Source of the DNA: a virus
Length of the DNA stretch: 64,000 bases
Virus record (IMG/VR): IMGVR_UViG_3300010885_011343
Coordinates: 29,879 to 93,878 of that record
Strand: one strand, 5' to 3'
The translations under genes were made by a program, and so were the position numbers. This document shows positions 1 through 64,000 of the stretch, one piece after another. How positions within the stretch are numbered: position 1 is the stretch's first letter; each line of letters begins with the position of its first letter. The notes beneath the pieces were generated by a model, which saw only the letters and a program-made list of their open reading frames with translations, was not told the origin of the DNA and did not search any database.

Positions 1-729
1 CCATACGAAAAAAGAATTGATTTTGTTAGCCAAAACAACTCTCCGGTTGGTCTTAAAGACGATTGGAAAGTGCGTGTTAGCGTAGGGGAAAGTAGTGGCA
101 TTTTTTATAATGGTACAGGGGATGTTGGTGTACTTGCTCCATTAAAAAGTACTCTAGGAGTAGTTTTTCCTTATACTCCTACAATTAGTACAAACTTCTC
201 AGCTGACTATAGCTCAGTAAAGCCAACTCATAGTAACTATCCGTCATTCTTTTACGAATCAAGTCAGGTACAGGAAATTCAACTCAGTTGCCCATTCACG
301 GTACAAAACTACCAGGAAGGGCAATACCTACTAGCTACTATTTATTTTTTTAGAGCTTGCACAAAAATGTTCTATGGATCGGGCGCCAATGCCGGAAACC
401 CACCACCAATAGTTTTTTTAAATGGCTACGGAAGTCATTACCTGCCAAATGTACCTTGCATAGTCACTGGCTTCACACACACAATGCCAGACGAAGCAGA
501 TTATTTAGAAGTTCCGATTGGAACAGCACCAGATGGCCCGCAACAGCTTGGATTTGGTTATGATATGAGTGATGCTACTACGCAACAGCCGGGCCCACAG
601 ATTACAAGACTACCAACCTACAGTGATATACAGGTTAGATTACAACCTGTTTATAGTAGGAATCGTGTTGCCGAGTTTGATTTGGAAAAATTTGCTCAAG
701 GCAACCTACTAGATAAAGGCTTTATCTGA
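1..729 (+). CDS. Baseplate tail-tube cap/initiator-like protein (gp48/gp54 type), 5' partial
   Basis: The reading frame is open from base 1, so the start lies outside the window; the GTG at 70 is only an internal candidate. About 242 residues are visible. The segment with PPPIVFLNGYG followed by a beta-rich LPNVPCIVTGFTHTMPDEADY stretch resembles the tube-like domain of T4-family gp48/gp54 proteins, which cap the baseplate hub and start tail-tube polymerisation. The stop overlaps the next ATG by one base (TGATG), so it is translationally coupled to the gp53-like gene. The gp48 versus gp54 choice is inference from family memory and position; another tube-fold protein is possible. Confidence 0.6.
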   Translation, partial: PYEKRIDFVSQNNSPVGLKDDWKVRVSVGESSGIFYNGTGDVGVLAPLKSTLGVVFPYTPTISTNFSADYSSVKPTHSNYPSFFYESSQVQEIQLSCPFTVQNYQEGQYLLATIYFFRACTKMFYGSGANAGNPPPIVFLNGYGSHYLPNVPCIVTGFTHTMPDEADYLEVPIGTAPDGPQQLGFGYDMSDATTQQPGPQITRLPTYSDIQVRLQPVYSRNRVAEFDLEKFAQGNLLDKGFI

Positions 730-1028
730 TGGCAACTTATTCCAAATCAAGTCCGTACTATGCTACGGGATCTATGGGATCATTTCTAGATCTATTAGAG
801 TACAGAGATATTCCCAAAAACTCCAATGACGTGGAGTATGAGATTGATGCAGTTTACAAATATCGACCCGACCTGCTGGCCTATGACCTTTATAGCAATG
901 CTGGACTTTGGTGGGTGTTTGCAGTACGCAATCCCAATGTTCTTAAAGATCCATTGTTTGATTTTTCTCCCGGCACTATTATTTTTATTCCAACAAAAGA
1001 AACGCTAGTGGCCACGTTAGGATTATAA
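729..1028 (+). CDS. 53: Baseplate wedge protein gp53-like
   Basis: A 99-residue protein with the hallmark YRPDLLAYDLYSNAGLWWVF block, the LysM-like core of the T4 gp53 family that helps join wedges around the hub. It is about half the length of T4 gp53 (roughly 196 residues), so only the core domain is present. It overlaps its upstream neighbour by one base and its downstream neighbour by one base (TAATG), which fits a tightly coupled baseplate operon. Confidence 0.8.
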   Translation: MATYSKSSPYYATGSMGSFLDLLEYRDIPKNSNDVEYEIDAVYKYRPDLLAYDLYSNAGLWWVFAVRNPNVLKDPLFDFSPGTIIFIPTKETLVATLGL

Positions 1029-3763
1029 TGGCAAACGGACAAGTTCAAATTAAATTAGCCGCAGAGCGCCGAGCTAGGGAGCAGGCAGCGTCGCAGACTG
1101 CTGAGTCTTCATTTACCAACGTTGACCCGATGGGCAACTATGTTGGCGGCTATGATGAATTAGCACCCGAGACAGAACGGAAACTAAAATTAGCAAGCCA
1201 GGCAAGAAGTAATTTTGCAAGCCAGGACCCAAGAAGATTGGACATTGGCGACGGCGGAAAAGCGGCAATAGCAGCCACAGTGGCACAATCGGAACGACGT
1301 GACGCTGCCGCGGCAGCCGAAGAACAACGAAAAGCGGCAGAGGAAGCAAAAAAGCCGGCAGTAGTAGAGCAGGTCAGACCAGTTATTACCAGCTTTCCAC
1401 CACAAGACAATCCATTATTTCAATACGCTGACTACACCTACAATTTAAGTTTGCACGTTATACCACCAAGCAAGTACAATGCATTGGCAACAATTCCTGG
1501 ATACATTTATACCAATGATGACAACACAGTATTAATAGCCAGTGGCGGTAGACGCAATGATAGTAATTTCACACGTCATACAAAGTTTAAACAAGATTTT
1601 TATTTTGAAAATTTAAAGTTTACTACAATTGTTGGATTGAACAACAAAAGTAGAAATACCAATAGTATTGATCTCAGCTTTACTATAATTGAACCATATG
1701 GTGTTACTATGCTAAACCGTATGCGAGATCTAATGGACGAGTTAGATGTTAACAGTTGGATGCAATTGCCTTTTATGCTACAGATAGATTTTGTAGGCAA
1801 CACTGACCAAGGAGAAGTGATGCACCCAATACCGGATACTACCAAATATATTCCCGTTAGGTTAATTGGTTGCAAGATTAAGGTCACTAACAAAGGCGCA
1901 GAATATCAATTACAGGCAATTCCGTATAGCCATCAAGCGTTTAACGAGTCATCTGCAAGCACACCGGCACAGTTTGAAGTCACTGCCAAGACCATTGCTG
2001 ATTTTTTTAGTTCTAGTGGAAATGCAGGACAAGCAGACAATGTTATATCCACAGGAAATGCACTAGCTGAACGTAGAGAAGCTCTGTCTAAAGAATTAAA
2101 AGATGAAAAGTATAAGACTCCTGACGGAAAAAGAGAAGCAGAAAAGAAAAGTAAAGAATTTTTAGCAGTGCAACAGGGAGTAAGTAGCACAGGCTACGTA
2201 GTCGGCAGCTATAGCGCCGCAATAAACAGCTTTCAGAAACAACTACAAGCTAATAAGCAAACACAACATCCTGAGATTTATGAGTTTAAATTTCACAAAG
2301 ATTTTGAATCATCAGAAATTGTTATTCCAAATAAAGTAGAAGCCAGGAATACCAAGATGATTGACCCTACCACCAAGGCAGCAGTGGCAGCTATCAGGGC
2401 ACAAGGGGGGATATCTACTGCTGGTATAGATATGACCAGCGAAAGATTTAGCATCAATGCAGGCACAAATGTTGTTGAAGTAATCAATATGGTTATGCGG
2501 GCCAGCAAATACATTAGAGATCAAATACCTGATCCGGCAACAGATGCAGTGGGTGGTGGGCAAGCGATTGCAGACAAACTTAAAAGACCGATTAATTGGT
2601 ATAAAATTACTCCAGTGATTACCATTGGAGAATTTGATTTCAAGCGTGATTGCTACAGTAAAAAAATTACATATCACGTAGAGCCTTACACTTATTATAA
2701 TACTAAATTTAGAGATGCACCACAAAAACTACCCGACAGCTACAGCAAATCTTACCAATATATGTATACTGGTAAGAATAGAGATATTATTAGTTTTGAC
2801 ATTGACTTTGACACAATGTTTTATACTAAAATAACTGCTGATCGAAGTAAAGCACAAAAAGATCGTACACAACCGCAGGCAGAGCAGTCGCAAGAAGATA
2901 ACACAAACGCACCAAATCGTCCAAAACGTATAACCAATAATGTGGTAGTACCGGTCGCTGGGCAAGCTGGTGCACCAAACCCGGCCAGCGTGGACAGTAA
3001 GTCGGTGTTGGTCAATGATTTAACACAATCAATGATGAGCAGTAGTCGTGGTGATATGATCAATGTTAAATTAAAAATTGTAGGCGACCCAGAATTTATT
3101 AAACAAGACGATGTTTACTTCAACCCAACTAATAATCCTAGCCAACCTAACAAACGGTATGATAAAAATGGCAGTTTGATATTTGATGTCAGCGAAATTT
3201 TTGCATTGATTAAATTTAAAACGCCAGTGGATTTTAATGCTGAAACAGGATTAATGGAATTTGAAACCTGGGAAACATCTGTGTTCAGCGGCATTTACAA
3301 AATCATTACGGTAGAGAATGAATTTAGTCGAGGACAGTTTGTACAAACATTAGATTGTATCAGAATGTTTGATCAGCCCGATTACGATATTGTTCAACCG
3401 ACACCCGACGACGGAAAAAAGAAAGCTCAAGAAGAACGAGCTCCGGAAGTTACCACATTAGAAGAACAAAAGAAACAAGAAGAGCCAGCACAGGAGTCAA
3501 GAAATATGACATTTGGCGAGGCCTTTAAACAAGCTAGAAAAGATTACGGTGGCGCAGGTGGAGTCTTTACTTGGAATGGCAAGCAATATCAAACAAACAT
3601 AGTTGGCGAAGATTATGTGTCTAAACCAAAGTCTGTTTATAACGATAGCAGAGATCTAGGCAAAGTTGCAGTTACTCAACAGGCCAAATTAAAAGCCGAC
3701 ATAGCCAGCGCACCTACAGAAAATATCAATGACGGCAACATACAAGATTATGGATTGGGTTAA
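1028..3763 (+). CDS. Baseplate hub protein, gp27-like, with coiled-coil N-terminus
   Basis: A 911-residue protein directly before the gp5 spike gene, the place gp27 takes in the hub complex. Residues about 1-120 are rich in Ala, Glu, Lys and Gln and look coiled-coil. Beta-rich hub-like domains follow, and the last 120 residues are again charged and Gln-rich. The stretch SGIYKIITVENEFSRGQFVQ near residue 760 is typical of phage hub/late-control type proteins. T4 gp27 has about 391 residues, so this is a much enlarged version. Assignment rests on order and fold-like patterns, not on strong motif identity. Confidence 0.6.
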   Translation: MANGQVQIKLAAERRAREQAASQTAESSFTNVDPMGNYVGGYDELAPETERKLKLASQARSNFASQDPRRLDIGDGGKAAIAATVAQSERRDAAAAAEEQRKAAEEAKKPAVVEQVRPVITSFPPQDNPLFQYADYTYNLSLHVIPPSKYNALATIPGYIYTNDDNTVLIASGGRRNDSNFTRHTKFKQDFYFENLKFTTIVGLNNKSRNTNSIDLSFTIIEPYGVTMLNRMRDLMDELDVNSWMQLPFMLQIDFVGNTDQGEVMHPIPDTTKYIPVRLIGCKIKVTNKGAEYQLQAIPYSHQAFNESSASTPAQFEVTAKTIADFFSSSGNAGQADNVISTGNALAERREALSKELKDEKYKTPDGKREAEKKSKEFLAVQQGVSSTGYVVGSYSAAINSFQKQLQANKQTQHPEIYEFKFHKDFESSEIVIPNKVEARNTKMIDPTTKAAVAAIRAQGGISTAGIDMTSERFSINAGTNVVEVINMVMRASKYIRDQIPDPATDAVGGGQAIADKLKRPINWYKITPVITIGEFDFKRDCYSKKITYHVEPYTYYNTKFRDAPQKLPDSYSKSYQYMYTGKNRDIISFDIDFDTMFYTKITADRSKAQKDRTQPQAEQSQEDNTNAPNRPKRITNNVVVPVAGQAGAPNPASVDSKSVLVNDLTQSMMSSSRGDMINVKLKIVGDPEFIKQDDVYFNPTNNPSQPNKRYDKNGSLIFDVSEIFALIKFKTPVDFNAETGLMEFETWETSVFSGIYKIITVENEFSRGQFVQTLDCIRMFDQPDYDIVQPTPDDGKKKAQEERAPEVTTLEEQKKQEEPAQESRNMTFGEAFKQARKDYGGAGGVFTWNGKQYQTNIVGEDYVSKPKSVYNDSRDLGKVAVTQQAKLKADIASAPTENINDGNIQDYGLG

Positions 3764-3766
3764 TCG

Positions 3767-5923
3767 ATGGGAATGGATAAAAGACTAGGCCGAGAAGTAT
3801 CGGACACATATAAAAGAGAATCGTCGGGCCTAAAGTTAGACTCTGGTCCTTTTATTGGCAAAGTAAAAAATAACTTAGACCCCACACGTGGCGGACGCCT
3901 GCAGGTATATATTCCAGACTTAAACACTGGCAATGAAAACGATCCTGATAATTGGAGAACAGTAAGTTGGGCAAGCCCATTCTTTGGCACAACCAGTCAA
4001 CCCGATACCAACAAGCAAAACTCGTTTAAGAAAGTTAGGCACAGCTACGGAATGTGGATGGTCCCACCAGACATTGGCAATTTAGTGTTATGTACATTTG
4101 TACTGGGCGATCCTAACAGGGGTTTTTGGTTTGCCTGTATTCCAAACCAGCTTGGGCACCATATGATTCCCGGCATTGCCGGCAGTATCAATGTAGACGC
4201 TGGACAGATAAGCGATCCCAAAGTTAAATCCGGTTATAAAAACAATCCCACAGTGGTCAGTGAGTTTAACGAAAACGACGAAGCAATTGACTGGGCTAAT
4301 TTTATTAACTTAAAAAAGCCCATACACGAAGAACAACTTAAGATATTAATCAAGCAAGGGCTAGATGAAGATTACATCAGAGGAATTATTTCCAGCTCAA
4401 GTCAACGCGAAACTCCTAGTTTTGTATTTGGTATAAGCACACCCGGGCGCCCTGTCAATGATCCTGCAGAAGATCCCAACTATAAAGAAAAGTTACAGTC
4501 CGGGGACTTAAAAGAAAGCGACTATGCAGTTTCTGCACGTAAAGGTGGCCACCAGTTTGTAATGGACGATGGTAACTGGCAAGGCAAAGATCAATTAATA
4601 AGATTACGCACTGCCGGCGGGCACCAGATATTAATGAATGACAGCGAACGTGTGATGTACATAGCCAACGGTGACGGCAGTGTATGGATGGAGTTCACAG
4701 GACCCGGGCATATCAACGTTTACTCTGGATCTGGTATTAACATTAGAACACAAGGTGACTTAAACCTACACGCTGATAAGAATATTAATATCAATGCTGG
4801 GGAGAATATCAATGTAGCCGCCGGCAAAGAAATGACTACCCTTAGTCCGACTGTTAAATTTAATGCCACAGGCGAAATGCTGTTGTTTGGCGGTGATGTA
4901 AAAGTTGGCAGTTCTGGCCCAATGTCCTTTGTCAGTTCGGGCACAGCCAATTTGAATTCTGGCGGATCGTTGCATTTAGTGGGCAGTAACATTACGTTAA
5001 ACGACGGTGGCGGTGCCACAGTTAATAGACCTACTCCGTTAAAATACAATAAACTAACTGAAACAGGATACAAAGACGGTAGCTGGGCCTCTGTTGACGG
5101 AGGACTAAGCACCATTGTTCCTATTGCACCCGCACACGAACCTTGGGGATTGCATAAAGGAACTGTGTTGGCCGGCGTGACCAGTGGCACAGGTATAAAT
5201 GGGTCAACGTTTGGGGGTACTACCGGAACCGGCAACGGTGTAACGTCCGGGCCCGCACCAACCAAAGAGATACCAGTAGTGGAATGTAAAGGCGGTGCAA
5301 TGCCAACAGATCCTGGTCCACAAGCGGCACAAAATGCCGGAGTAAAAAATCCAGTTAACAAAAGCTACTTAAACAGAGCCGATAGCCCATCGCCAACAGA
5401 AGGTATAGGACCACTAACACCCGAACAAACCAAAGCATTGATAACACAAATAGGCTGGAACGAAAGCGGTTGGAAGTATAATATTGAAAATCAATACAAC
5501 TACCTGGGAAAATATCAAACTGGAGCAGCCGCATTGGTAGATCAGGGATACATCAAGCGAGATGCTTACCAATTGTACGGCAATAAAGCAGTCAACTATC
5601 CAACTAGCTGGACAGGCAAAGACGGAATCGGCAGTAAAGAATCATACCTGAACAGCGGCGGCGTACAAGAAAAAGTTATGCTCAATCTTTTAAAATCCAA
5701 CTACAGTACTTTAATAAGAACAGGCGCAATAAAAGAAGGTGATGACCAGTGTGCCATTGCTGGTATGCTAGCCGCTAGTCACTTAATTGGTGCAGGTGGC
5801 GCCAAGAAATGGCGACAAACCGGTGGTGGTCAGGATGCCAATGGCACCACAGGCACGGTATATTACAATATGGGACGGTATGCAGTCGATGTACTTGCGG
5901 CCCCGGCTACTGCACAGGCTTAA
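3767..5923 (+). CDS. 5: Baseplate hub/spike protein gp5-like with C-terminal lysozyme-like domain
   Basis: A 718-residue central spike protein. Residues about 25-130 look like the gp5/VgrG OB-fold (PFIGKVKNN, GGRLQVYIPDL). Residues about 240-430 hold Gly/Asn-rich repeats (GENINVAAGKE, SSGTANLNSGG) typical of the triple-stranded beta-helix needle. Residues about 548-705 look like a GEWL-type glycan hydrolase or lytic transglycosylase, with Glu566 in GWNESGWKY as candidate catalytic acid and a following YLGKYQTG block. In T4 gp5 the lysozyme lies between OB-fold and needle; here it follows the needle, a different order. ATG 3767 is used; the ATG at 3773 is also possible. Confidence 0.85.
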   Translation: MGMDKRLGREVSDTYKRESSGLKLDSGPFIGKVKNNLDPTRGGRLQVYIPDLNTGNENDPDNWRTVSWASPFFGTTSQPDTNKQNSFKKVRHSYGMWMVPPDIGNLVLCTFVLGDPNRGFWFACIPNQLGHHMIPGIAGSINVDAGQISDPKVKSGYKNNPTVVSEFNENDEAIDWANFINLKKPIHEEQLKILIKQGLDEDYIRGIISSSSQRETPSFVFGISTPGRPVNDPAEDPNYKEKLQSGDLKESDYAVSARKGGHQFVMDDGNWQGKDQLIRLRTAGGHQILMNDSERVMYIANGDGSVWMEFTGPGHINVYSGSGINIRTQGDLNLHADKNININAGENINVAAGKEMTTLSPTVKFNATGEMLLFGGDVKVGSSGPMSFVSSGTANLNSGGSLHLVGSNITLNDGGGATVNRPTPLKYNKLTETGYKDGSWASVDGGLSTIVPIAPAHEPWGLHKGTVLAGVTSGTGINGSTFGGTTGTGNGVTSGPAPTKEIPVVECKGGAMPTDPGPQAAQNAGVKNPVNKSYLNRADSPSPTEGIGPLTPEQTKALITQIGWNESGWKYNIENQYNYLGKYQTGAAALVDQGYIKRDAYQLYGNKAVNYPTSWTGKDGIGSKESYLNSGGVQEKVMLNLLKSNYSTLIRTGAIKEGDDQCAIAGMLAASHLIGAGGAKKWRQTGGGQDANGTTGTVYYNMGRYAVDVLAAPATAQA

Positions 5924-5930
5924 ATACTAT

Positions 5931-6305
5931 ATGGCAACATACAAAGGATTCAGCACCTATAACAGGGTTAAAAAATTTAAGTTAACTGACTTTGACTTAG
6001 TTAAACAAGACCTGTTCAACCATTTTAACATTCGCAAAGGCGAAAAGTTAATGGATCCCAGCTTTGGAACGATCATATGGGGGTTATTATTTGAACCATT
6101 TACAGATGAATTAAAGCAATCTGTAATTAAAGACATCAATACCGTTATAAATTATGATCCTAGGATAAACATAGACAACGTGGTAATAGCACAATACGAG
6201 TACGGTCTTCAAATTGATTTGGCATTAACTTATGTTCCTTATAACCAAACAGAAACATTGCGAATCAAATTTGACCAAGAATCTCAAACTGCTAGTGTAC
6301 GCTAA
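5931..6305 (+). CDS. 25: Baseplate wedge protein gp25-like
   Basis: A 124-residue protein with the gp25/lysozyme-like (GPW/gp25) family pattern: RKGEKLMDPSFGTIIWGLLF, then DPRI and a beta-strand-rich end. gp25 forms the sheath-starting part of the wedge core with gp6 and gp53. The start is ATG 5931, just after the gp5 stop at 5923; an open extension back to 5787 lies wholly inside gp5 and is not used. A TTAAATAC late-like box sits right before the ATG but is too close to serve this gene. Confidence 0.9.
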   Translation: MATYKGFSTYNRVKKFKLTDFDLVKQDLFNHFNIRKGEKLMDPSFGTIIWGLLFEPFTDELKQSVIKDINTVINYDPRINIDNVVIAQYEYGLQIDLALTYVPYNQTETLRIKFDQESQTASVR

Positions 6306-6322
6306 TAAACGGCGTACATTTT
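6296..6322 (+). terminator. Weak hairpin with short T run after gp25
   Basis: A perfect 7-bp stem TGTACGC / GCGTACA with a 9-nt loop spans the gp25 stop codon and is followed by TTTT. It could be a weak terminator or a processing site separating gp25 from gp6, which has its own promoter-like box just downstream. Confidence 0.4.
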
Positions 6323-6328
6323 AAAACC

Positions 6329-6336
6329 GATAAATA
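6329..6336 (+). promoter_or_regulatory. T4-type late promoter candidate (GATAAATA) before gp6
   Basis: GATAAATA differs from the T4 late promoter core TATAAATA at one base and lies 20 nt before the gp6 ATG, so a transcript would start just upstream of the gene. The same octamer at the same distance precedes the - strand operon that contains the SleB hydrolase. A late sigma (gp55 type) would be required and is not in the window. Confidence 0.5.
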
Positions 6337-6355
6337 TTAAAAACGGGTAATATAG

Positions 6356-9300
6356 ATGGCAATCAATACAAGACAAAACAGTTTGCTGGTAGCAGAAAAT
6401 TGGAAAAAGATCTATCAGACTTTCCAAGAGGCTGACTTCACTAGCTATGATTTTGAAACTCTGCGTAAGAGTATGATTGATTACATCAAGCTCTACTACC
6501 CAGAAGATTTTAACGATTTTACTGAAAGCAGTGAGTTTATTGCTCTAATAGACTTAATTGCTTTTATGGGCCAAGCATTGGCATTCCGTACAGATTTAAA
6601 TGCTCGCGAAAACTTCATTGACACAGCAGAGCGTAGAGACAGCATTTTAAAGCTAGCACGATTAATCAGCTATAATCCCAAGCGTAACATTTCTTCTAGC
6701 GGTTTCTTAAAGATTGAAACTGTTAGCACCACAGAAACACTCTACGACAGCAACGGATTTAATCTAAGCAACTTATCAGTCAACTGGAACGATTTAAGCA
6801 ACGATAACTGGTTAGAACAGTTTACCACCATTGTTAATGCCGCATTGATCAGCAGTCAAGTAATTGGTAAACCTGGAAATACACAGACAATTAACAGTGT
6901 CAGAACAGAAGAATACGGACTTAATTTGATCCCTAATGTTCTTGGCGTGTACAAGTTTCAAAGCGCCATTGAAGGCAACAATTTTGATTTTGAAATAGTA
7001 AGCCCTACCAGCATAGCTAAATCATATATCTACGAGCGCACTCCAAGTAAAAACGCACCGTTTAATATACTGTATCGCAATGACAATTATGGAAACACCA
7101 GCAATGACACTGGATTTTTTGTTTACTTTAAACAAGGCGCATTGGCTAGCCAAGAATTTACCTTAAGTGACAGTATTCCTAATAGAGTGGTTAATTTTAA
7201 TTTTAGTAATATTAATAACACAGACGTTTGGTTATACAGTTTAGACAGCAACGGAGAATTAAACGAACTATGGACACAAGTTCCTGCAGTTGGCGGCGTA
7301 AACGTAATCTATAACAAGTCTCAAGAGCGTAACCTATATCAAGTTAACACCAAGGCCAACGATCAAATTGATTTGGTATTTGGCGATGGCAGCTTTGCCA
7401 ACATTCCAACAGGATCTTACAGACTATATTATCGCACCAGTGCAGGCATTGGCTACAAAATTACACCTGATGAAATGAAGGGCGTGGCAATATCCTTTAA
7501 CTATGTCAGTAGAGATAACAGAGTAGAAACTCTTAACCTACGTGCCAGCTTGCAGTATACTGTAACTAACGCCAGCTCAAGAGAAACTACTGCGGATATT
7601 AAACAAAAAGCTCCTCAGCAATACTACACACAAAACCGTATGATCACTGGAGAGGATTATAACATCCTCCCTTACACAACATTTGGTAACGTACTAAAGG
7701 CTAAATCAGTTAACAGAACAAGTTCCGGGGTTAGTCGTTATCTGGACGTAATTGATCCAACTGCAAAGTATTCTAGTACAAATATTTTTTGCAGTGATGG
7801 CTTACTATACCAAGACAACTACATCCGTGCATTTAAATTTAATGCAAATAGCAGTGGCGAGATATCTAAAGTTATCAACAATAATATTGTTAAAGATATT
7901 ATTTTAAGTCAAGAACTACAGCATTTTTACTATGCCAATTATCCTCGCTTTCCTGGAGATAACACTACCAGTGTATTAAAAAATATAAACTGGAATTTAA
8001 CAACTTTTGGTAGCAATACTGCCACAGGTTATTTTGTGTTAAATGGAACTCCGGCTGTCATTGGCGGCGTTGCTAAAAACGAAACTCGATATCTACGTCA
8101 GGGTGCCATTATTAAGTTTGTTCCACGAGCAGGATATTATTTTGATACAAGTAATAATATGATTCCTGGTACTGCGCCAATCGGCAGTAATACCAGCATA
8201 TATGCCTGTGTTACCGTAGTCTACGGTAACGGAACAAACAACGGCACGGGAAATTTAGATGACGGCACAGGTCCAGTTATACTAAATGTTAAAGTGCCAA
8301 CCGGCGCAGTGATAGCAGAAGTTATTCCTGTTTTTAAGAATGGCTTTACTAGCTTTTACAACGAAGCAATTACTGGACTAATTAAAAGTTTTAAAAACTT
8401 TGGTCTGACCTTTGATGTTGAAAAGCAAATTTGGAAAATTATCTCTTCTGAGAATTTAAATACGTCTGGGCAGTTTAGTTTAACCAATCAAAATGATATT
8501 AGTGGAACTGGATTAGATGCCAGCTGGTTAATACGTTTTGAATACAATCTTGATGGTTACATTGTCTATTACAGAGGCATCGAATATACCTTTGAAAGTG
8601 CCGGCCAAACTGGTTTCTTCTTTGATGATCGTGTCAAGGTGTACGATACTAAGACAGGTACTGTGGTCAATGACCAAGTTACAGTACTAAAAACAAATAG
8701 ACAGCCAGATTCAAATTTTTCATTGGCGCAAGATTGTTCTTGGAAGATTTATAAAAATAGCGTTGGCAGCGACGGTTATGTGGACAAGAATAAAATATAT
8801 GTAACTTTTGCCGATTCAAATAACGATGGAATTCCAGATAATCCAGATTTGTTTAAATTGGTAGTTGACCCTACTGTTAATTCTGCAACTAAGTTTGTGT
8901 ATTTTCAACGTGAAGCAGGATACCAACGTTTTCAAAATTTAATTCCGTTAGATAATAAAACTATTGTTAGTTTGTATGCCACAGCCAGCGACATTGCCGG
9001 AGTCAATAATTTATATCTATCAGGGCAACAATTTTATGCGTATGGCGAAAATGCTTTCTACAAATTGAATAGTGATAGAACATTGACAGCGATCACCGAT
9101 TACACTGCTAGGATTGGCAGACAAGAATTGCAATTTCAATATAGACATAACAGTCCCGATTACCGTCGCATCAATCCAAGCAATACAAATGTAATTGACC
9201 TTTACATATTAACTTCTGCATATGAAAGTGCCTACCGTGTTTGGATACAGGATACCAGCGGCGCAACAGAACAACCATATGAGCCAACCACTGACAGTCT

Positions 9301-9772
9301 AAACGACGAGTTCAGTAAGTTAAACGATATTAAGAGTATCAGCGATACTATAGTCTTTCAGAGTGCCAAGTTTAAACCAATATTTGGTTATAAAGCAAAC
9401 AACTCGTTACAGGCTACATTTAAAGTGGTAAAGAATCCTTCAATTAGCATCAGCGACAACGACATTAAGACTTCAGTTATTAATGCAATTAACAGTTACT
9501 TTGATATTACAAACTGGGACTTTGGTGAAACATTTTATTTCTCTGAGTTAAGCGCATACCTACACAGAGCACTAAGCCCAAATGTTGCCAGTATTATCAT
9601 TGTGCCTGCTGACGCTGGTACTAGTTTTGGAACATTATATCAAATCAATTGCGAGCCACACGAAATTATCGTTAGTGCCGCAACCGTGGAAAATGTTGAA
9701 GTTATTACATCGTTGACGGCTAATCAATTGAACCTAAGCGTGGCATCATTGAATAAAGAAATTTTAATTTAA
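6356..9772 (+). CDS. 6: Baseplate wedge protein gp6-like
   Basis: A 1138-residue protein. The N-terminal block, with LRKSMIDYIKLYYPEDFNDF and then FRTDLNARENFIDTAERRDS, is diagnostic for the T4 gp6 / phage J-like wedge family. The C-terminal 200 residues (NDEFSKLNDIKSIS, NSYFDITNWDFGETFYFSEL) match the dimerising end of that family. gp6 forms the inner iris ring of the baseplate. It is longer than T4 gp6 (about 660 residues) through an expanded middle. It has its own GATAAATA box and is followed within 10 bases by the giant gp7-like gene. Confidence 0.9.
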   Translation: MAINTRQNSLLVAENWKKIYQTFQEADFTSYDFETLRKSMIDYIKLYYPEDFNDFTESSEFIALIDLIAFMGQALAFRTDLNARENFIDTAERRDSILKLARLISYNPKRNISSSGFLKIETVSTTETLYDSNGFNLSNLSVNWNDLSNDNWLEQFTTIVNAALISSQVIGKPGNTQTINSVRTEEYGLNLIPNVLGVYKFQSAIEGNNFDFEIVSPTSIAKSYIYERTPSKNAPFNILYRNDNYGNTSNDTGFFVYFKQGALASQEFTLSDSIPNRVVNFNFSNINNTDVWLYSLDSNGELNELWTQVPAVGGVNVIYNKSQERNLYQVNTKANDQIDLVFGDGSFANIPTGSYRLYYRTSAGIGYKITPDEMKGVAISFNYVSRDNRVETLNLRASLQYTVTNASSRETTADIKQKAPQQYYTQNRMITGEDYNILPYTTFGNVLKAKSVNRTSSGVSRYLDVIDPTAKYSSTNIFCSDGLLYQDNYIRAFKFNANSSGEISKVINNNIVKDIILSQELQHFYYANYPRFPGDNTTSVLKNINWNLTTFGSNTATGYFVLNGTPAVIGGVAKNETRYLRQGAIIKFVPRAGYYFDTSNNMIPGTAPIGSNTSIYACVTVVYGNGTNNGTGNLDDGTGPVILNVKVPTGAVIAEVIPVFKNGFTSFYNEAITGLIKSFKNFGLTFDVEKQIWKIISSENLNTSGQFSLTNQNDISGTGLDASWLIRFEYNLDGYIVYYRGIEYTFESAGQTGFFFDDRVKVYDTKTGTVVNDQVTVLKTNRQPDSNFSLAQDCSWKIYKNSVGSDGYVDKNKIYVTFADSNNDGIPDNPDLFKLVVDPTVNSATKFVYFQREAGYQRFQNLIPLDNKTIVSLYATASDIAGVNNLYLSGQQFYAYGENAFYKLNSDRTLTAITDYTARIGRQELQFQYRHNSPDYRRINPSNTNVIDLYILTSAYESAYRVWIQDTSGATEQPYEPTTDSLNDEFSKLNDIKSISDTIVFQSAKFKPIFGYKANNSLQATFKVVKNPSISISDNDIKTSVINAINSYFDITNWDFGETFYFSELSAYLHRALSPNVASIIIVPADAGTSFGTLYQINCEPHEIIVSAATVENVEVITSLTANQLNLSVASLNKEILI

Positions 9773-9782
9773 TTGGTAAAAT

Positions 9783-12700
9783 ATGGCAACCAGACGAACT
9801 CTAGATTTTTTACCAACAGTATTCCAAACCGATACTAACAAAAAGTTTTTACAAGCTACACTGGACCAATTGGTCAGTGAACCAAATTTTGATAGAATTG
9901 ACGGATATGTTGGCAGACAGTTTGCACCAACTTACAAAGCTAATGATAGTTACATTAGCGAGGCCAATAAAGATCGCCAAAATTATCAACTTGAGCCCAG
10001 CGTATTAATCAAAGGCTCTTCTGGCGAAGCTACCTTTTACAGCAATTACAGCGATCTTGCTAATAAGATTTCATACTATGGTGGAGTTACCAACGACCAC
10101 CGTAGATTGTTTTCCAATGAATATTATACCTATACTGGTTTATTTGACTTAGACAAGTTTGTTAACTTTAGCCAGTATTACTGGTTGCCAAATGGACCTA
10201 GTCCTATTGCAATCAGCAGTAAGCCTGTGAGCAGTCAAGCTACGTTTACATTTACTAGAGACGAAGCTAACAATTCTTATACCGTGGCCGGACAGTCCTC
10301 GGGTAATCCTGAATTGGTTGTTGCACGTGGCGGTTTTTATAAATTTGTATTGAACCAACCAAACAGCCGTTTCTACATTCAAACCGAGCCTGGTGTATCG
10401 GGCGTTAAACGATTGGCGTTGAATACAAGTACCAGAGACATCTATGGCATTACAGCCAATGGAGTTGAGACTGGCACCATTGAATTTACTGTGCCATTGA
10501 ACAATGTGCAAGACCGCTGGTTAAAAATACCATTGGTTGAGAACGTTGATTATGCCACAGATGCACTCTATCAAGATCTTGTTGGCACTCCAGTTGACGA
10601 ATTTAAAATTGACGGAAGCAATATTGGGTTGAATGGCAAGAACGTTATTTTCTTAAATCCTGCAGACACTCACAAAGGTGTGTACAGAATAAGATTTGTC
10701 AACAATACAATTACATTTGATAAAATTAGAGATATTGATCCTGACAGTCGAGTATATGTTCGCTCGGGGCTAACATACAGCAACAACGAATATTATAAAA
10801 CAGAAAACAATCAATGGGAAGCAATTCCTAGTCTAACAGCACAACTTGATGTTTTATATTACCAAGATGCAACCAATCCAAATATGTTTGGAAAAATTAA
10901 AATCTTGGAAACGCCTGCCGAGCCATTGAATATAGATGAATTGGTCATTGGAAAAACACAGTACACTACACAAGATGGTATACAATTTACCAATGGATTG
11001 GTAGTTAAGTTTGATGATTCTGTTTTACCGGCCAAGTATCAAAATAAAACTTATATTGTTGAAGGCGTTGGCAGTAGCATTACATTAGTGGATTTTTCTT
11101 TACTGGTATTTCCTGAACCCAATGCACAAGTTAATACAGTTCCCTGGGATGCTGTGCCCTATAGCTCCGGTACATTAGATGAACCGTTCCGTGGTCCGGC
11201 AATACCAGATTACTTTACCAGCAATCGTGCCAGCATTGATTTAAACGCCTGGGCAAGACATAACCGTTGGTTCCACTCGGATGTAATTGAATTGAGTGCC
11301 AAAGCGAATGGGTCAACGCCGTTGTTTGACCAGGCAGTTCGTGCTCAACGTCCAATCATTGAAGCCGAACCTAATGTTCAACTGTTTCAATTTGGTCGAG
11401 TTGGCAAGCGTCCAGTAAACCACATTGATGTAACAACCACTGATGCATTTAATCAAGTACAACATAGTAAATCTCTTTTAGTCAATGGAGTACGACTAAA
11501 AGAATTTGATCGTATATTATTTGCCAACGATAAAGATCCATTGGTACGCAGTCAAATTTATACAGTACGTTACCAATTACAAAACGAACCCAGTTATCGT
11601 AGTGTTTATGATGGCACCGGCCGTGGAAGTATTACAAGACGCATTGACGGCCGCAATGATTATGTGGAAGTAATTGGCAGTGGCACAGACTTCACGTCGG
11701 AATTAGATGCTGGCAGTACACTATATGACGCAGAAGGCAACTACTTAGGTACAGTAACACAGGTTATGTCCAGTACTAGTTTGGGTCTAATAGACACACC
11801 CAATACGTTTACGGGAGTTAGTGTTTTCCAATATAGAAATCCCAAGATACAACTTACGCTCGGTGAGGCAGACGATGCTGTAGACAAGTTTGATTGCGTC
11901 GTTGCCATAGACGGCGAAAGCAAAGGAAAGACATATTGGTACAATGGAGACACCTGGCAATTAGCGCAACAAAAAAGTGAAACTAATCAAATTTTAAAAT
12001 TTGATGCTTTTGACAATACTGATACAAGTTTTGGATCGTATAACGGAACAAACTTTACAGGCACTAACATTTTTAGTTATAAGACTGGCTCGGGCAAAAT
12101 AGACGCAGTGCTAGGACAAGCATTGGCCTATGAAAACACAACAAATAACACTGCCGATTTAGTATTCGATAACAATTTTGATAACGATACATTTACCTAC
12201 GTTGACGGAACACAACTGCTGACTAAGTCCATCAATTCGGGATACATTAGACAAAACGTCAATGGAACTGAATTTGTTAAACGTAATGTTTGGGCAAAAG
12301 TTGTTGAGGATACTAAACAATATCAAATCTTTAGTAAAACTTATACTGGAAAAACCAATCACATTGAAATTGACGTGTTGCCAGAATCTGAATTAGAGGT
12401 TCCAACAACAAAAGTTTTTGTCAACAACAAGTTATTGGAAAGCAGCCAATACAGTTTTCAGAAAGTTGGAAAACGTAACACGGTAAAAGTTGTTGCTAGT
12501 AAATTAGCAGTTGATGATAAGATAGATGTTTTAATTTACAGTAAGTCTGCATCTAAACTTGGATATTATCAGGTACCGGCTAACCTTGAATACAATAGCC
12601 AGAATAAATCTTTTTCCAAGTTAACACTGGGACAAATTCGAAATCACTTGACTGCCACCGGACAAAATACAGATAAGGTGTCGGGATTGGTGCCTGGGCC

Positions 12701-15700
12701 AAGCAATCTTAGAGATTTAAATATTGCCAGACAGGGCGGCAATATTCTACAACACAGCGCCCCAACAATTTACGCCAGCTTATTTTTAATTGATAAGCAG
12801 GCCAATTATGTCAATGGCATTGAGTACGCACGTAGAGAATATACAAAATTTAAAAATAAATTCATTGAACTGGCCAGCACATTGCCTGGCTTGGATTTAG
12901 ATAATGCTGGCGCCAGTGTAGACATAATATTGTCTAATATCAACGCCATAAAAAATCCTAGCTTTAGTTGGCACTACAGCGATATGGTTCCATACGGCGA
13001 TTGCCGTATCCTGACATATAAAATTAAAGATACAAATAGCTATCAATTTAAAATTGATTCAATTTTCAATGACAAACAGATACAGAACAGAGCTGTCTTG
13101 GTTTATCTAAACAATCAACAGTTAATAAAAGACATTGACTATACATTTGATCAAACCCGTCCTGCAGTAATTTTAAATGAACGCTTCTATCTAACCAATG
13201 AAGATGTAATTGAAATTAGAGACTATAAAAACACCGACGGCTGCTACATACCAGAAACTCCAACCAAACTTGGATTACACCCTAAATTTAAACCAACGGT
13301 TTATCTAGACGACACGTACAGAGAAGCAGTGGAAGTTATTCAGGGACACGATGGAAGTTTAACTCCTGTGTTTGGCGACTACAGAGATAGTTTCCTACTG
13401 GAACTAGAGTTACGTATATACAACAACATCAAAATTGATTGCAAAGTTCACCCTACTAGATACAGCCCCGGCCAATTTAGAACAATTGATTACACTCCAC
13501 TGGAATGGAACAAAGTTTTAAACAGTAACTTTTTAAAGTGGGTGGGACAAAATAAATTAGACTTCATTGCCAATGATTGGTTTGATCCTAACGATCCATT
13601 TACCTATAACTACAGATACAGTAAAGATAGTCTTAGCAACCAAAATTTAAATGGGTACTGGAGAGGGATTTATCGTTACTTCTACGACACTGACAGGCCT
13701 CACATAGCACCTTGGGAAATGCTAGGATTTAGCGAGCAACCAACTTGGTGGGAAAACATATATGGTCCTGCACCATATACCAAATATAACACACAATTGT
13801 GGTCTGACCTTGAAAATGGCGTAGTTGCCAGCGGCACACTGGCCGGGATTGACTCTGCTTATATTAGGCCAGGATTAAGTAAAATTATCCCAGTGGATGA
13901 AAACGGTGGCTTACTGCATCCGTTGGCCATTGGTATTTCTACAGAATTTAATAGTGTACAAGCATCTAGTGGATATCAGATTGGTGACGGAGCGCCAATA
14001 GAAGCTGCCTGGCAGAGAACCAGCGAGTATCCGTATGCACTGCAACGTTCGTTGGCATTGACTCGCCCTGCCTGGTACTTTGGCACATTATTTGATGTCA
14101 ATGGTTATGCCAAAGATGCGGCATTAGATCAGTATACTGTTGCCAATACCAGTCGACGTGTTGCGCCCAAGGACATTGTAATCAACGGCGAAACAGTCAA
14201 CAATCAAATAACACGGGCCAGCGGATACATAAATTGGATCACTGATTATATGACCAGCTTGGGTCTGGACGCTCGCTCTAAACTTAGAAACAATTTAGAC
14301 AACCTAACAGTTGAGTTAAGCTACAGAGTTGGTGGATTTACCGATAAGAACTATATTACAGTTTTGGCTGAACAATATAGTCCAACCAGTACCAATGCCA
14401 GCGTAGTGGTACCAAACGAAAGCTATTCGTTAATTCTTAATAAGAATGTACCTAAAGAGCGTGTTGCCTATAGTGCCGTAATTATAGAAAAAACTAGCAC
14501 AGGCTTTGCTGTCAGCGGCTACAATCTTAACTATCCTTATTTTACAGTAGTGCCTAGTGACACTGCCGGAGAAAGTTATGCTATAACGCAAGACGGTCAA
14601 GCGGCAATGATCTATAAAGAATATAGAAAACAAAAGTTGGTAATTCCATATGGTCACGAGTTTACCACTAAACAACAAGTAGTTGACTTCTTGGTAAGCC
14701 ACCAACGCTACCTACTATCTCAGGGATTTATCTTTGATGAATTTGATGATACACTGGCTAAAACCAAAGATTGGGTATTGAGCGCATACGAATTTCTAGG
14801 TTGGACTATCCAGGGATGGAAGCCGGGTAGTATATTAATTTTAAGTCCAGTAAGTACAAAAATTAAACTAATAACAGCCGATGGTGTAGTTGATGAAATT
14901 ACCAATGAGAGTAATGGCACTAAAATATTAGATCCAAACTTCTCCGTAATACGTCCGGTAAACTTTACCAGTGTACGTGAACCTGATCTGTTTACATTGG
15001 ATACTATCAGTGGGCAAACTATTGCGTTCCTAGAGCTAGACATAGTTCAATACGAGCACGTATTGCGCTTTGACAACAGTACAGTTTTCAATGATATCAT
15101 TTATCAACCTGAGTCAGGTAGCCGACAATTTAGATTAAAGATAGTTGGAAGCAAAACTGCCAATTGGACAGGAGCATTAAATCCTCCTGGATTTATATAC
15201 AACAATCCAACGGTGCCCGAATGGAGACCAGGCAAAGATTATCTCAAAGGTGACATTGTTACATATAAGAGCCAATACTATACTGCGGCACAAAAGATCT
15301 CTGCACAAACAACTTTTGTACAAAGTTATTGGAAACAAATTGAAAAGACACAGATTAAAACAGGGTTGTTGTCTAACTTTGCCAACAATGCTGGAAAATT
15401 TGTTGACGTCTATGATCCAGACAGTAGTCTACTAGATCATCAAATGGCACGTATGAGTGCCGGATTAATAGGATTCCGTCAGAGAGCATATCTTGATGAC
15501 TTTTATCTCGACACAACTACGCAATCTAAATTCTATCAAGGGTTTATTAAACAAAAAGGTACTAAGCAGGCCATTGATGCAATGCTTGGCGCACAATTTG
15601 GCGATTTACAAAACAACATACAGTTGCACGAAGAATGGGGTGTGCGGGTTGGAGAATACGGTGCATTATCCAGCAACCAAACAGTTGAAATTGTATTAAA

Positions 15701-18700
15701 AGAATCAGAGATTAAAAATAATCCCACAGGCATTACCATTGAAGAAACACCTGTTGAGGCACTAATCAATGTAACGGATAAGCAACTATGGTCCAGACCC
15801 CTTGACACCAAACCTATACGGTTTTTAAATCGTGTATCCAACGATAGGCAAGAAAATGATTTACAAACTGCTGGCTATGTTAACATAAATGATGTTGACG
15901 CTACATTGTTTAGTTCTGGCAATTATCAATTGCTCACACCAACTACAAAAAACGTTGGCAGCGGTTACATAGTTTGGGTGGCTAAAGATCATAATAAAGA
16001 GTGGAATGTTTATCGTGCCACAGAAACAGATGCCTCTGTATTAAGCATTGAATACAGCTTGGATCAAGCAGGCAAAGTAACCACCAAGAATCCACATAAG
16101 TTAGAAGCTAACCAGACTGTGGTAATTAGAAACTTAAACAATGACTACGACGGATTTTATATTATAAAGAGCGTTTTAGATAGACGCTCGTTTACCATTG
16201 GCTTAACTGAAGAAAAATCTAAAGCACTAAAACAAAATCCAGTAACTGGCGCCGGTATCCTATTCGTACTTGACAGCGTAAGATTTACTTACCCTGGATT
16301 GGTTAATGATTACACTCCGCCGCACGGTTGGAAAGACGGAGATATGGTCTGGGTAGACAATGCCGATGGTATGAACCGTTGGGCCGTTTATGAAAAAGAC
16401 AGTCGCTGGCACTACATAGAACCAGAAGCTATTACTTTGGGCAGTTACAAACCGGGTGGTAATTATGGTACAAATGTCAGAATTGATGACAACAATAGAT
16501 TTGTTATAGTTAGCTCACCTGGCGCGGCACAAGCAGCCGGTAGACTACACGTATTTGATTATTACTACGGACAAAAAGAACGTGCAGTATTAAGCGGTGG
16601 TATTGAAGACACTGAAACATTGGGTACAAGTCTAGACATTGCACAGAACATTATTGTTGCTGGCGCCCCAGATAGCAGAGTTCAAACTGGGTTAGTAATG
16701 ATTTACGCTTTCAGCGAAGATTTATATTTTGAGCCAGTGCAGGTATTAACATCTCCGGGTACAGGGGAAAATCCTGTGGCCACAGAACAAAACCTATTAG
16801 GCACACAAGTTGGCGCACGTTATGGTTTCAGTTTGGCACAGAGCAGAGATTCTAATATTCTTTACGTTGGCAGCCCTGGCACCAATGAAGTTTTCATATA
16901 TGCATATCACAGTGAAATTGAAACAAGATTTGATAGATTTAGTTTAGCCCAAGCGGCTACGGGGTGTACTTTACCCTACGAACTCAATGACGAGCGCAGT
17001 ATAGCAGTATATCTACACGGTATTAAGCCAACTGCTGGTCAGTCCAACATTGGGCACAAGTTGTTAATACTAGGCGAAGATTATTCTGTTGTTGACAATA
17101 CGGTGGTGTTTATGAGTCCACTAGTCACAGAAGACTACGACTCCTTTGTATTAGAAGACAATGAAGAAATATACTTTGGCAGCGAAGATTCTACCGGCAG
17201 TAGAGGGTATATTGTAATTCGTCGTCGTGGCTATTATGAATATGCTGGAAAAATTGCCGGTAATACCAATAGTAAATTTGGATACAGTGTTGCTACAGGC
17301 AACACCGGGGCATACGTAGTTATTGGCGCACCCGATCAAACCATAGATAATATTCCGTATGCTGGTCAAGCTAGCATATACGCCACACGCATTAAGTGGA
17401 TCGAGTCTAATGGCGTAATGAGACCCGATGCAGAATATGCCCTAGTAGAAAAGCTCACAGCAGAAACACCAACCTACAAAGCAAACTTTGGATATAGCGT
17501 TGAGATGGGAGTCACTGACTCTGTTGTTTTTGTTGGTGCTCCGGGATTCGCTACAGCAGCCTATGACGGAGGCACTGTATATAGATATATAAACTACGGA
17601 AAAGAATTTGGTACAATAGTTGGATCTGTCATTGACCCGGTTGTAGCAGCCGGGGATCTGATGGTTATCAACGAAATAGATGTACTCTTTACTGGCGGCG
17701 ATTTAACTAAGATTATTAAAGATATTAACAATAAAAAAATAATTGGAGTTCAAGCATCTGCCACTGCCGATCGTCGATTGGTAATAAGTTCCATATTGCA
17801 AGCCAGTAACAATAAGCTAAACATTATTCCAACAGGTAATATTGTTGTCAAACTGGGAATTAAAATATTTGAAACTACACAAAAAATTAAGAGACCATCA
17901 ACCACCGAAGGTGATAATTTTGGATCTCTTGTACGAGTAGACAATAGCGGAAAGACTTTAACAATTTCCAGTAGAACTGGTACAATCTACGATTATGCCA
18001 CATACGACAACGAACAAACTACCTATGATGGAAATATAACTAGGTTTGTTGAAATAGTAAAAGGCAGCGGTGCTGTCTATATGTACAACTTGTTTGACAA
18101 TCCAAACGATGCACCGGATCCATACGGTAATTATGTATTTGGTGAGGAATTTAATGCGCCAGGAGTTGCACTTGGTGACAGGTTTGGTATTGGAGTAGAT
18201 TTTAACAATAGTCAATTGTGGATTGGTGCTGCCTTCAATGACACCAAGGGCCAGAATGCAGGACAAGTCTACAAATATACAAACGAATCAGGCAACCCAA
18301 GTTGGTATAAAAAACGTGCCAAGTCTAAGAATGTAGACGTCAGTGGTATTAACGGAATTAGCCTTTATAAGAAAACCACAGGCGAATTTATAACCAGCTT
18401 GGATTATATAGATCCGGTCAAAGGAAAGAACCTGGGCATTGCTGAACAAGACATTAGTTACAAAACCAGCAGAGACCCAGCAGTATACAACAACGGTTCT
18501 AAAGATATTGATTTCTACTGGAGTACACAGCAAGTTGGAGAAACCTGGTGGAATTTAGATCGTCTTCGATATATTGACTACGAACAGGAAGAATTATCCT
18601 ACAGATTAAACAACTGGGGCCGTTTGTTTACAGGCAGCAAAGTAGAAGTCTATCAATGGATTGAAAGTGGTTACTTACCTAGCGAATATGTGGCCAATGG

Positions 18701-21700
18701 GCAGCCTGGGACTCCGCTAGCAGAAGACAATTCTTCTTATACAATGACTACCTACGTTGATGTAGACACAGGTATTATCAAAACTCGCTACTATTACTGG
18801 GTCCGCGGAATCAGCACAGTACCAGTAAATTCTAGTAGAAAATTAAGTGCATTGGCCTTAGAGAATGTGCTGTTGAACCCACTGGCACAAAACTTGCCAT
18901 ATGCCGCTATCTTAGATGATCATAGTATTGGTATTTTTAATTGCGTTGGTTACTTAAACAGCAACGACACTATTTTGAGAATTGATTACGATAAAGAATT
19001 AAACAATAATTTAATTCATAGCGAATACGAATTAATTCAAGAGAACAACCCGGATAGTGATCTGCCAGACCGTATATACAACAAACTAGTAGACAGTATC
19101 AGTGGCAGAGATAAAGAAAGACAGCGGGTACCAGACGTTAAACTACGCCCTAGTCAACAAGTTGGCTTAGAGTTGCGCCCCCGTCAAACCATTGTTTTAA
19201 ACAGATATGCCGCGCTAAAGAATCTAGTAGAATATTGCAATCGTGTTTTTGCAGAAAAGACTATCGCTTACAAATTACAAAACAGCAAACCTTTTGTAAA
19301 CAACTATTTCTTCCAAAAGGATCCGTTGCCCAGTAACGCTCATTATGATTACCTGGTAGAGAATCTGACAGAGCGTGATTATGTAAAAACAGATGAAGGT
19401 ATTCGGGTCTGTGTTAAGCACGACAGCAACTTCTTAGGTCTGTGGACAATATACGAATACACTGATGGCGCTTATAAAGTAATTAAAAACCAAACGTTTG
19501 ATACAACAATGGTTTGGGACTATGTAAATTGGTATGCCATTGACTTTGATTCTAATACAAAAATAACGTACACTGTTGATTATGCTAAAGATTTAGAAAA
19601 GTTATATTTAAAAGCAGGTGACATTGTTAAAATAACCAATGGTAGCAATGGTTACGAAATCTATCGCTATACCAGCAGTGATACCAGCGACTTGGTAGCA
19701 GTGGAAAACGGTACCGTTGCGCTAAGTTCTAAGCTATGGGACATTGAAGCCAATGATGTTGGATTTGACAGTAACGGTTTAGACAGCGTCGAGTTTGACC
19801 TGGACTACAGCACAGAAATTAGAAACGTCATCAACGGATTGCGAGAAACAATTTTTGTTGACGATCTAATAGACCATAGAAATAAAGTACTATTCTCTTT
19901 AATTAATTATATCTATAGCGAACAGAAACAGGTTGATTGGATTTTTAAAACTAGTTTTGTTAGTGTTACGCACCAAATTAAACAATTAGATCAGTATCCA
20001 AACTTTAGTAAAGACAATCAAACCTATTACGAAGATTATATCAAAGAAGTTAAGCCTTACAGAACTAAGTTACGTGATTACAGATTGAAATATACTGGCA
20101 CCGATACTGCCACCCTGAACGTTACAGACTTTGACATACCAGGACACTGGGATTCTGAACTTGGCCGCTTCCGTAGTCCCAGTGGAGAGATACCTGAAAA
20201 GGACTCAAAACTTTGGTTGAAGCCTGAATATCAGGATTGGGCCAACAACTTTACATATGGCATTGAAACAATCACAATGTCCAGCACCGGTATAGGATAC
20301 AATCAGCCTCCGGTGATTACCATTGTTTCCAATGGTGACAAAGGAGCGGGCGCAGTAGCAGAAGCAGTATTAGATTCAACCACCGGTGCAATAATTAAAA
20401 TTAACGTTGTTAAGTCGGGTCAGGGATATAAAAATACCCCGTTGATAGTTATCAGTGGTGATGGCGCCGGGGCAGTGGCAGTGGCAACATTGGCCAATAA
20501 CAAAATTCGTAGTATTAAAACTACATTGAAATTTGATAGAACGTCTTACACTACATCTGTTCGCGAGTGGGTACCTTTTGCTATGTTTGGCATTGGTGAC
20601 TTGGTTGCATACAAGGGTGTTGGATACAAAGCTATATCCAATGTACCATCATTGGATAAATTTGATCCTAAGTATTTTGTTACAGTCAAGGACACAGAGC
20701 TGGTTAATGCCAATGATAGAATTGCTGTAAAATACCAACCTACTTCTTATCAGATTCAACGAGATGTAAAAATTGACGGATCAATTGACTTAACTAGACT
20801 TATCCCCGGCACAGTATACGATGCACACAAAATTGACAGTACCATAGCTGTTAAGTCAGACACTGACTTTGACGTAATATTAGCTGAAAATAGTAATGAA
20901 ATTCAACTTGGATTTGATACAAACATATCCGGTGGTGCTTTTTACGATGAAGAAAAATCATATGCTCCTGAAGAATTAGTGCCAGGGGTAATGTACGATC
21001 ATTTGGCTATGACGGTGATTACTGATATCACAGTTGATTCTCAAACATCTCAGGTTGCCTATAGAATTAGCAAAGATATAAACAACAATGTTGATTACGA
21101 AGCTGTTGCCGGAATAGCAAGCACAACACTGGCACAAGATCTAGCCTGGGACGATACAAAAATATATGTAACAAGTTTAGATGGGTTAAGTGTTCCTAAT
21201 CCAAGTAAAGGCAAGCCTTGTTATGTTTATGTCAATGGCGAAAAAATTAGTTATTACCAAATTGATCAGCAAGAGAACTATTTGCACCAAATTCGGCGCG
21301 GCATAGGCGGCACAGGAACACCACTGGTACACCAAGCGGATTCTAAGTTGTACAATGCCAGCTCGGATTTACGAATCCCAAATGTCATTGAAGATAAAAA
21401 AGACAACTACAAGTTTAATTCTAGCGACGCTAGATACACACCGTCTTTTACAGTCTTGAACAATCAAGATTTTGTAACCCGTGCGCTAACATTGTTTATC
21501 TCAGAAAACCAGCTGACTTACGGCAAAGACTACATTATTACATTAACTCCTAAGCCAAATACAACACAAGCTACCGCAAATGTTGTTTTTACAGACTCTG
21601 CTAAACAGCGATATGTTGAGGGACTGATCATTCGTGCTGTGTACACAGAGCACACAATATGGTTGAATCCGGGCATAAATTCGGTTACTGACGGCACAGG

Positions 21701-21758
21701 ACTAGACGGTAGTACCACCGATACAGCTGAGTTTATTAAGGGATTTTCCTACTTTTAA
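9783..21758 (+). CDS. Giant baseplate wedge/tail structural protein (gp7 position), 3991 aa
   Basis: A single uninterrupted 12-kb gene between gp6 and the gp8-position gene, where T4 has gp7 (about 1030 residues). The N-terminus (DFLPTVFQTDTNKKFLQATL, then QFAPTYK and FVNFSQYYWLPNGP) matches a large structural protein of marine T4-like phages as I remember it. Visible segments: aromatic-rich beta repeats to about residue 1800; a PEWRPGKDYLKGDIVTY module near 1807-1845 like a chitin-binding CBM5/12 fold; seven FG-GAP-like repeats at about 2224-2835; a flagellin/hook IN-like insert near 2620-2685; and two GxGYxxxP repeats near 3500-3545. It probably forms the outer baseplate and may bind host glycans. 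Exact homology to gp7 is inferred from gene order. Confidence 0.7.
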   Translation: MATRRTLDFLPTVFQTDTNKKFLQATLDQLVSEPNFDRIDGYVGRQFAPTYKANDSYISEANKDRQNYQLEPSVLIKGSSGEATFYSNYSDLANKISYYGGVTNDHRRLFSNEYYTYTGLFDLDKFVNFSQYYWLPNGPSPIAISSKPVSSQATFTFTRDEANNSYTVAGQSSGNPELVVARGGFYKFVLNQPNSRFYIQTEPGVSGVKRLALNTSTRDIYGITANGVETGTIEFTVPLNNVQDRWLKIPLVENVDYATDALYQDLVGTPVDEFKIDGSNIGLNGKNVIFLNPADTHKGVYRIRFVNNTITFDKIRDIDPDSRVYVRSGLTYSNNEYYKTENNQWEAIPSLTAQLDVLYYQDATNPNMFGKIKILETPAEPLNIDELVIGKTQYTTQDGIQFTNGLVVKFDDSVLPAKYQNKTYIVEGVGSSITLVDFSLLVFPEPNAQVNTVPWDAVPYSSGTLDEPFRGPAIPDYFTSNRASIDLNAWARHNRWFHSDVIELSAKANGSTPLFDQAVRAQRPIIEAEPNVQLFQFGRVGKRPVNHIDVTTTDAFNQVQHSKSLLVNGVRLKEFDRILFANDKDPLVRSQIYTVRYQLQNEPSYRSVYDGTGRGSITRRIDGRNDYVEVIGSGTDFTSELDAGSTLYDAEGNYLGTVTQVMSSTSLGLIDTPNTFTGVSVFQYRNPKIQLTLGEADDAVDKFDCVVAIDGESKGKTYWYNGDTWQLAQQKSETNQILKFDAFDNTDTSFGSYNGTNFTGTNIFSYKTGSGKIDAVLGQALAYENTTNNTADLVFDNNFDNDTFTYVDGTQLLTKSINSGYIRQNVNGTEFVKRNVWAKVVEDTKQYQIFSKTYTGKTNHIEIDVLPESELEVPTTKVFVNNKLLESSQYSFQKVGKRNTVKVVASKLAVDDKIDVLIYSKSASKLGYYQVPANLEYNSQNKSFSKLTLGQIRNHLTATGQNTDKVSGLVPGPSNLRDLNIARQGGNILQHSAPTIYASLFLIDKQANYVNGIEYARREYTKFKNKFIELASTLPGLDLDNAGASVDIILSNINAIKNPSFSWHYSDMVPYGDCRILTYKIKDTNSYQFKIDSIFNDKQIQNRAVLVYLNNQQLIKDIDYTFDQTRPAVILNERFYLTNEDVIEIRDYKNTDGCYIPETPTKLGLHPKFKPTVYLDDTYREAVEVIQGHDGSLTPVFGDYRDSFLLELELRIYNNIKIDCKVHPTRYSPGQFRTIDYTPLEWNKVLNSNFLKWVGQNKLDFIANDWFDPNDPFTYNYRYSKDSLSNQNLNGYWRGIYRYFYDTDRPHIAPWEMLGFSEQPTWWENIYGPAPYTKYNTQLWSDLENGVVASGTLAGIDSAYIRPGLSKIIPVDENGGLLHPLAIGISTEFNSVQASSGYQIGDGAPIEAAWQRTSEYPYALQRSLALTRPAWYFGTLFDVNGYAKDAALDQYTVANTSRRVAPKDIVINGETVNNQITRASGYINWITDYMTSLGLDARSKLRNNLDNLTVELSYRVGGFTDKNYITVLAEQYSPTSTNASVVVPNESYSLILNKNVPKERVAYSAVIIEKTSTGFAVSGYNLNYPYFTVVPSDTAGESYAITQDGQAAMIYKEYRKQKLVIPYGHEFTTKQQVVDFLVSHQRYLLSQGFIFDEFDDTLAKTKDWVLSAYEFLGWTIQGWKPGSILILSPVSTKIKLITADGVVDEITNESNGTKILDPNFSVIRPVNFTSVREPDLFTLDTISGQTIAFLELDIVQYEHVLRFDNSTVFNDIIYQPESGSRQFRLKIVGSKTANWTGALNPPGFIYNNPTVPEWRPGKDYLKGDIVTYKSQYYTAAQKISAQTTFVQSYWKQIEKTQIKTGLLSNFANNAGKFVDVYDPDSSLLDHQMARMSAGLIGFRQRAYLDDFYLDTTTQSKFYQGFIKQKGTKQAIDAMLGAQFGDLQNNIQLHEEWGVRVGEYGALSSNQTVEIVLKESEIKNNPTGITIEETPVEALINVTDKQLWSRPLDTKPIRFLNRVSNDRQENDLQTAGYVNINDVDATLFSSGNYQLLTPTTKNVGSGYIVWVAKDHNKEWNVYRATETDASVLSIEYSLDQAGKVTTKNPHKLEANQTVVIRNLNNDYDGFYIIKSVLDRRSFTIGLTEEKSKALKQNPVTGAGILFVLDSVRFTYPGLVNDYTPPHGWKDGDMVWVDNADGMNRWAVYEKDSRWHYIEPEAITLGSYKPGGNYGTNVRIDDNNRFVIVSSPGAAQAAGRLHVFDYYYGQKERAVLSGGIEDTETLGTSLDIAQNIIVAGAPDSRVQTGLVMIYAFSEDLYFEPVQVLTSPGTGENPVATEQNLLGTQVGARYGFSLAQSRDSNILYVGSPGTNEVFIYAYHSEIETRFDRFSLAQAATGCTLPYELNDERSIAVYLHGIKPTAGQSNIGHKLLILGEDYSVVDNTVVFMSPLVTEDYDSFVLEDNEEIYFGSEDSTGSRGYIVIRRRGYYEYAGKIAGNTNSKFGYSVATGNTGAYVVIGAPDQTIDNIPYAGQASIYATRIKWIESNGVMRPDAEYALVEKLTAETPTYKANFGYSVEMGVTDSVVFVGAPGFATAAYDGGTVYRYINYGKEFGTIVGSVIDPVVAAGDLMVINEIDVLFTGGDLTKIIKDINNKKIIGVQASATADRRLVISSILQASNNKLNIIPTGNIVVKLGIKIFETTQKIKRPSTTEGDNFGSLVRVDNSGKTLTISSRTGTIYDYATYDNEQTTYDGNITRFVEIVKGSGAVYMYNLFDNPNDAPDPYGNYVFGEEFNAPGVALGDRFGIGVDFNNSQLWIGAAFNDTKGQNAGQVYKYTNESGNPSWYKKRAKSKNVDVSGINGISLYKKTTGEFITSLDYIDPVKGKNLGIAEQDISYKTSRDPAVYNNGSKDIDFYWSTQQVGETWWNLDRLRYIDYEQEELSYRLNNWGRLFTGSKVEVYQWIESGYLPSEYVANGQPGTPLAEDNSSYTMTTYVDVDTGIIKTRYYYWVRGISTVPVNSSRKLSALALENVLLNPLAQNLPYAAILDDHSIGIFNCVGYLNSNDTILRIDYDKELNNNLIHSEYELIQENNPDSDLPDRIYNKLVDSISGRDKERQRVPDVKLRPSQQVGLELRPRQTIVLNRYAALKNLVEYCNRVFAEKTIAYKLQNSKPFVNNYFFQKDPLPSNAHYDYLVENLTERDYVKTDEGIRVCVKHDSNFLGLWTIYEYTDGAYKVIKNQTFDTTMVWDYVNWYAIDFDSNTKITYTVDYAKDLEKLYLKAGDIVKITNGSNGYEIYRYTSSDTSDLVAVENGTVALSSKLWDIEANDVGFDSNGLDSVEFDLDYSTEIRNVINGLRETIFVDDLIDHRNKVLFSLINYIYSEQKQVDWIFKTSFVSVTHQIKQLDQYPNFSKDNQTYYEDYIKEVKPYRTKLRDYRLKYTGTDTATLNVTDFDIPGHWDSELGRFRSPSGEIPEKDSKLWLKPEYQDWANNFTYGIETITMSSTGIGYNQPPVITIVSNGDKGAGAVAEAVLDSTTGAIIKINVVKSGQGYKNTPLIVISGDGAGAVAVATLANNKIRSIKTTLKFDRTSYTTSVREWVPFAMFGIGDLVAYKGVGYKAISNVPSLDKFDPKYFVTVKDTELVNANDRIAVKYQPTSYQIQRDVKIDGSIDLTRLIPGTVYDAHKIDSTIAVKSDTDFDVILAENSNEIQLGFDTNISGGAFYDEEKSYAPEELVPGVMYDHLAMTVITDITVDSQTSQVAYRISKDINNNVDYEAVAGIASTTLAQDLAWDDTKIYVTSLDGLSVPNPSKGKPCYVYVNGEKISYYQIDQQENYLHQIRRGIGGTGTPLVHQADSKLYNASSDLRIPNVIEDKKDNYKFNSSDARYTPSFTVLNNQDFVTRALTLFISENQLTYGKDYIITLTPKPNTTQATANVVFTDSAKQRYVEGLIIRAVYTEHTIWLNPGINSVTDGTGLDGSTTDTAEFIKGFSYF
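16450..18290 (+). other. Seven FG-GAP-like repeats (propeller-like segment) inside the giant protein
   Basis: Seven copies of a repeat beginning YGTNV, LGTSL, YGFSL, FGYSV, FGYSV, FGSLV and FGIGV. Each is followed 8-15 residues later by a strand ending in a small-residue turn (VIVSSPG, IVAGAPD, LYVGSPG, VVIGAPD, VFVGAPG, TISSRTG, LWIGAAF) and then by a G-x-x-x-x-Y/F strand. That is the spacing of integrin-alpha-type FG-GAP blades, and seven copies would close one propeller. Two insertions, after repeats 3 and 5, interrupt it; the second resembles a flagellin IN motif. Confidence 0.7.
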
Positions 21759-21763
21759 GACGT

Positions 21764-21771
21764 GATAAATA
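21764..21771 (+). promoter_or_regulatory. GATAAATA box before the gp8-position gene
   Basis: Same octamer as the late-promoter-like box before gp6. It lies only 5 nt before ATG 21777, so transcription from it would start at or inside the gene. It may be a chance match or a leaderless start. Confidence 0.25.
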
Positions 21772-21776
21772 ATACT

Positions 21777-22439
21777 ATGAACCAAGATCTTGACAAGAAC
21801 GAGCCAAAATTAGAAGAAGAGCACAAGCCCGATGACCAGGCTGGTATTCATATTCGTGGACATATCAAAATCTTTGATCCAGAATCTGGCGAAGTTTTTA
21901 TAGACAAGTCTAATGCTATTCATTACGAAAATATGAGCGAGGCTATTGCTAATAGCCTGGGAAATTTGGGTAACCAGTTTATATACGAAATGCATTTTGG
22001 TAACGGTGGAACCACTGTTGATCCTACTGGTGTTATTAATTACTTGCCACCTAACGTAAAGACGCAGAACAGCGATTTATACAGTCCTACATATTTTAAG
22101 AACGTTGACGGAAATAGTGTGGATAACACAGACAAAACTAGAAATCGTATGCAGGTTCGTCACGTACCCGGAACTGTGTACAGCGATATCTTAGTAAGCT
22201 GTTTATTGGATTATGGCGAGCCAGCTGGGCAAGAAGTATTTGATAACAGCCAGAATTTAGATGGTAATTTTATTTTTGATGAGCTAGGACTAAAAGGTTA
22301 CACCGCAGAAGGTGCAGGCCTTGGAAAATTGTTAACTCACGTTGTTTTCCACCCAGTGCAAAAAAGTTTAAATCGTATCATTCAAGTTGACTATACCGTT
22401 AGAATTCAAACAATAACTAATTTAAGTAATACAGCGTAA
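21777..22439 (+). CDS. Baseplate/tail structural protein at the gp8 position
   Basis: A 220-residue protein following the giant gp7-like gene. The first 25 residues are acidic and charged; the rest is beta-rich (IHIRGHIKIFDPESGEVFID, then NRMQVRHVPGTVYSDILVSC). Gene order suggests a gp8-like wedge or fibre-attachment role, but no specific gp8 motif was recognised. ATG 21777 is preferred over the in-frame GTG at 21762, which sits 4 bases after the previous stop. The stop is one base before the next ATG. Confidence 0.5.
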   Translation: MNQDLDKNEPKLEEEHKPDDQAGIHIRGHIKIFDPESGEVFIDKSNAIHYENMSEAIANSLGNLGNQFIYEMHFGNGGTTVDPTGVINYLPPNVKTQNSDLYSPTYFKNVDGNSVDNTDKTRNRMQVRHVPGTVYSDILVSCLLDYGEPAGQEVFDNSQNLDGNFIFDELGLKGYTAEGAGLGKLLTHVVFHPVQKSLNRIIQVDYTVRIQTITNLSNTA

Positions 22440-22440
22440 T

Positions 22441-23466
22441 ATGTCACAGCCCTATGTAATACGTCGTACCAATGGTAATAACTATATTATCATACAAGAA
22501 GGTACAGTTGATACTTCAACCGCAGTTAATCTAGTAGGTCGGGGCGTTCCTGGCTATGGTGGAATGATTGCGGAGAACTTTGTACGCTTAATAGAAAATT
22601 TTGCCAACGACTATCCACCACAAAACCCACTTGACGGGCAGCTTTGGTATGATACTGTTGCTAAACGATTAAAATTTTGGTCAGAAGAAACCTGGACTAA
22701 TTTTGCCGACGTTGGGCCAGTGGGCTCACAGGGTGCGACTGGTCCAACCGGTCCGTTGGGTGCAACCGGTCCAACCGGTGATGCTGGACCCCGGGGCGCA
22801 ACTGGTTTAACAGGCCCGCAGGGTGCAGATAGTACAGTACAAGGTCCAGATGGATCTACAGGGCCAATTGGCCCAGTGGGATACACAGGTAGCGTTGGCA
22901 ATAGTGGCCCAATTGGACCAATTGGCTACACAGGCAGCAAAGGTGCCCAGGGCATTGGAATAGCTGGCGGAATTGGCGCAACCGGGCCGCAGGGTTCTAC
23001 AGGCGTACAAGGACCACAAGGCGCCCAAGGTGATAAAGGTGACACTGGAGATACTGGCGCCACTGGCGCGAGAGGACCCGGTGCACAGGGCAATTTGTCA
23101 ATCATTGATCATACAATCAACGGTTCAGTAAATAATCAAAACATTATTATCAACCCGCTAGGCACAGGAGTACTTACAGTTAACCAACGTATTATTCCAG
23201 GTGCAAATGTCAGTTACGGGATTGGTGATAGTTCTAGGTACTGGACTAGCATTTATTGTACTGCTATACGTTTTGCCGACGGTAGCTTTTCAACAAGTAA
23301 CAAATCAATTCAAGGAACAACAGCACCTAATTCGAGCAGAGGATCTCCGGGAGATTCAGCTGGTTTGATAGCGTTTACAACTAGTTATGTGTATTATTGC
23401 ACAGGTCCGTATGACGGATTTACTAATATTTGGAGACGTGTGGCGTGGGACAATTCGACTTGGTAA
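22441..23466 (+). CDS. Tail fibre protein with collagen-like shaft
   Basis: A 341-residue protein in three parts. Residues 1-80 are an attachment domain (GYGGMIAENFVRLIENFAND, then GQLWYDT) shared with the next gene. Residues about 92-217 are Gly-X-Y triplets (GATGPTGPLGATGPTG), predicted to form a collagen-like triple helix. The C-terminal 120 residues (VNQRIIPGANVSYGIGDSSR, IRFADGSFSTSN) are a beta-rich tip like other phage fibre ends. It is probably a trimeric host-contact fibre. The low-complexity repeats make length variation between relatives likely. Confidence 0.8.
   Translation: MSQPYVIRRTNGNNYIIIQEGTVDTSTAVNLVGRGVPGYGGMIAENFVRLIENFANDYPPQNPLDGQLWYDTVAKRLKFWSEETWTNFADVGPVGSQGATGPTGPLGATGPTGDAGPRGATGLTGPQGADSTVQGPDGSTGPIGPVGYTGSVGNSGPIGPIGYTGSKGAQGIGIAGGIGATGPQGSTGVQGPQGAQGDKGDTGDTGATGARGPGAQGNLSIIDHTINGSVNNQNIIINPLGTGVLTVNQRIIPGANVSYGIGDSSRYWTSIYCTAIRFADGSFSTSNKSIQGTTAPNSSRGSPGDSAGLIAFTTSYVYYCTGPYDGFTNIWRRVAWDNSTW
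22714..23091 (+). repeat. Collagen-like Gly-X-Y coding repeat
   Basis: About 126 codons of mostly uninterrupted glycine-first triplets, with Pro and Thr common at X and Y, inside the fibre gene. At the DNA level this shows as GGNCCN-rich imperfect 9-nt repeats. It is coding sequence and not a CRISPR or intergenic repeat. Confidence 0.85.
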
Positions 23467-23471
23467 ATATA

Positions 23472-23483
23472 CAAATAAATAAT
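23472..23483 (+). promoter_or_regulatory. AT-rich late-promoter-like box before the second fibre gene
   Basis: CAAATAAATAAT lies about 20 nt before ATG 23504 and ahead of a clear GGAG ribosome binding site at 23491-23494. It is similar to the TATAAATA late class but one or two bases off; support is positional only. Confidence 0.35.
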
Positions 23484-23503
23484 TAATTGCGGAGCAATAC
23501 AGA

Positions 23504-24778
23504 ATGGCTTATAATATAACACTATCCGACGGTTCACCGTTGGTAACTGTGGCAGATGGCACAGTTGACGTAAACTTTACTAGTTTAAACCTAGTAGGTA
23601 AAAACTTTGCTGGATACGGCGCATTGTTCAATGAAAACTTTGTGTATCTATTAGAGAACTTTGCCAACAACTCAGAACCTACCAACCCAGTTGTCGGACA
23701 ATTGTGGTATGATACAAGTAAGAGAGTAATGAAAGTTTACACTACAAATAATACTTGGAAAGTTATTAGCTCTGCACAAGCTAGTCCTACACAACCGCCA
23801 AACCCAGTGCTAGGTGACCAGTGGTGGGATACTACCAACGAACAGTTAAAAATTTGGAATAACACTGAGTGGAAACTAATAGGACCACTATGGTCGTTGG
23901 CGCAAGGATTAACTGGTGCGATCCCCGACACTATTATGGACTCGGACGGCAACAGTCGTGTTGTATTAAAGTTCTATGTTAAGAACGTTGTTACAGCTAT
24001 ATGGAGCCAAGAGTACGACTTTGATGTAGATCCTAGTGCTAATGTCCCTGGATTTACAGACGAAGACGATAATATGGTTCTCAAGACCGGTCTTACATTG
24101 GCCAACTTAGATCCATTGGCTAACATTATTCACGGTACCGCTGAAAATGCGTTACTGTTAGATGGAATACCTGCAACTAGCTTTATTCGTAATGACATCA
24201 CTGACGAACAACAAATCAGTGGACCAATTAATTTCCAACCCGATACCGACGAGCAAATTGCTATTAAATTAGCTGGGCACGTTGTCATCGATGATACTAA
24301 CAGTGAACTATTTGATGTTGGTAGCCCCGATGGTAAACTACGTACAATCTATGCACAAAGTTTTGATGGTGTTGCTAGCTCAGCACGTTACGCCGACTTG
24401 GCAGAACGCTTTGAAGCAGACGTGGCCTACGAACCGGGTACAGTTGTTGAATTGGGCGGTGCTAAAGAAGTTACACAAGTTGGCGAAGAACTAAGCGACA
24501 ATGTATTTGGCGTTATCAGTACCAAGGCTGCTTACTTAATGAACAGTGCTGCCGGCAATGATCAAACACATCCACCAATTGCTGTCAGCGGGCGTGTTCC
24601 AGTTAAAGTAAAAGGTAAAGTTACAAAAGGCGACCGTTTAGTCAGTGCTGGTAAAGGCATTGCTCGAGCCGCGACCAAAGAAGAAATTACACCTTGGAAT
24701 GTTATTGGTCGTGCTCTGGCACACAAGACAGATGACGGACTAGGTACAGTAGAAGCAATCGTTAAACTAAGCTCTTAA
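23504..24778 (+). CDS. Tail fibre/virion protein with shared N-terminal domain and Peptidase_G2-like C-terminus
   Basis: A 424-residue protein. Residues 1-75 match the attachment domain of the preceding fibre (LNLVGKNFAGYG, NENFVYLLENFAN, GQLWYDT). A second short copy of the GQLWYDT unit follows at about 101-128 (GDQWWDTTNEQLKIW), so the unit is internally duplicated. The last 150 residues (YADLAERFEADVAYEPGTVV, VFGVISTKAAYLMN, ISGRVPVKVKG-like) resemble the C-terminal domain of many phage fibres and spikes related to Peptidase_G2 chaperones. Self-cleavage is not established. A GGAG site precedes the start. Confidence 0.7.
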   Translation: MAYNITLSDGSPLVTVADGTVDVNFTSLNLVGKNFAGYGALFNENFVYLLENFANNSEPTNPVVGQLWYDTSKRVMKVYTTNNTWKVISSAQASPTQPPNPVLGDQWWDTTNEQLKIWNNTEWKLIGPLWSLAQGLTGAIPDTIMDSDGNSRVVLKFYVKNVVTAIWSQEYDFDVDPSANVPGFTDEDDNMVLKTGLTLANLDPLANIIHGTAENALLLDGIPATSFIRNDITDEQQISGPINFQPDTDEQIAIKLAGHVVIDDTNSELFDVGSPDGKLRTIYAQSFDGVASSARYADLAERFEADVAYEPGTVVELGGAKEVTQVGEELSDNVFGVISTKAAYLMNSAAGNDQTHPPIAVSGRVPVKVKGKVTKGDRLVSAGKGIARAATKEEITPWNVIGRALAHKTDDGLGTVEAIVKLSS

Positions 24779-24779
24779 T

Positions 24780-25844
24780 ATGGCACAACTAGCACCAAAT
24801 TACGTTTCGGGCAATGTTATACAGCACGAGGACTATGATCTTTTAGTCTCTGGCAGTACTACAGGCGCAGTAAACATTCAGAACCCTAGCATTGGGACAG
24901 TCTGGGGAACTGGATATGGCCGTTATGGATTTGGGCAAGATGATTTATATCTCGAACCTGTGCAAAAGGGCGACCTAGTCAGAGCACAGCATTGGGACAA
25001 CATAGATGCCGCATTGAGCGCAGTAATCAAACACCAAGGCAATAACTACAACGGGCTACCTGGCGAGACGATCCAAGCCGGTAGAAGAATTTCACCTATC
25101 CCGGCGTTTGATGCTTTAATCAAACAAGCATTTGGTGATGCCGGCAAGATTTATGCTACCAGCGACACACCACCTTATAATACATCTTATACAGGGCTAT
25201 GGGGTGACACTGGCCGCCGTGATTTAAAGTTTATTCAAACATTATCGTTTGCCAATGCAGACAAGGCACGTTACTTTTTTAATGCTGGCGGAAAAATTAA
25301 ATTAAGTTTTTCTCGCACAGGCGGCGCCAACAAAGCACGTAACAGCGATTGGTCAGGGCTGTGTGCGGCAGCAGGAACTGTTGAAATTGGATATCGCAAT
25401 ACCAGAAAAGTTCCTGGATCAGACGGCGGATATGGCGGCTACAGCTATGGCGGCTACGATAACAATAATTACACTGCACTAGATCAAAACAACGGCGGAT
25501 TCTGGGCCAATAGCCCAAACCTAATCAAGACGCATTTTAGACAAAATAGCAGTGGTTATGGACAATATTCCAACGCTGGCAATAATGGCTATACCGGAGA
25601 CACCGCAGATTTTATCAAGGTTGAGCTTCGTGTTTACGGTAATACCGGAAACAATGGCGGTCTGGGTCTTGTAGTAGAAGTAACAACCACATTCGAAAAT
25701 GGTGCAACAGCAACACCAAATAGCCAGGACACTATATCCGGAACGGCCAACACAGGCCTAGTACTGTCGTACCCAGGCGAAGACTATCTGGAATCCAATA
25801 CCTGGGGAACCCCATCTTTTAATGGAGTGGTGTCCGCAGTCTGA
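24780..25844 (+). CDS. Virion structural protein, Gly/Tyr-rich middle
   Basis: A 354-residue protein that starts two bases after the fibre stop. It has a conserved-looking N-terminal half (ALIKQAFGDAGKIYATSD and FANADKARYFFNAGGKI), a Gly/Tyr-rich stretch near residues 220-235 (GYGGYSYGGYDNNNY), and a beta-rich end with VELRVYGNTG. Position and composition suggest a tail or fibre tip part. The family is not securely recognised. Confidence 0.5.
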   Translation: MAQLAPNYVSGNVIQHEDYDLLVSGSTTGAVNIQNPSIGTVWGTGYGRYGFGQDDLYLEPVQKGDLVRAQHWDNIDAALSAVIKHQGNNYNGLPGETIQAGRRISPIPAFDALIKQAFGDAGKIYATSDTPPYNTSYTGLWGDTGRRDLKFIQTLSFANADKARYFFNAGGKIKLSFSRTGGANKARNSDWSGLCAAAGTVEIGYRNTRKVPGSDGGYGGYSYGGYDNNNYTALDQNNGGFWANSPNLIKTHFRQNSSGYGQYSNAGNNGYTGDTADFIKVELRVYGNTGNNGGLGLVVEVTTTFENGATATPNSQDTISGTANTGLVLSYPGEDYLESNTWGTPSFNGVVSAV

Positions 25845-25872
25845 TTAAATACTTAATCTAAGTATTTTAATC
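25843..25872. promoter_or_regulatory. AT-rich hairpin between structural block and glycosyltransferase/radical-SAM operon
   Basis: A near-perfect inverted repeat: the 13-nt left arm GATTAAATACTTA and 14-nt right arm TAAGTATTTTAATC pair with a 3-nt loop and one bulged A. It overlaps the stop of the previous gene, contains a TTAAATAC late-like box, and ends 4 nt before the next ATG. It could be a terminator, an operator or a site controlling translation of the next gene. Confidence 0.5.
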
Positions 25873-25876
25873 AACT

Positions 25877-26200
25877 ATGACCCCAGATGATCTCAAATCC
25901 CTTGCGGACTTTAATTTTGAACGCTCAATACATTTAAAAAATATACGCGAGTCTGCACACGCTAAATTAAATGTAACTTACAACGGTGGAACGTTTACAG
26001 CCACTGTTGACCTAATAGGATTTTTAAATGTATGGCCCGATGAAACTGTAATCATCAAAGACATTTACCTCAATCCTATAGAAGTAAAACGCACAGAACT
26101 TTTATCGCTGATTATCCCTGCCTACAAAAATAGTATGCAATGGTGGCTTGGCGAGTTTGACTCTGGCAATCGTACTAGCTGGCTTGGTCCCGATGTCTAA
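25877..26200 (+). CDS. Small hypothetical protein, first gene of the glycosyltransferase/radical-SAM operon
   Basis: 107 residues with no recognised family. It begins with a helical, charged N-terminus (DDLKSLADFNFERS), followed by beta strands and a Trp-rich end (NSMQWWLGEFDSGN). No signal peptide or membrane segment is visible. It overlaps the following gene by 8 bases (ATGTCTAA). Position suggests it belongs either to the virion set or to the operon that follows. Confidence 0.6.
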   Translation: MTPDDLKSLADFNFERSIHLKNIRESAHAKLNVTYNGGTFTATVDLIGFLNVWPDETVIIKDIYLNPIEVKRTELLSLIIPAYKNSMQWWLGEFDSGNRTSWLGPDV

Positions 26201-27026
26201 GGGTGTATTAATATTTGCCTATAATTCTAATTTAGACTATGTTGCTCTTGCCACAGTAGCCGCTAAGTTAGTTAAAAAGCATTTGGGCCTGCCGGTGACA
26301 TTGGTCACTGATACAGACAATGTTGACTATTCTGTATTTGATCAAGTTATACGCAAAGACCTTGATGGCAAAATTTTTGAACGTGTTTTTAATTTTGGCG
26401 GCCCCGGAAAAAAGATGCCCTGGCACAATCAAAATAGAAGCAGCGCATATGATCTAAGTCCGTATGATCAGACATTGTTGATTGATGCAGACTACTTAAT
26501 TTTTTCCAACGACCTGAAAAAACTATTTGACACAAAATTAGAATTTGCCTGTTATAATAGTGTACAAGAAATATCCGGATGGGACGGATTGCAAAACGGT
26601 GCCCGAGTGGGCGTTCCTGGCATATCTATGCAATGGGCCACAGTGGTATATTTTACTAAGGGTCATTTGGCACAAGGCGTGTTTAGTTATATGTCGATGA
26701 TCAAAGAAAATTACAAATACTATGCTGCCGCGTTTAATTTTAAAACAGAATTGTTTCGTAATGACTACACTATTAGCATAGCATTACAGACATTAACAGG
26801 CTATAGCGACAGTAACTTTACTGCTATACCTGGGCAATTAATTTCTGCAAATACCACTGTTCAATTAGCCGAAGCTAACCCCAATGGACAGTTAGTGTTC
26901 ACCTGGAGTAGTTCAGACGGGTCAAAGAACGTCACTGGTATTAAAAACACCAGCGTTCATATTATGAATAAAGAGATATTAACAAATCCAGAAATATTAG
27001 ATCAACTTACGGAGCTGTCTAAATGA
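26193..27026 (+). CDS. Glycosyltransferase-like protein (GT-A type), paralogue 1
   Basis: 277 residues. An N-terminal strand-helix (GVLIFAYNSNLDYVALA) and LLIDADYLIF, with Asp98-Ala-Asp100 as a DxD-type metal/nucleotide-sugar motif, suggest a GT-A fold like GT8-family enzymes. The next gene has the same layout, so the two are paralogues. The ATG at 26193 overlaps the previous stop; the longer open frame back to 26148 would overlap more and is not used. Acceptor and sugar are unknown. Confidence 0.55.
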   Translation: MSKGVLIFAYNSNLDYVALATVAAKLVKKHLGLPVTLVTDTDNVDYSVFDQVIRKDLDGKIFERVFNFGGPGKKMPWHNQNRSSAYDLSPYDQTLLIDADYLIFSNDLKKLFDTKLEFACYNSVQEISGWDGLQNGARVGVPGISMQWATVVYFTKGHLAQGVFSYMSMIKENYKYYAAAFNFKTELFRNDYTISIALQTLTGYSDSNFTAIPGQLISANTTVQLAEANPNGQLVFTWSSSDGSKNVTGIKNTSVHIMNKEILTNPEILDQLTELSK

Positions 27027-27859
27027 GCCGCGGCTATCTAACGTTTGCACAAAATAATAGTCAAACAGATTATTTAAATCTAGCCTATGTGCAAGCACTG
27101 AGTATCAAGGCTACTCAAACTATAAATTCTTGTGCAGTGGTAGTGGATAAACACACAATGGAATTAGTCACTGACAAACACCGAGATGTGTTTGATTACA
27201 TTATCCTTTTGCCAGGAATAGACAACTCATCTGATGATTTTTGGAAATTAAAAAACGAGTGGAAAGCCTATGTCGCTAGCCCTTATCTTGAAACAGTAAA
27301 AATTGAAGCTGATATGCTGTTCACTGCCAATATAGATCATTGGTGGGATATAATGAGTCAGAAAGATATTTGCTTTACCACCGATGTTGTAAACTTCCGT
27401 GGAGAAGTTTCAAATAGTAGATTGTACAGAAAATTATTTGATTTAAATAACTTGCTTAACGTGTATAATGGATTTTTTTACTTTAAAAAAAGTTTGCTGG
27501 CAGAACAGTTTTTTAATTACGCAAAAGATATCTATGAGAATTGGGACTCTGTCAGGAAAGAAATATTAGTAGAAGCAGACACTGAGCAAGTGACAACAGA
27601 TGTAGTTTTTGCTATAGCTTGTAAATTAATTGGCGAAGAAAAATGCTATTTGCCAAATTGGAACGTTCCTAGATTTGCACATATGAAAGGCGCAATTAAT
27701 GGATTCCACTCCACTGAGGATTGGAGAACAAAATTAATTTACCAATTTGATCAAAGTACGCTGACTGTTGGGTTTACTAGACAGGCTGTGCCGTTCCACT
27801 ATCACTACAAAGATTTCATAACAAAAGAATTAGTAAGTCATTATGAGACCCTCGCTTAA
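27023..27859 (+). CDS. Glycosyltransferase-like protein, paralogue 2
   Basis: 278 residues, overlapping the previous gene by ATGA. N-terminal YLTFAQNNSQTDYLNLAYVQ and VKIEADMLF (Glu95-Ala-Asp97) line up with the NSNLDYVALA and IDADYLIF parts of paralogue 1, so the DxD is E-x-D here. The C-terminal FHYHYKD may supply further metal ligands. Probably the same enzyme class with a different substrate, or a partner subunit. Confidence 0.5.
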   Translation: MSRGYLTFAQNNSQTDYLNLAYVQALSIKATQTINSCAVVVDKHTMELVTDKHRDVFDYIILLPGIDNSSDDFWKLKNEWKAYVASPYLETVKIEADMLFTANIDHWWDIMSQKDICFTTDVVNFRGEVSNSRLYRKLFDLNNLLNVYNGFFYFKKSLLAEQFFNYAKDIYENWDSVRKEILVEADTEQVTTDVVFAIACKLIGEEKCYLPNWNVPRFAHMKGAINGFHSTEDWRTKLIYQFDQSTLTVGFTRQAVPFHYHYKDFITKELVSHYETLA

Positions 27860-28169
27860 AAGAAAACCTCTTGCTGAGATAATTTATAGAGTATACTATA
27901 ATACAGATACCGGCGACTGTACGGAAAAGTCAATTAACCTGCTGTTGGGCAAAGACTTTATTTGTGTAGAAAAAGAAATATACGAATCAATTGAGTTTTG
28001 TAGTTATTTTAAAGTTGTTGATGGCAAGTTACGTAGGAAATCTAAGGAAAGTGCCAAACTCAATTTGAAATTAACAGACAGCGGGCAGTTTACTACAATA
28101 AAAAACAATATGCTATTTGTCGTAAATAATGACTATAAAGGATTAGTGGAGAATTGGGAGTATCAATGA
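27843..28169 (+). CDS. Small hypothetical protein in the radical-SAM operon
   Basis: 108 residues, basic N-terminus (MRPSLKRKPLAEIIYRVYYN), a mixed alpha/beta pattern and no recognised motif. It overlaps the previous gene by 17 bases and the next by 4 (ATGA), so it is translated as part of the operon. Its small size and place between modifying enzymes leave open a carrier or adaptor role, which the sequence does not show. Confidence 0.6.
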   Translation: MRPSLKRKPLAEIIYRVYYNTDTGDCTEKSINLLLGKDFICVEKEIYESIEFCSYFKVVDGKLRRKSKESAKLNLKLTDSGQFTTIKNNMLFVVNNDYKGLVENWEYQ

Positions 28170-29059
28170 ACATTGCAGATTTAGATTGCATATACTTAAC
28201 CTACGACGAACCTCAAAAAGAAGAATTCTGGGTTAAAATTAAAGATATAGCGCCTTGGGCAAAACGTGTAGACGGAGTCAAGGGCAGTGACGCCGCACAC
28301 AAAGCGGCCGCCGCAGCCAGTAGTACAGACCGTTTTATCTTAATTGACGGAGATAACATACCTAACGGCGAGTTCTTCGGTGAACAGTTAAATCTTAACG
28401 ATGGTAATAAAGATTGCGTGTTCCGATGGAGAGCACGTAACGAAATAAATGGGTTAGTATATGGTAACGGTGGTATCAGTTGTTGGACTCGCGACTATAT
28501 AAACAATATGCGTACTCACGAAAACACCGACGGAAGAAACGAAACTGTAGTAGAATTTTGTTTTGACCCTAAGTACCTGCCAATGCATAACTGTTATTCA
28601 ACTACATATCCTAACGGAACACCATTCCAGGCCTGGCGAGCAGGATTTAGAGAAGGTGTTAAAATGGCACTGGACAGAGGCCGTCGAACCTCTATGACAG
28701 AATTTTTAAATATGCGAAGATATCAAAATATTGAATATCTATCAATTTGGCACAATGTTGGCGCAGACGTTGAAAACGGATGGTGGGCTATGTACGGCGC
28801 CAGGCTAGGAACATACTTGACACTGCTCGACGAAAATTGGAATTACACAGAAGTACAAGATTTCAATGCATTGAGATACATTTTTAAAAAAGTAGATTCA
28901 ATTCCAGACACAACAAGGCAAAAGCATTATGCCAGGATATCCAATGATCTTAGAGAAAAACTTCAATTGCCAATTATGGAAATGGATGCAGAACAAAGTG
29001 CATTTTTTAAAAAGTTTTACACAAGGCTTCACCAAAATAAAGGTATAATGGACAGATGA
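28166..29059 (+). CDS. GT2-like glycosyltransferase-family protein, DxD-containing copy
   Basis: 297 residues. The order RVDGVKGSDAAHKAAAAASS followed by FILIDGDN (Asp61-Gly-Asp63) is the layout of GT2 enzymes: a loop, an Ala-rich helix, then a DxD strand. FQAWRAGFREGVKMAL is shared with the paralogue at 31061, and the two flank the two radical-SAM genes. ATG 28166 has a GGGAG site 5 nt upstream; an in-frame TTG at 28154 is rejected. Confidence 0.55.
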   Translation: MNIADLDCIYLTYDEPQKEEFWVKIKDIAPWAKRVDGVKGSDAAHKAAAAASSTDRFILIDGDNIPNGEFFGEQLNLNDGNKDCVFRWRARNEINGLVYGNGGISCWTRDYINNMRTHENTDGRNETVVEFCFDPKYLPMHNCYSTTYPNGTPFQAWRAGFREGVKMALDRGRRTSMTEFLNMRRYQNIEYLSIWHNVGADVENGWWAMYGARLGTYLTLLDENWNYTEVQDFNALRYIFKKVDSIPDTTRQKHYARISNDLREKLQLPIMEMDAEQSAFFKKFYTRLHQNKGIMDR

Positions 29060-30012
29060 AAAAAATAGAATATATGAAATTAGTACACAACGAACAGTCT
29101 TACAATGACTGGTTTGTGGTCAATTGGTGTTTAGGTAATACCTGCAATTTTAGTTGCTCTTACTGCCCCGACAACTTACACGACGGTAGTAAAAAATGGC
29201 CAGAGTTGGAAACCATTAAACAGTTTATACTTAAAGTAAAAAATCAACACTCCGGTAAAAAGTTATATTTTGATTTCACTGGTGGAGAAGTTACTTTATA
29301 CAAACACTTCATTGAGCTTTGTGAGTTTTGCAAAGAACAAGACGTACGAGTTGGTATGATTAGTAATGGTAGTCGTACACTACGTTGGTGGGAAGAAAAT
29401 GCACACCTATTTGATCACGTGTGTTTGAGTTTCCACCCCGAGGAAGCTAAGCCGGATCATTATTTGGCAGTGGCTAAAATATTAGAAAATAAGTTTAGGT
29501 TACACCTGAACATTATGATGAGCCCGGACAAGTTTGACGAATGCTATCAGGTTGCTCTTAAAGCAACAGAGTTGCAAAATACTAGCATTGCATTACAACC
29601 GTTAATACACGACTTTGGTGATACACTGTATGACTACACAGACGAGCAAAAGAAGGTCTTTGAAGATCAGTGGAAACTCATTGGCAGCAAAACTGTTTGG
29701 ACTAAGTCATTGGAAAACTATCGTGGCGCAATGACAATGGTCACCGAAACAGGATCTAAAACTAGTTTGCCTCCGCACGAATTTATTTCTAAAGGGATTA
29801 ACAATTGGTTTGGTTGGAAATGCTATTCTGGTGTAGAACAACTTATTGTAGATATGGATGGTAGTATACATCGTGGCTGGTGTAAAGTAGGACGCCCAAT
29901 TGGCAACATATGGGATGAAAAAATTCATTTCCCAAAAGATCCTATTACCTGCAATAAAGTAATGTGTCATTGTAACTTTGACATTATGTCTACTAAGGAA
30001 AAAGTTCAATGA
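29056..30012 (+). CDS. Radical SAM protein with C-terminal SPASM-like domain
   Basis: 318 residues. The radical-SAM cluster motif is Cys30-xxx-Cys34-xx-Cys37 (CNFSCSYC), followed by FDFTGGEVTLY (the GGE motif) and VGMISNGSR. A C-terminal five-Cys module is at Cys256, 276, 299, 304 and 306, spaced X19, X22, X4, X1, a SPASM-like auxiliary iron-sulphur site. Such enzymes often modify peptides, but some act on sugars. Genes overlap by ATGA on both sides. The substrate is unknown; neighbours suggest a glycan or a virion protein. Confidence 0.85.
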   Translation: MKKIEYMKLVHNEQSYNDWFVVNWCLGNTCNFSCSYCPDNLHDGSKKWPELETIKQFILKVKNQHSGKKLYFDFTGGEVTLYKHFIELCEFCKEQDVRVGMISNGSRTLRWWEENAHLFDHVCLSFHPEEAKPDHYLAVAKILENKFRLHLNIMMSPDKFDECYQVALKATELQNTSIALQPLIHDFGDTLYDYTDEQKKVFEDQWKLIGSKTVWTKSLENYRGAMTMVTETGSKTSLPPHEFISKGINNWFGWKCYSGVEQLIVDMDGSIHRGWCKVGRPIGNIWDEKIHFPKDPITCNKVMCHCNFDIMSTKEKVQ

Positions 30013-31055
30013 AGCAATTGGCTGTTGGGACTGACAACGGATACGTTAATGCCAGCATAGAGGATTTAATTAGTTCCAAGTTAAATCAATTTCAAGGATG
30101 GCACTGTCAAGCTGGCGTACAAAATTTGTATATAGACTTTGATGGCAAAGTTTGGATATCTAATTGTGCCAGTACGCCCGGGACAAATCGTGTACACTTC
30201 CAAGGAACAAGACGTTGGGGAAATCTTGGCACTATAGAAGAAAAGTACACATTCCCTACCAATGGGGTGATCTGTCCAATGGCCAGCTGTGGTTGCGGTT
30301 CAGACATTGTAATCACAAAATGGTCCTCGGGCACAGAACCTGCGCACTCCAATGTTCGATTTGTGCCCTTTAAAGATGTCACAGAGATAACATCAGTCAG
30401 AACCAATTATCATATGCCCAAACAAGTATTGTGGGATATAAGTCGCCGGTGTAATTATGATTGTAGTTATTGCTGGCCTGAGGTACATAATACCACAGAT
30501 GAACATAAATCTTTGGCAGTACTAAGATCGGCGGCAGATCACATCATTGACAATTGGGCCGGCGGTGAGGAAGTTCGTTGGTACTTTGGTGGCGGCGAAC
30601 CTACTTTAAATCCAGACTTTGAACCATTTGTTGAGCATCTAGCTAACAGGAATCAATGGATTATGCTAGTATCCAATGCAAGCCAAGGACCTAGCTACTG
30701 GGCAAAAAATGCTAACCACTACAACACATTAATTTTTAGTGCTCATTTTGAATTTATGAAACCTGCGCTGTTTGCTAAAAATTATAAACAAGTTGGCGAA
30801 GTAATACTCAATGGCGCAACTAGATTAAACGATTTTATAGTAAAGCTAATGACCAAACCTGGAGAAATTAAACAGAGCATAGACTTTGTGAATGAACTAA
30901 AAGAGTCAGTTGGATACGACTTGTTAACAACGGGCAATAAAAATAAATTTGGATTTGATATGGTCCCACTGCGATCAATCAATGACGGCAGTAAGTTACA
31001 TCCAGACTACACTGACAGCGAGTTGCAGGAAATTCTTGAGTTTAATAAGCAGTAA
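30009..31055 (+). CDS. Radical SAM protein with N-terminal SPASM-like module (reversed domain order)
   Basis: 348 residues. The canonical cluster motif is Cys148-xxx-Cys152-xx-Cys155 (CNYDCSYC), followed by WYFGGGEPTL and WIMLVSNAS. The five-Cys module lies before it: Cys33, 53, 89, 94, 96, spaced X19, X35, X4, X1. Its surrounding sequence (VQNLYIDFDGKVW) matches the C-terminal module of the previous protein (VEQLIVDMDGSIH). No such module follows the radical-SAM domain. The domain order is therefore swapped relative to its neighbour. Confidence 0.85.
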   Translation: MKQLAVGTDNGYVNASIEDLISSKLNQFQGWHCQAGVQNLYIDFDGKVWISNCASTPGTNRVHFQGTRRWGNLGTIEEKYTFPTNGVICPMASCGCGSDIVITKWSSGTEPAHSNVRFVPFKDVTEITSVRTNYHMPKQVLWDISRRCNYDCSYCWPEVHNTTDEHKSLAVLRSAADHIIDNWAGGEEVRWYFGGGEPTLNPDFEPFVEHLANRNQWIMLVSNASQGPSYWAKNANHYNTLIFSAHFEFMKPALFAKNYKQVGEVILNGATRLNDFIVKLMTKPGEIKQSIDFVNELKESVGYDLLTTGNKNKFGFDMVPLRSINDGSKLHPDYTDSELQEILEFNKQ

Positions 31056-31060
31056 TTAAA

Positions 31061-32110
31061 ATGAGATATAGGATTTTTTATATTGATTGGTTAAACAATT
31101 CTGGTACTAAATCTTGGATAGACTTAACTCGTAGGTTTCCTAGTGTAACCCGTATAAGTCCCAAAGACACAATAGCAGAGACCTTAAGGTATTGTGCCGA
31201 GAATTCAGACACTGCTTATTTTTGGGTTGCTTCCAGTCTAGTAGACTACAAAAACTTTCATTTCAAGGATTACGGAGAATATGGCTTTGAACCGTATTTG
31301 CAAGTATTCAATTCTAGCACGTGGTTTGGTAGTAAAGAATACTTTAGACATTTGGACGGAGATTTAAAGTATGTTGAAGCATTTCCAAATTTACACTTTG
31401 TTAAAGACTCTACTTTAAAAGCCTCTGATGGATTGCTGGACATTGTCTACATAAGCAATGGCGAGCCGCTGGCAGAAAACCACTACCAGCACTTGCAAGA
31501 AACAGTAAAAACAGGCAATATGATACGTAGAATTGACGGAATCAATGGCCGCACGGCAGCATATCAAGCAGCCGCTCGTGCTAGTACTACCGCCTGGTTT
31601 TTTGCGGTATTTGCAAAAATAGAAGTAGATCCGAACTTTGATTGGACCTGGCAACCAAAACAGGAACCTTGGCACACTATTTTTTATGCTAAGAACCCAG
31701 TCAATGGATTGACCTATGGGCATATGGCTGTGGTGGCCTATAACAAATATCAAACTTTGGTCACAGACAAAACTGGATTAGATTTTGTAATGACTAAACC
31801 ACACGAAATAGTTCCAACAATCAGCGGCACTGCACACTACAATCAGGACCCGTGGACCACGTGGCGTACAGCATTTAGAGAAGCAATTAAACTGAAACAA
31901 AGCAATAGCGACGAGTCTCGCACTAGATTAAAGGCGTGGACTGATAAAGGAACGGGTAAATTTGCTACCTGGAGTAACAGGGGTGCTCGTGATGGTGCAA
32001 AGTACTACGACGAAGTCAACGGGGAACAAAGCCAACTGCTTCTTAGCTATGACTGGGCGTGGTTGAACGATCGGTACCAGTCTTTATACAGTCAATTACC
32101 GCCTCAGTGA
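31061..32110 (+). CDS. GT2-like paralogue without the DxD motif
   Basis: 349 residues. The region from about residue 155 (RIDGINGRTAAYQAAARAST, then NPVNGLTYGH and TWRTAFREAIKL) aligns with the 28166 gene product. The DGD of that copy is replaced by a FAVFAKIEV stretch, so it is probably not an active metal-dependent transferase of the same kind. The N-terminal 130 residues (DTAYFWVASSLVDY) are an additional domain. The last 68 bases overlap the convergent DegT-type gene. Confidence 0.5.
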   Translation: MRYRIFYIDWLNNSGTKSWIDLTRRFPSVTRISPKDTIAETLRYCAENSDTAYFWVASSLVDYKNFHFKDYGEYGFEPYLQVFNSSTWFGSKEYFRHLDGDLKYVEAFPNLHFVKDSTLKASDGLLDIVYISNGEPLAENHYQHLQETVKTGNMIRRIDGINGRTAAYQAAARASTTAWFFAVFAKIEVDPNFDWTWQPKQEPWHTIFYAKNPVNGLTYGHMAVVAYNKYQTLVTDKTGLDFVMTKPHEIVPTISGTAHYNQDPWTTWRTAFREAIKLKQSNSDESRTRLKAWTDKGTGKFATWSNRGARDGAKYYDEVNGEQSQLLLSYDWAWLNDRYQSLYSQLPPQ

Positions 32111-33251
32111 TATATTCAACTTCGTTGTCGGTTAATTCTGGATATATCGGTAAACTTAATTCTGTTCTACAAAAAGATTCCCCATATGGGTATGCGCCCA
32201 ATTGGCTTAAGAATTGTGTGTGCGGGTTGCAGGGCAGTTCGTTGAGCGGTGTTGAATAATGTATTTTGGTATCAATGCCGCGGTGTTCTAAGTTGCTTTT
32301 AACTTGGTTTCTAACTGGCAAAAATACTTGGTCACGGTGGGTTCTATTAAAAGCAAAAGAATCATCGATCCAAATTGGAAATTTATGCCAGGCGTGTTCT
32401 ATATCATTGCTGGTCTCCGTCACTCGTACGTGGGGCCGTAGGCGTTCACAGTAATATTCGGCAATTTGTTGTCGACGTTGTTGCCAAGTGTCAAAGTACT
32501 TTAATTTAACAAGCATCTGAGCGCAGTCTGACTCACTCATTTTACTATTAGTTCCGGTACTGATATGACCGTCGTCTTTACCATTGTCTCTTAAGTTGCG
32601 TACAGATTCTGCAATTTTCCAGTCGTCTGTAAGCAACATACCACCAGATCCATAGTTGGGTAAATTTTTAGTAGGATCAAAACTAAGAACACTAACATCG
32701 CCTAGCTTACCAGATGGGGTATCTTTGTAATAAGCGCCAAAACTTTGTGCGGCATCTTCGATGACAAATAGTTCATCATTGTTAAAGAACTCGTTGATAA
32801 GGCGCATACGATCAAAGTCAACTATGTTACCAAATAAGTTAACATACATCAACCCGCCAATTTTGTGTGTCCTAGGATGAAACGTTAATGTTTCTAAATC
32901 TATTAGACCGTGTTTGTCAACGTCACAGTAAACAGGATCATTGTTGGCCATAAGCACACTATTAGTAGTGGCAGCAAAACTAACAGTAGGAATAATAATC
33001 CTATCCTCTTTTAAGTCTGCGGCTATCTGTGCAAAGATTAATGCTTGGGTGCAACTATTAACAGCAAATGCATAGTCCCTGTGGCACCTTGCGGCCATTA
33101 GTGTTTCAAATAGTTTAGTCTTTTCGCCATCGAGTACTTGGCCGCTGGCGTAAACCTCATCGGCAGAATTGAGAAGTTCTTCTCGTAAATTTTCGTACTG
33201 TCTTTTCAGACCAAAGAACGGAACTTTCACTTTGCAATTTTTTGTTGCCAA
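32043..33251 (-). CDS. DegT/DnrJ/EryC1/StrS-type sugar aminotransferase
   Basis: 402 residues, PLP-dependent fold type I. Asp166 in VIEDAAQSFGA would bind the pyridine nitrogen and Lys195 in SFDPTKNLPNYGSGG would form the Schiff base. The C-terminal YPYGESFCRTELSLPIYPEL is typical of the family, which transaminates keto-sugars on nucleotides to make amino-sugars. It overlaps the upstream SDR gene by 25 bases, so the two are coupled. The C-terminal 15-20 residues overlap antiparallel with the + strand gene. Confidence 0.9.
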   Translation of the reverse strand: MATKNCKVKVPFFGLKRQYENLREELLNSADEVYASGQVLDGEKTKLFETLMAARCHRDYAFAVNSCTQALIFAQIAADLKEDRIIIPTVSFAATTNSVLMANNDPVYCDVDKHGLIDLETLTFHPRTHKIGGLMYVNLFGNIVDFDRMRLINEFFNNDELFVIEDAAQSFGAYYKDTPSGKLGDVSVLSFDPTKNLPNYGSGGMLLTDDWKIAESVRNLRDNGKDDGHISTGTNSKMSESDCAQMLVKLKYFDTWQQRRQQIAEYYCERLRPHVRVTETSNDIEHAWHKFPIWIDDSFAFNRTHRDQVFLPVRNQVKSNLEHRGIDTKIHYSTPLNELPCNPHTQFLSQLGAYPYGESFCRTELSLPIYPELTDNEVEYITEAVIDCIKTGTDRSTTPSHS

Positions 33252-34204
33252 TACGGGCTAGTGCTCAGCCAATCGTAGTAGTGTTGAAACCCTTCTTCTA
33301 CATCTACTTTGGGTGAGAATCCAAAGTCATTGCGAGCGGCATCGATGTTTAAAGCGCCACGGCTAGGAAAGTCTGCATCTTTATCTCGCACATTGATATT
33401 GCCCTGGCCTACAACTTTAACAGCAAGCTCGGCAGCTTCAAGTAGTGTTCTGCTATGCGACTTGGTGATGTTATAAGTCTTATTTTCTGTGTTATCACTG
33501 AGTGCGGCTGCTACAATACCATCGGCAGCATCATCAACATAGGTAAAGTCCAGTGTTTCATTGGCACCATTTACGTTTAACGTGCCGCCTCGCATTGCGG
33601 TAAGCATAAACTTAGCAATAACTCTATCCTCTACATCCAACGGTCCATACACAGCACTGGGACGAATAATAGTGTAAGCAAGATTATCTCGGCGTGCATA
33701 GTCTTTAACCAGCCATTCACCAGCTAGCTTCATAATGCCATATTGACCTTGTGGGTTGCACACTGCATCTTCTGTAACATCGTCAGTGAAGTCTCCGTAG
33801 ACCATTGAGCTACTGATGTAGATAAACTTTCTTGTTTCGTATTTCTTTGACGATTCTAACAGGTTAATCAACCCTTCGCTCATAACACGACTACCCCAGG
33901 CTGGATTAGCATTGACAACTTTTTGTCTAGGGAAGCTGGCCATATGAATAACAATTTCAGGCTCGTGCAGTGCAAACGCCCAGTCTACGTTAGCAGCCAG
34001 TGATATATCAATAGGATATACCCACGGGTTGGACATATCAATTTTCTTTGTACGCTCTACCATAAGGTAGTTGAGTTCTTCCTGATCAACAATACCATAG
34101 TTAGTGCGTATATCTAGGATAGATACTTCGTGTCCTAGTTGTTGTAGGCGTGATACAACATTATGCCCTATTAGGCCCATTCCGCCAGTTACTAAAATTT
34201 TCAT
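33227..34204 (-). CDS. NAD-dependent sugar epimerase/dehydratase (extended SDR)
   Basis: 325 residues. The Rossmann motif GGMGLIG is at residues 7-13. FIYISSSMVYGD and QYGIMKLAGE supply the Ser/Tyr-x-x-x-Lys catalytic group, and IIRPSAVYGP is the usual sugar-binding strand. It acts on a nucleotide sugar, probably in the same pathway as the overlapping aminotransferase. The start overlaps the thyA stop by ATGA. Which sugar it handles cannot be told. Confidence 0.85.
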   Translation of the reverse strand: MKILVTGGMGLIGHNVVSRLQQLGHEVSILDIRTNYGIVDQEELNYLMVERTKKIDMSNPWVYPIDISLAANVDWAFALHEPEIVIHMASFPRQKVVNANPAWGSRVMSEGLINLLESSKKYETRKFIYISSSMVYGDFTDDVTEDAVCNPQGQYGIMKLAGEWLVKDYARRDNLAYTIIRPSAVYGPLDVEDRVIAKFMLTAMRGGTLNVNGANETLDFTYVDDAADGIVAAALSDNTENKTYNITKSHSRTLLEAAELAVKVVGQGNINVRDKDADFPSRGALNIDAARNDFGFSPKVDVEEGFQHYYDWLSTSPYWQQKIAK

Positions 34205-35127
34205 ACAGCCATCTCTGCTTTAATTGCATCGTGCGACACATAGTTTTCTAATTTAATATCATCCATTGTGAACTTGGTGATATCTCTAATCTCGGGATTC
34301 AGCCACAGCGTTGGTAACGCATATGGTGTACGTGCTAACTGCTCTTTAACTTGTTCTACGTGATTTGAGTAGATGTGTGCATCGCCTAGCACGTGAACAA
34401 ACTCTCCAACGTCTAAATCGCACACTTGAGCAATCATTGATGTCAGCAATGAATAGCTGGCAACATTGAACGGTACACCCAGGAACATATCACAACTGCG
34501 TTGATACATTTGGCAACTTAATCTATTACGACCATTGGGTACTTTTTGCACATAAAACTGAGCAAGAACGTGACAAGGTGGCAAAGCCATATCTTGTAGT
34601 TCAATGGCATTCCAGGCAGACAATATATGCCTACGTCCGTGCGGATCTCGTTTGATGCCTTCAACAAGATTCTTTAGCTGATCAATTTCTACTTTTTGTA
34701 TGCCGCCTTGGACACTGTAGTAATTGCCAAACTCATCTTTAATGCTACCTGATTTAACTTCCTTAATGCCGCGCCAGTTGCGCCACTGTACACCGTAAAT
34801 GCGACCCAGGTCACCTTTAAATTTTGACTTAGGTACCCAGTAAGGCGCTGTGGCATTGTCGGACCAGATGGTTGTCTTTTCAGACTGTCTGCTACCATAT
34901 AAAATCTCTCGCAGACGATTTTCGTCCCCCGACCCTTCAATAAACCACAGCAATTCTGATACAACACTACGCCAGGCCAGCTTCTTTGTAGTAACTGCCG
35001 GGAATCCTTCTTGCAGGTTGTATCTTTGTTGCATTCCAAAATAACTAATGGTACCAACACCAGTCCTATCGTCTGTTGTGGTACCATTCTGTAATACGTA
35101 ATTTAGTGCTTCTAAGTATTGATTCAT
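34201..35127 (-). CDS. thyA: Thymidylate synthase
   Basis: 308 residues, methylates dUMP with methylene-tetrahydrofolate. Visible motifs are DRTGVGT, the catalytic Cys in LPPCHVLAQFYV near residue 185, the phosphate-binding QRSCDMFLGVPFNVASY, and HVLGDAHIYSNH. All key residues look intact. An insertion near residues 100-150 (FKGDLGRIYGVQWRNW) is the family's normal active-site loop. It supplies dTMP for phage DNA and is translated with the downstream SDR gene through an ATGA overlap. Confidence 0.97.
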   Translation of the reverse strand: MNQYLEALNYVLQNGTTTDDRTGVGTISYFGMQQRYNLQEGFPAVTTKKLAWRSVVSELLWFIEGSGDENRLREILYGSRQSEKTTIWSDNATAPYWVPKSKFKGDLGRIYGVQWRNWRGIKEVKSGSIKDEFGNYYSVQGGIQKVEIDQLKNLVEGIKRDPHGRRHILSAWNAIELQDMALPPCHVLAQFYVQKVPNGRNRLSCQMYQRSCDMFLGVPFNVASYSLLTSMIAQVCDLDVGEFVHVLGDAHIYSNHVEQVKEQLARTPYALPTLWLNPEIRDITKFTMDDIKLENYVSHDAIKAEMAV

Positions 35128-35136
35128 TTAATGCTA

Positions 35137-35152
35137 ACCTATAATTATAGGT
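35137..35152. promoter_or_regulatory. 16-bp perfect palindrome before thyA
   Basis: ACCTATAATTATAGGT is a perfect palindrome lying 10 bases before the thyA ATG and overlapping the stop of the upstream gene. It contains TATAAT on the - strand, but no convincing -35 box lies 17 bases upstream. It could be an operator or a symmetrical promoter core. Confidence 0.45.
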
Positions 35153-35486
35153 CCTTAAGAAAGTTATCAGTAATTGGTTGAACCAGTTTGGCAACATCAT
35201 CGATGTTGACATAAAAGTCAACATCATTGATGATGTGGTCCAGTGCAGTTAGTTTTTGTTCTAACATTTGCTCTATGTCATCCGGGCTATAGCCCTCGGC
35301 TAATAGTTCTTTTATGCTAATGTCAACTGCGGTGCCATCGAAAAGATTAACAGTAATAGATTCTAGCACCGTTACCGGAACTTCGCGTTTTTCAACGTCT
35401 TTTAAAATCTTTTCCCACTTTTCTCTAGCAGTGACATTAAGCCGCTTTAACTTTGACCGCTTTTTTCTTTGTGGTTTTTCCGACAT
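35145..35486 (-). CDS. Hypothetical protein with basic N-terminus
   Basis: 113 residues. The first 17 residues are strongly basic (KPQRKKRSKLKRL); the rest is acidic and helical (GYSPDDIEQMLEQKLTALDH). Its first 50 bases overlap the end of the upstream gene in another frame, and both frames encode Lys-rich sequence there. No other start codon is available between the overlap and the conserved-looking body, and no Shine-Dalgarno precedes the ATG. Function unknown. Confidence 0.65.
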   Translation of the reverse strand: MSEKPQRKKRSKLKRLNVTAREKWEKILKDVEKREVPVTVLESITVNLFDGTAVDISIKELLAEGYSPDDIEQMLEQKLTALDHIINDVDFYVNIDDVAKLVQPITDNFLKDL

Positions 35487-36117
35487 TTGTTGTAGTTGTA
35501 GTTGGATCTAGGCTTGCGGCCTCAGACATAAGACGCTCTGCCTCTGCTAACATTGTAGCGGCATTCTTCTTCATCATTTCTGCTTGGGCAACACGACTAC
35601 GTGCAATATCGGAATCGCTTAACACACCATTGGCTGATGCTTGTGGCATAGCGGCTGGCTGAGTTCTGCTACTTGGAGGAACACCCACTTCTTGTTGTTC
35701 AACTTTGCGCTTCTTACCAGTTAAACCTTTGTTAGCATCTAACTCGGCAAGTCGCTTAATGGCTTCGTCACCTTTTTTCATTTCATTTAAGATGCTGTTC
35801 AATTCGTCCAAGCGCACAGTGGCAGACGGAGTAGGAGTCATAATAATTTGATTATTAGCCACCTTCTTGATTAAACCGTTCTTGTGCAATGCTTCCAGGC
35901 AGTTAATACCGTCGGGCATCATATTTCTAAACAATGCATCTGCAAAACTATCGGCCTGTTGTCCAACTGGGCTTTCTAGCACTGTCATAACTGAATCGTG
36001 ATAGATTCTAGGCAGCAAATCACTGTAGACTAATAGTGTCATATGATCTTCGCCCGGTACTTCTCTATATAATACGACTACTTTCTTTTCGCCGTGTCTA
36101 CCAATATGTTTTAACAT
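35437..36117 (-). CDS. Conserved phage hypothetical protein, coiled-coil C-terminus
   Basis: 226 residues. The N-terminal 95 residues form a compact domain (KKVVVLYREVPGEDHMTLLV, SDLLPRIYHDSVMTVLES). A helical, charged segment, a Pro/Ser/Gln-rich linker and a coiled-coil follow, with a basic Lys-rich tail. I recall similar proteins of unknown role in T4-like marine phages. The start lies 2 bases after the upstream stop. Confidence 0.7.
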   Translation of the reverse strand: MLKHIGRHGEKKVVVLYREVPGEDHMTLLVYSDLLPRIYHDSVMTVLESPVGQQADSFADALFRNMMPDGINCLEALHKNGLIKKVANNQIIMTPTPSATVRLDELNSILNEMKKGDEAIKRLAELDANKGLTGKKRKVEQQEVGVPPSSRTQPAAMPQASANGVLSDSDIARSRVAQAEMMKKNAATMLAEAERLMSEAASLDPTTTTTNVGKTTKKKAVKVKAA

Positions 36118-36119
36118 AA

Positions 36120-36359
36120 TTACTCCTTGGGGGGTTCGGTTGGTGTTTCTTCTTCGCCGGGCATTTTAACTGCACCAGTTGAAACTAAAAATGCGTACAG
36201 GCGATCATACAGGCCGCCCACTGAACTCATTTCGTCTGCTCTAAATGCACCACGTGTGGCGCAGGTTCTTACTACTTGGAGCACATTGACTAAGTCAGCA
36301 ATATTTAAATTTGGGTTTTTTTGCTCTTCGGTTGAAGAGGTTGTGTTATCATCACTCAT
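36120..36359 (-). CDS. Small conserved phage protein (ATRGAFRADEMS type)
   Basis: 79 residues with acidic low-complexity ends and a helical core, LVNVLQVVRTCATRGAFRAD followed by EMSSVGGLYDRLYAF. This core recurs in small proteins of T4-like marine phages; function unknown. Its ribosome binding site GGAG is inside a 13-bp hairpin directly upstream, suggesting translational control. Confidence 0.7.
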   Translation of the reverse strand: MSDDNTTSSTEEQKNPNLNIADLVNVLQVVRTCATRGAFRADEMSSVGGLYDRLYAFLVSTGAVKMPGEEETPTEPPKE

Positions 36360-36364
36360 TGAAA

Positions 36365-36399
36365 ATCTCCGTTAAATCGTTAAAGTATTTAACGGAGAT
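36365..36399 (-). promoter_or_regulatory. 13-bp hairpin that sequesters the ribosome binding site of the 36359 gene
   Basis: Arms ATCTCCGTTAAAT and ATTTAACGGAGAT pair perfectly around a 9-nt loop. On the - strand transcript the GGAG of the 3' arm is the Shine-Dalgarno of the gene starting at 36359 and is fully base-paired. The UUUC after the stem also fits a weak terminator for the upstream gene; both roles are possible. Confidence 0.65.
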
Positions 36400-36422
36400 A
36401 TAGTATCAGATAATTTTTTTTC

Positions 36423-36722
36423 TTACCAGTCGTAGCTGGTTACATTGATATTCGGAAGAAACAATCCAAAATAGCTAGCTTCTTCGTGCCGTTCAAAAGC
36501 GGCAACCTTGTGCATAGTTAAGCTAGATCCGGGAGATTCTGGGTTGGGTAAAAAGACATCACCTATGTAAAATCTACCTGAAAGATGTTCGTGTACCCAA
36601 TCCGAAATACTCTTGACGTTGGTACGCAGATCAAATGTAACCTGTATAAAATGCGGCGGACAATATTCCATCTGCCTTAGGCCAAAGACAGACAACGGAT
36701 TAACCTCACCGTATTTTAGCAT
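36423..36722 (-). CDS. Hypothetical protein
   Basis: 99 residues, mixed alpha/beta, with FIQVTFDLRTNVKSISDWVH, GRFYIGDVF and LTMHKVAAFERHEEASYFGL. No membrane segment or known motif was recognised. It lies 6 bases after the coiled-coil gene upstream and begins a group of small genes ahead of the hairpin-controlled one. Confidence 0.65.
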   Translation of the reverse strand: MLKYGEVNPLSVFGLRQMEYCPPHFIQVTFDLRTNVKSISDWVHEHLSGRFYIGDVFLPNPESPGSSLTMHKVAAFERHEEASYFGLFLPNINVTSYDW

Positions 36723-36728
36723 AACATC

Positions 36729-36983
36729 TTACTCGTAGATTCTAATATTGAGTTCTTGATTTTCACCAATTGCAGGAACTACAACACGGCTCTTAAGTTG
36801 TTCTTCTGCGGCTTCTCGGAAGCTGGTCACCAGGTGAAACTGCTTGGTGATTTCCGCAATCTCTACCGAGCGTGACAAGTCATCAAGAGCTTGTTCTCGG
36901 GCCAAAAGGCGCACTTGAAGATCATCGATGATTTTACGAGCTTCGGTGATTTTTTTAACTTCTTTGGGATTGATTGGTTCCAT
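36729..36983 (-). CDS. Small coiled-coil protein
   Basis: 84 residues, almost wholly helical with heptad-like Leu/Ile spacing (ITEARKIIDDLQVRLLAREQ). ATG 36983 is chosen because it follows the upstream stop by 2 bases and has a GGA 7 bases before. The ATG at 36995 and the TTG at 37004 are in frame and would overlap the upstream gene. Function unknown. Confidence 0.6.
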   Translation of the reverse strand: MEPINPKEVKKITEARKIIDDLQVRLLAREQALDDLSRSVEIAEITKQFHLVTSFREAAEEQLKSRVVVPAIGENQELNIRIYE

Positions 36984-36985
36984 AA

Positions 36986-37270
36986 TTAAATCCATTTTAA
37001 ACAAAACAATGATAGTGCTTGATCATCTATTAGGTAGATAAAACAAGGTCCATCTAAGGAGTTTCCAGTAACGTGCCAAGCCCATTGCGAATTGAAATGA
37101 TAGGCCACCTGTGAATCTCGCTCACAGCCCGCCCCCCAAGTTTCCCAACACCAAGTACGGATCTTATTGAACTCTTCAATCCTGTATTGTTGGTGTCCTG
37201 CAATTTCTGCACGATGTTTAAAGTGCTGGTGTCCTGCAAAACGTTTATCTAAGCCTTGCAAGAAAATCAT
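36986..37270 (-). CDS. Hypothetical Trp/His/Cys-rich protein
   Basis: 94 residues, rich in Trp, His and Cys (IRTWCWETWGAGCERDSQVA, NSQWAWHVTGN). It overlaps the upstream VWA gene by ATGA and is expected to be co-translated with it. No known motif; the aromatic-rich body suggests a small beta domain. Confidence 0.6.
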   Translation of the reverse strand: MIFLQGLDKRFAGHQHFKHRAEIAGHQQYRIEEFNKIRTWCWETWGAGCERDSQVAYHFNSQWAWHVTGNSLDGPCFIYLIDDQALSLFCLKWI

Positions 37271-38553
37271 TTCTTGCCCTTGGCAGCTTCTTCATAATGG
37301 GCCCAAATGCCAAACTCGGGCGTAGCTTCTGGGTTGCTTTTGATAACCCAAACGGTATCGCAGTAGTCTTGCACTTGCTCTGGGCTCCAACCAAAGAAGC
37401 AAAAGTCTGTAAACATAATCAACTTCTTGGGCTCAATGTCGTTTTCTTTAAGGTATTCCCAAACGCAATGAGGGTCAGTACCGCCGCCGCCACCGGGCTC
37501 GTAACTAGTAATATCCTCTGCAGAGTCCGGGCTGTAGTCTGCAGGATTGTAGACTTCAGTGTCCCAAGTAATAATATGCACCTTGTAGTCATCATACATA
37601 TCCATAATACCTTTGACCTCGCTTAGGAACAGCTTAAGGTCATCGTTGCTAATGGAGCCTGAAGTGTCAATGGCCACGCAAATATCGATGGTCTGTGCAT
37701 TCTTCATTCCAGGCAAGATAGCATCCATATGCCAGCCTCGACGGCTAGGACGGGTCCAGCTATAGTCGTTCTTAATAATGCTTTGGATCTGTTGTTGCAA
37801 CAGCTCTCTCCAATTAACCACAGGAGCTGTCAAATCCTTGATCATTCTTTTAATGTTGCCAGGCACGTTGCCTGCACCTGCGGCCTCGGCTGCCGCTAAT
37901 ACAGCTTCTTTAATCTCGTCTCGGATAGCTTTCTTTTCTTCTTTGCTCAAACGTGGTCGGCCATTGTTGCCTTCTTTGTTGCCATTGCCATCGTTGTCGC
38001 CATCGTCGTCACCTTCTTCATCGCCATCAAGGTGCTCGTCGAGCACTTGCTCCAAAAGCTTCTGGACGTCAATTTTACTTGCGTTCTTGTACAGGTCGTC
38101 GTAGACTTCCTCGGCACTCCAACCTTGGTACTTGTTATTGTACAGGATTGGCACTTTGGTAATCTTGTCACCAATCTTGTGCTCAATTAAGTCTGCGTTG
38201 ACACAATAGTCGTCGGCAATGTTCCACAGGCGGGGCTCACGGTCGCCTCGACGTCCCATATGGTCATAGACCACGTGCAGGACTTCGTGTCCAAACAAGA
38301 ACTCGCACTCTTTAAGACTTAGGCGGTTAATGAATTCGCTATTGTAAAAGAAGTGACGGCCTTCTGTAGCCGCAGTAGGGCACCAGGCGTCGGCGTTTTG
38401 TATAATAAGGCGGGTGGCCAAGTTACCAAAGAAAGGAGCCTTGAGCAAGAGTCCAACACGAGCGGTGATCAATTTTTCTCGTGCCGCGATGTCCACGCGA
38501 GGATTTGTTACTGTGACAACTTTGCTTTTTTCTGATAAAGTACTATCGCTCAT
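37267..38553 (-). CDS. VWA-like metallopeptidase-family protein (DUF2201 type)
   Basis: 428 residues. The N-terminal domain contains HEVLH at residues 89-93 with a further His98, the zinc-peptidase-like signature of the DUF2201 family. An acidic Asp/Gly/Asn-rich linker follows near residues 175-200. The C-terminal VWA-like domain has a MIDAS motif DTSGSIS near residue 295. The gene follows a MoxR-type ATPase, the usual partner of VWA proteins in metal insertion or remodelling. It has its own promoter, whose -35 overlaps the terminator of the MoxR gene. Confidence 0.85.
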   Translation of the reverse strand: MSDSTLSEKSKVVTVTNPRVDIAAREKLITARVGLLLKAPFFGNLATRLIIQNADAWCPTAATEGRHFFYNSEFINRLSLKECEFLFGHEVLHVVYDHMGRRGDREPRLWNIADDYCVNADLIEHKIGDKITKVPILYNNKYQGWSAEEVYDDLYKNASKIDVQKLLEQVLDEHLDGDEEGDDDGDNDGNGNKEGNNGRPRLSKEEKKAIRDEIKEAVLAAAEAAGAGNVPGNIKRMIKDLTAPVVNWRELLQQQIQSIIKNDYSWTRPSRRGWHMDAILPGMKNAQTIDICVAIDTSGSISNDDLKLFLSEVKGIMDMYDDYKVHIITWDTEVYNPADYSPDSAEDITSYEPGGGGGTDPHCVWEYLKENDIEPKKLIMFTDFCFFGWSPEQVQDYCDTVWVIKSNPEATPEFGIWAHYEEAAKGKK

Positions 38554-38576
38554 ATCTGCTCCTTAGTAATGTATAT

Positions 38577-38605
38577 ATTATAGCATAAAAAAATAACCCG
38601 GACAA
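38577..38605 (-). promoter_or_regulatory. Sigma70-type promoter for the VWA gene, -35 in terminator loop
   Basis: TTGTCC at 38605-38600, a 17-base spacer that contains the T tract of the upstream terminator, and TATAAT at 38582-38577 with an extended TGC in front. An AAGGAG site follows before ATG 38553. Confidence 0.75.
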
Positions 38606-38618
38606 GAGCCGGGCTATT
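38587..38618 (-). terminator. Rho-independent terminator after the MoxR gene
   Basis: A stem of AATAGCCCGG against CCGGGTTATT (one mismatch), a 7-base loop, then seven T on the - strand. It lies 5 bases after the MoxR stop. Part of the loop and stem is also the -35 box of the VWA promoter. Confidence 0.8.
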
Positions 38619-38622
38619 CATT

Positions 38623-39750
38623 TTACTTGGCACTTGCGGCTACGATGTACTTACCAAAACGCTGATGGAACTCGTTAAAGTTCTTGAGCTTGCCTGGCAC
38701 AAAGGGCAGGTTGTAAGTAGTCAACGCAACACGGATACCCATTACCACAAGCTCTGTGGTAAAATTGTCCATAACGTAGCGCAGGAAGTTGTCGCTTTGG
38801 GTGTACCAGTCTGACAGACCTTTGGTGTCCTTGCCATCCTTGGCAACCTTGGTGTAGTTGTCTTGGAGCTCGTAGCACAGGCTAATAGTCAAAGAGTACA
38901 TAGCAGAGATCTCTTTAGTCTTAAGATCTTTAACTTTGCCTGACAGGATGTCTGTAGGGTTGGGCATATTGCCCGACACTTTGCGGTGAGCCATAAACTT
39001 AACAGCAAGGCCTTCACCAATGGTACCTGCAATAAGGTCCATATTAGTAGAGTCGTCGCCATCTTCCAACAGCTCAGACACAAAGGTCCAAGAGCGCGGT
39101 GTGGCAAAACTACGACCCGAGCTACGGGGGTCAAAGTCGTACAGGTCCTGCTTGGCAAAGCTAATGTAACCTACCACGTCTTTGTGGATACGGTTCTTAA
39201 CTGCCCAGGTCTGCCAGGCTTCAAAGTCCGAACGCATTTCCAAGTGGATAAAGCGGTTAGCCAGTGGGCTGGGCATACGATAAGAAATACCCTTGTCGCT
39301 TTCTCTGTTACCTGCGGCAACGACAACAACGTTGTCTGGAAGTGTGTATTTTCCAACACGACGATTCAAAATAAGTTGATAGGCACTGCCTTGCACTGCC
39401 GGTGCGGCCTGGTTCATCTCGTCCAGGAACAAGACAATAATAGGATACTGCTCAGACATTTCTGCGTCGGGCAGTTCAATTGGAGGAGCCCAATCCATTT
39501 TGCCGTTGTCTTTATTGTAGAATGGGATGCCACGTAAATCTGTGGGTTCCATCTGACCTAAGCGTAGATCGATTGTAATGCCGCCTAGCTCTTCTGCAAT
39601 TTCTGCAACAAGTTCGGACTTGCCAATGCCGGGAGGACCCCAGAGGAATAAGGGGCGTTGCTTTTTAAACGCACGAAGAATTGAACGACGGGCCTCAACA
39701 GAGGTTACTGTACGGGCTTCACTAACACTTGCACTTGCTGTCTTTGCCAT
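38623..39750 (-). CDS. MoxR-type AAA+ ATPase
   Basis: 375 residues. Walker A GPPGIGKS is at residues 38-45, Walker B IVLFLDEMNQA near 105-115, and sensor-type VVVVAAGNRESDKG with YRMPSPLANRFIHLEM follows, as in MoxR/CbbQ ATPases. It probably remodels the VWA partner encoded next, but the terminator and separate promoter between them allow separate control. It has its own TTGTGT-N17-TATAAT promoter and a good AGGAG site. Confidence 0.9.
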   Translation of the reverse strand: MAKTASASVSEARTVTSVEARRSILRAFKKQRPLFLWGPPGIGKSELVAEIAEELGGITIDLRLGQMEPTDLRGIPFYNKDNGKMDWAPPIELPDAEMSEQYPIIVLFLDEMNQAAPAVQGSAYQLILNRRVGKYTLPDNVVVVAAGNRESDKGISYRMPSPLANRFIHLEMRSDFEAWQTWAVKNRIHKDVVGYISFAKQDLYDFDPRSSGRSFATPRSWTFVSELLEDGDDSTNMDLIAGTIGEGLAVKFMAHRKVSGNMPNPTDILSGKVKDLKTKEISAMYSLTISLCYELQDNYTKVAKDGKDTKGLSDWYTQSDNFLRYVMDNFTTELVVMGIRVALTTYNLPFVPGKLKNFNEFHQRFGKYIVAASAK

Positions 39751-39779
39751 TGTTGGCTCCTTTGTTAAACAATACTTCT

Positions 39780-39808
39780 ATTATACGAGAAAACAATACC
39801 CCACACAA
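39780..39808 (-). promoter_or_regulatory. Sigma70-type promoter for the MoxR gene, -35 in terminator loop
   Basis: TTGTGT at 39808-39803 lies entirely in the loop of the upstream terminator. A 17-base spacer made of the terminator arm and T tract follows, then TATAAT at 39785-39780. AAAGGAG follows before ATG 39750. Confidence 0.7.
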
Positions 39809-39824
39809 CCGTCGGGGTATTGTT
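39790..39824 (-). terminator. Rho-independent terminator after the 39832-40353 gene
   Basis: An 11-bp perfect stem built on CAATACCCC / GGGGTATTG with an 11-base loop and TTTT on the - strand. It lies 8 bases after the stop of the upstream gene and shares its loop with the MoxR promoter. Confidence 0.8.
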
Positions 39825-39831
39825 GTTGCTA

Positions 39832-40353
39832 TTATGCAACGTCTTCTGTCTGTGCGGCCAACGCTTCGTCGAGACGCACAAGGCCACACTTGACCAAGCC
39901 CTCAACATCGTACACCGAGCCGGCGTACCACACACCGTCCTTCATAATATAGTAGTACTCGGCAAAGCACAAGTCTACCTGTTCCAAGAACTCTGCGAAT
40001 GTGTGGGCTACCTTGAACTCCGTGTCAGTCTCGCCGCGATCACGACCGTAGAAAGTAGAGTAGCCTGCTTCCTGTGCCGCTTCGTGCGAAGCTTTGGCTT
40101 CTGCTTCAAGGCGATCGTTTTCTTCGTCGCTTAATTCCGAGCTCCGTACAGTGAACTGGCTAAAGGCGTGCTTCTCACCAATGTTGGGACGCAGGCTGGA
40201 CAGATCGCCAAGTGCTACTAGGTTGTTGGCTTTGGCACTGTTATAGTGCTCTTGCAGAATGGCGCCATTGTACGACAGATAGCCGTCCCAGTGGCAGTAA
40301 ACACTTTTAACAGTGTCGCCGTGCATAACCCCGATGCGTGAACGTGTACCCAT
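39832..40353 (-). CDS. Conserved phage protein (MGTRSRIGV type)
   Basis: 173 residues beginning MGTRSRIGVMHGDTVKSVYC followed by HWDGYLSYNG, a signature I recall from many large-phage proteins of unknown function. A charged helical middle (ENDRLEAEAKASHEAAQEAG) and an aromatic end (FAEYYYIMKDGVWY) follow. It is transcribed alone, between its own promoter and a strong terminator, which suggests early expression. Confidence 0.8.
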   Translation of the reverse strand: MGTRSRIGVMHGDTVKSVYCHWDGYLSYNGAILQEHYNSAKANNLVALGDLSSLRPNIGEKHAFSQFTVRSSELSDEENDRLEAEAKASHEAAQEAGYSTFYGRDRGETDTEFKVAHTFAEFLEQVDLCFAEYYYIMKDGVWYAGSVYDVEGLVKCGLVRLDEALAAQTEDVA

Positions 40354-40384
40354 TTGCTAACTCCTTTTTGCTTACTATGCTAGT

Positions 40385-40413
40385 ATTATAACACACTTCG
40401 AATTTTTGGGCAA
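40385..40413 (-). promoter_or_regulatory. Sigma70-type promoter, family copy 1
   Basis: TTGCCC at 40413-40408, 17-base spacer, TATAAT at 40390-40385. The segment from the spacer end through -10 to the AAAAAGGAG ribosome site is nearly identical to the promoter at 40831-40859. Confidence 0.85.
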
Positions 40414-40420
40414 CCGTTTT

Positions 40421-40801
40421 TTAATCGGCGCCAAAAGTTGTTGCTAAAAACTCACGGCATTGTGCTTCTGTGCGTTTAGTCACTACAACCTTGCCGCCCA
40501 TAAAGCCCACGAACAGATTGCGGTGTTCCACAAACTTGATCTCGCCATCTGCACCGGTATGCTTCTGACGCACAGGTGCTTTCTTGGCTACTACTTTTTT
40601 AGTAGTTTTTGCAGGAGCCTCTGCAGGCAGTTTTGGTTCTGTTTTGGCAACGGCACCGGTTAAGGGTGTATGCTTAAAACCGTGTTTGGCATCGTAGTTG
40701 GCCAGCTGGCGCTCGGTCATACCCCAAGTGTCCAAAAGACGCTTGACTTCTGTGCCGGGCAGTTGGTGCCAGTTAATACAAGTATCAGTCCAGTTTTTCA
40801 T
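40421..40801 (-). CDS. Hypothetical protein with basic linker
   Basis: 126 residues: an N-terminal helical domain (LPGTEVKRLLDTWGMTERQL), a Lys/Ala/Pro-rich linker, and a small C-terminal beta-alpha domain (LFVGFMGGKVVVTKRTEAQC). It is preceded by a consensus sigma70 promoter and AGGAG site. Composition suggests nucleic-acid contact; function unknown. Confidence 0.7.
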   Translation of the reverse strand: MKNWTDTCINWHQLPGTEVKRLLDTWGMTERQLANYDAKHGFKHTPLTGAVAKTEPKLPAEAPAKTTKKVVAKKAPVRQKHTGADGEIKFVEHRNLFVGFMGGKVVVTKRTEAQCREFLATTFGAD

Positions 40802-40830
40802 TGCTACTCCTTTTTGCTTACTATGCTAGT

Positions 40831-40859
40831 ATTATAACACAATTCGAACTTTTGGTCAA
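40831..40859 (-). promoter_or_regulatory. Sigma70-type promoter, family copy 2
   Basis: TTGACC at 40859-40854, 17-base spacer, consensus TATAAT at 40836-40831. The -35 box overlaps the TGA stop codon of the upstream gene. It shares the AAAAGTTCGAA-type spacer with copies 1 and 3. Confidence 0.88.
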
Positions 40860-41140
40860 CCGGGGTATTTTGGATACTTTGGACGCTTGGGGCAGAAAGG
40901 GCAATCGGCATCCTTGCAAACACCTTCCAACCAGGCGTTGCAAGGATCACAATAATTGCTGTCAAATTCGACATTATAACTGCGATAAGTGCCACAATGA
41001 AAACATCCAATATCCTCCTTAGGGTCAAACTGTAGCTTGACCTTGGGATTGGCTTTGCGACGACTAAGATTTGGATTGCGGTCGTGCGCCTCTGCTTTCA
41101 TTGTTGTGAGATACCCTCTACTATTTTCCCAACCATTCAT
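40856..41140 (-). CDS. Small zinc-ribbon-like protein
   Basis: 94 residues. Cys pairs IGCFHCGTY, SNYCDPCNAW, EGVCKD and ADCPFCPK suggest one or two zinc sites of ribbon type. ATG 41140 has GGGAG 7 bases upstream; the longer frame from 41170 is rejected. The Lys/Pro-rich end runs into the -35 box of the next promoter. Possibly a DNA- or RNA-binding early protein. Confidence 0.75.
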   Translation of the reverse strand: MNGWENSRGYLTTMKAEAHDRNPNLSRRKANPKVKLQFDPKEDIGCFHCGTYRSYNVEFDSNYCDPCNAWLEGVCKDADCPFCPKRPKYPKYPG

Positions 41141-41172
41141 AGTTTTTCTCCCTTTTAATTTGTAATACAATT

Positions 41173-41201
41173 ATTGTAACATCTTTCGGGCTTTTGGTCA
41201 A
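41173..41201 (-). promoter_or_regulatory. Sigma70-type promoter, family copy 3
   Basis: TTGACC at 41201-41196, 17-base spacer, TACAAT at 41178-41173. The spacer AAAAGCCCGAAAGATGT follows the same AAAAGnnCGAAnnnTGT pattern as copies 1 and 2. Confidence 0.82.
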
Positions 41202-41204
41202 CGA

Positions 41205-41243
41205 ATACCAAAGTAAATTTTAGGGTTATACCAAAGTAAATTT
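41205..41243. repeat. Tandem 16-bp direct repeat upstream of a promoter
   Basis: ATACCAAAGTAAATTT occurs at 41205-41220 and 41228-41243, exactly 23 bp apart and right upstream of the -35 box of promoter copy 3. The spacing, about two helical turns, suggests a regulator binding site. Confidence 0.7.
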
Positions 41244-41263
41244 CTTGTGGTTTTTACGCAACA

Positions 41264-41295
41264 CAAAGAAAAACCCGCCATTTTGACGGGTTTTT
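41264..41295 (-). terminator. Rho-independent terminator after the 41334 gene
   Basis: A 9-bp stem AAAAACCCG / CGGGTTTTT with a 9-base loop; the T-rich flank works in both directions. A TTTTTACGCAAC sequence is repeated on each side (41250-41261 and 41303-41314). The rest of the 41141-41333 gap is the promoter and 16-bp repeats. Confidence 0.8.
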
Positions 41296-41333
41296 GGTGT
41301 TGTTTTTACGCAACTGTTACTAAAGTATTACTC

Positions 41334-41894
41334 TTAGACTATGCCAAAAAATGCGTAGTGCTGTGGCAAATCCCAAGTGTTTGGATCCACTATAGGTTGC
41401 CCGTTGTAGGTCTCAAATTTGCTATTAAGTACAGAGTACCTTTTAAAGAAACGCCAATTGTCTGGACTGGTCTTAGACAATCCATTATCTTGCAAAACTT
41501 TGTCACTGTGTTTCTTAATAAGGCAGGTTGGTGTATTTAATGCTTGGTTGATGGTCAGGCGCCCCTCAATTAACATATCCCGAACACTGCTAGCCGGAAT
41601 TACGTGTTCAAAAATACTTTCACCTTTACGCACTCCTACCTCTATATAATGACTTTTAATTTTACCCCTAATAGAGTAATCGTGGTAGCGACGGATATGG
41701 TGGTCAATGCTGTCTCGCAATAACCTAGCCCGCATATCTTCTTCGAAGACTGTGCCACGATAGATTTCTAGTAGACGTTCTAGTTCCTCTGTAGTAAATG
41801 CAAGACACTGGCGGTATGCTTTGTCATTGCGTTTAACACCTTTGTTACGCTCGGGCTTTCTATAGCCCTCAACAAGTTCTTGAAAGGTTGACAT
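41334..41894 (-). CDS. Conserved phage hypothetical protein
   Basis: 186 residues. An Arg/Glu-rich helical N-terminus (TEELERLLEIYRGTVFEEDM) and IFEHVIPASSVRDMLIEGRL followed by NTPTCLIKK suggest an HNH-like or related small nuclease fold, but the full metal-binding set is not seen. ATG 41894 lies one base after the upstream stop. It ends before a strong terminator. Confidence 0.65.
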   Translation of the reverse strand: MSTFQELVEGYRKPERNKGVKRNDKAYRQCLAFTTEELERLLEIYRGTVFEEDMRARLLRDSIDHHIRRYHDYSIRGKIKSHYIEVGVRKGESIFEHVIPASSVRDMLIEGRLTINQALNTPTCLIKKHSDKVLQDNGLSKTSPDNWRFFKRYSVLNSKFETYNGQPIVDPNTWDLPQHYAFFGIV

Positions 41895-41895
41895 T

Positions 41896-43101
41896 TTAGT
41901 ACAAATCTTTCTTGGCTGGTTGGAAGGCAGTGTCAATACGCAAGGTGGGCTTACGACCAGTCCAAGTCTTGTTCAATTGATACCACAAAAAGGTACCACC
42001 GTTGCGCCAGTTCTTAGTAAAACTAATACGTGTCGGTGCCTGTACTGCACCGGCCCAATACTTGGTATGCCAGGACTTATAAGCATCGCGCACTTTGTCC
42101 CAAAATGCACTAGCTTCGTGGAAGTCAGCACCAAACAGACTGTGCAAGTGATTACCCAAGTCCACTACTTCCTCGTCAGTATAGTCAATGCCGTCTTTCT
42201 TGGCCATATCAAACCAAGCACACATAATCTCAATCTCCTGACTAGCAATAGGACGAGCCACTGGAAAGGTAGTAGTGTACAAGGCAAACTTACGGATAAT
42301 ATCAGAGCTATAGTGATTGAGCTCTTGCATACGACCAATGGCGCCGGGCATATGAGTATCACCAAACTTGTCGGCTGTGACAAACAAATCTGCTTGTTCT
42401 AGGTATTGTTGTTTGAGCTCTGCATCTACCCACGCCGGATTGGTGTTACCATCAATACGAACTCCGTAGATCATCTGCATCCAAAGATCAATTAAGTCCA
42501 ACAACTTCTTGCCAACATCGCTGTTTCCGCTGACAAAGTTTTCACGGATGTCTGCTTTCTTGCTTACTTTGTAAATGTTGACAGGGACCATTACGTCTTT
42601 GGGGTCTTGACCCAGGATTAATACTGCAATAACATAAAATGCCGCGGCAGTGTTCTGACCGTCCCAACTTGCATACAGTCCTCTTTTTCCTGTAGGGTAG
42701 TATTTAAAGTCTGAACTGTTACCAGTTACCTGATACACTTGTATAGGCATTGCCTGTACGTCACGAAAGTTGCTGACAATGTAAAAAACCCAATAGAGAA
42801 TTAACATACGTTGGATTGTGGTATCAATCAAGATGTCACTGAGTGGCATTTGAATAGATTCGACAATGTCTAGATCGGAGAACTTTTTAACATTGGGATA
42901 GCGTTTCTTGAAGTCGTTGATAGCTTTTTGTAGCTGACTTCTCATACCGACTTGTTTCATAAGTGGCAATCCACTTATGGCCTGGTTAAATCGATCTTTA
43001 ATGTCTACAAAGATCGAATCGGTTTGCGAGTACCGAGAGTTTATCTGCGAAGCGTAAGAGGGTGCAGGTGCTTGTTTGAGCGCAAGATTTGATTTTGCCA
43101 T
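41896..43101 (-). CDS. Large hypothetical protein with DGQNT motif
   Basis: 401 residues. LYASWDGQNTAAAFYVIAVL resembles the DGQHR/DGQHT motif of ParB-like NTPase/nuclease folds and related phage proteins. Helical regions flank it, and the Trp-rich C-terminus has WHTKYWAGAVQAP. AGGAGG lies 7-8 bases before the ATG. The gene opens a new transcription unit after the terminator at 43158-43186. The ParB link is only motif-level. Confidence 0.6.
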   Translation of the reverse strand: MAKSNLALKQAPAPSYASQINSRYSQTDSIFVDIKDRFNQAISGLPLMKQVGMRSQLQKAINDFKKRYPNVKKFSDLDIVESIQMPLSDILIDTTIQRMLILYWVFYIVSNFRDVQAMPIQVYQVTGNSSDFKYYPTGKRGLYASWDGQNTAAAFYVIAVLILGQDPKDVMVPVNIYKVSKKADIRENFVSGNSDVGKKLLDLIDLWMQMIYGVRIDGNTNPAWVDAELKQQYLEQADLFVTADKFGDTHMPGAIGRMQELNHYSSDIIRKFALYTTTFPVARPIASQEIEIMCAWFDMAKKDGIDYTDEEVVDLGNHLHSLFGADFHEASAFWDKVRDAYKSWHTKYWAGAVQAPTRISFTKNWRNGGTFLWYQLNKTWTGRKPTLRIDTAFQPAKKDLY

Positions 43102-43157
43102 AATATGGCCTCCTAATTGTACTTGGCAAAGTTTTTAATATACAGTGCCAATATGGT

Positions 43158-43186
43158 AAAAAGTAGTAGACAGAATTGTCTACTAC
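43158..43186 (-). terminator. Rho-independent terminator ending the lysis-gene operon
   Basis: A perfect 10-bp stem GTAGTAGACA / TGTCTACTAC with a 4-base loop, followed by TTTTT on the - strand, in the 122-base gap after the 43224-43583 gene. Confidence 0.85.
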
Positions 43187-43193
43187 AGGGCTA

Positions 43194-43212
43194 AGTGTAC
43201 AGGAGGTACACT
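43194..43212. other. Second hairpin next to the terminator
   Basis: A perfect 7-bp stem AGTGTAC / GTACACT with a 5-base loop (AGGAG on +, CTCCT on -). It sits between the stop of the 43224 gene and the terminator, so the operon ends in two stacked hairpins; it may protect the 3' end of the transcript. Confidence 0.6.
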
Positions 43213-43223
43213 AATCTGTCAAC

Positions 43224-43583
43224 CTAGGTGATGCGAATGTTGTTTTTTTGCATCCTGTCGCTATACAGGCAACGGCCACGCTTTCGCACCAATTCGGCCA
43301 TACCCTGGGGATCGCTTTCAAAAGATGCTTTGATATCTTCTTGGCCAACATTGGCATCAACGTCAATGGCATAAATTTCATAATGTCTTTGCGAATTAAA
43401 TTTAGCCCTGAGCATAATCATATTGGCAATCTGATTAGGATTAGATTTGTTGTCTACGCCACGTAAGATATCAAAGGTTTTTTGACGATCCATATCAGAA
43501 ATGTTAATACAGGCTTCAAGTCCGTGCATATCCCAACTAAGTAGATATGTTTCGACATCGTAGTTTACTTCACTTTTTTTCAT
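43224..43583 (-). CDS. Conserved phage hypothetical protein
   Basis: 119 residues; VETYLLSWDMHGLEACINIS and MIMLRAKFNSQRHYEIYAID are distinctive blocks of a small alpha/beta protein I recall only as hypothetical in large phages. ATG 43583 overlaps the SleB-type gene stop (ATGA). It is the last gene before the double hairpin terminator. Confidence 0.7.
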   Translation of the reverse strand: MKKSEVNYDVETYLLSWDMHGLEACINISDMDRQKTFDILRGVDNKSNPNQIANMIMLRAKFNSQRHYEIYAIDVDANVGQEDIKASFESDPQGMAELVRKRGRCLYSDRMQKNNIRIT

Positions 43584-44140
43584 AAAGATATCCAACTGTT
43601 TTTTGCTCGATTATAAAACTTGTGGCGACCAATTTGCACAATATAATGATTCTGATCTACCCACTTAGGATCTTTAATATAATCTGCGTGATAGAATAAA
43701 CTGCGCTCTAGGCCAGAAACTCTCCAACCATTGACAGCACGTTGAGCAATGGTTTCGCACTCTTGCCATAGTTTGGCATTGGGCTTGGGTAAGGTCTTCA
43801 TTCTAGTCCAGCTAAACTGTGATTTAGAATAAACTACTGCACAGATACTGTTACCCCAATATCCATTGGATACTCTGTTAAGGGTAATATTTGCCACAGC
43901 ATACTTGCCTGCGGCAGATTCGACGCCAGCCTCATAATAGATATTACGAGTCAGACATTCTATGTCTTTTTTACTGGCCTGTATCTTAGTTTCTCTATGC
44001 ACCAAATCGCCAATTTGGTCAATTTGGTTTTGCATTTGATCCAAGCAGCTGGCAATACGGTCAAGGTAGTTAACAATGTAGCCAAGACCGGAGACCACCG
44101 CCACGGCTGTGGCAGTCAATACAACGTTTTGTACTTTCAT
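43580..44140 (-). CDS. SleB/CwlJ-type cell-wall hydrolase, membrane-anchored (candidate endolysin)
   Basis: 186 residues. Residues about 7-27 are a hydrophobic N-terminal anchor or signal (VVLTATAVAVVSGLGYIVNY). From about residue 62 the Hydrolase_2 pattern follows: LTRNIYYEAGVESAAGKYAV with the candidate catalytic Glu in YYEA, then CAVVYSKSQFSWT. Such enzymes cleave the glycan strand of peptidoglycan. The anchor suggests a SAR-type or exported endolysin, and it is the only clear lysis gene in the window outside the spike lysozyme domain. It starts at the upstream stop (TAATG). Confidence 0.85.
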   Translation of the reverse strand: MKVQNVVLTATAVAVVSGLGYIVNYLDRIASCLDQMQNQIDQIGDLVHRETKIQASKKDIECLTRNIYYEAGVESAAGKYAVANITLNRVSNGYWGNSICAVVYSKSQFSWTRMKTLPKPNAKLWQECETIAQRAVNGWRVSGLERSLFYHADYIKDPKWVDQNHYIVQIGRHKFYNRAKNSWISL

Positions 44141-44418
44141 TACCGTGCGATTTTAAACAGTTTACCGGCCGTAGACGCTGGCTTTCCCTTAGATTTTGGT
44201 TTCGTGTCAGCAGGGAACTCTTGATTTAAATAATGCTCGATTAGCGATTGGGAAGTCATTGACTTGACACTAACGTCGTTGAAAGCGTAGAACAATACAG
44301 GGCACTTGCCCCAGGTGCCATTGCGATAAAACTCTGCAACGTATCGACGGTGCTCTGCATTTTTAGGATTAAAAATCACAGTGGGTCGACGATTCACATC
44401 AAGTAAGGTTTGGCTCAA
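44140..44418 (-). CDS. Hypothetical protein, TTG start
   Basis: 92 residues; AEHRRYVAEFYRNGTWGKCP is the clearest block, followed by a Lys/Pro/Ser-rich tail. The start is TTG at 44418, supported by AGGAG 7-8 bases upstream and no nearby ATG. A TATAAT at 44452-44447 inside the end of the upstream gene lacks a good -35 box. Function unknown. Confidence 0.65.
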   Translation of the reverse strand: MSQTLLDVNRRPTVIFNPKNAEHRRYVAEFYRNGTWGKCPVLFYAFNDVSVKSMTSQSLIEHYLNQEFPADTKPKSKGKPASTAGKLFKIAR

Positions 44419-44443
44419 TTTAAAACTCCTGGTTGGTTGAAAA

Positions 44444-44893
44444 TTAATTATACACTAAATTACCGCGGTGGGCTTTTTTCTTGTACATTAGTTGATTAAG
44501 AGACTCAAGTATTTGATTGACTGGAACGCTGTGGTGCTTATAGCCATCCATAACACATTCTTTATAATGGTCCGAGGGAAGGTCGTCTTTAACTCCGGGA
44601 TTCATATAATACACTTCTGCTTCAACTAGCTGGCCCTGGTGTTCCACTGACACTGTGCAACTGTTATAAAAATTTGGATAACCCTCTAGTCTGTCCAGTG
44701 CTACGAGACAGTCTTCGGTGATATCCCATAGCACCCCATCAACCACAGATCCCGGTTCTTCGACAACATCGGCACACCCAGCAAATCGAAAACGCCAATT
44801 GGGTAGCTTGGCTAATCCAAGACAAACGGCCTTAGGACAGCGACTGGCCATTTCGTCTCTATTGGTGTTCATACCATATGCAAAATACAACAT
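44444..44893 (-). CDS. Gamma-glutamylcyclotransferase-like protein (AIG2/GGCT fold)
   Basis: 149 residues. YFAYGMNTN at residues 3-11 replaces the usual YGSN substrate loop, and Glu70 in LDRLEGYPNFY is the family's catalytic acid. Members turn gamma-glutamyl amino acids into 5-oxoproline or open gamma-glutamylamine links. In phages the substrate is unknown; a role in amine-modified bases or in stress is possible. The start overlaps the upstream stop (TAATG). Confidence 0.85.
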   Translation of the reverse strand: MLYFAYGMNTNRDEMASRCPKAVCLGLAKLPNWRFRFAGCADVVEEPGSVVDGVLWDITEDCLVALDRLEGYPNFYNSCTVSVEHQGQLVEAEVYYMNPGVKDDLPSDHYKECVMDGYKHHSVPVNQILESLNQLMYKKKAHRGNLVYN

Positions 44894-45270
44894 TACTGAT
44901 GGGCCTCTAAATTAGTTAAGTAAGTTTCAAGATCGTTACCGTGCAATTGTAACATAATTGCGGTGACTTCGTCAAATATAACCACATTCTTAATGTGGGC
45001 AATATAATACGGGTAATGTATGTGGCGTTCTAACAATAGTAGTACTTTGGGTGTAATACTTTTTGGCAGTGTAAACTTGTAATTGCTCAGTTTCAACTTT
45101 TCGGATAAGAACTTGTACCCGGGCTTGGTTAGCCGCATACTCAAGTGGTTTGAAGGATTAAAGAATATTGACAGTCTGGCATCACCGCCCCAGACATCAA
45201 ACGGAAGTTCGGCACCTTGTTGCCTAAGTAACGCGATCCATTCTTCCTGATTAAGGGTAGATTTGATCAC
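44893..45270 (-). CDS. Hypothetical protein, GTG start
   Basis: 125 residues; mixed alpha/beta with FDVWGGDARLSIFFNPSNHL, LEKLKLSNYK-like basic segments and LLLLERHIHYPYYIAHIKNV. The GTG start at 45270 overlaps the upstream gene by 20 bases and has only a weak ribosome site. No family recognised. Confidence 0.6.
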   Translation of the reverse strand: MIKSTLNQEEWIALLRQQGAELPFDVWGGDARLSIFFNPSNHLSMRLTKPGYKFLSEKLKLSNYKFTLPKSITPKVLLLLERHIHYPYYIAHIKNVVIFDEVTAIMLQLHGNDLETYLTNLEAHQ

Positions 45271-45538
45271 CGGCTTTAAGCAAGACTACAGTAAATTTCT
45301 CACTCTTGTACAGACTGTTTAATTTCTTGGCCAAGTTGATTGCGTGTCCGGGATTACTAAAGGAGACCTTTTTGTATTTTGGTCCGGGGTACGAGACAAG
45401 AATGTTGCTAGTTTTAAGATTTATGGGCTTGTTATCATAGAACACAGCCCAGATGCCTTCACTGTTTAAAACTTGGTCACATTTGTACGTAGTCTTATTA
45501 AGATGTTCTAAAATAACAGTTGGCTTTGGTCTTGACAT
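45251..45538 (-). CDS. Hypothetical protein, first gene of the lysis-gene operon
   Basis: 95 residues, beta-rich (KPINLKTSNILVSYPGPKYK). It follows a 60-base gap that contains a GATAAATA late-like box 22 bases before its ATG, so it probably begins a late transcript that runs through the SleB-type hydrolase to the terminator at 43158. Function unknown. Confidence 0.6.
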   Translation of the reverse strand: MSRPKPTVILEHLNKTTYKCDQVLNSEGIWAVFYDNKPINLKTSNILVSYPGPKYKKVSFSNPGHAINLAKKLNSLYKSEKFTVVLLKAGDQIYP

Positions 45539-45559
45539 AATATGCTCTCTCGATACATT

Positions 45560-45567
45560 TATTTATC
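45560..45567 (-). promoter_or_regulatory. Late-promoter-like box (GATAAATA) for the lysis-gene operon
   Basis: The octamer on the - strand is identical to that before gp6 and lies 22 bases before ATG 45538, nearly the same distance. It would allow late expression of the endolysin candidate although the surrounding module is early/middle type. Confidence 0.5.
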
Positions 45568-45598
45568 ACAATTTTATGCGTACTTAACTACTTTTGTC

Positions 45599-46063
45599 TT
45601 AGGCCAACCCAACTAATTTAGTAAGAGCCTCGGTTTCTGATTTGTAGGGTCCAAAATATGGATATCTATTTATTGTTATGCTTTTAGGGCAGAACTGGTT
45701 CTCCCAGTGATCATCTATTTTAACTACATAGTAACCAGCACAATAAAAGCTCTTACTTTTTGCGGCTTTGGTATAGAAAGGCAGTTTACGCCGTACATCG
45801 TAGAGCTCGTTGAACGGGGTACAATCCACTGGAAAATCGTAGATATTGTTGCTGTTATCTACAATTTTTTTGTCTTTTCCGCCTTTGTTTACACGGATAT
45901 TATACTTGGTGCTCAGTAGTTTAAAATTAACAAATTTTTCTCTGGCAGAACCTTTGACTAGAAAGACTCCGTCGGGCGATGCTTGGATGGTGGCAACTTT
46001 TTGACCACCATCCTCAACAATCCAAAATTTATTCTTGATAATTGGTTTAGCTTCTAGCATCAT
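45599..46063 (-). CDS. Hypothetical protein
   Basis: 154 residues, beta-rich with repeated strand-turn units (FWIVEDGGQKVATIQASPDG, YYVVKIDDHWENQFCPKSIT) and a final YFGPYKSETEALTKLVGLA that looks like a small DUF1508/SPOR-like ending. ATG 46063 overlaps the upstream stop by ATGA. No function can be given. Confidence 0.6.
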   Translation of the reverse strand: MMLEAKPIIKNKFWIVEDGGQKVATIQASPDGVFLVKGSAREKFVNFKLLSTKYNIRVNKGGKDKKIVDNSNNIYDFPVDCTPFNELYDVRRKLPFYTKAAKSKSFYCAGYYVVKIDDHWENQFCPKSITINRYPYFGPYKSETEALTKLVGLA

Positions 46064-46266
46064 TTCTTATTCTTTCGTTGTTTAATTATTTTGATACCTT
46101 TGTATAAAGGCCAGTCTTTAAGTACAGAATCTTTATGTCCTGTAGCGATACAAAATTTTTGAAAATCGCTTTCCTCTAGTAGGATAGTGTCAATGGGAAT
46201 TTCTCTAGCACCAGCGGTTCTAATTTCCAATTCTAGTCTAGACAATATTTCTTTTTGATCAATCAT
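46060..46266 (-). CDS. Small hypothetical protein
   Basis: 68 residues, an acidic helical N-terminus (QKEILSRLELEIRTAGAREI) and a basic tail IIKQRKNKK. It overlaps both neighbours by ATGA. Function unknown. Confidence 0.55.
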   Translation of the reverse strand: MIDQKEILSRLELEIRTAGAREIPIDTILLEESDFQKFCIATGHKDSVLKDWPLYKGIKIIKQRKNKK

Positions 46267-46493
46267 TGTGCTTTTAAAATATCAAAGGTTAATTCATAGT
46301 TGTACATATAAGCCACTGGTTTGAGCCAACCTGCATTGATTGCAGTGACAAAGATGCTTTTGTATTCAGCAGGACAGTTATTGCCGATTTCAAATCCAGC
46401 ACGACAAAACTGAGTCAATCCATCAGTAATCACAAAGTTAGGATCGCCTGGTTTAATGGCAATAACGTTACTCTGGTGCTGAGTAAAAGACAT
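46263..46493 (-). CDS. Small hypothetical protein
   Basis: 76 residues starting MSFTQHQSNVIAIKPGDPNF. ATG 46493 lies one base after the upstream stop with a GGGGAAGAG purine run before it; the TTG at 46508 is rejected. It overlaps the next gene by ATGA. No motif recognised. Confidence 0.55.
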   Translation of the reverse strand: MSFTQHQSNVIAIKPGDPNFVITDGLTQFCRAGFEIGNNCPAEYKSIFVTAINAGWLKPVAYMYNYELTFDILKAQ

Positions 46494-46494
46494 A

Positions 46495-46716
46495 TCACTC
46501 TTCCCCAAAGAATTTGATAATCAAATTAAGTGCGTCAATGAGCTTGATGTTACCTGCTACATCATCAGGGTGCAGCCAATAACCATCCGGATTATTTTCT
46601 GTCCTGGGATTCTTCCGCCAGTCTTTTAATTCTTTCTTGAGATACCCACGGTACTCTTTAAGATTTAATACCGTAATACGATCTGCTACTATAGCGTCTA
46701 ATTCAATTTTTTTCAT
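46495..46716 (-). CDS. Small hypothetical protein
   Basis: 73 residues, charged; KEYRGYLKKELKDWRKNPRT followed by NPDGYWLHPDDV and a helical end (KLIDALNLIIKFFGEE). It overlaps the exonuclease stop by ATGA, so it is translated with it. Function unknown. Confidence 0.6.
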   Translation of the reverse strand: MKKIELDAIVADRITVLNLKEYRGYLKKELKDWRKNPRTENNPDGYWLHPDDVAGNIKLIDALNLIIKFFGEE

Positions 46717-47702
46717 ACTGGGTAACTCGCACTTAAGAATTCGGCAAAACTAGTAGCATTATCGCTGATTCGATTAAGCTCGTACTTGCCGCAGAATTTA
46801 AGAAATTGTGCGCCAATCATTGGGCGGCTCAGCGGCATACTGCCATTGGCAATGGTTTCTGCAATAAGCATTTTAATGTGTTCGGGCTGTGCAGTTAAGT
46901 CGATCAATTGACGATTGCGTTGATAATCATCAAGCACTTTATGTTCTTCGCCATTGTGGTCGGTCCAACGTTGCAACATTAGATTGTTCCAAGAGAATCC
47001 ACCTCGATCCATATCGGCAAATGCTTCTTCAAGGCCAACTTTGTTTTTACTGCCCTTGGTACGCACACCGGGATAAGCAGAGAAGACATTGTCACTGCTA
47101 TCGCCACGCATACATTTTTCAAATAGAATAAATTTAGGATCGGGAATCTTCTTGGGCTCTTTAGTTTTCTTGTCGATAACTAGTTTACCTTTTTTGTCGA
47201 AGATTCCTTCAAGAGTGTGGAGTTCATCAGCGATTCCGTTATACTGGCGGACATTGGGTGCGAGCAATTGATAGAAGTCAGTGTCACTGCTAACGATGAC
47301 GTGTTGATCCTCACGATGTGCTTGTATCCACCCTGCCACCAAGTCATCTGCTTCCAATTGCCCGTGCTGGAGTACAGTACAATTTGTGCGCTCTTGTAGG
47401 AATGACTTAAGGGCATCAAATGCTTCCCAAAAGAGGCGATCTTCTTCCGCTTCTGTTTCGGTAAGTGAGGCCCTAGCCACTGCTCGATTCTTTTTATAAG
47501 GTTCATAAAAATCCTTGCGCCAGCTACGCCCCTCTAAGCAGAAAACCACGTGGTCGGCTTTCTGTTCACGCCAGGCTTTATTAACACTGGCTAAGGTTAC
47601 GTGTATGGCAAAACCTAGACGGTCCCAAGTGTCGCTTTGACGACTTGCGCTATGTCTAGCACGAAAGAAAGTATTAGCAGTGTCTACGATTAAATATTTC
47701 AT
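46713..47702 (-). CDS. rnh: 5'-3' exonuclease/RNase H, T4 Rnh-like
   Basis: 329 residues. KYLIVDTANTFFRARHSA, HVVFCLEGRSWRKDFYEPYK, the Glu/Asp cluster QLEADDLVAGW, HVIVSSDTDFYQLL and MRGDSSDNV are the conserved acidic motifs of FEN/5'-3' exonucleases such as T4 RNase H, which removes primers from Okazaki fragments. ATG 47702 matches the family start; an in-frame extension to 47828 lies inside the upstream gene. A Lys-rich insertion near residues 175-190 (KKGKLVIDKKTKEPKK) is unusual. Confidence 0.92.
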   Translation of the reverse strand: MKYLIVDTANTFFRARHSASRQSDTWDRLGFAIHVTLASVNKAWREQKADHVVFCLEGRSWRKDFYEPYKKNRAVARASLTETEAEEDRLFWEAFDALKSFLQERTNCTVLQHGQLEADDLVAGWIQAHREDQHVIVSSDTDFYQLLAPNVRQYNGIADELHTLEGIFDKKGKLVIDKKTKEPKKIPDPKFILFEKCMRGDSSDNVFSAYPGVRTKGSKNKVGLEEAFADMDRGGFSWNNLMLQRWTDHNGEEHKVLDDYQRNRQLIDLTAQPEHIKMLIAETIANGSMPLSRPMIGAQFLKFCGKYELNRISDNATSFAEFLSASYPV

Positions 47703-47733
47703 AGAGTAATAATAGCATATTACCCTGGGCTTG

Positions 47734-48138
47734 TCAACTGATTTCTGCGCGACCGCCGCCAATATCTTTCCGAACGGTCTGTCTTGGGTTGTTGGCTTCG
47801 TACTGCTCATAGGTTTCCAAAACGACATTTCGGCAAACGTCCTGGAACCACCGGTCGACTATCTCGTTTTCGGGCTCGTTAACTTTAACTTGATATCCAG
47901 ATCGGACCAACTGTGCCAGGAACTTGTCGTTCCAATCTAATTCAAATGCACCTTGTCCGATGTTCTCTGGATCGATGTCTACACTTAAGATGCCAACCCA
48001 GGGCTCGCCCTTTTCGTTGGCAATGTCTTTTGATGTTTTCTTTGTAGCCTTGGGTTCTCTGACCTTGGGTGCAGGCTCTGCTTTGACTGGCTCGGGCGTT
48101 ACTTTGTCCTTGCCAAATAGTTTATTGAATAGTCCCAT
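47734..48138 (-). CDS. Conserved phage protein next to rnh
   Basis: 134 residues: a basic/Pro-rich N-terminus, then KGEPWVGILSVDIDPENIGQ and FELDWNDKFLAQLVRSGYQV with IVDRWFQDVCRNVV. I recall this block in T4-like marine phages beside the exonuclease gene, function unknown. ATG 48138 is preferred over the adjacent GTG at 48141 because AAGGA is 6-7 bases upstream. Confidence 0.75.
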   Translation of the reverse strand: MGLFNKLFGKDKVTPEPVKAEPAPKVREPKATKKTSKDIANEKGEPWVGILSVDIDPENIGQGAFELDWNDKFLAQLVRSGYQVKVNEPENEIVDRWFQDVCRNVVLETYEQYEANNPRQTVRKDIGGGRAEIS

Positions 48139-48147
48139 CACATTTCC

Positions 48148-48501
48148 TTACTTAACAAGATGTTGTGCCAACACCATTAAACTTAACCAAACCCAAATAG
48201 TATTAAAGCCAACTAGTGTGGGCAACAATTTTTTGTTACTAGCCCATATTAAAGTTAAACTGGTTGCCAGCGTTAAAAAGTACAACCACCAAATTTGAAT
48301 ACCAAATACCAATCCTGGTATAATAATTATGGCTTTAGCAACCCAGCTGGCAAATTCTACTATGTTGTAGTTGGTCCAGTATTCGCGAGTAAACCACATA
48401 CTGTAGCACTCACGAATCTTTGACAATCCACTATGACTATAGACACCACCAATTAAAACTAGCCACACCAAGGTGGCTATAATAATTTGATCACTAGTCA
48501 T
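48148..48501 (-). CDS. Small membrane protein, three helices
   Basis: 117 residues with hydrophobic segments near 5-22, 50-85 and 90-113, the middle probably two passes. No known motif. It starts at the QueE stop (overlap of one base). Its place before a lysis region is not close enough to call it a holin, but that role is possible. Confidence 0.6.
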   Translation of the reverse strand: MTSDQIIIATLVWLVLIGGVYSHSGLSKIRECYSMWFTREYWTNYNIVEFASWVAKAIIIIPGLVFGIQIWWLYFLTLATSLTLIWASNKKLLPTLVGFNTIWVWLSLMVLAQHLVK

Positions 48502-49349
48502 TAAGTGCCCCAGGCGTTCTTGAACAGCGGCACCTGCAATCTGTCGCTGTAACGATAGCCTCGCTTCATTGCAAGCTCTGCGACGCGGCGATTATTAAGA
48601 GAGTATACGCTTTCAACTCCACCAACAGGCATAAGATACACAGGACCTTTAAAGCCTGCACGACGATATTCTTGTACAGCACGATCTGCATCAATAACAT
48701 CCTCCTGTGTGGCTACTACTAATTTTAAGTAAGCATAACCAACGTCTTCATAATCGCAAACAATCTCTGGACAAATGGCCTCTTCCCACTTCTCACCACT
48801 GCAAGGCAGTTTAGCACTGACACTGAAAGTGATTTCTCTACCTGGTTGCTCAGCAAGCCAAATACGCAAGTAGTTTTTAAAATTACCGCTTAATTTTTGA
48901 GTGCCATTGGTTTCAAATGTAATTTCAGTTAATGGTGTCATACAGGGCTGGTCTAGTAGATCAGGATAAGCACGTTGCCAACCCAGTAATGGCTCTCCGC
49001 CTGTGATAACAAGATGTTCTTTTTTCCACTCTCCGTATGGAAGCGTCTTAACAATATCTTTGGCAAGACCTTCTACAGCAACCATTGGGCTAAGATCCTT
49101 AAACATTGGATCCCAGCTGGCGTAACTATCACATCCAGTTTTAACCAACGGAAGTTCGTTATAGTTGTTAAACATATGAACAACCTGGGAGATTTCTTCT
49201 CGCTCTGTGCTCAACTCACCTCTGGGCATACCAAATCCACCACAGGTAAAGTTGCAACCAAATGTGCGTAAGAACACACTAGGAACACCCATATAGCGTC
49301 CTTCACCTTGAATGCTGTAGAACAGCTCTGCTACTTTGAGTTTACTCAT
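48501..49349 (-). CDS. queE: QueE, 7-carboxy-7-deazaguanine synthase (radical SAM), with split Cys motif
   Basis: 282 residues. FYSIQGEGRYMGVPSVFLRT is diagnostic for QueE, and VITGGEPLL, FETNGTQ and SVSAKLPCSG follow. The enzyme turns 6-carboxytetrahydropterin into 7-carboxy-7-deazaguanine. Cys32 and Cys36 are the first two cluster ligands, but residue 39 is Phe; the CDxY-type third ligand appears as Cys73 in TGCDSYASW after about 34 extra residues. It overlaps MazG by ATGA and lies 0.5 kb from QueD. Confidence 0.92.
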   Translation of the reverse strand: MSKLKVAELFYSIQGEGRYMGVPSVFLRTFGCNFTCGGFGMPRGELSTEREEISQVVHMFNNYNELPLVKTGCDSYASWDPMFKDLSPMVAVEGLAKDIVKTLPYGEWKKEHLVITGGEPLLGWQRAYPDLLDQPCMTPLTEITFETNGTQKLSGNFKNYLRIWLAEQPGREITFSVSAKLPCSGEKWEEAICPEIVCDYEDVGYAYLKLVVATQEDVIDADRAVQEYRRAGFKGPVYLMPVGGVESVYSLNNRRVAELAMKRGYRYSDRLQVPLFKNAWGT

Positions 49350-49633
49350 ACTTGAATTTCGCTTTCAAAAATATTAGACCATTGTTTAAGTTTTGCAATT
49401 TTATTATTCGATGCAGTGAGTACTTCATCTTTGTCAACTAGGTTATGGTCAATACACAGGTTGATCATTGCCTGTAAGTCGCCTAGTTCTTCTGCCAAGT
49501 GTTGTCTGTTAGTCAACGGTTTACCTGGCTTAAAGTTGTCTAGGCCAAATCGACTAATTTTACTAACAGCAACAATTACCTCTGCACACTCTTCTTGTGT
49601 AATGTCAAGGATTTCTTTTTCTTTTGAATTCAT
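49346..49633 (-). CDS. MazG-like nucleotide pyrophosphohydrolase
   Basis: 95 residues. EECAEVIVAVSKISRFG and EELGDLQAMINL give the EExxE...ExxD metal-binding pattern of the all-alpha MazG family, here a single minimal domain. It would hydrolyse a nucleoside triphosphate or a modified nucleotide. Its place between QueE and QueD suggests clearing an unwanted nucleotide during base modification, but general dNTP control is equally likely. Confidence 0.8.
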   Translation of the reverse strand: MNSKEKEILDITQEECAEVIVAVSKISRFGLDNFKPGKPLTNRQHLAEELGDLQAMINLCIDHNLVDKDEVLTASNNKIAKLKQWSNIFESEIQV

Positions 49634-49634
49634 A

Positions 49635-49829
49635 TTAGCTTCCGCAATCTATACGCCAGGGGCAAGTTGATAACATTTGTGTACTACAGTCATCCTCACC
49701 AAAACAACTAGGTTGGTGTGTACGCTTTAATCTAATTACTGTATGTATCCGGCGCCGTTCTTCGCTATCACCAAACCCTGTATTACAGAGCTTGGCTTCT
49801 TCGTTTAATAGATCTTGTAGATTAGGCAA
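49635..49829 (-). CDS. Small Cys-rich protein, TTG start
   Basis: 64 residues. An Arg-rich middle (EERRRIHTVIRLKRTHQ) is followed by four Cys spaced X5, X7, X5 (SCFGEDDCSTQMLSTCPWRI), possibly a metal site. TTG 49829 is supported by GAGG about 7 bases upstream, and no usable ATG exists. It overlaps the queD stop by 8 bases. Confidence 0.6.
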   Translation of the reverse strand: MPNLQDLLNEEAKLCNTGFGDSEERRRIHTVIRLKRTHQPSCFGEDDCSTQMLSTCPWRIDCGS

Positions 49830-50376
49830 ACAAGTCCTCGTTCCATTCGCGATGGCCTTCGCGGAAAGCCATATTGGACTGTGTCTCTCTGACTTCTACA
49901 CGATAGCACCACAAACGCTTGGCTTCACCCTCGCCCCACATCTCGGGAATGTAAACTCCATTGACATACTTGTAGAGCATATCACTAAGACCTTCACAAC
50001 CTAGTTTAGGCAGTACTACAATCTTGGCCATATTCTTTTCTTGTAGCAGTTGGAATGTGGGCATATCAGGATCATCTGCGGCTACAATCAGCGTGTGATC
50101 AAATTGATCTTCTAGGATCTTTTTAAGTTCTTTTAGGCCACCGTAGTCCGCGGCCCAGTTACGAACGTCTAGGTCGTTGGTACCAAAGTAAAACTTCATT
50201 GAGAAGCTGTACCCGTGAATTAGGTTGCAATGACTGTCAGCTCGCCACTGACGATACGCACAAGGAAAAGCATCGTGATACTCTTTGGTGCTGGTATATT
50301 TGTAACTGACTGGACCCACGTAAGGAAGGTTGTCTTCTAAGTGTCTGATTAAATCAGCTGTTGATGATTTTGCCAT
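49822..50376 (-). CDS. queD: QueD-like 6-carboxytetrahydropterin synthase
   Basis: 184 residues of the tunnelling (T) fold. Cys50 and His54 in SHCNLIHGYSF align with the catalytic Cys and first His of CxxxHGH in bacterial QueD; DYGGLKELKKILEDQFDHTL, the Glu in LGCEGLSDML, and VEVRETQSN follow. The second HGH His is Tyr56 and the upstream zinc His aligns with Cys39 (FPCAY), so the zinc site differs. It converts dihydroneopterin triphosphate into the QueE substrate. An AGGAG site and a TATAAT box precede it. Confidence 0.85.
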   Translation of the reverse strand: MAKSSTADLIRHLEDNLPYVGPVSYKYTSTKEYHDAFPCAYRQWRADSHCNLIHGYSFSMKFYFGTNDLDVRNWAADYGGLKELKKILEDQFDHTLIVAADDPDMPTFQLLQEKNMAKIVVLPKLGCEGLSDMLYKYVNGVYIPEMWGEGEAKRLWCYRVEVRETQSNMAFREGHREWNEDLFA

Positions 50377-50393
50377 TATTTTCTCCTATGTTA

Positions 50394-50422
50394 ATTATAG
50401 CATAGGCAGCAGAATTTGTATA
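50394..50422 (-). promoter_or_regulatory. Candidate promoter before queD
   Basis: Extended -10 TGCTATAAT (hexamer at 50399-50394) with a TATACA -35-like box 17 bases upstream (4 of 6 to consensus), in the 81-base gap before queD. Followed by TAGGAG and ATG 50376. Confidence 0.5.
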
Positions 50423-50457
50423 GCGGGTTGATGCTCGGAGGCCGCTTTGACATCTAT

Positions 50458-50793
50458 TTAGTATTGTTTTTCAAGTTGATCCAAATGTTCTTGAAAATTA
50501 TGCTGTTCAATATCATCTAAAAATTTAATCAAGAACATACTGGCCGCACTGGCATCAGCGCCATCAAAGTGCAACCTGGTTCCACCGGTCCCGTCCTGTC
50601 TATGATAACAGAACTTGCCCTTACCATAACGAACACGATGTTTTACGTGTTCGCGTCCTCGATTATCCCAGACCGTGTCTTTGAACACTTCTCCGCCAAC
50701 TAGCCTATACCATTCAATCATTTCTTCAGTTAGACTGCGGACTTCAATGTGTATTGGGTAGTGTACTTTACAGCCTGGCGGAAGTGGAATCAT
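50458..50793 (-). CDS. Hypothetical protein
   Basis: 111 residues starting MIPLPPGCKVHYPIHIEVRS; a YGKGKFCYHRQDGTGGTRLH block and a helical end. ATG 50793 overlaps the cupin gene stop by ATGA, so the longer frame to 50835 is not used. The many His and Cys residues could bind metal; function unknown. Confidence 0.65.
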   Translation of the reverse strand: MIPLPPGCKVHYPIHIEVRSLTEEMIEWYRLVGGEVFKDTVWDNRGREHVKHRVRYGKGKFCYHRQDGTGGTRLHFDGADASAASMFLIKFLDDIEQHNFQEHLDQLEKQY

Positions 50794-51251
50794 TTTACGG
50801 CTCTCTCGGTAAGGTATTGTTCGTTTTGAATCCATTTGTTTTTAACTAGGAATCCCCATTCGCGTTGTTGAGGACCAGGCATAAACAATGTCCAACATTC
50901 TATACTAGGATCTAATTCAATGCGATGGTAACTAGTTGCTTCGCATATTCTAAAACTGCCCGGACCTCTCCATTTTGCAATCTCTCCAATCTTTAATCCT
51001 TGATCATTAAATTGCGGAATCCATTCCCAATATCCGCCTTTTAGGATAATAGTAGCATAAGGCCAAGGATGGTCGTGGACATCATCGGGATCTGATTTAA
51101 GAAACCTATGAAGAAATATGTTAAATGGAAACCAAGTTCTATCTTTAAGAAAGAGATAATACCGCTCAAGGTAAGGCTCATTGTTTATCCTATCCATTAC
51201 AATACGTTTACGACCCAGGCTGTCAAGCCAATTTAAGAATGCTTTTTTCAT
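50790..51251 (-). CDS. Cupin-fold protein
   Basis: 153 residues. DDVHDHPWPYATIILKGGYW supplies the first cupin motif (H-x-H-x-W), and WRGPGSFRICEATSYHRIEL followed by CWTLFMPGPQQREWGF supplies the second with its His. These are metal-binding beta-barrel proteins, often dioxygenases or sugar isomerases; similar proteins occur in large phages. Start overlaps the upstream stop by ATGA. Substrate unknown. Confidence 0.8.
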   Translation of the reverse strand: MKKAFLNWLDSLGRKRIVMDRINNEPYLERYYLFLKDRTWFPFNIFLHRFLKSDPDDVHDHPWPYATIILKGGYWEWIPQFNDQGLKIGEIAKWRGPGSFRICEATSYHRIELDPSIECWTLFMPGPQQREWGFLVKNKWIQNEQYLTERAVK

Positions 51252-51523
51252 TCAGTACTCTTTAGTAAATGAAAGCTAATTAGTTTTCCTAGTTCTCGAT
51301 CAAAGTTCTTCTTATTATCAGGAATGACATAGTAACTAGGACGATGATGATTCTCTGTTTTAATGGCAATAATGTATCCACCGGTAGCTTTAGTAACACC
51401 AATGGTGTAATTGGGTGCTATATCATTGCCGCCTAATGAAATAGTGTCAATGCTCATAGGTCCGAGACTGTACGAGCCCGATGAACCAGTGATACCAATT
51501 GTGCTCATATTGATCATACTCAT
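51248..51523 (-). CDS. Hypothetical Gly/Ser-rich small protein
   Basis: 91 residues with a Ser/Gly/Ile-rich beta N-terminus (STIGITGSSGSYSLGP) reminiscent of virion decoration ends and a C-terminal RPSYYVIPDNKKNFDRELGK. The gene begins one base after the Bax-inhibitor-like stop. A related-looking GGSS motif occurs in the 59648 gene product. Function unknown. Confidence 0.6.
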   Translation of the reverse strand: MSMINMSTIGITGSSGSYSLGPMSIDTISLGGNDIAPNYTIGVTKATGGYIIAIKTENHHRPSYYVIPDNKKNFDRELGKLISFHLLKSTE

Positions 51524-51524
51524 A

Positions 51525-52217
51525 TTAATCCTTTTTGTCGCCGGTTAGGTTTAACAGACTTAGGAAAATGTTAATAAAGTCCAGGTACAGTGTAATTGCA
51601 CCCATAATCTCTGCACCATCGTCTGCATTACTGTCGTATAACATTTCGCGTATTTGCTGAGTGTCATAGGCGGTCAATCCCAAGAAGATAACAATGGCCA
51701 CAGCACTGATCACCATTTGCATTACGCTACTGCCAATAAAGATGTTAATAACGCTGGCAATGATGATGGCAACGAGCCCAATGAACATAAACTTTCCAAG
51801 GCTGTCAAGGCTACGTTTAGTAAAGTAGCCATAGACGCTCATAATACCAAATAGGATACCGGCACCCATAAATGCACTAACAATACTGCCCATTGTGTAT
51901 AGTGCAAAGATTGTGGCAAAACTTAACCCCATCAATCCTGCAAATGCGTGTAAGGTTAACACCTTGCCACCTTTAGAAATTCCCGAACTAAGCAAGTACG
52001 GAACAGCAAAAATAAACGCCAGTGGTGCAAGAATCACAATCCATTTTGTCCAGCCGGTAAAGAATAATTGCAGTAGAGCAGGACTGGTGCCCACTAGGTA
52101 ACTAACAATCATACTGTTAATTACAGCGGCCGCCATATGTCCGTATACACGGCCCATTGCTTGATTGATCTGATCTGCAGATCGGTATGTGATAGTGTCA
52201 ATTGTATCTGTAAACAT
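51525..52217 (-). CDS. Bax inhibitor-1 family (YccA/YbhL-type) membrane protein
   Basis: 230 residues with about seven hydrophobic segments. The C-terminal signature FLGLTAYDTQQIREML, a DG-containing loop, and ITLYLDFINIFLSLL are typical of bacterial BI-1 proteins, which act as membrane channels or modulate FtsH (YccA). A phage copy could protect the host membrane or phage proteins from proteolysis, or tune lysis; none of this is shown here. AAGGAG precedes the start, and it begins 9 bases after folE. Confidence 0.9.
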   Translation of the reverse strand: MFTDTIDTITYRSADQINQAMGRVYGHMAAAVINSMIVSYLVGTSPALLQLFFTGWTKWIVILAPLAFIFAVPYLLSSGISKGGKVLTLHAFAGLMGLSFATIFALYTMGSIVSAFMGAGILFGIMSVYGYFTKRSLDSLGKFMFIGLVAIIIASVINIFIGSSVMQMVISAVAIVIFLGLTAYDTQQIREMLYDSNADDGAEIMGAITLYLDFINIFLSLLNLTGDKKD

Positions 52218-52226
52218 TGTATCTCC

Positions 52227-52970
52227 TTATCTTGGTGCAAAATCTTGTTGCAGTTTAATGTTATCAAAAAACTCTTTCTTTGTACTTTGGTCTGTGTTGA
52301 ACGCACCTTTAAGTACAGTAGTCTGAGTCAGCGAACTATGTGCCATAATGCCACGATTCTCACAGCATCCGTGTACTGCTTGAACATAAACGCCTACGTC
52401 TCGAGCATCTGTGGCCTTCATAATTTCTCGAGCTATATCATTACACAATTCTTCCTGGAGGGTACCTCGACGAGCACACCATTGTGCAATACGTGTATAT
52501 TTGGAAAGTCCTATGAGCTTCTCAGCCGCGATAATACCAATATAAGCAACCCCAGTAACGGGTTGATGATGATGACTACACATACTGCGAAGTTCACTAC
52601 GAACCACAAGCATACCTTCATACCTATCTGTAGTATCGTTTGGAAACGCTGTTGCATCCGGCCTTGGTTCATATCTGCCTGCCATTATTTCATTAAAGTA
52701 CATTTTAGCCAGTCGGCGTGCTGTGCCTTTTGAATTGGGATCGTTTTTGCGATCAATTAATAGTGCATCTAGTACACCTTCGAATGCTTCTGCGGCTTCG
52801 TTGATAAGTTTTTCTTTATCGCCGTCCCACAGGTACTCACTGATGTTGTCTCCGGCCCAAAATCTTTTGCCGTCACGTGTCATTTTAGCGCGAATATACC
52901 CGCCTAGATAGCCTTCTTCATATCCACCATCGCCTGCCATTGCGTCCAGGCCTGTTTCTTTATTTGTCAA
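52227..52970 (-). CDS. folE: GTP cyclohydrolase I
   Basis: 247 residues. SMCSHHHQPVTGVAYIGII, KLIGLSKYTRIAQWCARR and HGCCENRGI contain the zinc ligands (Cys and His of CxHH, and a second Cys) and catalytic His of FolE. It makes dihydroneopterin triphosphate from GTP, the first step both of folate and of 7-deazaguanine synthesis. The start is TTG at 52970 with GGAG about 10 bases upstream; the ATG at 52940 has no ribosome site. It has its own promoter in the galE end. Confidence 0.95.
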   Translation of the reverse strand: MTNKETGLDAMAGDGGYEEGYLGGYIRAKMTRDGKRFWAGDNISEYLWDGDKEKLINEAAEAFEGVLDALLIDRKNDPNSKGTARRLAKMYFNEIMAGRYEPRPDATAFPNDTTDRYEGMLVVRSELRSMCSHHHQPVTGVAYIGIIAAEKLIGLSKYTRIAQWCARRGTLQEELCNDIAREIMKATDARDVGVYVQAVHGCCENRGIMAHSSLTQTTVLKGAFNTDQSTKKEFFDNIKLQQDFAPR

Positions 52971-53009
52971 TTGTATGTTTCTCCGAGTTATTGTCGAGGA
53001 TGACAGCTT

Positions 53010-53038
53010 ATTGTAATGTATTTAGAATCTTTAGTCAA
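53010..53038 (-). promoter_or_regulatory. Sigma70-type promoter for folE
   Basis: TTGACT at 53038-53033, 17-base spacer, TACAAT at 53015-53010. The -35 box overlaps the galE stop codon. The spacer contains TTCTAAATACATT, which also occurs before the clamp gene. Confidence 0.78.
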
Positions 53039-54026
53039 CTAGTAATGGAAGGTTTTTTTGCCAATTCCACGTTGTATTAACTATATTTCTAATGTCACTA
53101 TTTCTAGGCCGCCATTGTGTTTCACTTTGGAATAGATCGCTATTGGCAACCAAAATGTCTGGATCTCCAATGCGTCTATCTTTAACTTCATAGTTGATCT
53201 TCTCTCCAACTACTTCTTCACAGGTTTGCATAATGGTCTGGTTACTGTGACCGTGTCCTGTGCCTAAATTGTATGCACCGAATTGCCCTGGCTCAAATCG
53301 ATCTGCTAAACATACTGCCTCTAGGTGTGCGTGGGCAATGTCAATTACGTGTAGATAGTCTCGTATGCAGGTACCGTCGGGCGTGTTGTAGTCGTTGCCA
53401 TATAAATGAAAATTTCTTTTATTTTGGTAAGCACTTAACACCCTAGGGATCATATGAGTGTCATCGACTACGTGCCCTAAAATACCATCAGGGTCGCATC
53501 CACAGGCATTAAAATATCGTAGTGCAATACCTTTGAATCCGTGTGCGCTACAATGACCTTGAATAATCTTTTCACAAAACAGTTTACTCCAACCGTAAGG
53601 GCTGATTGGATTTTGTGTGCTAGATTCTGTGATGTTATCAGCATCAGCTGGAATGCCATATGTAGCGGCACTGCTACTAAAAATGATTTTGCCAGACCAC
53701 CCGCCTAGGTTGTGCAGATCTTCTAGCATTGAGTTGGTCTTGCCACTGTTGTTGTCGTAGTAAGTGTATGGGTCGCTAAGACTTGGTCCAACCAGACTAG
53801 TGCCGGCGCAGTGAATAATAGCGTCGGGTTGGTGTATATTTGCCGCTCCAACAGTTATACCATCAACAAAGTCATTGACTAACAGCTCATCTAGATAATA
53901 AGCAGACTGCAAAACTGTTTGACTTTTGTCAATGCCAACAACATAGTATCCAGCATCCTTAAAGACCTTGGCAGTATGCCCGCCAATGAATCCCATTGCA
54001 CCAGTGATGATCACAGTCTTATTCAT
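53031..54026 (-). CDS. galE: UDP-glucose 4-epimerase-like
   Basis: 331 residues. GAMGFIGG near residue 9 binds NAD, IFSSSAATYGIP and SPYGWSKLFCE supply Ser/Tyr-x-x-x-Lys, and TPDGTCIRDYLHVIDIAHAH followed by YNLGTGHGHS is characteristic of GalE. It interconverts UDP-glucose and UDP-galactose. It is coupled to the next small gene and glycosyltransferase upstream, so the pair may supply and transfer a sugar. Confidence 0.92.
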   Translation of the reverse strand: MNKTVIITGAMGFIGGHTAKVFKDAGYYVVGIDKSQTVLQSAYYLDELLVNDFVDGITVGAANIHQPDAIIHCAGTSLVGPSLSDPYTYYDNNSGKTNSMLEDLHNLGGWSGKIIFSSSAATYGIPADADNITESSTQNPISPYGWSKLFCEKIIQGHCSAHGFKGIALRYFNACGCDPDGILGHVVDDTHMIPRVLSAYQNKRNFHLYGNDYNTPDGTCIRDYLHVIDIAHAHLEAVCLADRFEPGQFGAYNLGTGHGHSNQTIMQTCEEVVGEKINYEVKDRRIGDPDILVANSDLFQSETQWRPRNSDIRNIVNTTWNWQKNLPLLVD

Positions 54027-54217
54027 TTTTGCTTTTTTCTTTTGGGCTTTTCAACGGGTTGGATAGCAACACTGGCAATGGCTTCTCTTACATCACGTAG
54101 CAATGCTTCATCATCCCACTCTAGTTTAGTAGTTCCATCAGAAAAAGTAGTAACTGTCAAGTGACTACCTTTAACCACGCCACTGGGATCTTGTTCTTTC
54201 TTTTTACGTGTTGCCAT
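54023..54217 (-). CDS. Small conserved basic protein
   Basis: 64 residues with Lys-rich ends (MATRKKKEQDPSG, EKPKRKKQK) and a core VTTFSDGTTKLEWDDEALLR. It overlaps galE by ATGA. Similar short proteins occur in T4-like phages as I recall; function unknown, DNA contact possible from charge. Confidence 0.65.
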   Translation of the reverse strand: MATRKKKEQDPSGVVKGSHLTVTTFSDGTTKLEWDDEALLRDVREAIASVAIQPVEKPKRKKQK

Positions 54218-54228
54218 TTTAATTCCTT

Positions 54229-55404
54229 TTAATATTTAGATTCACTAGTGTGTTTACGATAATCTGTGCCCATACGCAACCATTGTGCGCCTTTATCTTC
54301 CATAATGTCAATGATGCGATCTATGGTGCCATCGTTATAGTTACTGATCTCGCCTAACCTTGGATGTGGTGCTTCTAACAATGTATCCAATTTGTTCAAC
54401 GCATCCTCTATGCTCCAGGGCACATAGAGCCTTGTATGGTCATTTGAAAAAGTCTCAGGAAAAGACCTATAAGCAGGGTATAGAACATTACATCCCAAAG
54501 CATCCGCTTCACTGACAGTGTTTGAAACCCAGTCTTGTAAAGCACAATTAAACACGACACGGCTATCGTTAACAATGTTATAGTAGTCATTCTTTTCCAA
54601 ATCCTCGTGTAACTTTAATCGGCCCACTGCCTGCATACTACGAGTACGTTGCATATAACTGTCGTTGTTAGACTTTAGCTTTGCACCACTGCACACAGCA
54701 AACTCTACTGTGCTAACAGGATTACGTTCGAAGTAAGCATCTATTAGATCCATATAGAAGTCTGGTTGCTTCTCTTGGTCCCAACGTGCGCTAAACACCA
54801 CACGCTTCTTACGTTCACTAAATGGTTTAATAATAGGCACACGACTTTGTACCTCTGCCTTGCCAAATGCAAGACCTGAAATATTGTAGATAGGAGCCTT
54901 CCAACCTGCAATCTTCATATGCGCCACCATTTCCTCATTGGTGGCCAGTACGCCAGTGGCAAAGCTATCAACCATCTTTTCGTAAAGACTCATCCACTCA
55001 CTCATACCCCATACGTGTACAAAATCGTCCGGGTCAATGGTCTGTGCTAGACAACGTACAAAGATCTGTGGCCTTAGGTGTGTGGGAGTTTGATCCATAA
55101 TGTATGGCAAACTTTCGATGCCTGGTTGGAACATATCCTCAAAGTAGACTACATCGCTGGCAGTTACTTCTCCGGCCTTCATCATACGCACCAGGTTCAT
55201 AAGCTGGCTCATACCAAAGTATGTGCGTCCGTGTGCATCTAACACTTGCCCTGTGACAATAGCTTGATCGTTGCTGAGTGTTTCGCCTGGGACAATAACA
55301 TAGTCAATGCCTCTACGTTCAAACACTGCACGATTCCACTCTTGTAACTGTAGTGTATATCTTGCCTTGTAGGGCTCTAGGCCCATATAAAATAGTTTTC
55401 TCAT
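54229..55404 (-). CDS. GT-B type glycosyltransferase
   Basis: 391 residues. The C-terminal half shows the GT4-like pattern RVVFSARWDQEKQPDFYMDL, then SRVVFNCALQDWVSNTVSEA followed by DALGCNVLYP, with the Glu that binds the nucleotide sugar. The N-terminal half has FYMGLEPYKARYTLQLQEW. Activated by UDP- or GDP-sugar; next to galE, so galactose or glucose is a fair guess. Targets could be modified DNA bases, virion proteins or cell-surface glycan. Confidence 0.8.
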   Translation of the reverse strand: MRKLFYMGLEPYKARYTLQLQEWNRAVFERRGIDYVIVPGETLSNDQAIVTGQVLDAHGRTYFGMSQLMNLVRMMKAGEVTASDVVYFEDMFQPGIESLPYIMDQTPTHLRPQIFVRCLAQTIDPDDFVHVWGMSEWMSLYEKMVDSFATGVLATNEEMVAHMKIAGWKAPIYNISGLAFGKAEVQSRVPIIKPFSERKKRVVFSARWDQEKQPDFYMDLIDAYFERNPVSTVEFAVCSGAKLKSNNDSYMQRTRSMQAVGRLKLHEDLEKNDYYNIVNDSRVVFNCALQDWVSNTVSEADALGCNVLYPAYRSFPETFSNDHTRLYVPWSIEDALNKLDTLLEAPHPRLGEISNYNDGTIDRIIDIMEDKGAQWLRMGTDYRKHTSESKY

Positions 55405-55405
55405 T

Positions 55406-55816
55406 TTAAACTGTCTTAATAGAATTCAGTATGCGCTTGGCAGTTTCGGCGTCTAATGTTGGAATTGGAGCAACCTTTAATTGCTCTTGATGCCAACTGT
55501 AGCTGTCGTTGTGCCACCCCTTGGCGGAATCGTACTTTATTGATTTATCACTGTAGGCTAACCTGTCCAGTGACTCTTCGAGTTTACGTGTACGACGATT
55601 TAAATGGTTGACATCATCAACTAACCTTCGCAAGGGCCCTTTTGATGCGCCTTCGGCAAATTTGTCGGGTTCGGGTTTAGTTAAGATAACCACCATCAAT
55701 AGACTGCGTAGTGCATCAACAATTCTAGGATCATTGCTAGTTAATGCTGTATCAAACATATCAATGAATCGATCCAAGTCAAAATCTGACTGATCCTTGA
55801 CCCGTAACCCACTCAT
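55406..55816 (-). CDS. Hypothetical helical protein
   Basis: 136 residues, mainly helical: FDLDRFIDMFDTALTSNDPR, then a coiled-coil-like stretch LVDDVNHLNRRTRKLEESLD, and a loose C-terminus. It lies 2 bases from the glycosyltransferase start and overlaps the upstream stop by one base. No family recognised. Confidence 0.65.
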   Translation of the reverse strand: MSGLRVKDQSDFDLDRFIDMFDTALTSNDPRIVDALRSLLMVVILTKPEPDKFAEGASKGPLRRLVDDVNHLNRRTRKLEESLDRLAYSDKSIKYDSAKGWHNDSYSWHQEQLKVAPIPTLDAETAKRILNSIKTV

Positions 55817-56046
55817 TACGCTCTCCTAGTTTGGCGGATAATATAGCCCCAGTTGTCACGTGGCCACTTGCCACGCTTAGTACGGGCCAAGTCGCCCCAG
55901 GGACCACGATCGTTGTATAGATCGGCTTCGTTAAAGGGGTAACCCTGTTTAACACAAAACTCTTTGTACTCTTCCAAGTCCTCGAGGATACGATTAACTT
56001 CTGGCTTCATACGCAGATATTTTTTGAGCCAATTTGGTTGTGCCAT
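55816..56046 (-). CDS. Small conserved phage protein
   Basis: 76 residues, basic and Trp-rich: PNWLKKYLRMKPEVNRILED, EFCVKQGYPFNEADLYND and GKWPRDNWGYIIRQ. I recall short proteins of this type in T4-like marine phages with no known role. It ends in TAATG with the next gene. Confidence 0.65.
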   Translation of the reverse strand: MAQPNWLKKYLRMKPEVNRILEDLEEYKEFCVKQGYPFNEADLYNDRGPWGDLARTKRGKWPRDNWGYIIRQTRRA

Positions 56047-56056
56047 TTTTTATTCC

Positions 56057-56512
56057 TTAGATAGCAATGGATTGATACGGGCGAGAAACTTCATATTCGA
56101 TGAGGCAGCCGTTCTCACCATCTTCGGCTACCTCAATCCACACTGCACGACCGGGATACCGATCAGCAATTTGTAGATACAGGTCATCGGCGATCATCTC
56201 GCAGGATTTAAAATCTAACGACAAAACACCTTGTGCGCTACTATACAGTTGTTCAAGCCACCGTTTGAATTGAATAAACTCCACATCTCTGTCGTTGTGG
56301 AAAACGTCAATCCAAACCCTGAAATGAAAAATATGGCGATGAGGATAGCCAAGAAACGATACATCATAATTATCTCCGGTTGCTAGTGCTGGGTCGGTTG
56401 CGGCAGCAGGGTATTTGTGGATTCCTTCTTTGCGGAATGTGATCCAGATTTTACGTTTTGCATCCTGTTTGATTCTATCAACAGTTGCTCTTTGTTCTTG
56501 AGTTAGTGCCAC
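56057..56512 (-). CDS. Possible T-fold (QueD/PTPS-like) protein, GTG start
   Basis: 151 residues. LGYPHRHIFHFRVWIDVFHN, VEFIQFKRWLEQLY, then FKSCEMIADDLYLQIADRYP and VWIEVAEDGENG follow the order of a tunnelling-fold monomer: HxH strand, hydrophobic-F-LK helix, Glu-bearing helix, final V-x-V-x-E strand. The similarity is in pattern only; it could be a regulatory or new pterin/deazaguanine step. The start is GTG, overlapping the upstream stop by 10 bases. Confidence 0.5.
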   Translation of the reverse strand: MALTQEQRATVDRIKQDAKRKIWITFRKEGIHKYPAAATDPALATGDNYDVSFLGYPHRHIFHFRVWIDVFHNDRDVEFIQFKRWLEQLYSSAQGVLSLDFKSCEMIADDLYLQIADRYPGRAVWIEVAEDGENGCLIEYEVSRPYQSIAI

Positions 56513-56841
56513 GCTTTTAGCCTTTCTAATGTTACGATTTCTTCTAAGGTTGTACCAAAACTGCCGCCCTCGGGGATGACATACAATGTGTTATTAACAC
56601 GATCGGTTTTCTCATCATAGATATGTGTTTCAATAACACTACCACCTTGTGCGGCATACAGATTAAAAGTCATTGAGTGACTTCTAATTTCGCCACTGCT
56701 CGAGACTGTCCTATTACGTCCACGTTTAGTAGCGGACAGTAGGTTACCAATGGCATTACCGTCGGACTCGTCACGCTCCAACATCCTGTTTGGGTAGCTG
56801 GACACCCACTGTAAAAGTTTGAATAGATATTTCTGTATCAT
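56503..56841 (-). CDS. Hypothetical protein
   Basis: 112 residues, an Arg-rich region (ATKRGRNRTVSSSGEIRSHS) and a beta-rich second half (FNLYAAQGGSVIETHIYDEK). It overlaps both neighbours by a few bases. No family recognised. Confidence 0.6.
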   Translation of the reverse strand: MIQKYLFKLLQWVSSYPNRMLERDESDGNAIGNLLSATKRGRNRTVSSSGEIRSHSMTFNLYAAQGGSVIETHIYDEKTDRVNNTLYVIPEGGSFGTTLEEIVTLERLKAWH

Positions 56842-57389
56842 TTAACTATTTGGTCTTGTGTGTATTTAGACCAGTCTGTAAAGTTGCGGCGGGCTTTTAA
56901 ATCATTTAGACTATGGCACCAGACGCCGGGATTGGTGGCCTTAAAGTCTTTGTCGTCTAGCTTGATTGTAGCATTATATCCTAGTAGTTGTAAATAGGGC
57001 AATTTCACCGAAATCATTGGAATGAAGTTGTGATGCTCGCACAGGCCACCTTCAAGCAGACCTTCTACACAAGAAACATCAATGTCTAGAGTACAGAAGT
57101 ATCCCTTTTCTAAAAAGTAAGTGACCATTGATTCCCAGGGCTGCCACCTACCAGAATCATTGGTATCTAATTTAGGAAAACTCATATTAGCGCCAAAGTA
57201 AATGTGCTCAATGTGTTTAGATTTATCTTCGTAAGAATTGAAGTCATCCAACCAATCTTGTATTTCGTTAAAAGGTTGTACACCAACCACAAATAGAGTT
57301 TTCTTTCCATATGCAGGTGTGTGCTCTACTTCTGTGCCAGTAAAAAATGTAACAGCATTGGTTACACCAGTTTCATAGTCTCTATTCAT
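56838..57389 (-). CDS. Conserved T4-like phage hypothetical protein
   Basis: 183 residues with strong blocks: TGTEVEHTPAYGKKTLFVVG, IEHIYFGANMSF, CTLDIDVSCVEGLLEGGLCE, NFIPMISVKLPY and TNPGVWCHSLNDL. I recall this protein as widespread in T4-like marine phages without assigned function. Several Cys/His/Asp positions could bind metal. It lies two genes from the DpdA-like gene, so a part in base modification is possible. Confidence 0.75.
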   Translation of the reverse strand: MNRDYETGVTNAVTFFTGTEVEHTPAYGKKTLFVVGVQPFNEIQDWLDDFNSYEDKSKHIEHIYFGANMSFPKLDTNDSGRWQPWESMVTYFLEKGYFCTLDIDVSCVEGLLEGGLCEHHNFIPMISVKLPYLQLLGYNATIKLDDKDFKATNPGVWCHSLNDLKARRNFTDWSKYTQDQIVK

Positions 57390-57390
57390 T

Positions 57391-57597
57391 TCAGCGATCG
57401 TCCTCTAAATCGACACGTTGATTTTCTTCGTATTGTTCTCTTCGAAGCCTACTAAGTTCATCCAATACTGCTAGTTTTTGTTTTTTAAGATTGTGTAATT
57501 GTGTGTCGGTAAACTTACCGGTACGTTCAAGAGTATCAACTTCGTTGTCTAGTCTTGTGTGTTCTTTTTCCAAATGTTTAATGCGTCCTTCAATCAT
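57391..57597 (-). CDS. YdcH/DUF465-like small coiled-coil protein
   Basis: 68 residues, two helices of heptad type: IKHLEKEHTRLDNEVDTLER and LHNLKKQKLAVLDELSRLRR. This is the hairpin arrangement of bacterial YdcH (DUF465) proteins. It starts directly after the DpdA-like stop codon. Function unknown. Confidence 0.65.
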   Translation of the reverse strand: MIEGRIKHLEKEHTRLDNEVDTLERTGKFTDTQLHNLKKQKLAVLDELSRLRREQYEENQRVDLEDDR

Positions 57598-59124
57598 TTA
57601 TACCTCCAGTTGGTTAAGTTTATCTTCGTCTAACACAGGCTCCTCGTAGGCCACGTATTCAAACAATGCGTTAAACATAGTATTGGCATTTACAGTTTTC
57701 TTACCTTTAAAGCCACGAGTGCCTACAATTTCCATCCAATACTTACTATAGTGTTCAATGATAGCCTCTGAACTGGCACGGTCTGGTGCGGCAAAGATAG
57801 CTTCTACAATGTCTTTGAACTTTTCTCCGCCCGGCCCACTGTAGCGCATCATTGCAGGGTACTCGCCTAGGTCATATTGACGATTGGCACGTTGTACTGC
57901 TTCTAGGTGTGTCCAAACATTATGACCCATTAACAGTGCATAACTAAAACTATCCCAACTAGTCTTGCCTTCCTTGCCAATCTTATTTAGGTCGCCGGGC
58001 TTGTAGATACAAATATCTTTAAGGGTCAATTTCTTACTAATTGGGCTTTCATCAAACACAGGCCAATGACCTTCTGCAATGGTAGCAGGACCATAAGGTC
58101 TAGTGTCGGTGCTAAACTTCTTATCGTCGATGCTGGGCGCCATACGATAAGACCACTTCTCGTTGTGTGTTAAATCTATTTGGTGATAGACTTGCCCGTT
58201 CGCAGTCGCCAAAAACGGACTAGCACAATCAAAGCTAATAGTAAAAGAAGGATTGACATATTTTCTCACTGCTCGTTGAATATCGGTTAGTAGCACAGCC
58301 CACTCTAATTTGCTAGTACCCAAGAAGTGCATCCAATCGTGCAGGCCCTCTTGTAGCAAGTTGTCGTAACGTAGTGCTACCAAGCGTTTTAATACCAAGT
58401 GTACGTCACACATATTTTGGCCACCCATTGCCCAACCATCAAAGTGTGTATCTGGGTACACAGTTGGGTCGCAGAACTCTTTCATCTCTTGATACCAAGC
58501 CTCTGCACTGCCGTGGTTGTCACCTTGCAGTACATTTAGGAACTTGGCTCCGCCATTGTTCTTGCCCTTGCGGTTAGCCATAAAGTAATTGTTATTAAAC
58601 TTAGTAGCATCCACAGCTTCTTCTAGTGTGGTAATCTGGCAAGCCACACTAGCTTTCTTATCGTGGATGACCCAGGTTGGAATATCTAGAATCATTCCAT
58701 AGTCTGCAATACCATCTAACCATTTAAGCACAGCATCACGTTTCTTTTGTGCCTTGGGACAACCTGAATTGGCCTTCCAGTCGCCTTCCCACAGGCCCTT
58801 GGCAATTTGGAACCCACCAGAGTCGCCCAGTATAAAAGTTCCTGGCTCTCGATTACGAACCATATCTTCACTCCAGTCTTGTTTAGCAAGATCAAGATTG
58901 GCGTGTCCCCCGGAGTACAAACTCCATTTGTATGGAAATAATCCTTTAGAACTATTAAGCCAATTGAGTTGTTCCATATCAGTGATACCCTGCGGTAACC
59001 TAGTTGGGTCGACATAATTCTCGTTGCGTTGTTTGCCTATGAATGTAGCATAAAATCCGCTAATAGCAGGCAGGAACACAGCATAGTCTGATTGTTTGGC
59101 TGTTAGATTGTCTTGTTCAGTCAT
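57598..59124 (-). CDS. dpdA: DpdA-like DNA 7-deazaguanine transglycosylase (TGT fold)
   Basis: 508 residues. FILGDSGGFQIAKGLW (Asp101) matches the SDSGGFQ substrate-binding motif of tRNA-guanine transglycosylases. LDIPTWVIHDK, LNVLQGDNHG and GWAMGGQN follow in TGT order, and SFDCASPFL (Asp299) aligns with the nucleophile Asp of FDCVLPTR. The usual TGT zinc ligands are not evident. DpdA enzymes exchange guanine in DNA for a 7-deazaguanine. FolE, QueD and QueE in the same module supply the precursor, which strongly favours DNA over tRNA as target. Confidence 0.85.
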   Translation of the reverse strand: MTEQDNLTAKQSDYAVFLPAISGFYATFIGKQRNENYVDPTRLPQGITDMEQLNWLNSSKGLFPYKWSLYSGGHANLDLAKQDWSEDMVRNREPGTFILGDSGGFQIAKGLWEGDWKANSGCPKAQKKRDAVLKWLDGIADYGMILDIPTWVIHDKKASVACQITTLEEAVDATKFNNNYFMANRKGKNNGGAKFLNVLQGDNHGSAEAWYQEMKEFCDPTVYPDTHFDGWAMGGQNMCDVHLVLKRLVALRYDNLLQEGLHDWMHFLGTSKLEWAVLLTDIQRAVRKYVNPSFTISFDCASPFLATANGQVYHQIDLTHNEKWSYRMAPSIDDKKFSTDTRPYGPATIAEGHWPVFDESPISKKLTLKDICIYKPGDLNKIGKEGKTSWDSFSYALLMGHNVWTHLEAVQRANRQYDLGEYPAMMRYSGPGGEKFKDIVEAIFAAPDRASSEAIIEHYSKYWMEIVGTRGFKGKKTVNANTMFNALFEYVAYEEPVLDEDKLNQLEV

Positions 59125-59308
59125 TTTTATTTAATAGCACCCAGGTTTTTAATTCAGGCGGTAGTTCGTTTTCGATTTCTTTACAGCGTTCTTTTAATTG
59201 AAGAATTGTGGTGTGTAAGTGCCCAGTGCTAGTCGGGCGCACACGTTCTCGAAGAATGGCTATCTCTTGTTGCAAAACTTGCCACCTAGTTAACGGATCA
59301 ATCAGCAT
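59117..59308 (-). CDS. Small hypothetical helical protein
   Basis: 63 residues, helical: QQEIAILRERVRP and TTILQLKERCKEIENELPPE. It overlaps the DpdA-like start by 8 bases and the upstream gene by 11, so it is translated within the same operon. Function unknown. Confidence 0.55.
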   Translation of the reverse strand: MLIDPLTRWQVLQQEIAILRERVRPTSTGHLHTTILQLKERCKEIENELPPELKTWVLLNKND

Positions 59309-59648
59309 TGCCAGCTTCTTTGGTCAGTATGTCTATAATTTGGAACTGCTCGTAGGCCTGTCTAAGACCTGGGTGCCTTTCCATACGTGCCTTGAGAGCA
59401 CTTTCTTCATTCATCTTATTAAACGCCCAGTCAATGGCACTTTGTGCCACGCCAGATAATCCTATACTTGGCGAAGACATATTAAGTTGCATCCAATTGT
59501 TACCATCAAATACTTCCATTTTTTGCATAGAAGTATTATAACGCATATTGCCTACGCCTTGAGCACCTGAGTACCCATTGACATAGGTACTAGCACTACT
59601 CCCGCCTATGGTAATATACGGAGAAGATGAATGGATTGAGTCTATCAT
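59298..59648 (-). CDS. Possible virion-associated small protein
   Basis: 116 residues. MRYNTSMQKMEVFDGNNWMQ is a motif shared by short units in phage tail and capsid decoration proteins, after a Gly/Ser-rich start; the end is helical (ESALKARMERHPGLRQAYEQ). ATG 59648 overlaps the clamp stop by ATGA. The virion role is inferred from the motif. Confidence 0.55.
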   Translation of the reverse strand: MIDSIHSSSPYITIGGSSASTYVNGYSGAQGVGNMRYNTSMQKMEVFDGNNWMQLNMSSPSIGLSGVAQSAIDWAFNKMNEESALKARMERHPGLRQAYEQFQIIDILTKEAGNAD

Positions 59649-60376
59649 TTTGTCTGTGCAGGCAGTGTGTAGTTCCAAATAGCAATACCGCTGTTAACAG
59701 TAATCTGTGCGGCACCTTCATCACTGATACGCAACATTTTGTCACCGGGCAAGTTTAAGATGCTGATAACAACACCAACTGGCCAAGCCCAGGCCTTGCT
59801 CAAACTGCCACTAACGCCATTGGCAAACACAAAGTTACCTGCGTGACTACTATGGTCACCAAAGTAAAACTCTAGATCGCCTTTGTTAGTTTTGGCGATA
59901 AAAGTAGTTTCTTCACTGTTAGCACTGGCTTGGAACTTCAAACGTTGAATGCCAAGATTGGTTGGCTCAACTTCTACACCCCACTTGACGCCCTTGAACT
60001 TTACAGTTTTAAGTTTGTCATTGATAATTTCTGCAGTCATAAAACGATAGTCGTTTTTAAAGTCGCCAGTTTTGTTTTCAAAGTGGATGCCAACTGGAAC
60101 ATCCTCTCCATTACGATTCTGTTTAAGAATATCTGTCTTAGCGCCTTCTTTGTATTCGCTAATGTTAAGCACTGTATTGAGCTTGCCCAAGTTAGGCATA
60201 CCAAAGGTGCCCATAAAGTCTGCTACGGGGCCTGCAAACTTGGCCTCAACCATAACGCTACGATCTTCTGCAATAGCATTTACAGTGGTTTCTTGTTCAG
60301 TGCCAACGACCTTAACTAGGTCAATGACGCCTAAACCGTGTGTGTGTTGTACAATATCTAAAAGTTGGTCTTTCAT
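59645..60376 (-). CDS. 45: DNA polymerase sliding clamp, gp45-like
   Basis: 243 residues, close to T4 gp45 (228). DFMGTFGMPNLGKLNTVLNI, FKNDYRFMTAEIIND and LPGDKMLRISDEGAAQITVN are blocks typical of phage clamps. It trails the polymerase gene in the same direction and would encircle DNA as a trimer, tethering gp43 and, in T4, activating late transcription. A clamp loader is not in the window. AGGAG precedes the start. Confidence 0.85.
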   Translation of the reverse strand: MKDQLLDIVQHTHGLGVIDLVKVVGTEQETTVNAIAEDRSVMVEAKFAGPVADFMGTFGMPNLGKLNTVLNISEYKEGAKTDILKQNRNGEDVPVGIHFENKTGDFKNDYRFMTAEIINDKLKTVKFKGVKWGVEVEPTNLGIQRLKFQASANSEETTFIAKTNKGDLEFYFGDHSSHAGNFVFANGVSGSLSKAWAWPVGVVISILNLPGDKMLRISDEGAAQITVNSGIAIWNYTLPAQTK

Positions 60377-60402
60377 AGGTTCTCCTGTGTGTAATTATAT
60401 AG

Positions 60403-60427
60403 AATGTATTTAGAAAATACAAGTCAA
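60403..60427 (-). promoter_or_regulatory. Promoter-like block before the clamp gene
   Basis: TTGACT (60427-60422) followed by TTCTAAATACATT (60415-60403); the same two elements occur before folE. A TATAAT follows at 60399-60394, but its distance to TTGACT (22 bases) does not suit sigma70, so the TAAATAC box may be a phage-type promoter core. Confidence 0.4.
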
Positions 60428-60436
60428 AAGGTAAAA

Positions 60437-63097
60437 TTATTCAAAGCTGAATAAGCTATCGAATGTGGTTTTAATTTCTGTAAAGTCTGGAATGTTCCAG
60501 TTAAGTACACCTAAAAGGTTTTCTACCTTTTGGTCTACAATGCCCATTTCCATACTGTCTTGGTCAAATGGTAGGTCTTTAAACCATTGTGGAATGTGTG
60601 TTTCATCTGTTGGGTAACCAACTGACGTATATCCCAATGGGTTATCTTTCAGCTTACAGACAATAGTTTTCATACCATCTGTGATGGCCAAACTATAGTT
60701 GTCACCGTGCATACGGCGTAGGCTATTCCAGTTCATTGCGGCTCTAACGTGGCCGGGCATATTGGTCTTGCCCAGTCTTTCTTCTTCCTTGGTAAACTTG
60801 GTCAAGTTATTAACACGCTTAGGAGTACCTTTTTCCCAAGCAGGTCTGTCAGCAAACAACAATTTAAATGCACGTACACGATCGTAAATTGATTCTTTGG
60901 TAGCACCAGTTAGCACTTCCTGCAGGATCTCGCTTAAGAAGTCTTGCACAACTTTTGGAGTATCACTACGCTTAAGGTCCAAGCCCATTGCCTTGACCTT
61001 GCCAGGCTTGCCGTGTAGATCTAATCTGTTGTTTTCTAGATCATAGATCAATACTGCGTAACGTTTCTTCTTGATGAACAGACCTTTGGAGGCAACCAAC
61101 TCTCGACCACCCTTGATCAGTTCGCCCATCTCTCGCGGACAGTGGAATGCACGTTCCATAAATCCAGGAAAGCTCTCGTTGACTTGATCACCAATTTGGT
61201 CATACAGTTGTACGCATATTTCTTTGTTCCATTGCATACGCCCTGCTTCTACATCTTCCTTGATGGCAGGCCAGGCACTAAAGTACACAGAGTCTGTGTC
61301 ACCGTAGATAATACTTTCGCCAACGTGATCGTAAGAGCCAAAGATGCATTCATTAACAAAACTATCCATATGCTTGGCAATGGCACGACCAGTTAAAGTA
61401 GTGCTCTGACCAATGCGCTTGTCAAAGAAACGACAACCGGGATTAAGAATAGCACCGTATAACGAGTTGAGGTTAATCTTCTTAACCAATTGCCTCTTGT
61501 CCCAAAAGGCCTTGTCCTCTGGAGTAGTTGCTTCTTTCTTTTTAGCCTGTAATTCTTTACGTTCTGCATACCAGCGTTCCAGGATTCCTGGGATAACTCC
61601 TTTGGCATCATACTTAAAAATAGTTCCATTGGAACTTAAGATCCAGGGCTGTCTACTGTCAAAGACCAGCTTCCAGATATCAGCCGCACTCATAACGTCA
61701 CTGCCACCGCCTTCCCAATCAATGGTAATTTCTGTTCCGGGCTCACAGTTCATCACAGCAGTGTATTCTAGGCTTCCGAATAATCCTTCCCAAGCTTCAG
61801 CAAAGCTGGACCCGGCTGCGATTTTATCTGCAACGTATTTGTCTGACATTGTTTGTCTAAGTTGTCCGACAATTGTTTCTGGGGCCATATTAAGGGCTCG
61901 AATAGCCGAGGGATAGAGCGAGTTGATGTCAATTGCTCCAATCCAGTCGTGCATACCTTTTTTGGGGTAAGCAACATAGGCACCTGCCGCTTGCGTGTCA
62001 CCTTGATCATCTCTGTTTCTCCTATTTTGAACTACTAAACCTCGTTGATGTGCTTCATTAATAATGGCCTGTTCTGTAACAGCCACAGCACCCATTGTTG
62101 TTGCCAACAGCACAGTATTATCGTGTGCCAGTTCGTTGGCCAGGTCTAAGAATCTTAACTTCTTATCCAGCCTGGACAACAACATTGTATCTTGTCGATT
62201 GTACTCAATAAATTTAGGAAAGTCTTTATTGTAGAGTTGATCCAGTGTGCCTTCGTATTGTGTTTTACGTTCACCAAGCTCGTACTCAGCAATGGCATCT
62301 AGACTGTAACTATGTCTTTCTTCGTATGTGTATTTGCGATATAGTTGCATATAGTCTAGATGTACACGACCTATTAGATCGAATGTTAGATTTTCTGCAC
62401 CAAATCGCTCAAAGGTTCTTTCCTTGGGAAACTGACTCCACAGACAAAAGCGGCGTGTGTCATCTTTGGTAAGGATGCGTTTAGTACGCATAACCATATA
62501 TGGAATATCAAAGCCTTCTGAGTTCCAGCCACTTAAGATGTCTGCATCGTCGATCAAGTTAAGGAAGGTATCTAGTAGGTCTTCCTCACGCTCAAAGAGA
62601 AAACAGTTTTCATATTTGTCGGCAATTTCTTGTGCAGTTTCTCGACTGAGGCTCTTTGGGGGTATCACCAGGGTAACTAGCTTATCCATCCAGTCCAAGT
62701 ACACCGACACCGCAGTAATAGGATTAAAGGGATCTGCAGGTTTACTAAAACCTCGCAGTGGATCAAAGTCTACCTCAATGTCAAAGAAAGCTGTTTGTAA
62801 CCTGGGCGATTCAATGCCAAGGTAGTGTTCTGCCAGACATCTAAAAATAGGATTGATGTCAGATTCCCACAGGCGCTTGCCAGAGTGTACTTTTAATTCT
62901 TTATGGAATTCTTTGTTGTTGCGAGTGCTAAATCTGCTAACAGGTGTGCCGTACACTGTGTTAAATTTGCCTCTAGGGTCATCGTAGTAGAATATGTAAT
63001 TGGCAGGATATTCATTATAAACCCTCTTGCCGTTTACACGTTCAACTACGTGAATTCGATCGTTGCTACGATCGTACAATGCGTCTACGTAACTCAA
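60437..63097 (-). CDS. 43: Family B DNA polymerase, gp43-like, TTG start
   Basis: 886 residues (T4 gp43 898). Exonuclease motif I is FFDIEVDFD (Asp106, Glu108) and motif II is SGWNSEGFDIPY; polymerase motif A is DINSLYPSAIRALN near residue 393, motif B is KKINLNSLYGAILNP, and motif C is YGDTDSVYF near 599. All catalytic residues are present, so proofreading and synthesis are expected. The start codon is TTG with AGGAG 7 bases upstream; no ATG fits the conserved N-terminus. Confidence 0.97.
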   Translation of the reverse strand: MSYVDALYDRSNDRIHVVERVNGKRVYNEYPANYIFYYDDPRGKFNTVYGTPVSRFSTRNNKEFHKELKVHSGKRLWESDINPIFRCLAEHYLGIESPRLQTAFFDIEVDFDPLRGFSKPADPFNPITAVSVYLDWMDKLVTLVIPPKSLSRETAQEIADKYENCFLFEREEDLLDTFLNLIDDADILSGWNSEGFDIPYMVMRTKRILTKDDTRRFCLWSQFPKERTFERFGAENLTFDLIGRVHLDYMQLYRKYTYEERHSYSLDAIAEYELGERKTQYEGTLDQLYNKDFPKFIEYNRQDTMLLSRLDKKLRFLDLANELAHDNTVLLATTMGAVAVTEQAIINEAHQRGLVVQNRRNRDDQGDTQAAGAYVAYPKKGMHDWIGAIDINSLYPSAIRALNMAPETIVGQLRQTMSDKYVADKIAAGSSFAEAWEGLFGSLEYTAVMNCEPGTEITIDWEGGGSDVMSAADIWKLVFDSRQPWILSSNGTIFKYDAKGVIPGILERWYAERKELQAKKKEATTPEDKAFWDKRQLVKKINLNSLYGAILNPGCRFFDKRIGQSTTLTGRAIAKHMDSFVNECIFGSYDHVGESIIYGDTDSVYFSAWPAIKEDVEAGRMQWNKEICVQLYDQIGDQVNESFPGFMERAFHCPREMGELIKGGRELVASKGLFIKKKRYAVLIYDLENNRLDLHGKPGKVKAMGLDLKRSDTPKVVQDFLSEILQEVLTGATKESIYDRVRAFKLLFADRPAWEKGTPKRVNNLTKFTKEEERLGKTNMPGHVRAAMNWNSLRRMHGDNYSLAITDGMKTIVCKLKDNPLGYTSVGYPTDETHIPQWFKDLPFDQDSMEMGIVDQKVENLLGVLNWNIPDFTEIKTTFDSLFSFE

Positions 63098-63175
63098 ATT
63101 TTTTCTCCTATGTCACTTTTAGCTGACAAATACTTTTCTTCTTGCCGTTTATAGTCCGGCGAGACTTTGATGTAT

Positions 63176-63817
63176 TTAATGTTTACTATTGTCGATAATA
63201 AAATTACCTGATACGCTAATTCTGTAATCATCGCTGGTATAAAAAGAGAATGCTTCGTGAATAAATTTTGAAGGAAACACTATTATACTACCTTCTGCAG
63301 ATTTATCAACCTCAATTATCTCGTTTGCAATCTCTCCAATGGAGTTACTGTAGCAAAAAGAAAATGCTCCTGGTACAGGACTGTTAGAGTGTTTACCGGG
63401 GGATACACGTTTTTCTTCTTCAAGGTCGTAGGGGACTTTGACCCAAAGAACAAAACTTAAAACTCCTGAGTGTCTGTGCGGAGGATTAAACTCGTGTTTC
63501 TTTTGAAAATTAACCCAGGCATTGCCCAAACATATTGGCGATTGATGTTTTAAATGACCAAATGTATCAAAGTAATTAAACTGCTGGTTGTATGCCAAGA
63601 CATACGGCATTAGTGCAGTCTCTATGGCAACACCGTTGCTGAGCTCGTATTCACGTTCTATTTGTCCGTATAACGCGGGCGCGGCAGTTACGTTCTTAGC
63701 GTCGTCAAAGTTTGATTGTATACGATCAATCTCGTCAGTGATAGGTTTCAACTCTTCGGCACTGAGTTTTGCACGTATGTAACCGTAGTTGGGAAATGTC
63801 TTCCAGGCAAATTCCAT
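63176..63817 (-). CDS. 2-oxoglutarate/Fe(II)-dependent oxygenase-like protein
   Basis: 213 residues. FNPPHRHSGVLSFVLWVKVP has the His metal ligand of a putative 2OG-Fe(II) oxygenase family, and IVFPSKFIHEAFSFYTSDDY followed by RISVSGNF supplies the distal His and the Arg that binds 2-oxoglutarate. Such proteins are common in aquatic phages and may hydroxylate proteins, DNA bases or sugars. It starts at the stop of the membrane gene (TAATG). Confidence 0.8.
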   Translation of the reverse strand: MEFAWKTFPNYGYIRAKLSAEELKPITDEIDRIQSNFDDAKNVTAAPALYGQIEREYELSNGVAIETALMPYVLAYNQQFNYFDTFGHLKHQSPICLGNAWVNFQKKHEFNPPHRHSGVLSFVLWVKVPYDLEEEKRVSPGKHSNSPVPGAFSFCYSNSIGEIANEIIEVDKSAEGSIIVFPSKFIHEAFSFYTSDDYRISVSGNFIIDNSKH

Positions 63818-63987
63818 TACAATACCATCCTAATCAATCCAACGGTGTCGATTGCGGTAAGCAGGCAGTAATTAGCCAGCATACCAAAGGAACGCCGACT
63901 ATAAGCGCACCAAGCGTATATAGCACAACCTGTAATCCAAATGGGGTACAAGGCAAGAAGAGGAGGAGTAGGCACGGTGACGGCCAT
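63817..63987 (-). CDS. Small membrane protein (56 aa), start uncertain
   Basis: From ATG 63987 the protein has a Pro/Leu-rich hydrophobic start (TPPLLALYPIWITGCAIYAW) and a second hydrophobic helix near the end (MLANYCLLTAIDTVGLIRMV). The frame is open to the window edge, so a longer protein is possible. Its stop overlaps the ATG of the oxygenase gene by one base (TAATG), good support for a real gene. Function unknown. Confidence 0.6.
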   Translation of the reverse strand: MAVTVPTPPLLALYPIWITGCAIYAWCAYSRRSFGMLANYCLLTAIDTVGLIRMVL

Positions 63988-64000
63988 AGTGATAGAACAG

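What the first reader, a model, noticed from the sequence alone, without database searches (positions are those of the whole stretch)
29056..31055. Back-to-back radical-SAM pair with the same SPASM-like module at opposite ends
The first protein has its five-Cys module after the radical-SAM domain (Cys256, 276, 299, 304, 306; X19, X22, X4, X1). The second has it before (Cys33, 53, 89, 94, 96; X19, X35, X4, X1), with matching local sequence (VEQLIVDMDGS against VQNLYIDFDGK). The genes overlap by ATGA, so the two modules lie side by side across the gene boundary. This suggests a permuted duplication or a split of a rSAM-SPASM-SPASM-rSAM ancestor. I know of no described phage pair with this layout.
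Basis: partly seen in the sequence, partly recalled or inferred. Interest (0 to 1): 0.88.

Follow-up and report, generated by a model that had tools for sequence, protein, structure and literature searches.

The report
Paired phage radical-SAM enzymes, permuted domains
A T4-like aquatic phage carries two related radical enzymes in which the same probable iron-sulphur-binding module sits at opposite ends, and most related phages keep the two as a single-copy pair near glycosyltransferase-type genes, which suggests that they work together on a surface sugar, although nobody has tested this.

Summary
In detail: coordinates, Cys positions and ATGA overlap are exact. The two five-Cys modules are homologous (hhalign 109.7; at most 16.2 in 30 column-shuffled controls) and their Cys nearly invariant. 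Protein A is rSAM then module; B is module then rSAM. A's model matches SPASM/twitch enzymes over nearly its whole length (BlsE, Z 17.3), and B's module has the same predicted element spacing around its first Cys. So B is a permuted paralogue of A.

Not supported: a split rSAM-SPASM-SPASM-rSAM ancestor (0 of 363 ORFs), or N-terminal modules being undescribed (NCBIfam N_Twi_rSAM; B fails its cut-off).

New here: of 44 A-bearing viral records of at least 50 kb, 37 hold B, once each, even where the genes lie kilobases apart; 27 of 33 B-bearing ones hold A. Bdellovibrionota MAGs carry homologues, and four encode rSAM and module as separate adjacent genes. A lies directly after, or is fused to, a glycosyltransferase-like protein in 34 of 61 cases.

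Best explanation: a two-enzyme rSAM-twitch unit modifying a glycan (inferred). A peptide or tail-protein substrate is the main rival. New variant of a known kind.

The parts
29056..30012 (+). Gene A, 318 aa: radical-SAM domain (CX3CX2C at Cys30/34/37) followed by a C-terminal five-Cys twitch-like module
29731..29997 (+). C-terminal module of A (about aa 226-314; Cys256, 276, 299, 304, 306)
30009..30012 (+). ATGA overlap of A stop and B start
30009..31055 (+). Gene B, 348 aa: N-terminal five-Cys module followed by the radical-SAM domain (Cys148/152/155)
30009..30320 (+). N-terminal module of B (aa 1-104; Cys33, 53, 89, 94, 96)
30393..31052 (+). Radical-SAM domain of B (about aa 129-348)
28166..29059 (+). 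'DGD' glycosyltransferase-like protein (297 aa from the ATG) overlapping A by ATGA; relatives are fused to A in some phages
   Evidence: glycosyltransferase nature not shown by a family hit
31061..32110 (+). Second, diverged copy of the DGD protein (349 aa); FAK replaces the DGD motif
26193..27026 (+). GT8/glycogenin-like protein (family c2)
   Evidence: (profile match over 107 of 279 positions)
27023..27859 (+). Second GT8/glycogenin-like protein (family c2)
27843..28169 (+). Conserved small protein (c42/c7) between the GT8-like genes and the DGD gene
25877..26200 (+). Conserved small protein (c3) at the head of the island
24780..25844 (+). Conserved upstream gene (c5) of no known family, following tail-fibre/virion-type genes
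32043..33251 (-). DegT/DnrJ/EryC1-type sugar aminotransferase
33227..34204 (-). NAD-dependent nucleotide-sugar epimerase/dehydratase

Best explanation
A and B are permuted paralogues: radical-SAM enzymes sharing one portable, twitch-like auxiliary module, placed C-terminally in A and N-terminally in B. [Supported: homology of both domains, nearly invariant Cys, matching predicted elements.] They form a conserved two-enzyme unit, usually one copy of each per phage, probably acting in one pathway and perhaps as a heterodimer. [Co-occurrence shown; joint action and contact inferred.] Each cleaves SAM at its CX3CX2C cluster, and an auxiliary iron-sulphur cluster in the module takes up or relays an electron or holds the substrate, as proposed for other twitch enzymes. 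[Inferred.] The substrate is most likely a sugar or glycan made by the neighbouring glycosyltransferase-type and sugar enzymes, used to decorate tail fibres or to change the host surface. [Inferred from gene context and fusions.]
For: Module homology. Cys conservation. A's model (pLDDT 93.5) aligns with BlsE between model residues 17 and 316 (Z 17.3, 268 residues, 4.0 A rmsd); SkfB, SuiB, EpeE and anSME are at Z 15.0-16.8. In B (pLDDT 88.4) the elements E4-7, E12-15, H17-22, C33, E39-42, E47-49 mirror E226-229, E235-238, H240-245, C256, E262-265, E270-272 in A. B occurs in 37 of 44 A-bearing viral records of at least 50 kb, once each at E <= 1e-60 (36 full-length, one cut at a contig end). A occurs in 27 of 33 B-bearing records. 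At 85% identity 20 of 24 A clusters hold B in at least one member. N_Twi matches vary from 0 to 7 per record, and all 6 records without any still have B. Sugar context: DGD protein directly upstream of A (30) or fused to it (4) in 34 of the 61 distinct A genes of loci L081-L160, 5 more having no upstream gene in view; GT8/glycogenin-like neighbours (E 5e-6); DegT and epimerase genes in the window; in Bacteriovoracaceae a Pfam GT2 domain on a longer protein beside B, in L168 joined to a stretch that matches the A-type rSAM profile (40 bits) but has no CX3CX2C (sequence).
Against: No substrate, complex or cluster has been measured. Nearest folds include peptide-modifying enzymes (SkfB Z 16.8, within 1 of BlsE). 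The DGD protein has no family hit in the window and only a sub-threshold GT2 hit in one relative (17 bits against 23.3), so its glycosyltransferase nature is not shown. In 22 of the 61 A genes another gene lies directly upstream of A. The epimerase family (c22) was seen in only 8 of 160 loci, so those sugar genes are not a constant partner. Seven of 44 A-bearing records lack B and 6 of 33 B-bearing records lack A, so the pair is not strictly obligate, although all are possibly fragments. The compared records were all found through similarity to this window's two proteins.
Confidence: 0.46

Rival explanations
1. The pair modifies a peptide or a phage structural protein (tail fibre or one of the small conserved island proteins c3 or c7), like a RiPP maturase pair such as TrnC/TrnD of thuricin CD.
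For: Nearest solved folds include RiPP enzymes SkfB, SuiB and EpeE. Small conserved proteins and tail-fibre genes precede the pair. [quoted passage not shown] I ran no dedicated search for precursor peptides, so one may exist.
Against: The NCBIfam RiPP-maturase models among the 25 shown for each protein match only the rSAM core and lie far below their cut-offs. None of the nine window proteins scanned around and including the pair hit a peptidase or transporter family.
Confidence: 0.29
2. A and B are independent accessory enzymes that share an island; their adjacency and co-occurrence reflect common descent of the island only.
For: In a group of phages they are not adjacent and face opposite ways. 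Related records hold 2 to 15 rSAM matches (28 records). Records are related, some nearly identical (33 clusters at 95% among 44).
Against: B stays at one copy and is present when N_Twi paralogues are absent. Co-occurrence holds in 20 of 24 clusters at 85% identity. In 5 of the 9 bacterial genomes with a full-length B match, an A-like gene lies on the same contig.
Confidence: 0.13
3. A and B arose by splitting a single rSAM-SPASM-SPASM-rSAM gene.
For: The A-B tandem occurs in both large B subclades (window and long-insert types; L055, L165, L166).
Against: No ORF with that order among 363 hits in 160 viral loci. The one two-module protein seen, L176 (655 aa), has rSAM-module and then a second module with no further rSAM profile hit. 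Module and rSAM also occur as separate genes, so a fusion route needs no such ancestor.
Confidence: 0.06
4. The pair makes antiviral-type nucleotides, like viperin.
For: Best NCBIfam hit by score for both proteins is the viperin family (61.3 and 43.8 bits); viperins also rank high among PDB profile hits.
Against: Far below the cut-off of 180 and limited to the rSAM core; viperins lack this five-Cys module (recalled); gene context is sugar-type and tail genes.
Confidence: 0.03

Closest known systems
Twitch/SPASM radical-SAM enzymes (BtrN, MoaA, BlsE, SpeY, SkfB, SuiB)
   Same: rSAM core plus a Cys-bearing module; A aligns with BlsE across both domains (Z 17.3); number of Cys fits one auxiliary cluster
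   Different: Five conserved module Cys in the order CX19C...CX4CXC; in B the module precedes the rSAM domain; no Pfam SPASM (PF13186) hit in A or B at E <= 1
NCBIfam NF033640 N_Twi_rSAM (read here as N-terminal twitch)
   Same: Module before rSAM, as in B; found in the same phage islands; four of ten phage proteins scanned have a Pfam SPASM hit near the N-terminus
   Different: B scores 26.1 of 170 bits, over the rSAM part only; the modules do not align above control; separate branch in the rSAM tree, although AU does not reject grouping
TrnC/TrnD of thuricin CD (two rSAM enzymes in a tight complex)
   Same: Two rSAM enzymes that work together (abstract and outline seen)
   Different: Acts on peptides; family relation to A/B not tested
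Radical-SAM-rich T4-like marine phages (PMC5332604: 12 rSAM genes in one genome; PMC7029224: rSAM cassettes and many glycosyltransferases, GT8 most, in pelagimyophages)
   Same: Same kind of phage and, in PMC7029224, the same tail-fibre region (passages read)
   Different: The passages do not describe the A/B pair, the permutation or the DGD fusion; PMC7029224 reports no rSAM proteins in its freshwater genomes

Membership tests
Radical SAM superfamily (PF04055) | Pfam score above 29.5 bits and CX3CX2C | tested here: met
   47.7 and 42.2 bits; CX3CX2C Cys in 61 of 61 A and 48 of 48 B sequences
SPASM domain | About seven module Cys (recalled) for typically two auxiliary clusters (PMC9012708) | tested here: not met
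   Only five module Cys are conserved in A and B; A's Cys123 and Cys163 (60 of 61) lie in the rSAM part. No PF13186 hit in either
Twitch domain | Truncated SPASM module binding one auxiliary cluster, by four Cys in BtrN and three in MoaA (PMC9012708) | tested here: inconclusive
   Cys number fits; A's model aligns with BlsE through residue 316 and with BtrN (Z 12.5); B's module could not be superposed and cluster binding was not measured
Twitch domain | Module is a C-terminal extension of the rSAM domain (PMC9012708) | tested here: not met
   Met by A, not by B
N_Twi_rSAM (NF033640) | Score above the curated cut-off of 170 bits | tested here: not met
   B 26.1 bits, aligned at 126-231 only; not among the 25 best of 43 families shown for A
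N_Twi_rSAM (NF033640) | Common origin of the N-terminal module | tested here: inconclusive
   hhalign B against N_Twi module 1.6, below the shuffled control; AU p 0.425 for B plus N_Twi on one side of a branch
Viperin family (NF038283) | Score above 180 bits | tested here: not met
   61.3 and 43.8 bits
Two-rSAM complex of the TrnC/TrnD type | Stable heteromeric complex, neither enzyme effective alone | not testable with these tools
   No complex prediction or assay available; only co-occurrence known

The most novel reading that the evidence does not exclude
The five-Cys module is a portable auxiliary iron-sulphur subunit of one radical-SAM family that works in cis at either end or in trans as a separate protein (encoded so in four Bdellovibrionota MAGs), and phage A and B form a heterodimer whose two modules lie face to face, so that one enzyme's cluster can serve the other's radical, on a glycan carried by the neighbouring or fused glycosyltransferase-like protein.
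Probability: 0.2. Interest if true: 0.82.

Novelty: new variant of a known kind. Interest (0 to 1): 0.58.

Why it matters
Auxiliary clusters of SPASM/twitch enzymes are described as C-terminal extensions whose role has long been hard to prove (PMC9012708). A family in which the same module is found after the catalytic domain, before it, or as a separate overlapping gene offers a natural test of whether the cluster must be covalently attached and whether it can act in trans. The near-constant single-copy pairing in these aquatic phages also singles out two enzymes, among 2 to 15 rSAM matches per record, as the likely core of an uncharacterised phage pathway.

Tried and rejected
INPHARED phages: tblastn of B found no match. 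A found only Pelagibacter phage HTVC008M, 36% over 27% of the query (two records of one phage); one N_Twi relative found none. So no phage in that collection showed the pair at that sensitivity.

PDB profile search of the DGD family gave nothing credible (best E 0.15), and Pfam and PHROGs found nothing in the window copies, so 'glycosyltransferase-like' rests on motif, context and one sub-threshold GT2 hit.

Aligning the A/B modules with the N_Twi module by hhalign failed (scores 2.4 and 1.6; 60 of 177 N_Twi modules used). Rooting the permutation failed: AU does not reject B with L172 (p 0.418) or B with N_Twi (p 0.425). The rSAM tree (96 rows, quick search, SH-aLRT only, midpoint root) left 30 of 93 inner branches open and warned of long branches. 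The module tree (68 rows, 75 columns) is poorly resolved. Fourteen proteins whose module did not fit my motif were left out of it. Row choice for the trees was mine, with N_Twi rows drawn at random.

Superposing the two modules in 3D was not possible: model coordinates are not in the Python box. B's structural search aligns essentially the rSAM part, as expected for sequential aligners, so it neither proves nor disproves a shared fold of its N-terminal module.

The PHROG 262 DNA polymerase profile, used to ask whether the bacterial loci are prophages, hit 5 of 16 genomes, none on a contig with a listed A1-profile match; it also rings in 5 of 14 control genomes including E. coli, so it is a weak test. 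L175 carries the phage-type order c3, c2, c2, DGD, so that contig may be viral.

Literature: nine searches listed no title or abstract on this pair; I read passages of PMC7029224, PMC7678222, PMC7150976, PMC5332604 and PMC9012708 and the abstract of PMC12093266, not the other listed papers. Most subscription papers are not in the library. The Grell 2015 SPASM review was not held.

Full report
What was checked. The upstream gene also overlaps A by ATGA (29056-29059) and the next gene starts six bases after B ends, so four genes, DGD-A-B-DGD2, form one tight run. The window lies in a 93,878-base virus record. Among ten window proteins scanned, PHROGs names baseplate, tail-fibre, virion and DNA-polymerase proteins; 'T4-like' is my reading of these. 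The record holds two radical-SAM matches over the Pfam cut-off, A and B themselves, and one weak match below it.

Are the two modules the same thing? Yes. A and B match each other in both domains (rSAM E 5e-13, module E 1e-9). Profile comparison of the modules (12 A and 14 B rows) scores 109.7, while 30 column-shuffled versions reach at most 16.2. In A all five module Cys are kept in 61 of 61 sequences. In B four are kept in 48 of 48 and Cys33 in 47 of 48; in a larger set with long-insert forms, Cys33 is kept in 66 and Cys53 in 59 of 67. In five of the eleven long-insert modules listed that Cys lies two residues earlier. These counts leave out 22 distant and 4 fused A proteins.

Structure. AlphaFold2 models are confident (B pLDDT 88.4, pTM 0.88; A pLDDT 93.5, pTM 0.89). 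A matches twitch/SPASM enzymes over most of its length: BlsE Z 17.3 (268 residues aligned between model residues 17 and 316, 4.0 A), SkfB 16.8, SuiB 15.6, EpeE 15.1, anSME 15.0. Rows within one Z unit are tied, so sugar and peptide enzymes are not separated by this. B aligns mainly by its rSAM part (BlsE 12.0, model residues 135-348; best row Mmp10 13.0), as a sequential aligner would give for a permuted protein. Counted from the first module Cys, the predicted strands and helix before and after it fall at the same offsets, within one residue, in both proteins (A: 226-229, 235-238, 240-245, C256, 262-265, 270-272; B: 4-7, 12-15, 17-22, C33, 39-42, 47-49). B thus begins about at the module boundary. 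A direct superposition could not be made.

What kind of module. Five Cys are too few for a full SPASM domain and fit a twitch domain, which binds one cluster (PMC9012708, passages; the SPASM Cys number is recalled). Whether a cluster is bound is untested. N-terminal modules are not new as such: NCBIfam has N_Twi_rSAM. Of ten related proteins scanned, five score above its cut-off of 170 bits (238, 329, 315, 332, 317), one just below (154) and the others far below or not at all. Four of the ten have a Pfam SPASM hit before the rSAM domain, and one has it after. B is not a member (26.1 bits, rSAM part only), and its module does not align with the N_Twi module.

Distribution in phages. In the 160 loci (best 80 of each search kept), 363 ORFs hit the profiles: rSAM-module 139, module-rSAM 70, long-insert module-rSAM 33, and 121 others; overlapping loci count some genes twice. 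None has rSAM-module-module-rSAM order. A common gene order is c9 and c5, c3, two GT8-like genes, c7/c42, DGD, A, then B or other rSAM genes; family c4, whose scanned member has B12-binding and rSAM domains, is in 51 of 160 loci. In another group of phages B lies on the opposite strand from A, kilobases away.

Pairing. Of 44 A-bearing virus records of at least 50 kb, 37 hold B, once each at E <= 1e-60 (36 full-length, one cut at the contig end). Of 33 B-bearing records of that size, 27 hold A. Clustered at 85% identity of A, 20 of 24 clusters hold B in at least one member. The seven A records without B are those of L082, L107, L108, L111, L117, L118 and L136; the six B records without A are those of L020, L035, L036, L040, L058 and L059. 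All are possibly fragments. N_Twi matches (E <= 1e-20) number 0 to 7 in the same 44 records, with at least one over the cut-off in 38, and all six records without any still have B. So A and B look like the more constant core, and N_Twi genes like variable additions. The records are not independent and were found through this window's proteins.

Beyond phages. A genome scan with the B profile confirmed 87 relatives and kept 79 loci; those with near full-length matches are mostly Bdellovibrionota MAGs. Some lie among ordinary chromosomal genes, such as PheS and GidB in L171 and MeaB and biotin carboxylase in L170. Of 16 genomes searched whole, nine have a full-length B match, and in five of these (G061-G065) an A-like gene shares the contig. 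In four genomes (those of L173, L174, L175 and G069) the rSAM domain and the module are separate neighbouring genes, overlapping by four bases at the junction in the three sequences read (L173, L175, G069). L173 and L174 are nearly identical. An Oligoflexia protein (L176, 655 aa) has rSAM-module followed by some 260 residues without an rSAM profile hit and a second module.

Evolution. In the rSAM tree B proteins from phages and bacteria form one branch (SH-aLRT 98; 34 of 35 B rows, L172 outside) and N_Twi another (99). AU tests reject neither L172 joining B (p 0.418) nor B and N_Twi forming one side of a branch (p 0.425). The module has changed sides, but the ancestral order is not settled. 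Separate genes, and perhaps the two-module protein, suggest a permutation by fission and fusion or by duplication (inference).

Function. Clues to a sugar substrate: a DGD protein directly upstream of A (30) or fused to it (4) in 34 of 61 distinct A genes of loci L081-L160, 5 more having no upstream gene in view and 22 another neighbour; GT8/glycogenin-like proteins next door (profile match to glycogenin over 107 of 279 positions, E 5e-6); DegT aminotransferase and epimerase genes in the window, though the epimerase family was seen in only 8 of 160 loci; and, in Bacteriovoracaceae, Pfam GT2 domains (54.9 bits in L167, 36.2 in L168; cut-off 23.3) on longer proteins beside B. In L168 the rest matches the A-type rSAM profile (40 bits) without CX3CX2C; in L167 the likeness is only by eye. 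Against certainty: the DGD protein has no accepted family, and peptide-modifying enzymes are structurally as close. TrnC/TrnD show that two rSAM enzymes can work as one complex (PMC12093266, abstract). The favoured mechanism is therefore a two-enzyme rSAM-twitch unit acting on a glycan of tail fibres or host surface; chemistry and complex formation are inferred.

Known literature. Radical-SAM-rich T4-like marine phages are described (PMC5332604: 12 rSAM genes in one genome, passages), as are rSAM cassettes with glycosyltransferases in the pelagimyophage host recognition cluster (PMC7029224, passages; it reports none in its freshwater genomes) and rSAM and glycosyltransferase genes in Tasman Sea phages (PMC7150976, passages). 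No title or abstract on the pair, the permutation, the single-copy pairing or the separate modules was listed in searches.

Verdict. Real, conserved, and a new variant of a known enzyme kind; more interesting for its pairing and movable module than for the gene-boundary layout first noted.

Noticed in passing
window 31061-32110: The second DGD protein has FAK where most relatives have DGD (or DAD); the same change is in L002:6283-7359. It is probably a non-catalytic copy kept next to B.
   Followed up: partly
L167:3994-5871 (-) and L168:4239-5990 (-): Bacteriovoracaceae proteins with a GT2 domain and a long C-terminal part, in L168 rSAM-like by profile but without the CX3CX2C motif, placed head to head with a B gene.
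   Followed up: partly
L192:74-10998: Elusimicrobia contig with a tandem run of many radical-SAM genes, three with matches to the B12-rSAM family c4, unlike the phage order.
   Followed up: no
L017, L030, L031, L034 (family c30): Small proteins that by eye resemble A-type iron-sulphur carriers (CGCGESF ending in the printed member) lie in the same loci as B in several related phages; no family search was run on them.
   Followed up: no
L173:1-12959 and L174:1-12959: Bdellovibrionia loci with seven N_Twi-type genes each around the separate rSAM and module genes.
   Followed up: partly
L084, L097, L102, L111 (fused DGD+A, 754-941 aa) and L024:490-4827 (-) (DGD protein, 1446 aa): Large DGD proteins; the fused ones carry repeated tryptophan-rich segments (read by eye) before the DGD domain, and the 1446-aa one has no Pfam match.
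   Followed up: no
window 9783-21758: One ORF of 3991 aa shortly before the tail-fibre genes.
   Followed up: no

Follow-up and report, generated by a model that had tools for sequence, protein, structure and literature searches.

Two gene boundaries on the minus strand of an environmental phage genome, at which a terminator-like hairpin and a promoter occupy partly the same bases, raise the question whether such an element is one fused signal, a binding site for a regulatory protein, or an accident of base composition. The stretch of DNA analysed (the window, 64,000 nucleotides) comprises bases 29879–93878 of a 93,878-bp IMG/VR virus contig. Three genes, all on the minus strand, are concerned: a gene for a 173-aa phage protein (39832–40353; PHROG 1987, 9.5e-28), which element 1 would end; a gene for a MoxR-type AAA ATPase of 375 aa (38623–39750; PHROG 1297, 7.5e-97; Pfam AAA_5, 6.6e-08), which lies between both elements; and, downstream of element 2 and predicted to be started by it, a gene for a DUF2201 putative metallopeptidase with a VWA-like domain (428 aa, 37267–38553; Pfam PF13203, 6.8e-41, and PF09967, 1.4e-16). 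By blastn, the MoxR gene matched that of the Pseudomonas jumbo phage PA5oct and of related phages (66–67% over about 10% of the query); protein comparison gave hundreds of MoxR relatives in viral contigs, many of them 200–340 kb in size. Other signals were noticed in the window. Near-identical promoter-leader cassettes (TTGmCC...TGTGTTATAATACTAGCATAGTAAGCAAAAAGGAG) are present at 40390–40413 and 40836–40859 (minus strand), serving neighbouring genes as duplicated promoter units of the same region, and a perfect 13-bp hairpin, ATCTCCGTTAAAT...ATTTAACGGAGAT (36365–36399, minus strand), ends 4–5 nt upstream of the start codon in the gene at 36120–36359, whose ribosome site (GGAG) it would mask.

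Direct reading of the sequence showed for both elements a terminator-like hairpin on the minus strand, starting 4–8 nt beyond the upstream stop codon. The hairpin of element 1 (39792–39824, 7 nt past the stop of the 173-aa gene) has a perfect stem of 11 bp, formed by the 5' arm AACAATACCCC (39824–39814) and the 3' arm GGGGTATTGTT (39802–39792) around an 11-nt loop, GACGGTTGTGT (39813–39803). Its -35 hexamer, TTGTGT (39803–39808), lies wholly inside the loop, and the -10 hexamer TATAAT (39780–39785), separated from the 3' arm by TTCTCG, follows with a 17-nt spacer. Element 2 (hairpin 38592–38618) stands after the MoxR-like gene and was also listed by a terminator scan; the arms AATAGCCCGG (38618–38609) and CCGGGTTATT (38601–38592) enclose the loop CTCTTGT (38608–38602), and the hairpin continues into a T tract (TTTTT, to 38587), then ATGC and TATAAT. 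The -35 of this element, TTGTCC (38600–38605), is divided between the loop (TTGT) and the 3' arm (CC); its extended -10 is TGCTATAAT, with the hexamer at 38577–38582, a spacer again of 17 and a promoter scan score of 10/12 with TG. The terminator-promoter fusions with 17-nt spacers which a preliminary description had placed after the gene at 39832 and after the MoxR gene are thus present. Its statement that the -35 lies in the hairpin loop holds entirely for element 1, but in element 2 the last two bases of the hexamer belong to the stem, and TATAAT does not follow at once, as had been stated, but 4–5 nt after the T tract.

RNA folding energies were -18.1 kcal/mol (z -3.2) for element 1 and -17.0 kcal/mol (z -4.5) for element 2, with 0 of 200 shuffles as good in either case; Rfam families gave no match at gathering score in the region 33000–48000. 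The sequence features of an intrinsic terminator, i.e., a G+C-rich hairpin that closely follows a gene and leads into a T tract, are found in the elements, and so is the spacing of a sigma70 promoter, with hexamers 16–18 nt apart (17 in both). The -10 is perfect in both elements; the -35 is weak, agreeing with TTGACA in 3 of 6 positions in element 1 and in 4 of 6 in element 2.

A terminator tail rich in A+T might resemble a promoter by accident: high A+T content is common to T tracts and TATAAT, and element 1 has a poor -35. When the window was scanned for TTG, 17 nt and a -10 of at least 5/6, with a stem of 9 bp or more and a loop covering the -35, the matches were exactly two, elements 1 and 2, against a mean of 0.02 (maximum 1) in 100 dinucleotide shuffles; the remainder of the contig (29.9 kb) contained no further element by the same criteria. 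An accident is extremely improbable on these numbers, and it is already contradicted by conservation, since two relatives, L003 and L070, have kept the element at both positions.

In both of these relatives the gaps flanking MoxR contain the same fused element with compensated stem changes. The -35 before MoxR, TTGTGT in the window, reads TTGCAC in L003 and TTGACA in L070; the one after MoxR reads TTGTCC in L003 (spacer 18) and TTGACC in L070. For element 2, the stems are AATAGCCCGG/CCGGGTTATT in the window, AATACCCCGG/CCGGGGTATT in L003 and AATAACCCGG/CCGGGTTATT in L070, the fifth stem pair being G.T, C-G and A-T, respectively. A further relative (L317, record G005, with 76% MoxR identity) has an element 32 nt before the MoxR match, also with compensated stem changes. 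In L070, the hairpin upstream of MoxR folds weakly (-10.1 kcal/mol, z -1.4). Among farther MoxR relatives, L004–L009 and L015 have a terminator and then a separate promoter, others are without a hairpin, and in PA5oct, of all named phages the nearest by MoxR, the MoxR gene is followed by an ordinary terminator, with no fused element. Because distant relatives and PA5oct show these other layouts, the fusion is a trait of one branch at the MoxR locus.

One arm of the L070 element, AATAACCCGG, equals the half-site of the GajA (Gabija) nickase site AATAACCCGGTTATT, which is a 15-bp overlapping palindrome (PMC8136825), whereas the L070 arms are 11 nt apart; given this different site architecture, a link to GajA was rejected and the likeness is probably a coincidence. 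A separate observation concerns nine MoxR homologs (L024, L025, L030, L031, L056, L065, L069, L075, L079), which have no fused element and whose leader is complementary to their own 3' region. The complementary part of the leader is the ribosome site, often with the start codon too, and its partner lies within the first 100 nt past the stop. Leader and partner vary in concert from clade to clade, for example AGCCCTATGTC / GACATAGGGCT and CCCGTGACA / TGTCACGGG, and the longest match had a mean of 7.35 nt for 34 non-redundant loci, compared with 6.08 ± 0.19 (maximum 6.76) in 5000 permutations. This 3' stretch has the look of a 3'-UTR element that is antisense to the start of its own gene.

Viral contigs were scanned with a generalised form of the element, ACCC-N5-TTG-N3-GGGT-N(12-14)-TATAAT, in which spacers of 16–18 were allowed. 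The collections consist of fragments of uncultured phages and scan counts are lower bounds; the generalised element was present in at least 120 viral contig stretches. The spacer was 17 in 117 of the 128 distinct elements among the matches listed, which again speaks against an accident, and the -35 was TTGACA in 56 and TTGACT in 42 of these 128 listed elements. When the pattern was slightly relaxed, 34 matches were obtained from 50 whole records, and none with the reversed-pattern control; no match was found in T4-like RB49, Salmonella phage Munch or PA5oct. Several records contained 3–5 copies, sited between small tandem genes.

Hairpins centred on the -35 were also counted without regard to one particular stem. 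Among 196 promoters from the window and from unselected MoxR relatives (searched stems kept), 11 such hairpins were found, compared with 0.9 ± 1.1 in shuffles; in independent loci, from which elements of the searched pattern had been removed, there were 27, compared with 6.3 ± 1.8 expected. Unrelated stems occupy the same place in these loci, for example GGAAGGGCATTGC around TTGACA. BLAST of two elements against cultured phages yielded weak matches only, which led to Munch, without the element, and to cyanophage ACG-2014f, where GGGGGTT-GGCA-AACCCCC-TTTTT, with a stem different from that of the window, contains the -35 TTGGCA, followed after 17 nt by CATAAT.

The check proposed in the preliminary description, for further elements of this design, had a mixed outcome: the 93.9-kb contig contains no more of them, and there are many in relatives. 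The earlier suggestion that the same design, seen twice, points to selection gains from conservation in L003, L070 and G005, from the recurrence in other phages and from co-varying stems (see below). As judged from this recurrence, the same compact design is shared by numerous environmental phages, both related and unrelated, and is therefore real and selected. Another promoter type seen in these phages is itself a palindrome (L191:3818, L303, L315, L342:4788, L127:4194), whose arms are placed outside the -35 and across the extended -10, TAGCACAGCAAGTTGACA...ACTTGCTGTGCTATAAT.

Operator dyads may overlap promoters, e.g., those of the CIRCE/HrcA type, and the elements share with them an inverted repeat across the -35. 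A dimeric DNA-binding protein could read AATAACCC-N11-GGGTTATT across the -35 and control the promoter, with the RNA hairpin being incidental. A scan with free spacing (3–20), where 35 of the 111 distinct matches listed had exactly 11 nt between CCC and GGG, would fit such a protein; so would the mismatched arms or missing T tract of some matches with the -35 in the loop, and the stand-alone dyad AATAACCCTAC-N5-GTAGGGTTATT, which is strongly viral. The strict dyad (also written AATAACCCTA-N7-TAGGGTTATT) occurred in at least 84 viral stretches, compared with 10 in 84,980 bacterial and archaeal genomes. A point against fused terminators is that about half of the 89 non-redundant generalised elements among the matches listed have just ACCC/GGGT and 0–2 outer pairs, and some generalised elements lack a T tract, e.g., GGGTTTCCAAAAGACGC; with such short stems or without a T tract, they would make poor terminators. 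The excess of 11-nt spacing and the virus-biased dyad make an operator worth testing.

Several properties of the stems speak against an operator. The outer arms vary and yet stay complementary (aaag/cttt, aata/tatt, ctata/tatag), unlike a CIRCE/HrcA-type dyad, and hairpins with quite different, unrelated stems and loop lengths are found in the same place; the G-U pair of element 2 keeps the RNA stem, but breaks the symmetry of the DNA. In the 89 non-redundant elements among the matches listed, Watson-Crick pairs numbered 72 at the first outer pair (60.9 ± 3.0 expected), 51 at the second outer pair (39.5 ± 4.0) and 46 at the inner pair which uses the last -35 base (30.7 ± 4.2), and no co-variation was seen among these 89 when stem partners were shifted by one base; the co-variation is modest, and, since the sequences are partly related, its significance is overstated. 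The dyads also track stop codons and keep no single distance to a promoter. Among the matches listed, 48 of the 89 elements (54%) start no more than 20 nt past the upstream stop codon, compared with 73 of 307 other promoters of the same loci (24%), so that here, in contrast to the CIRCE/HrcA type, the position is tied to the stop codon.

An operator is unlikely in view of the stem co-variation, the unrelated stems in the same place and the closeness to stop codons, which favour a fused terminator and promoter. Together with the constancy of the spacer and the reversed control, these findings speak for fusion over both an operator and chance, and each element is probably a fused intrinsic terminator and sigma70-type promoter. 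An operator of a host was rejected separately, the strict dyad being found in just 10 stretches of 257 Gb of bacterial and archaeal genomes, with no common host or gene. The palindrome AATAACCCTAC-N5-GTAGGGTTATT is a recurrent feature of environmental phages in its own right (loci L093–L281, e.g., L127:3109–3135 and L207:3321–3347); in many cases a stop codon precedes it by no more than about 10 nt and a promoter lies downstream, and bacterial genomes hardly ever contain it.

From the sequence we infer termination by the hairpins, firing of the promoters and an insulating role, which could operate as follows. A polymerase coming from the upstream gene would pass the stop codon, make the hairpin immediately beyond it and be released in the T-rich stretch, which doubles as the promoter spacer. 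The overlapping -35/-10 pair would be bound by a host polymerase, either a separate one or the same, which would start the next gene, with the start predicted from the coordinates about 17–20 nt further on. The -35 would be placed in the loop because nowhere else in the hairpin are the bases exempt from the need to pair, and promoter and terminator could therefore overlap at almost no cost. Each gene would be its own transcription unit, and the terminator should shield the next promoter from occlusion by read-through; a releasing and an initiating polymerase would not be able to share the site simultaneously.

Many copies of promoter early stem-loops (PeSLs) are contained in plastic regions of the genomes of T4-like phages, where they mediate gene shuffling. 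They were reportedly described by Arbiol et al. in 2010 and by Comeau et al. in 2014 (Genome Biol Evol). The title of a reference cited in PMC4503421 calls them "Composite conserved promoter-terminator motifs". Like PeSLs, the elements combine a stem-loop terminator and a host-type promoter in one short intergenic unit, and as with PeSLs, cassettes are repeated between small tandem genes. The copy number is 2 in the contig of the window and up to 5 per record, between small genes, in other phages. In the first 50 kb of RB49, two clear cassettes were found, GGGCTATCC-TTCG-GGATAGCCC-TTTTT...TTGACA-16-TATAAT. In these two cases the -35 comes after the T tract, with the hairpin centre at -30 relative to the -35, whereas in the window the -35 is in the loop and the corresponding values are -2.5 to -3. 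The element would thus work like a PeSL, but differ from those of RB49 in that the promoter is shifted into the hairpin. RB49 (L404) also has promoters with a spacer hairpin between -35 and -10, at about 43031, 33335 and 25338 (minus strand), e.g., TTGACGGGGATCGCGAGATCCCCTATACT. No report of a -35 inside a terminator loop was found in the literature searched, the coverage of which was partial and does not prove absence.

Promoters close after terminators are known from bacteria, where reuse of the polymerase is possible (PMC6978380, PMC11347151), and 85% of the major terminators of E. coli have a start site no more than 1000 bp away (PMC11347151); in the elements described here, the same bases are shared by both signals. 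Recycling and re-initiation of E. coli RNA polymerase have been established in vitro, with demonstration in vivo lacking (PMC6978380, PMC11347151). By analogy, a link between termination and re-initiation at the elements is plausible. In its specific form, i.e., that the released polymerase does not leave the DNA but moves along it by about 20 nt and restarts, so that upstream transcription feeds the downstream gene, it is rather doubtful, and no experiment of this kind on a phage turned up in the literature searched. E. coli polymerase often remains on the DNA after intrinsic termination and re-initiates nearby, with an efficiency expected to vary with the distance between terminator and promoter (PMC6978380, PMC11347151), for which about 17–20 nt are predicted here; however, compactness alone, as space-saving insulation, accounts for the layout, and since re-initiation works over hundreds of base pairs, overlap is not required for it. 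Likewise unlikely would be a widespread phage module in which the shared bases either pass the terminating polymerase straight to the next promoter or let a bound polymerase exclude it; if this were true, termination and initiation at a gene boundary would be mutually dependent.

By annotation tools in which terminators and promoters are predicted separately, such fusions are not given as a single unit. With bases common to both signals, the element offers a natural test of the importance, in the cell, of polymerase recycling after termination, which has so far been seen only in vitro. The placement of a -35 in the sole unpaired part of a terminator hairpin shows to what extent phage gene boundaries can be compressed, and fusions of this kind may be common in aquatic phages.
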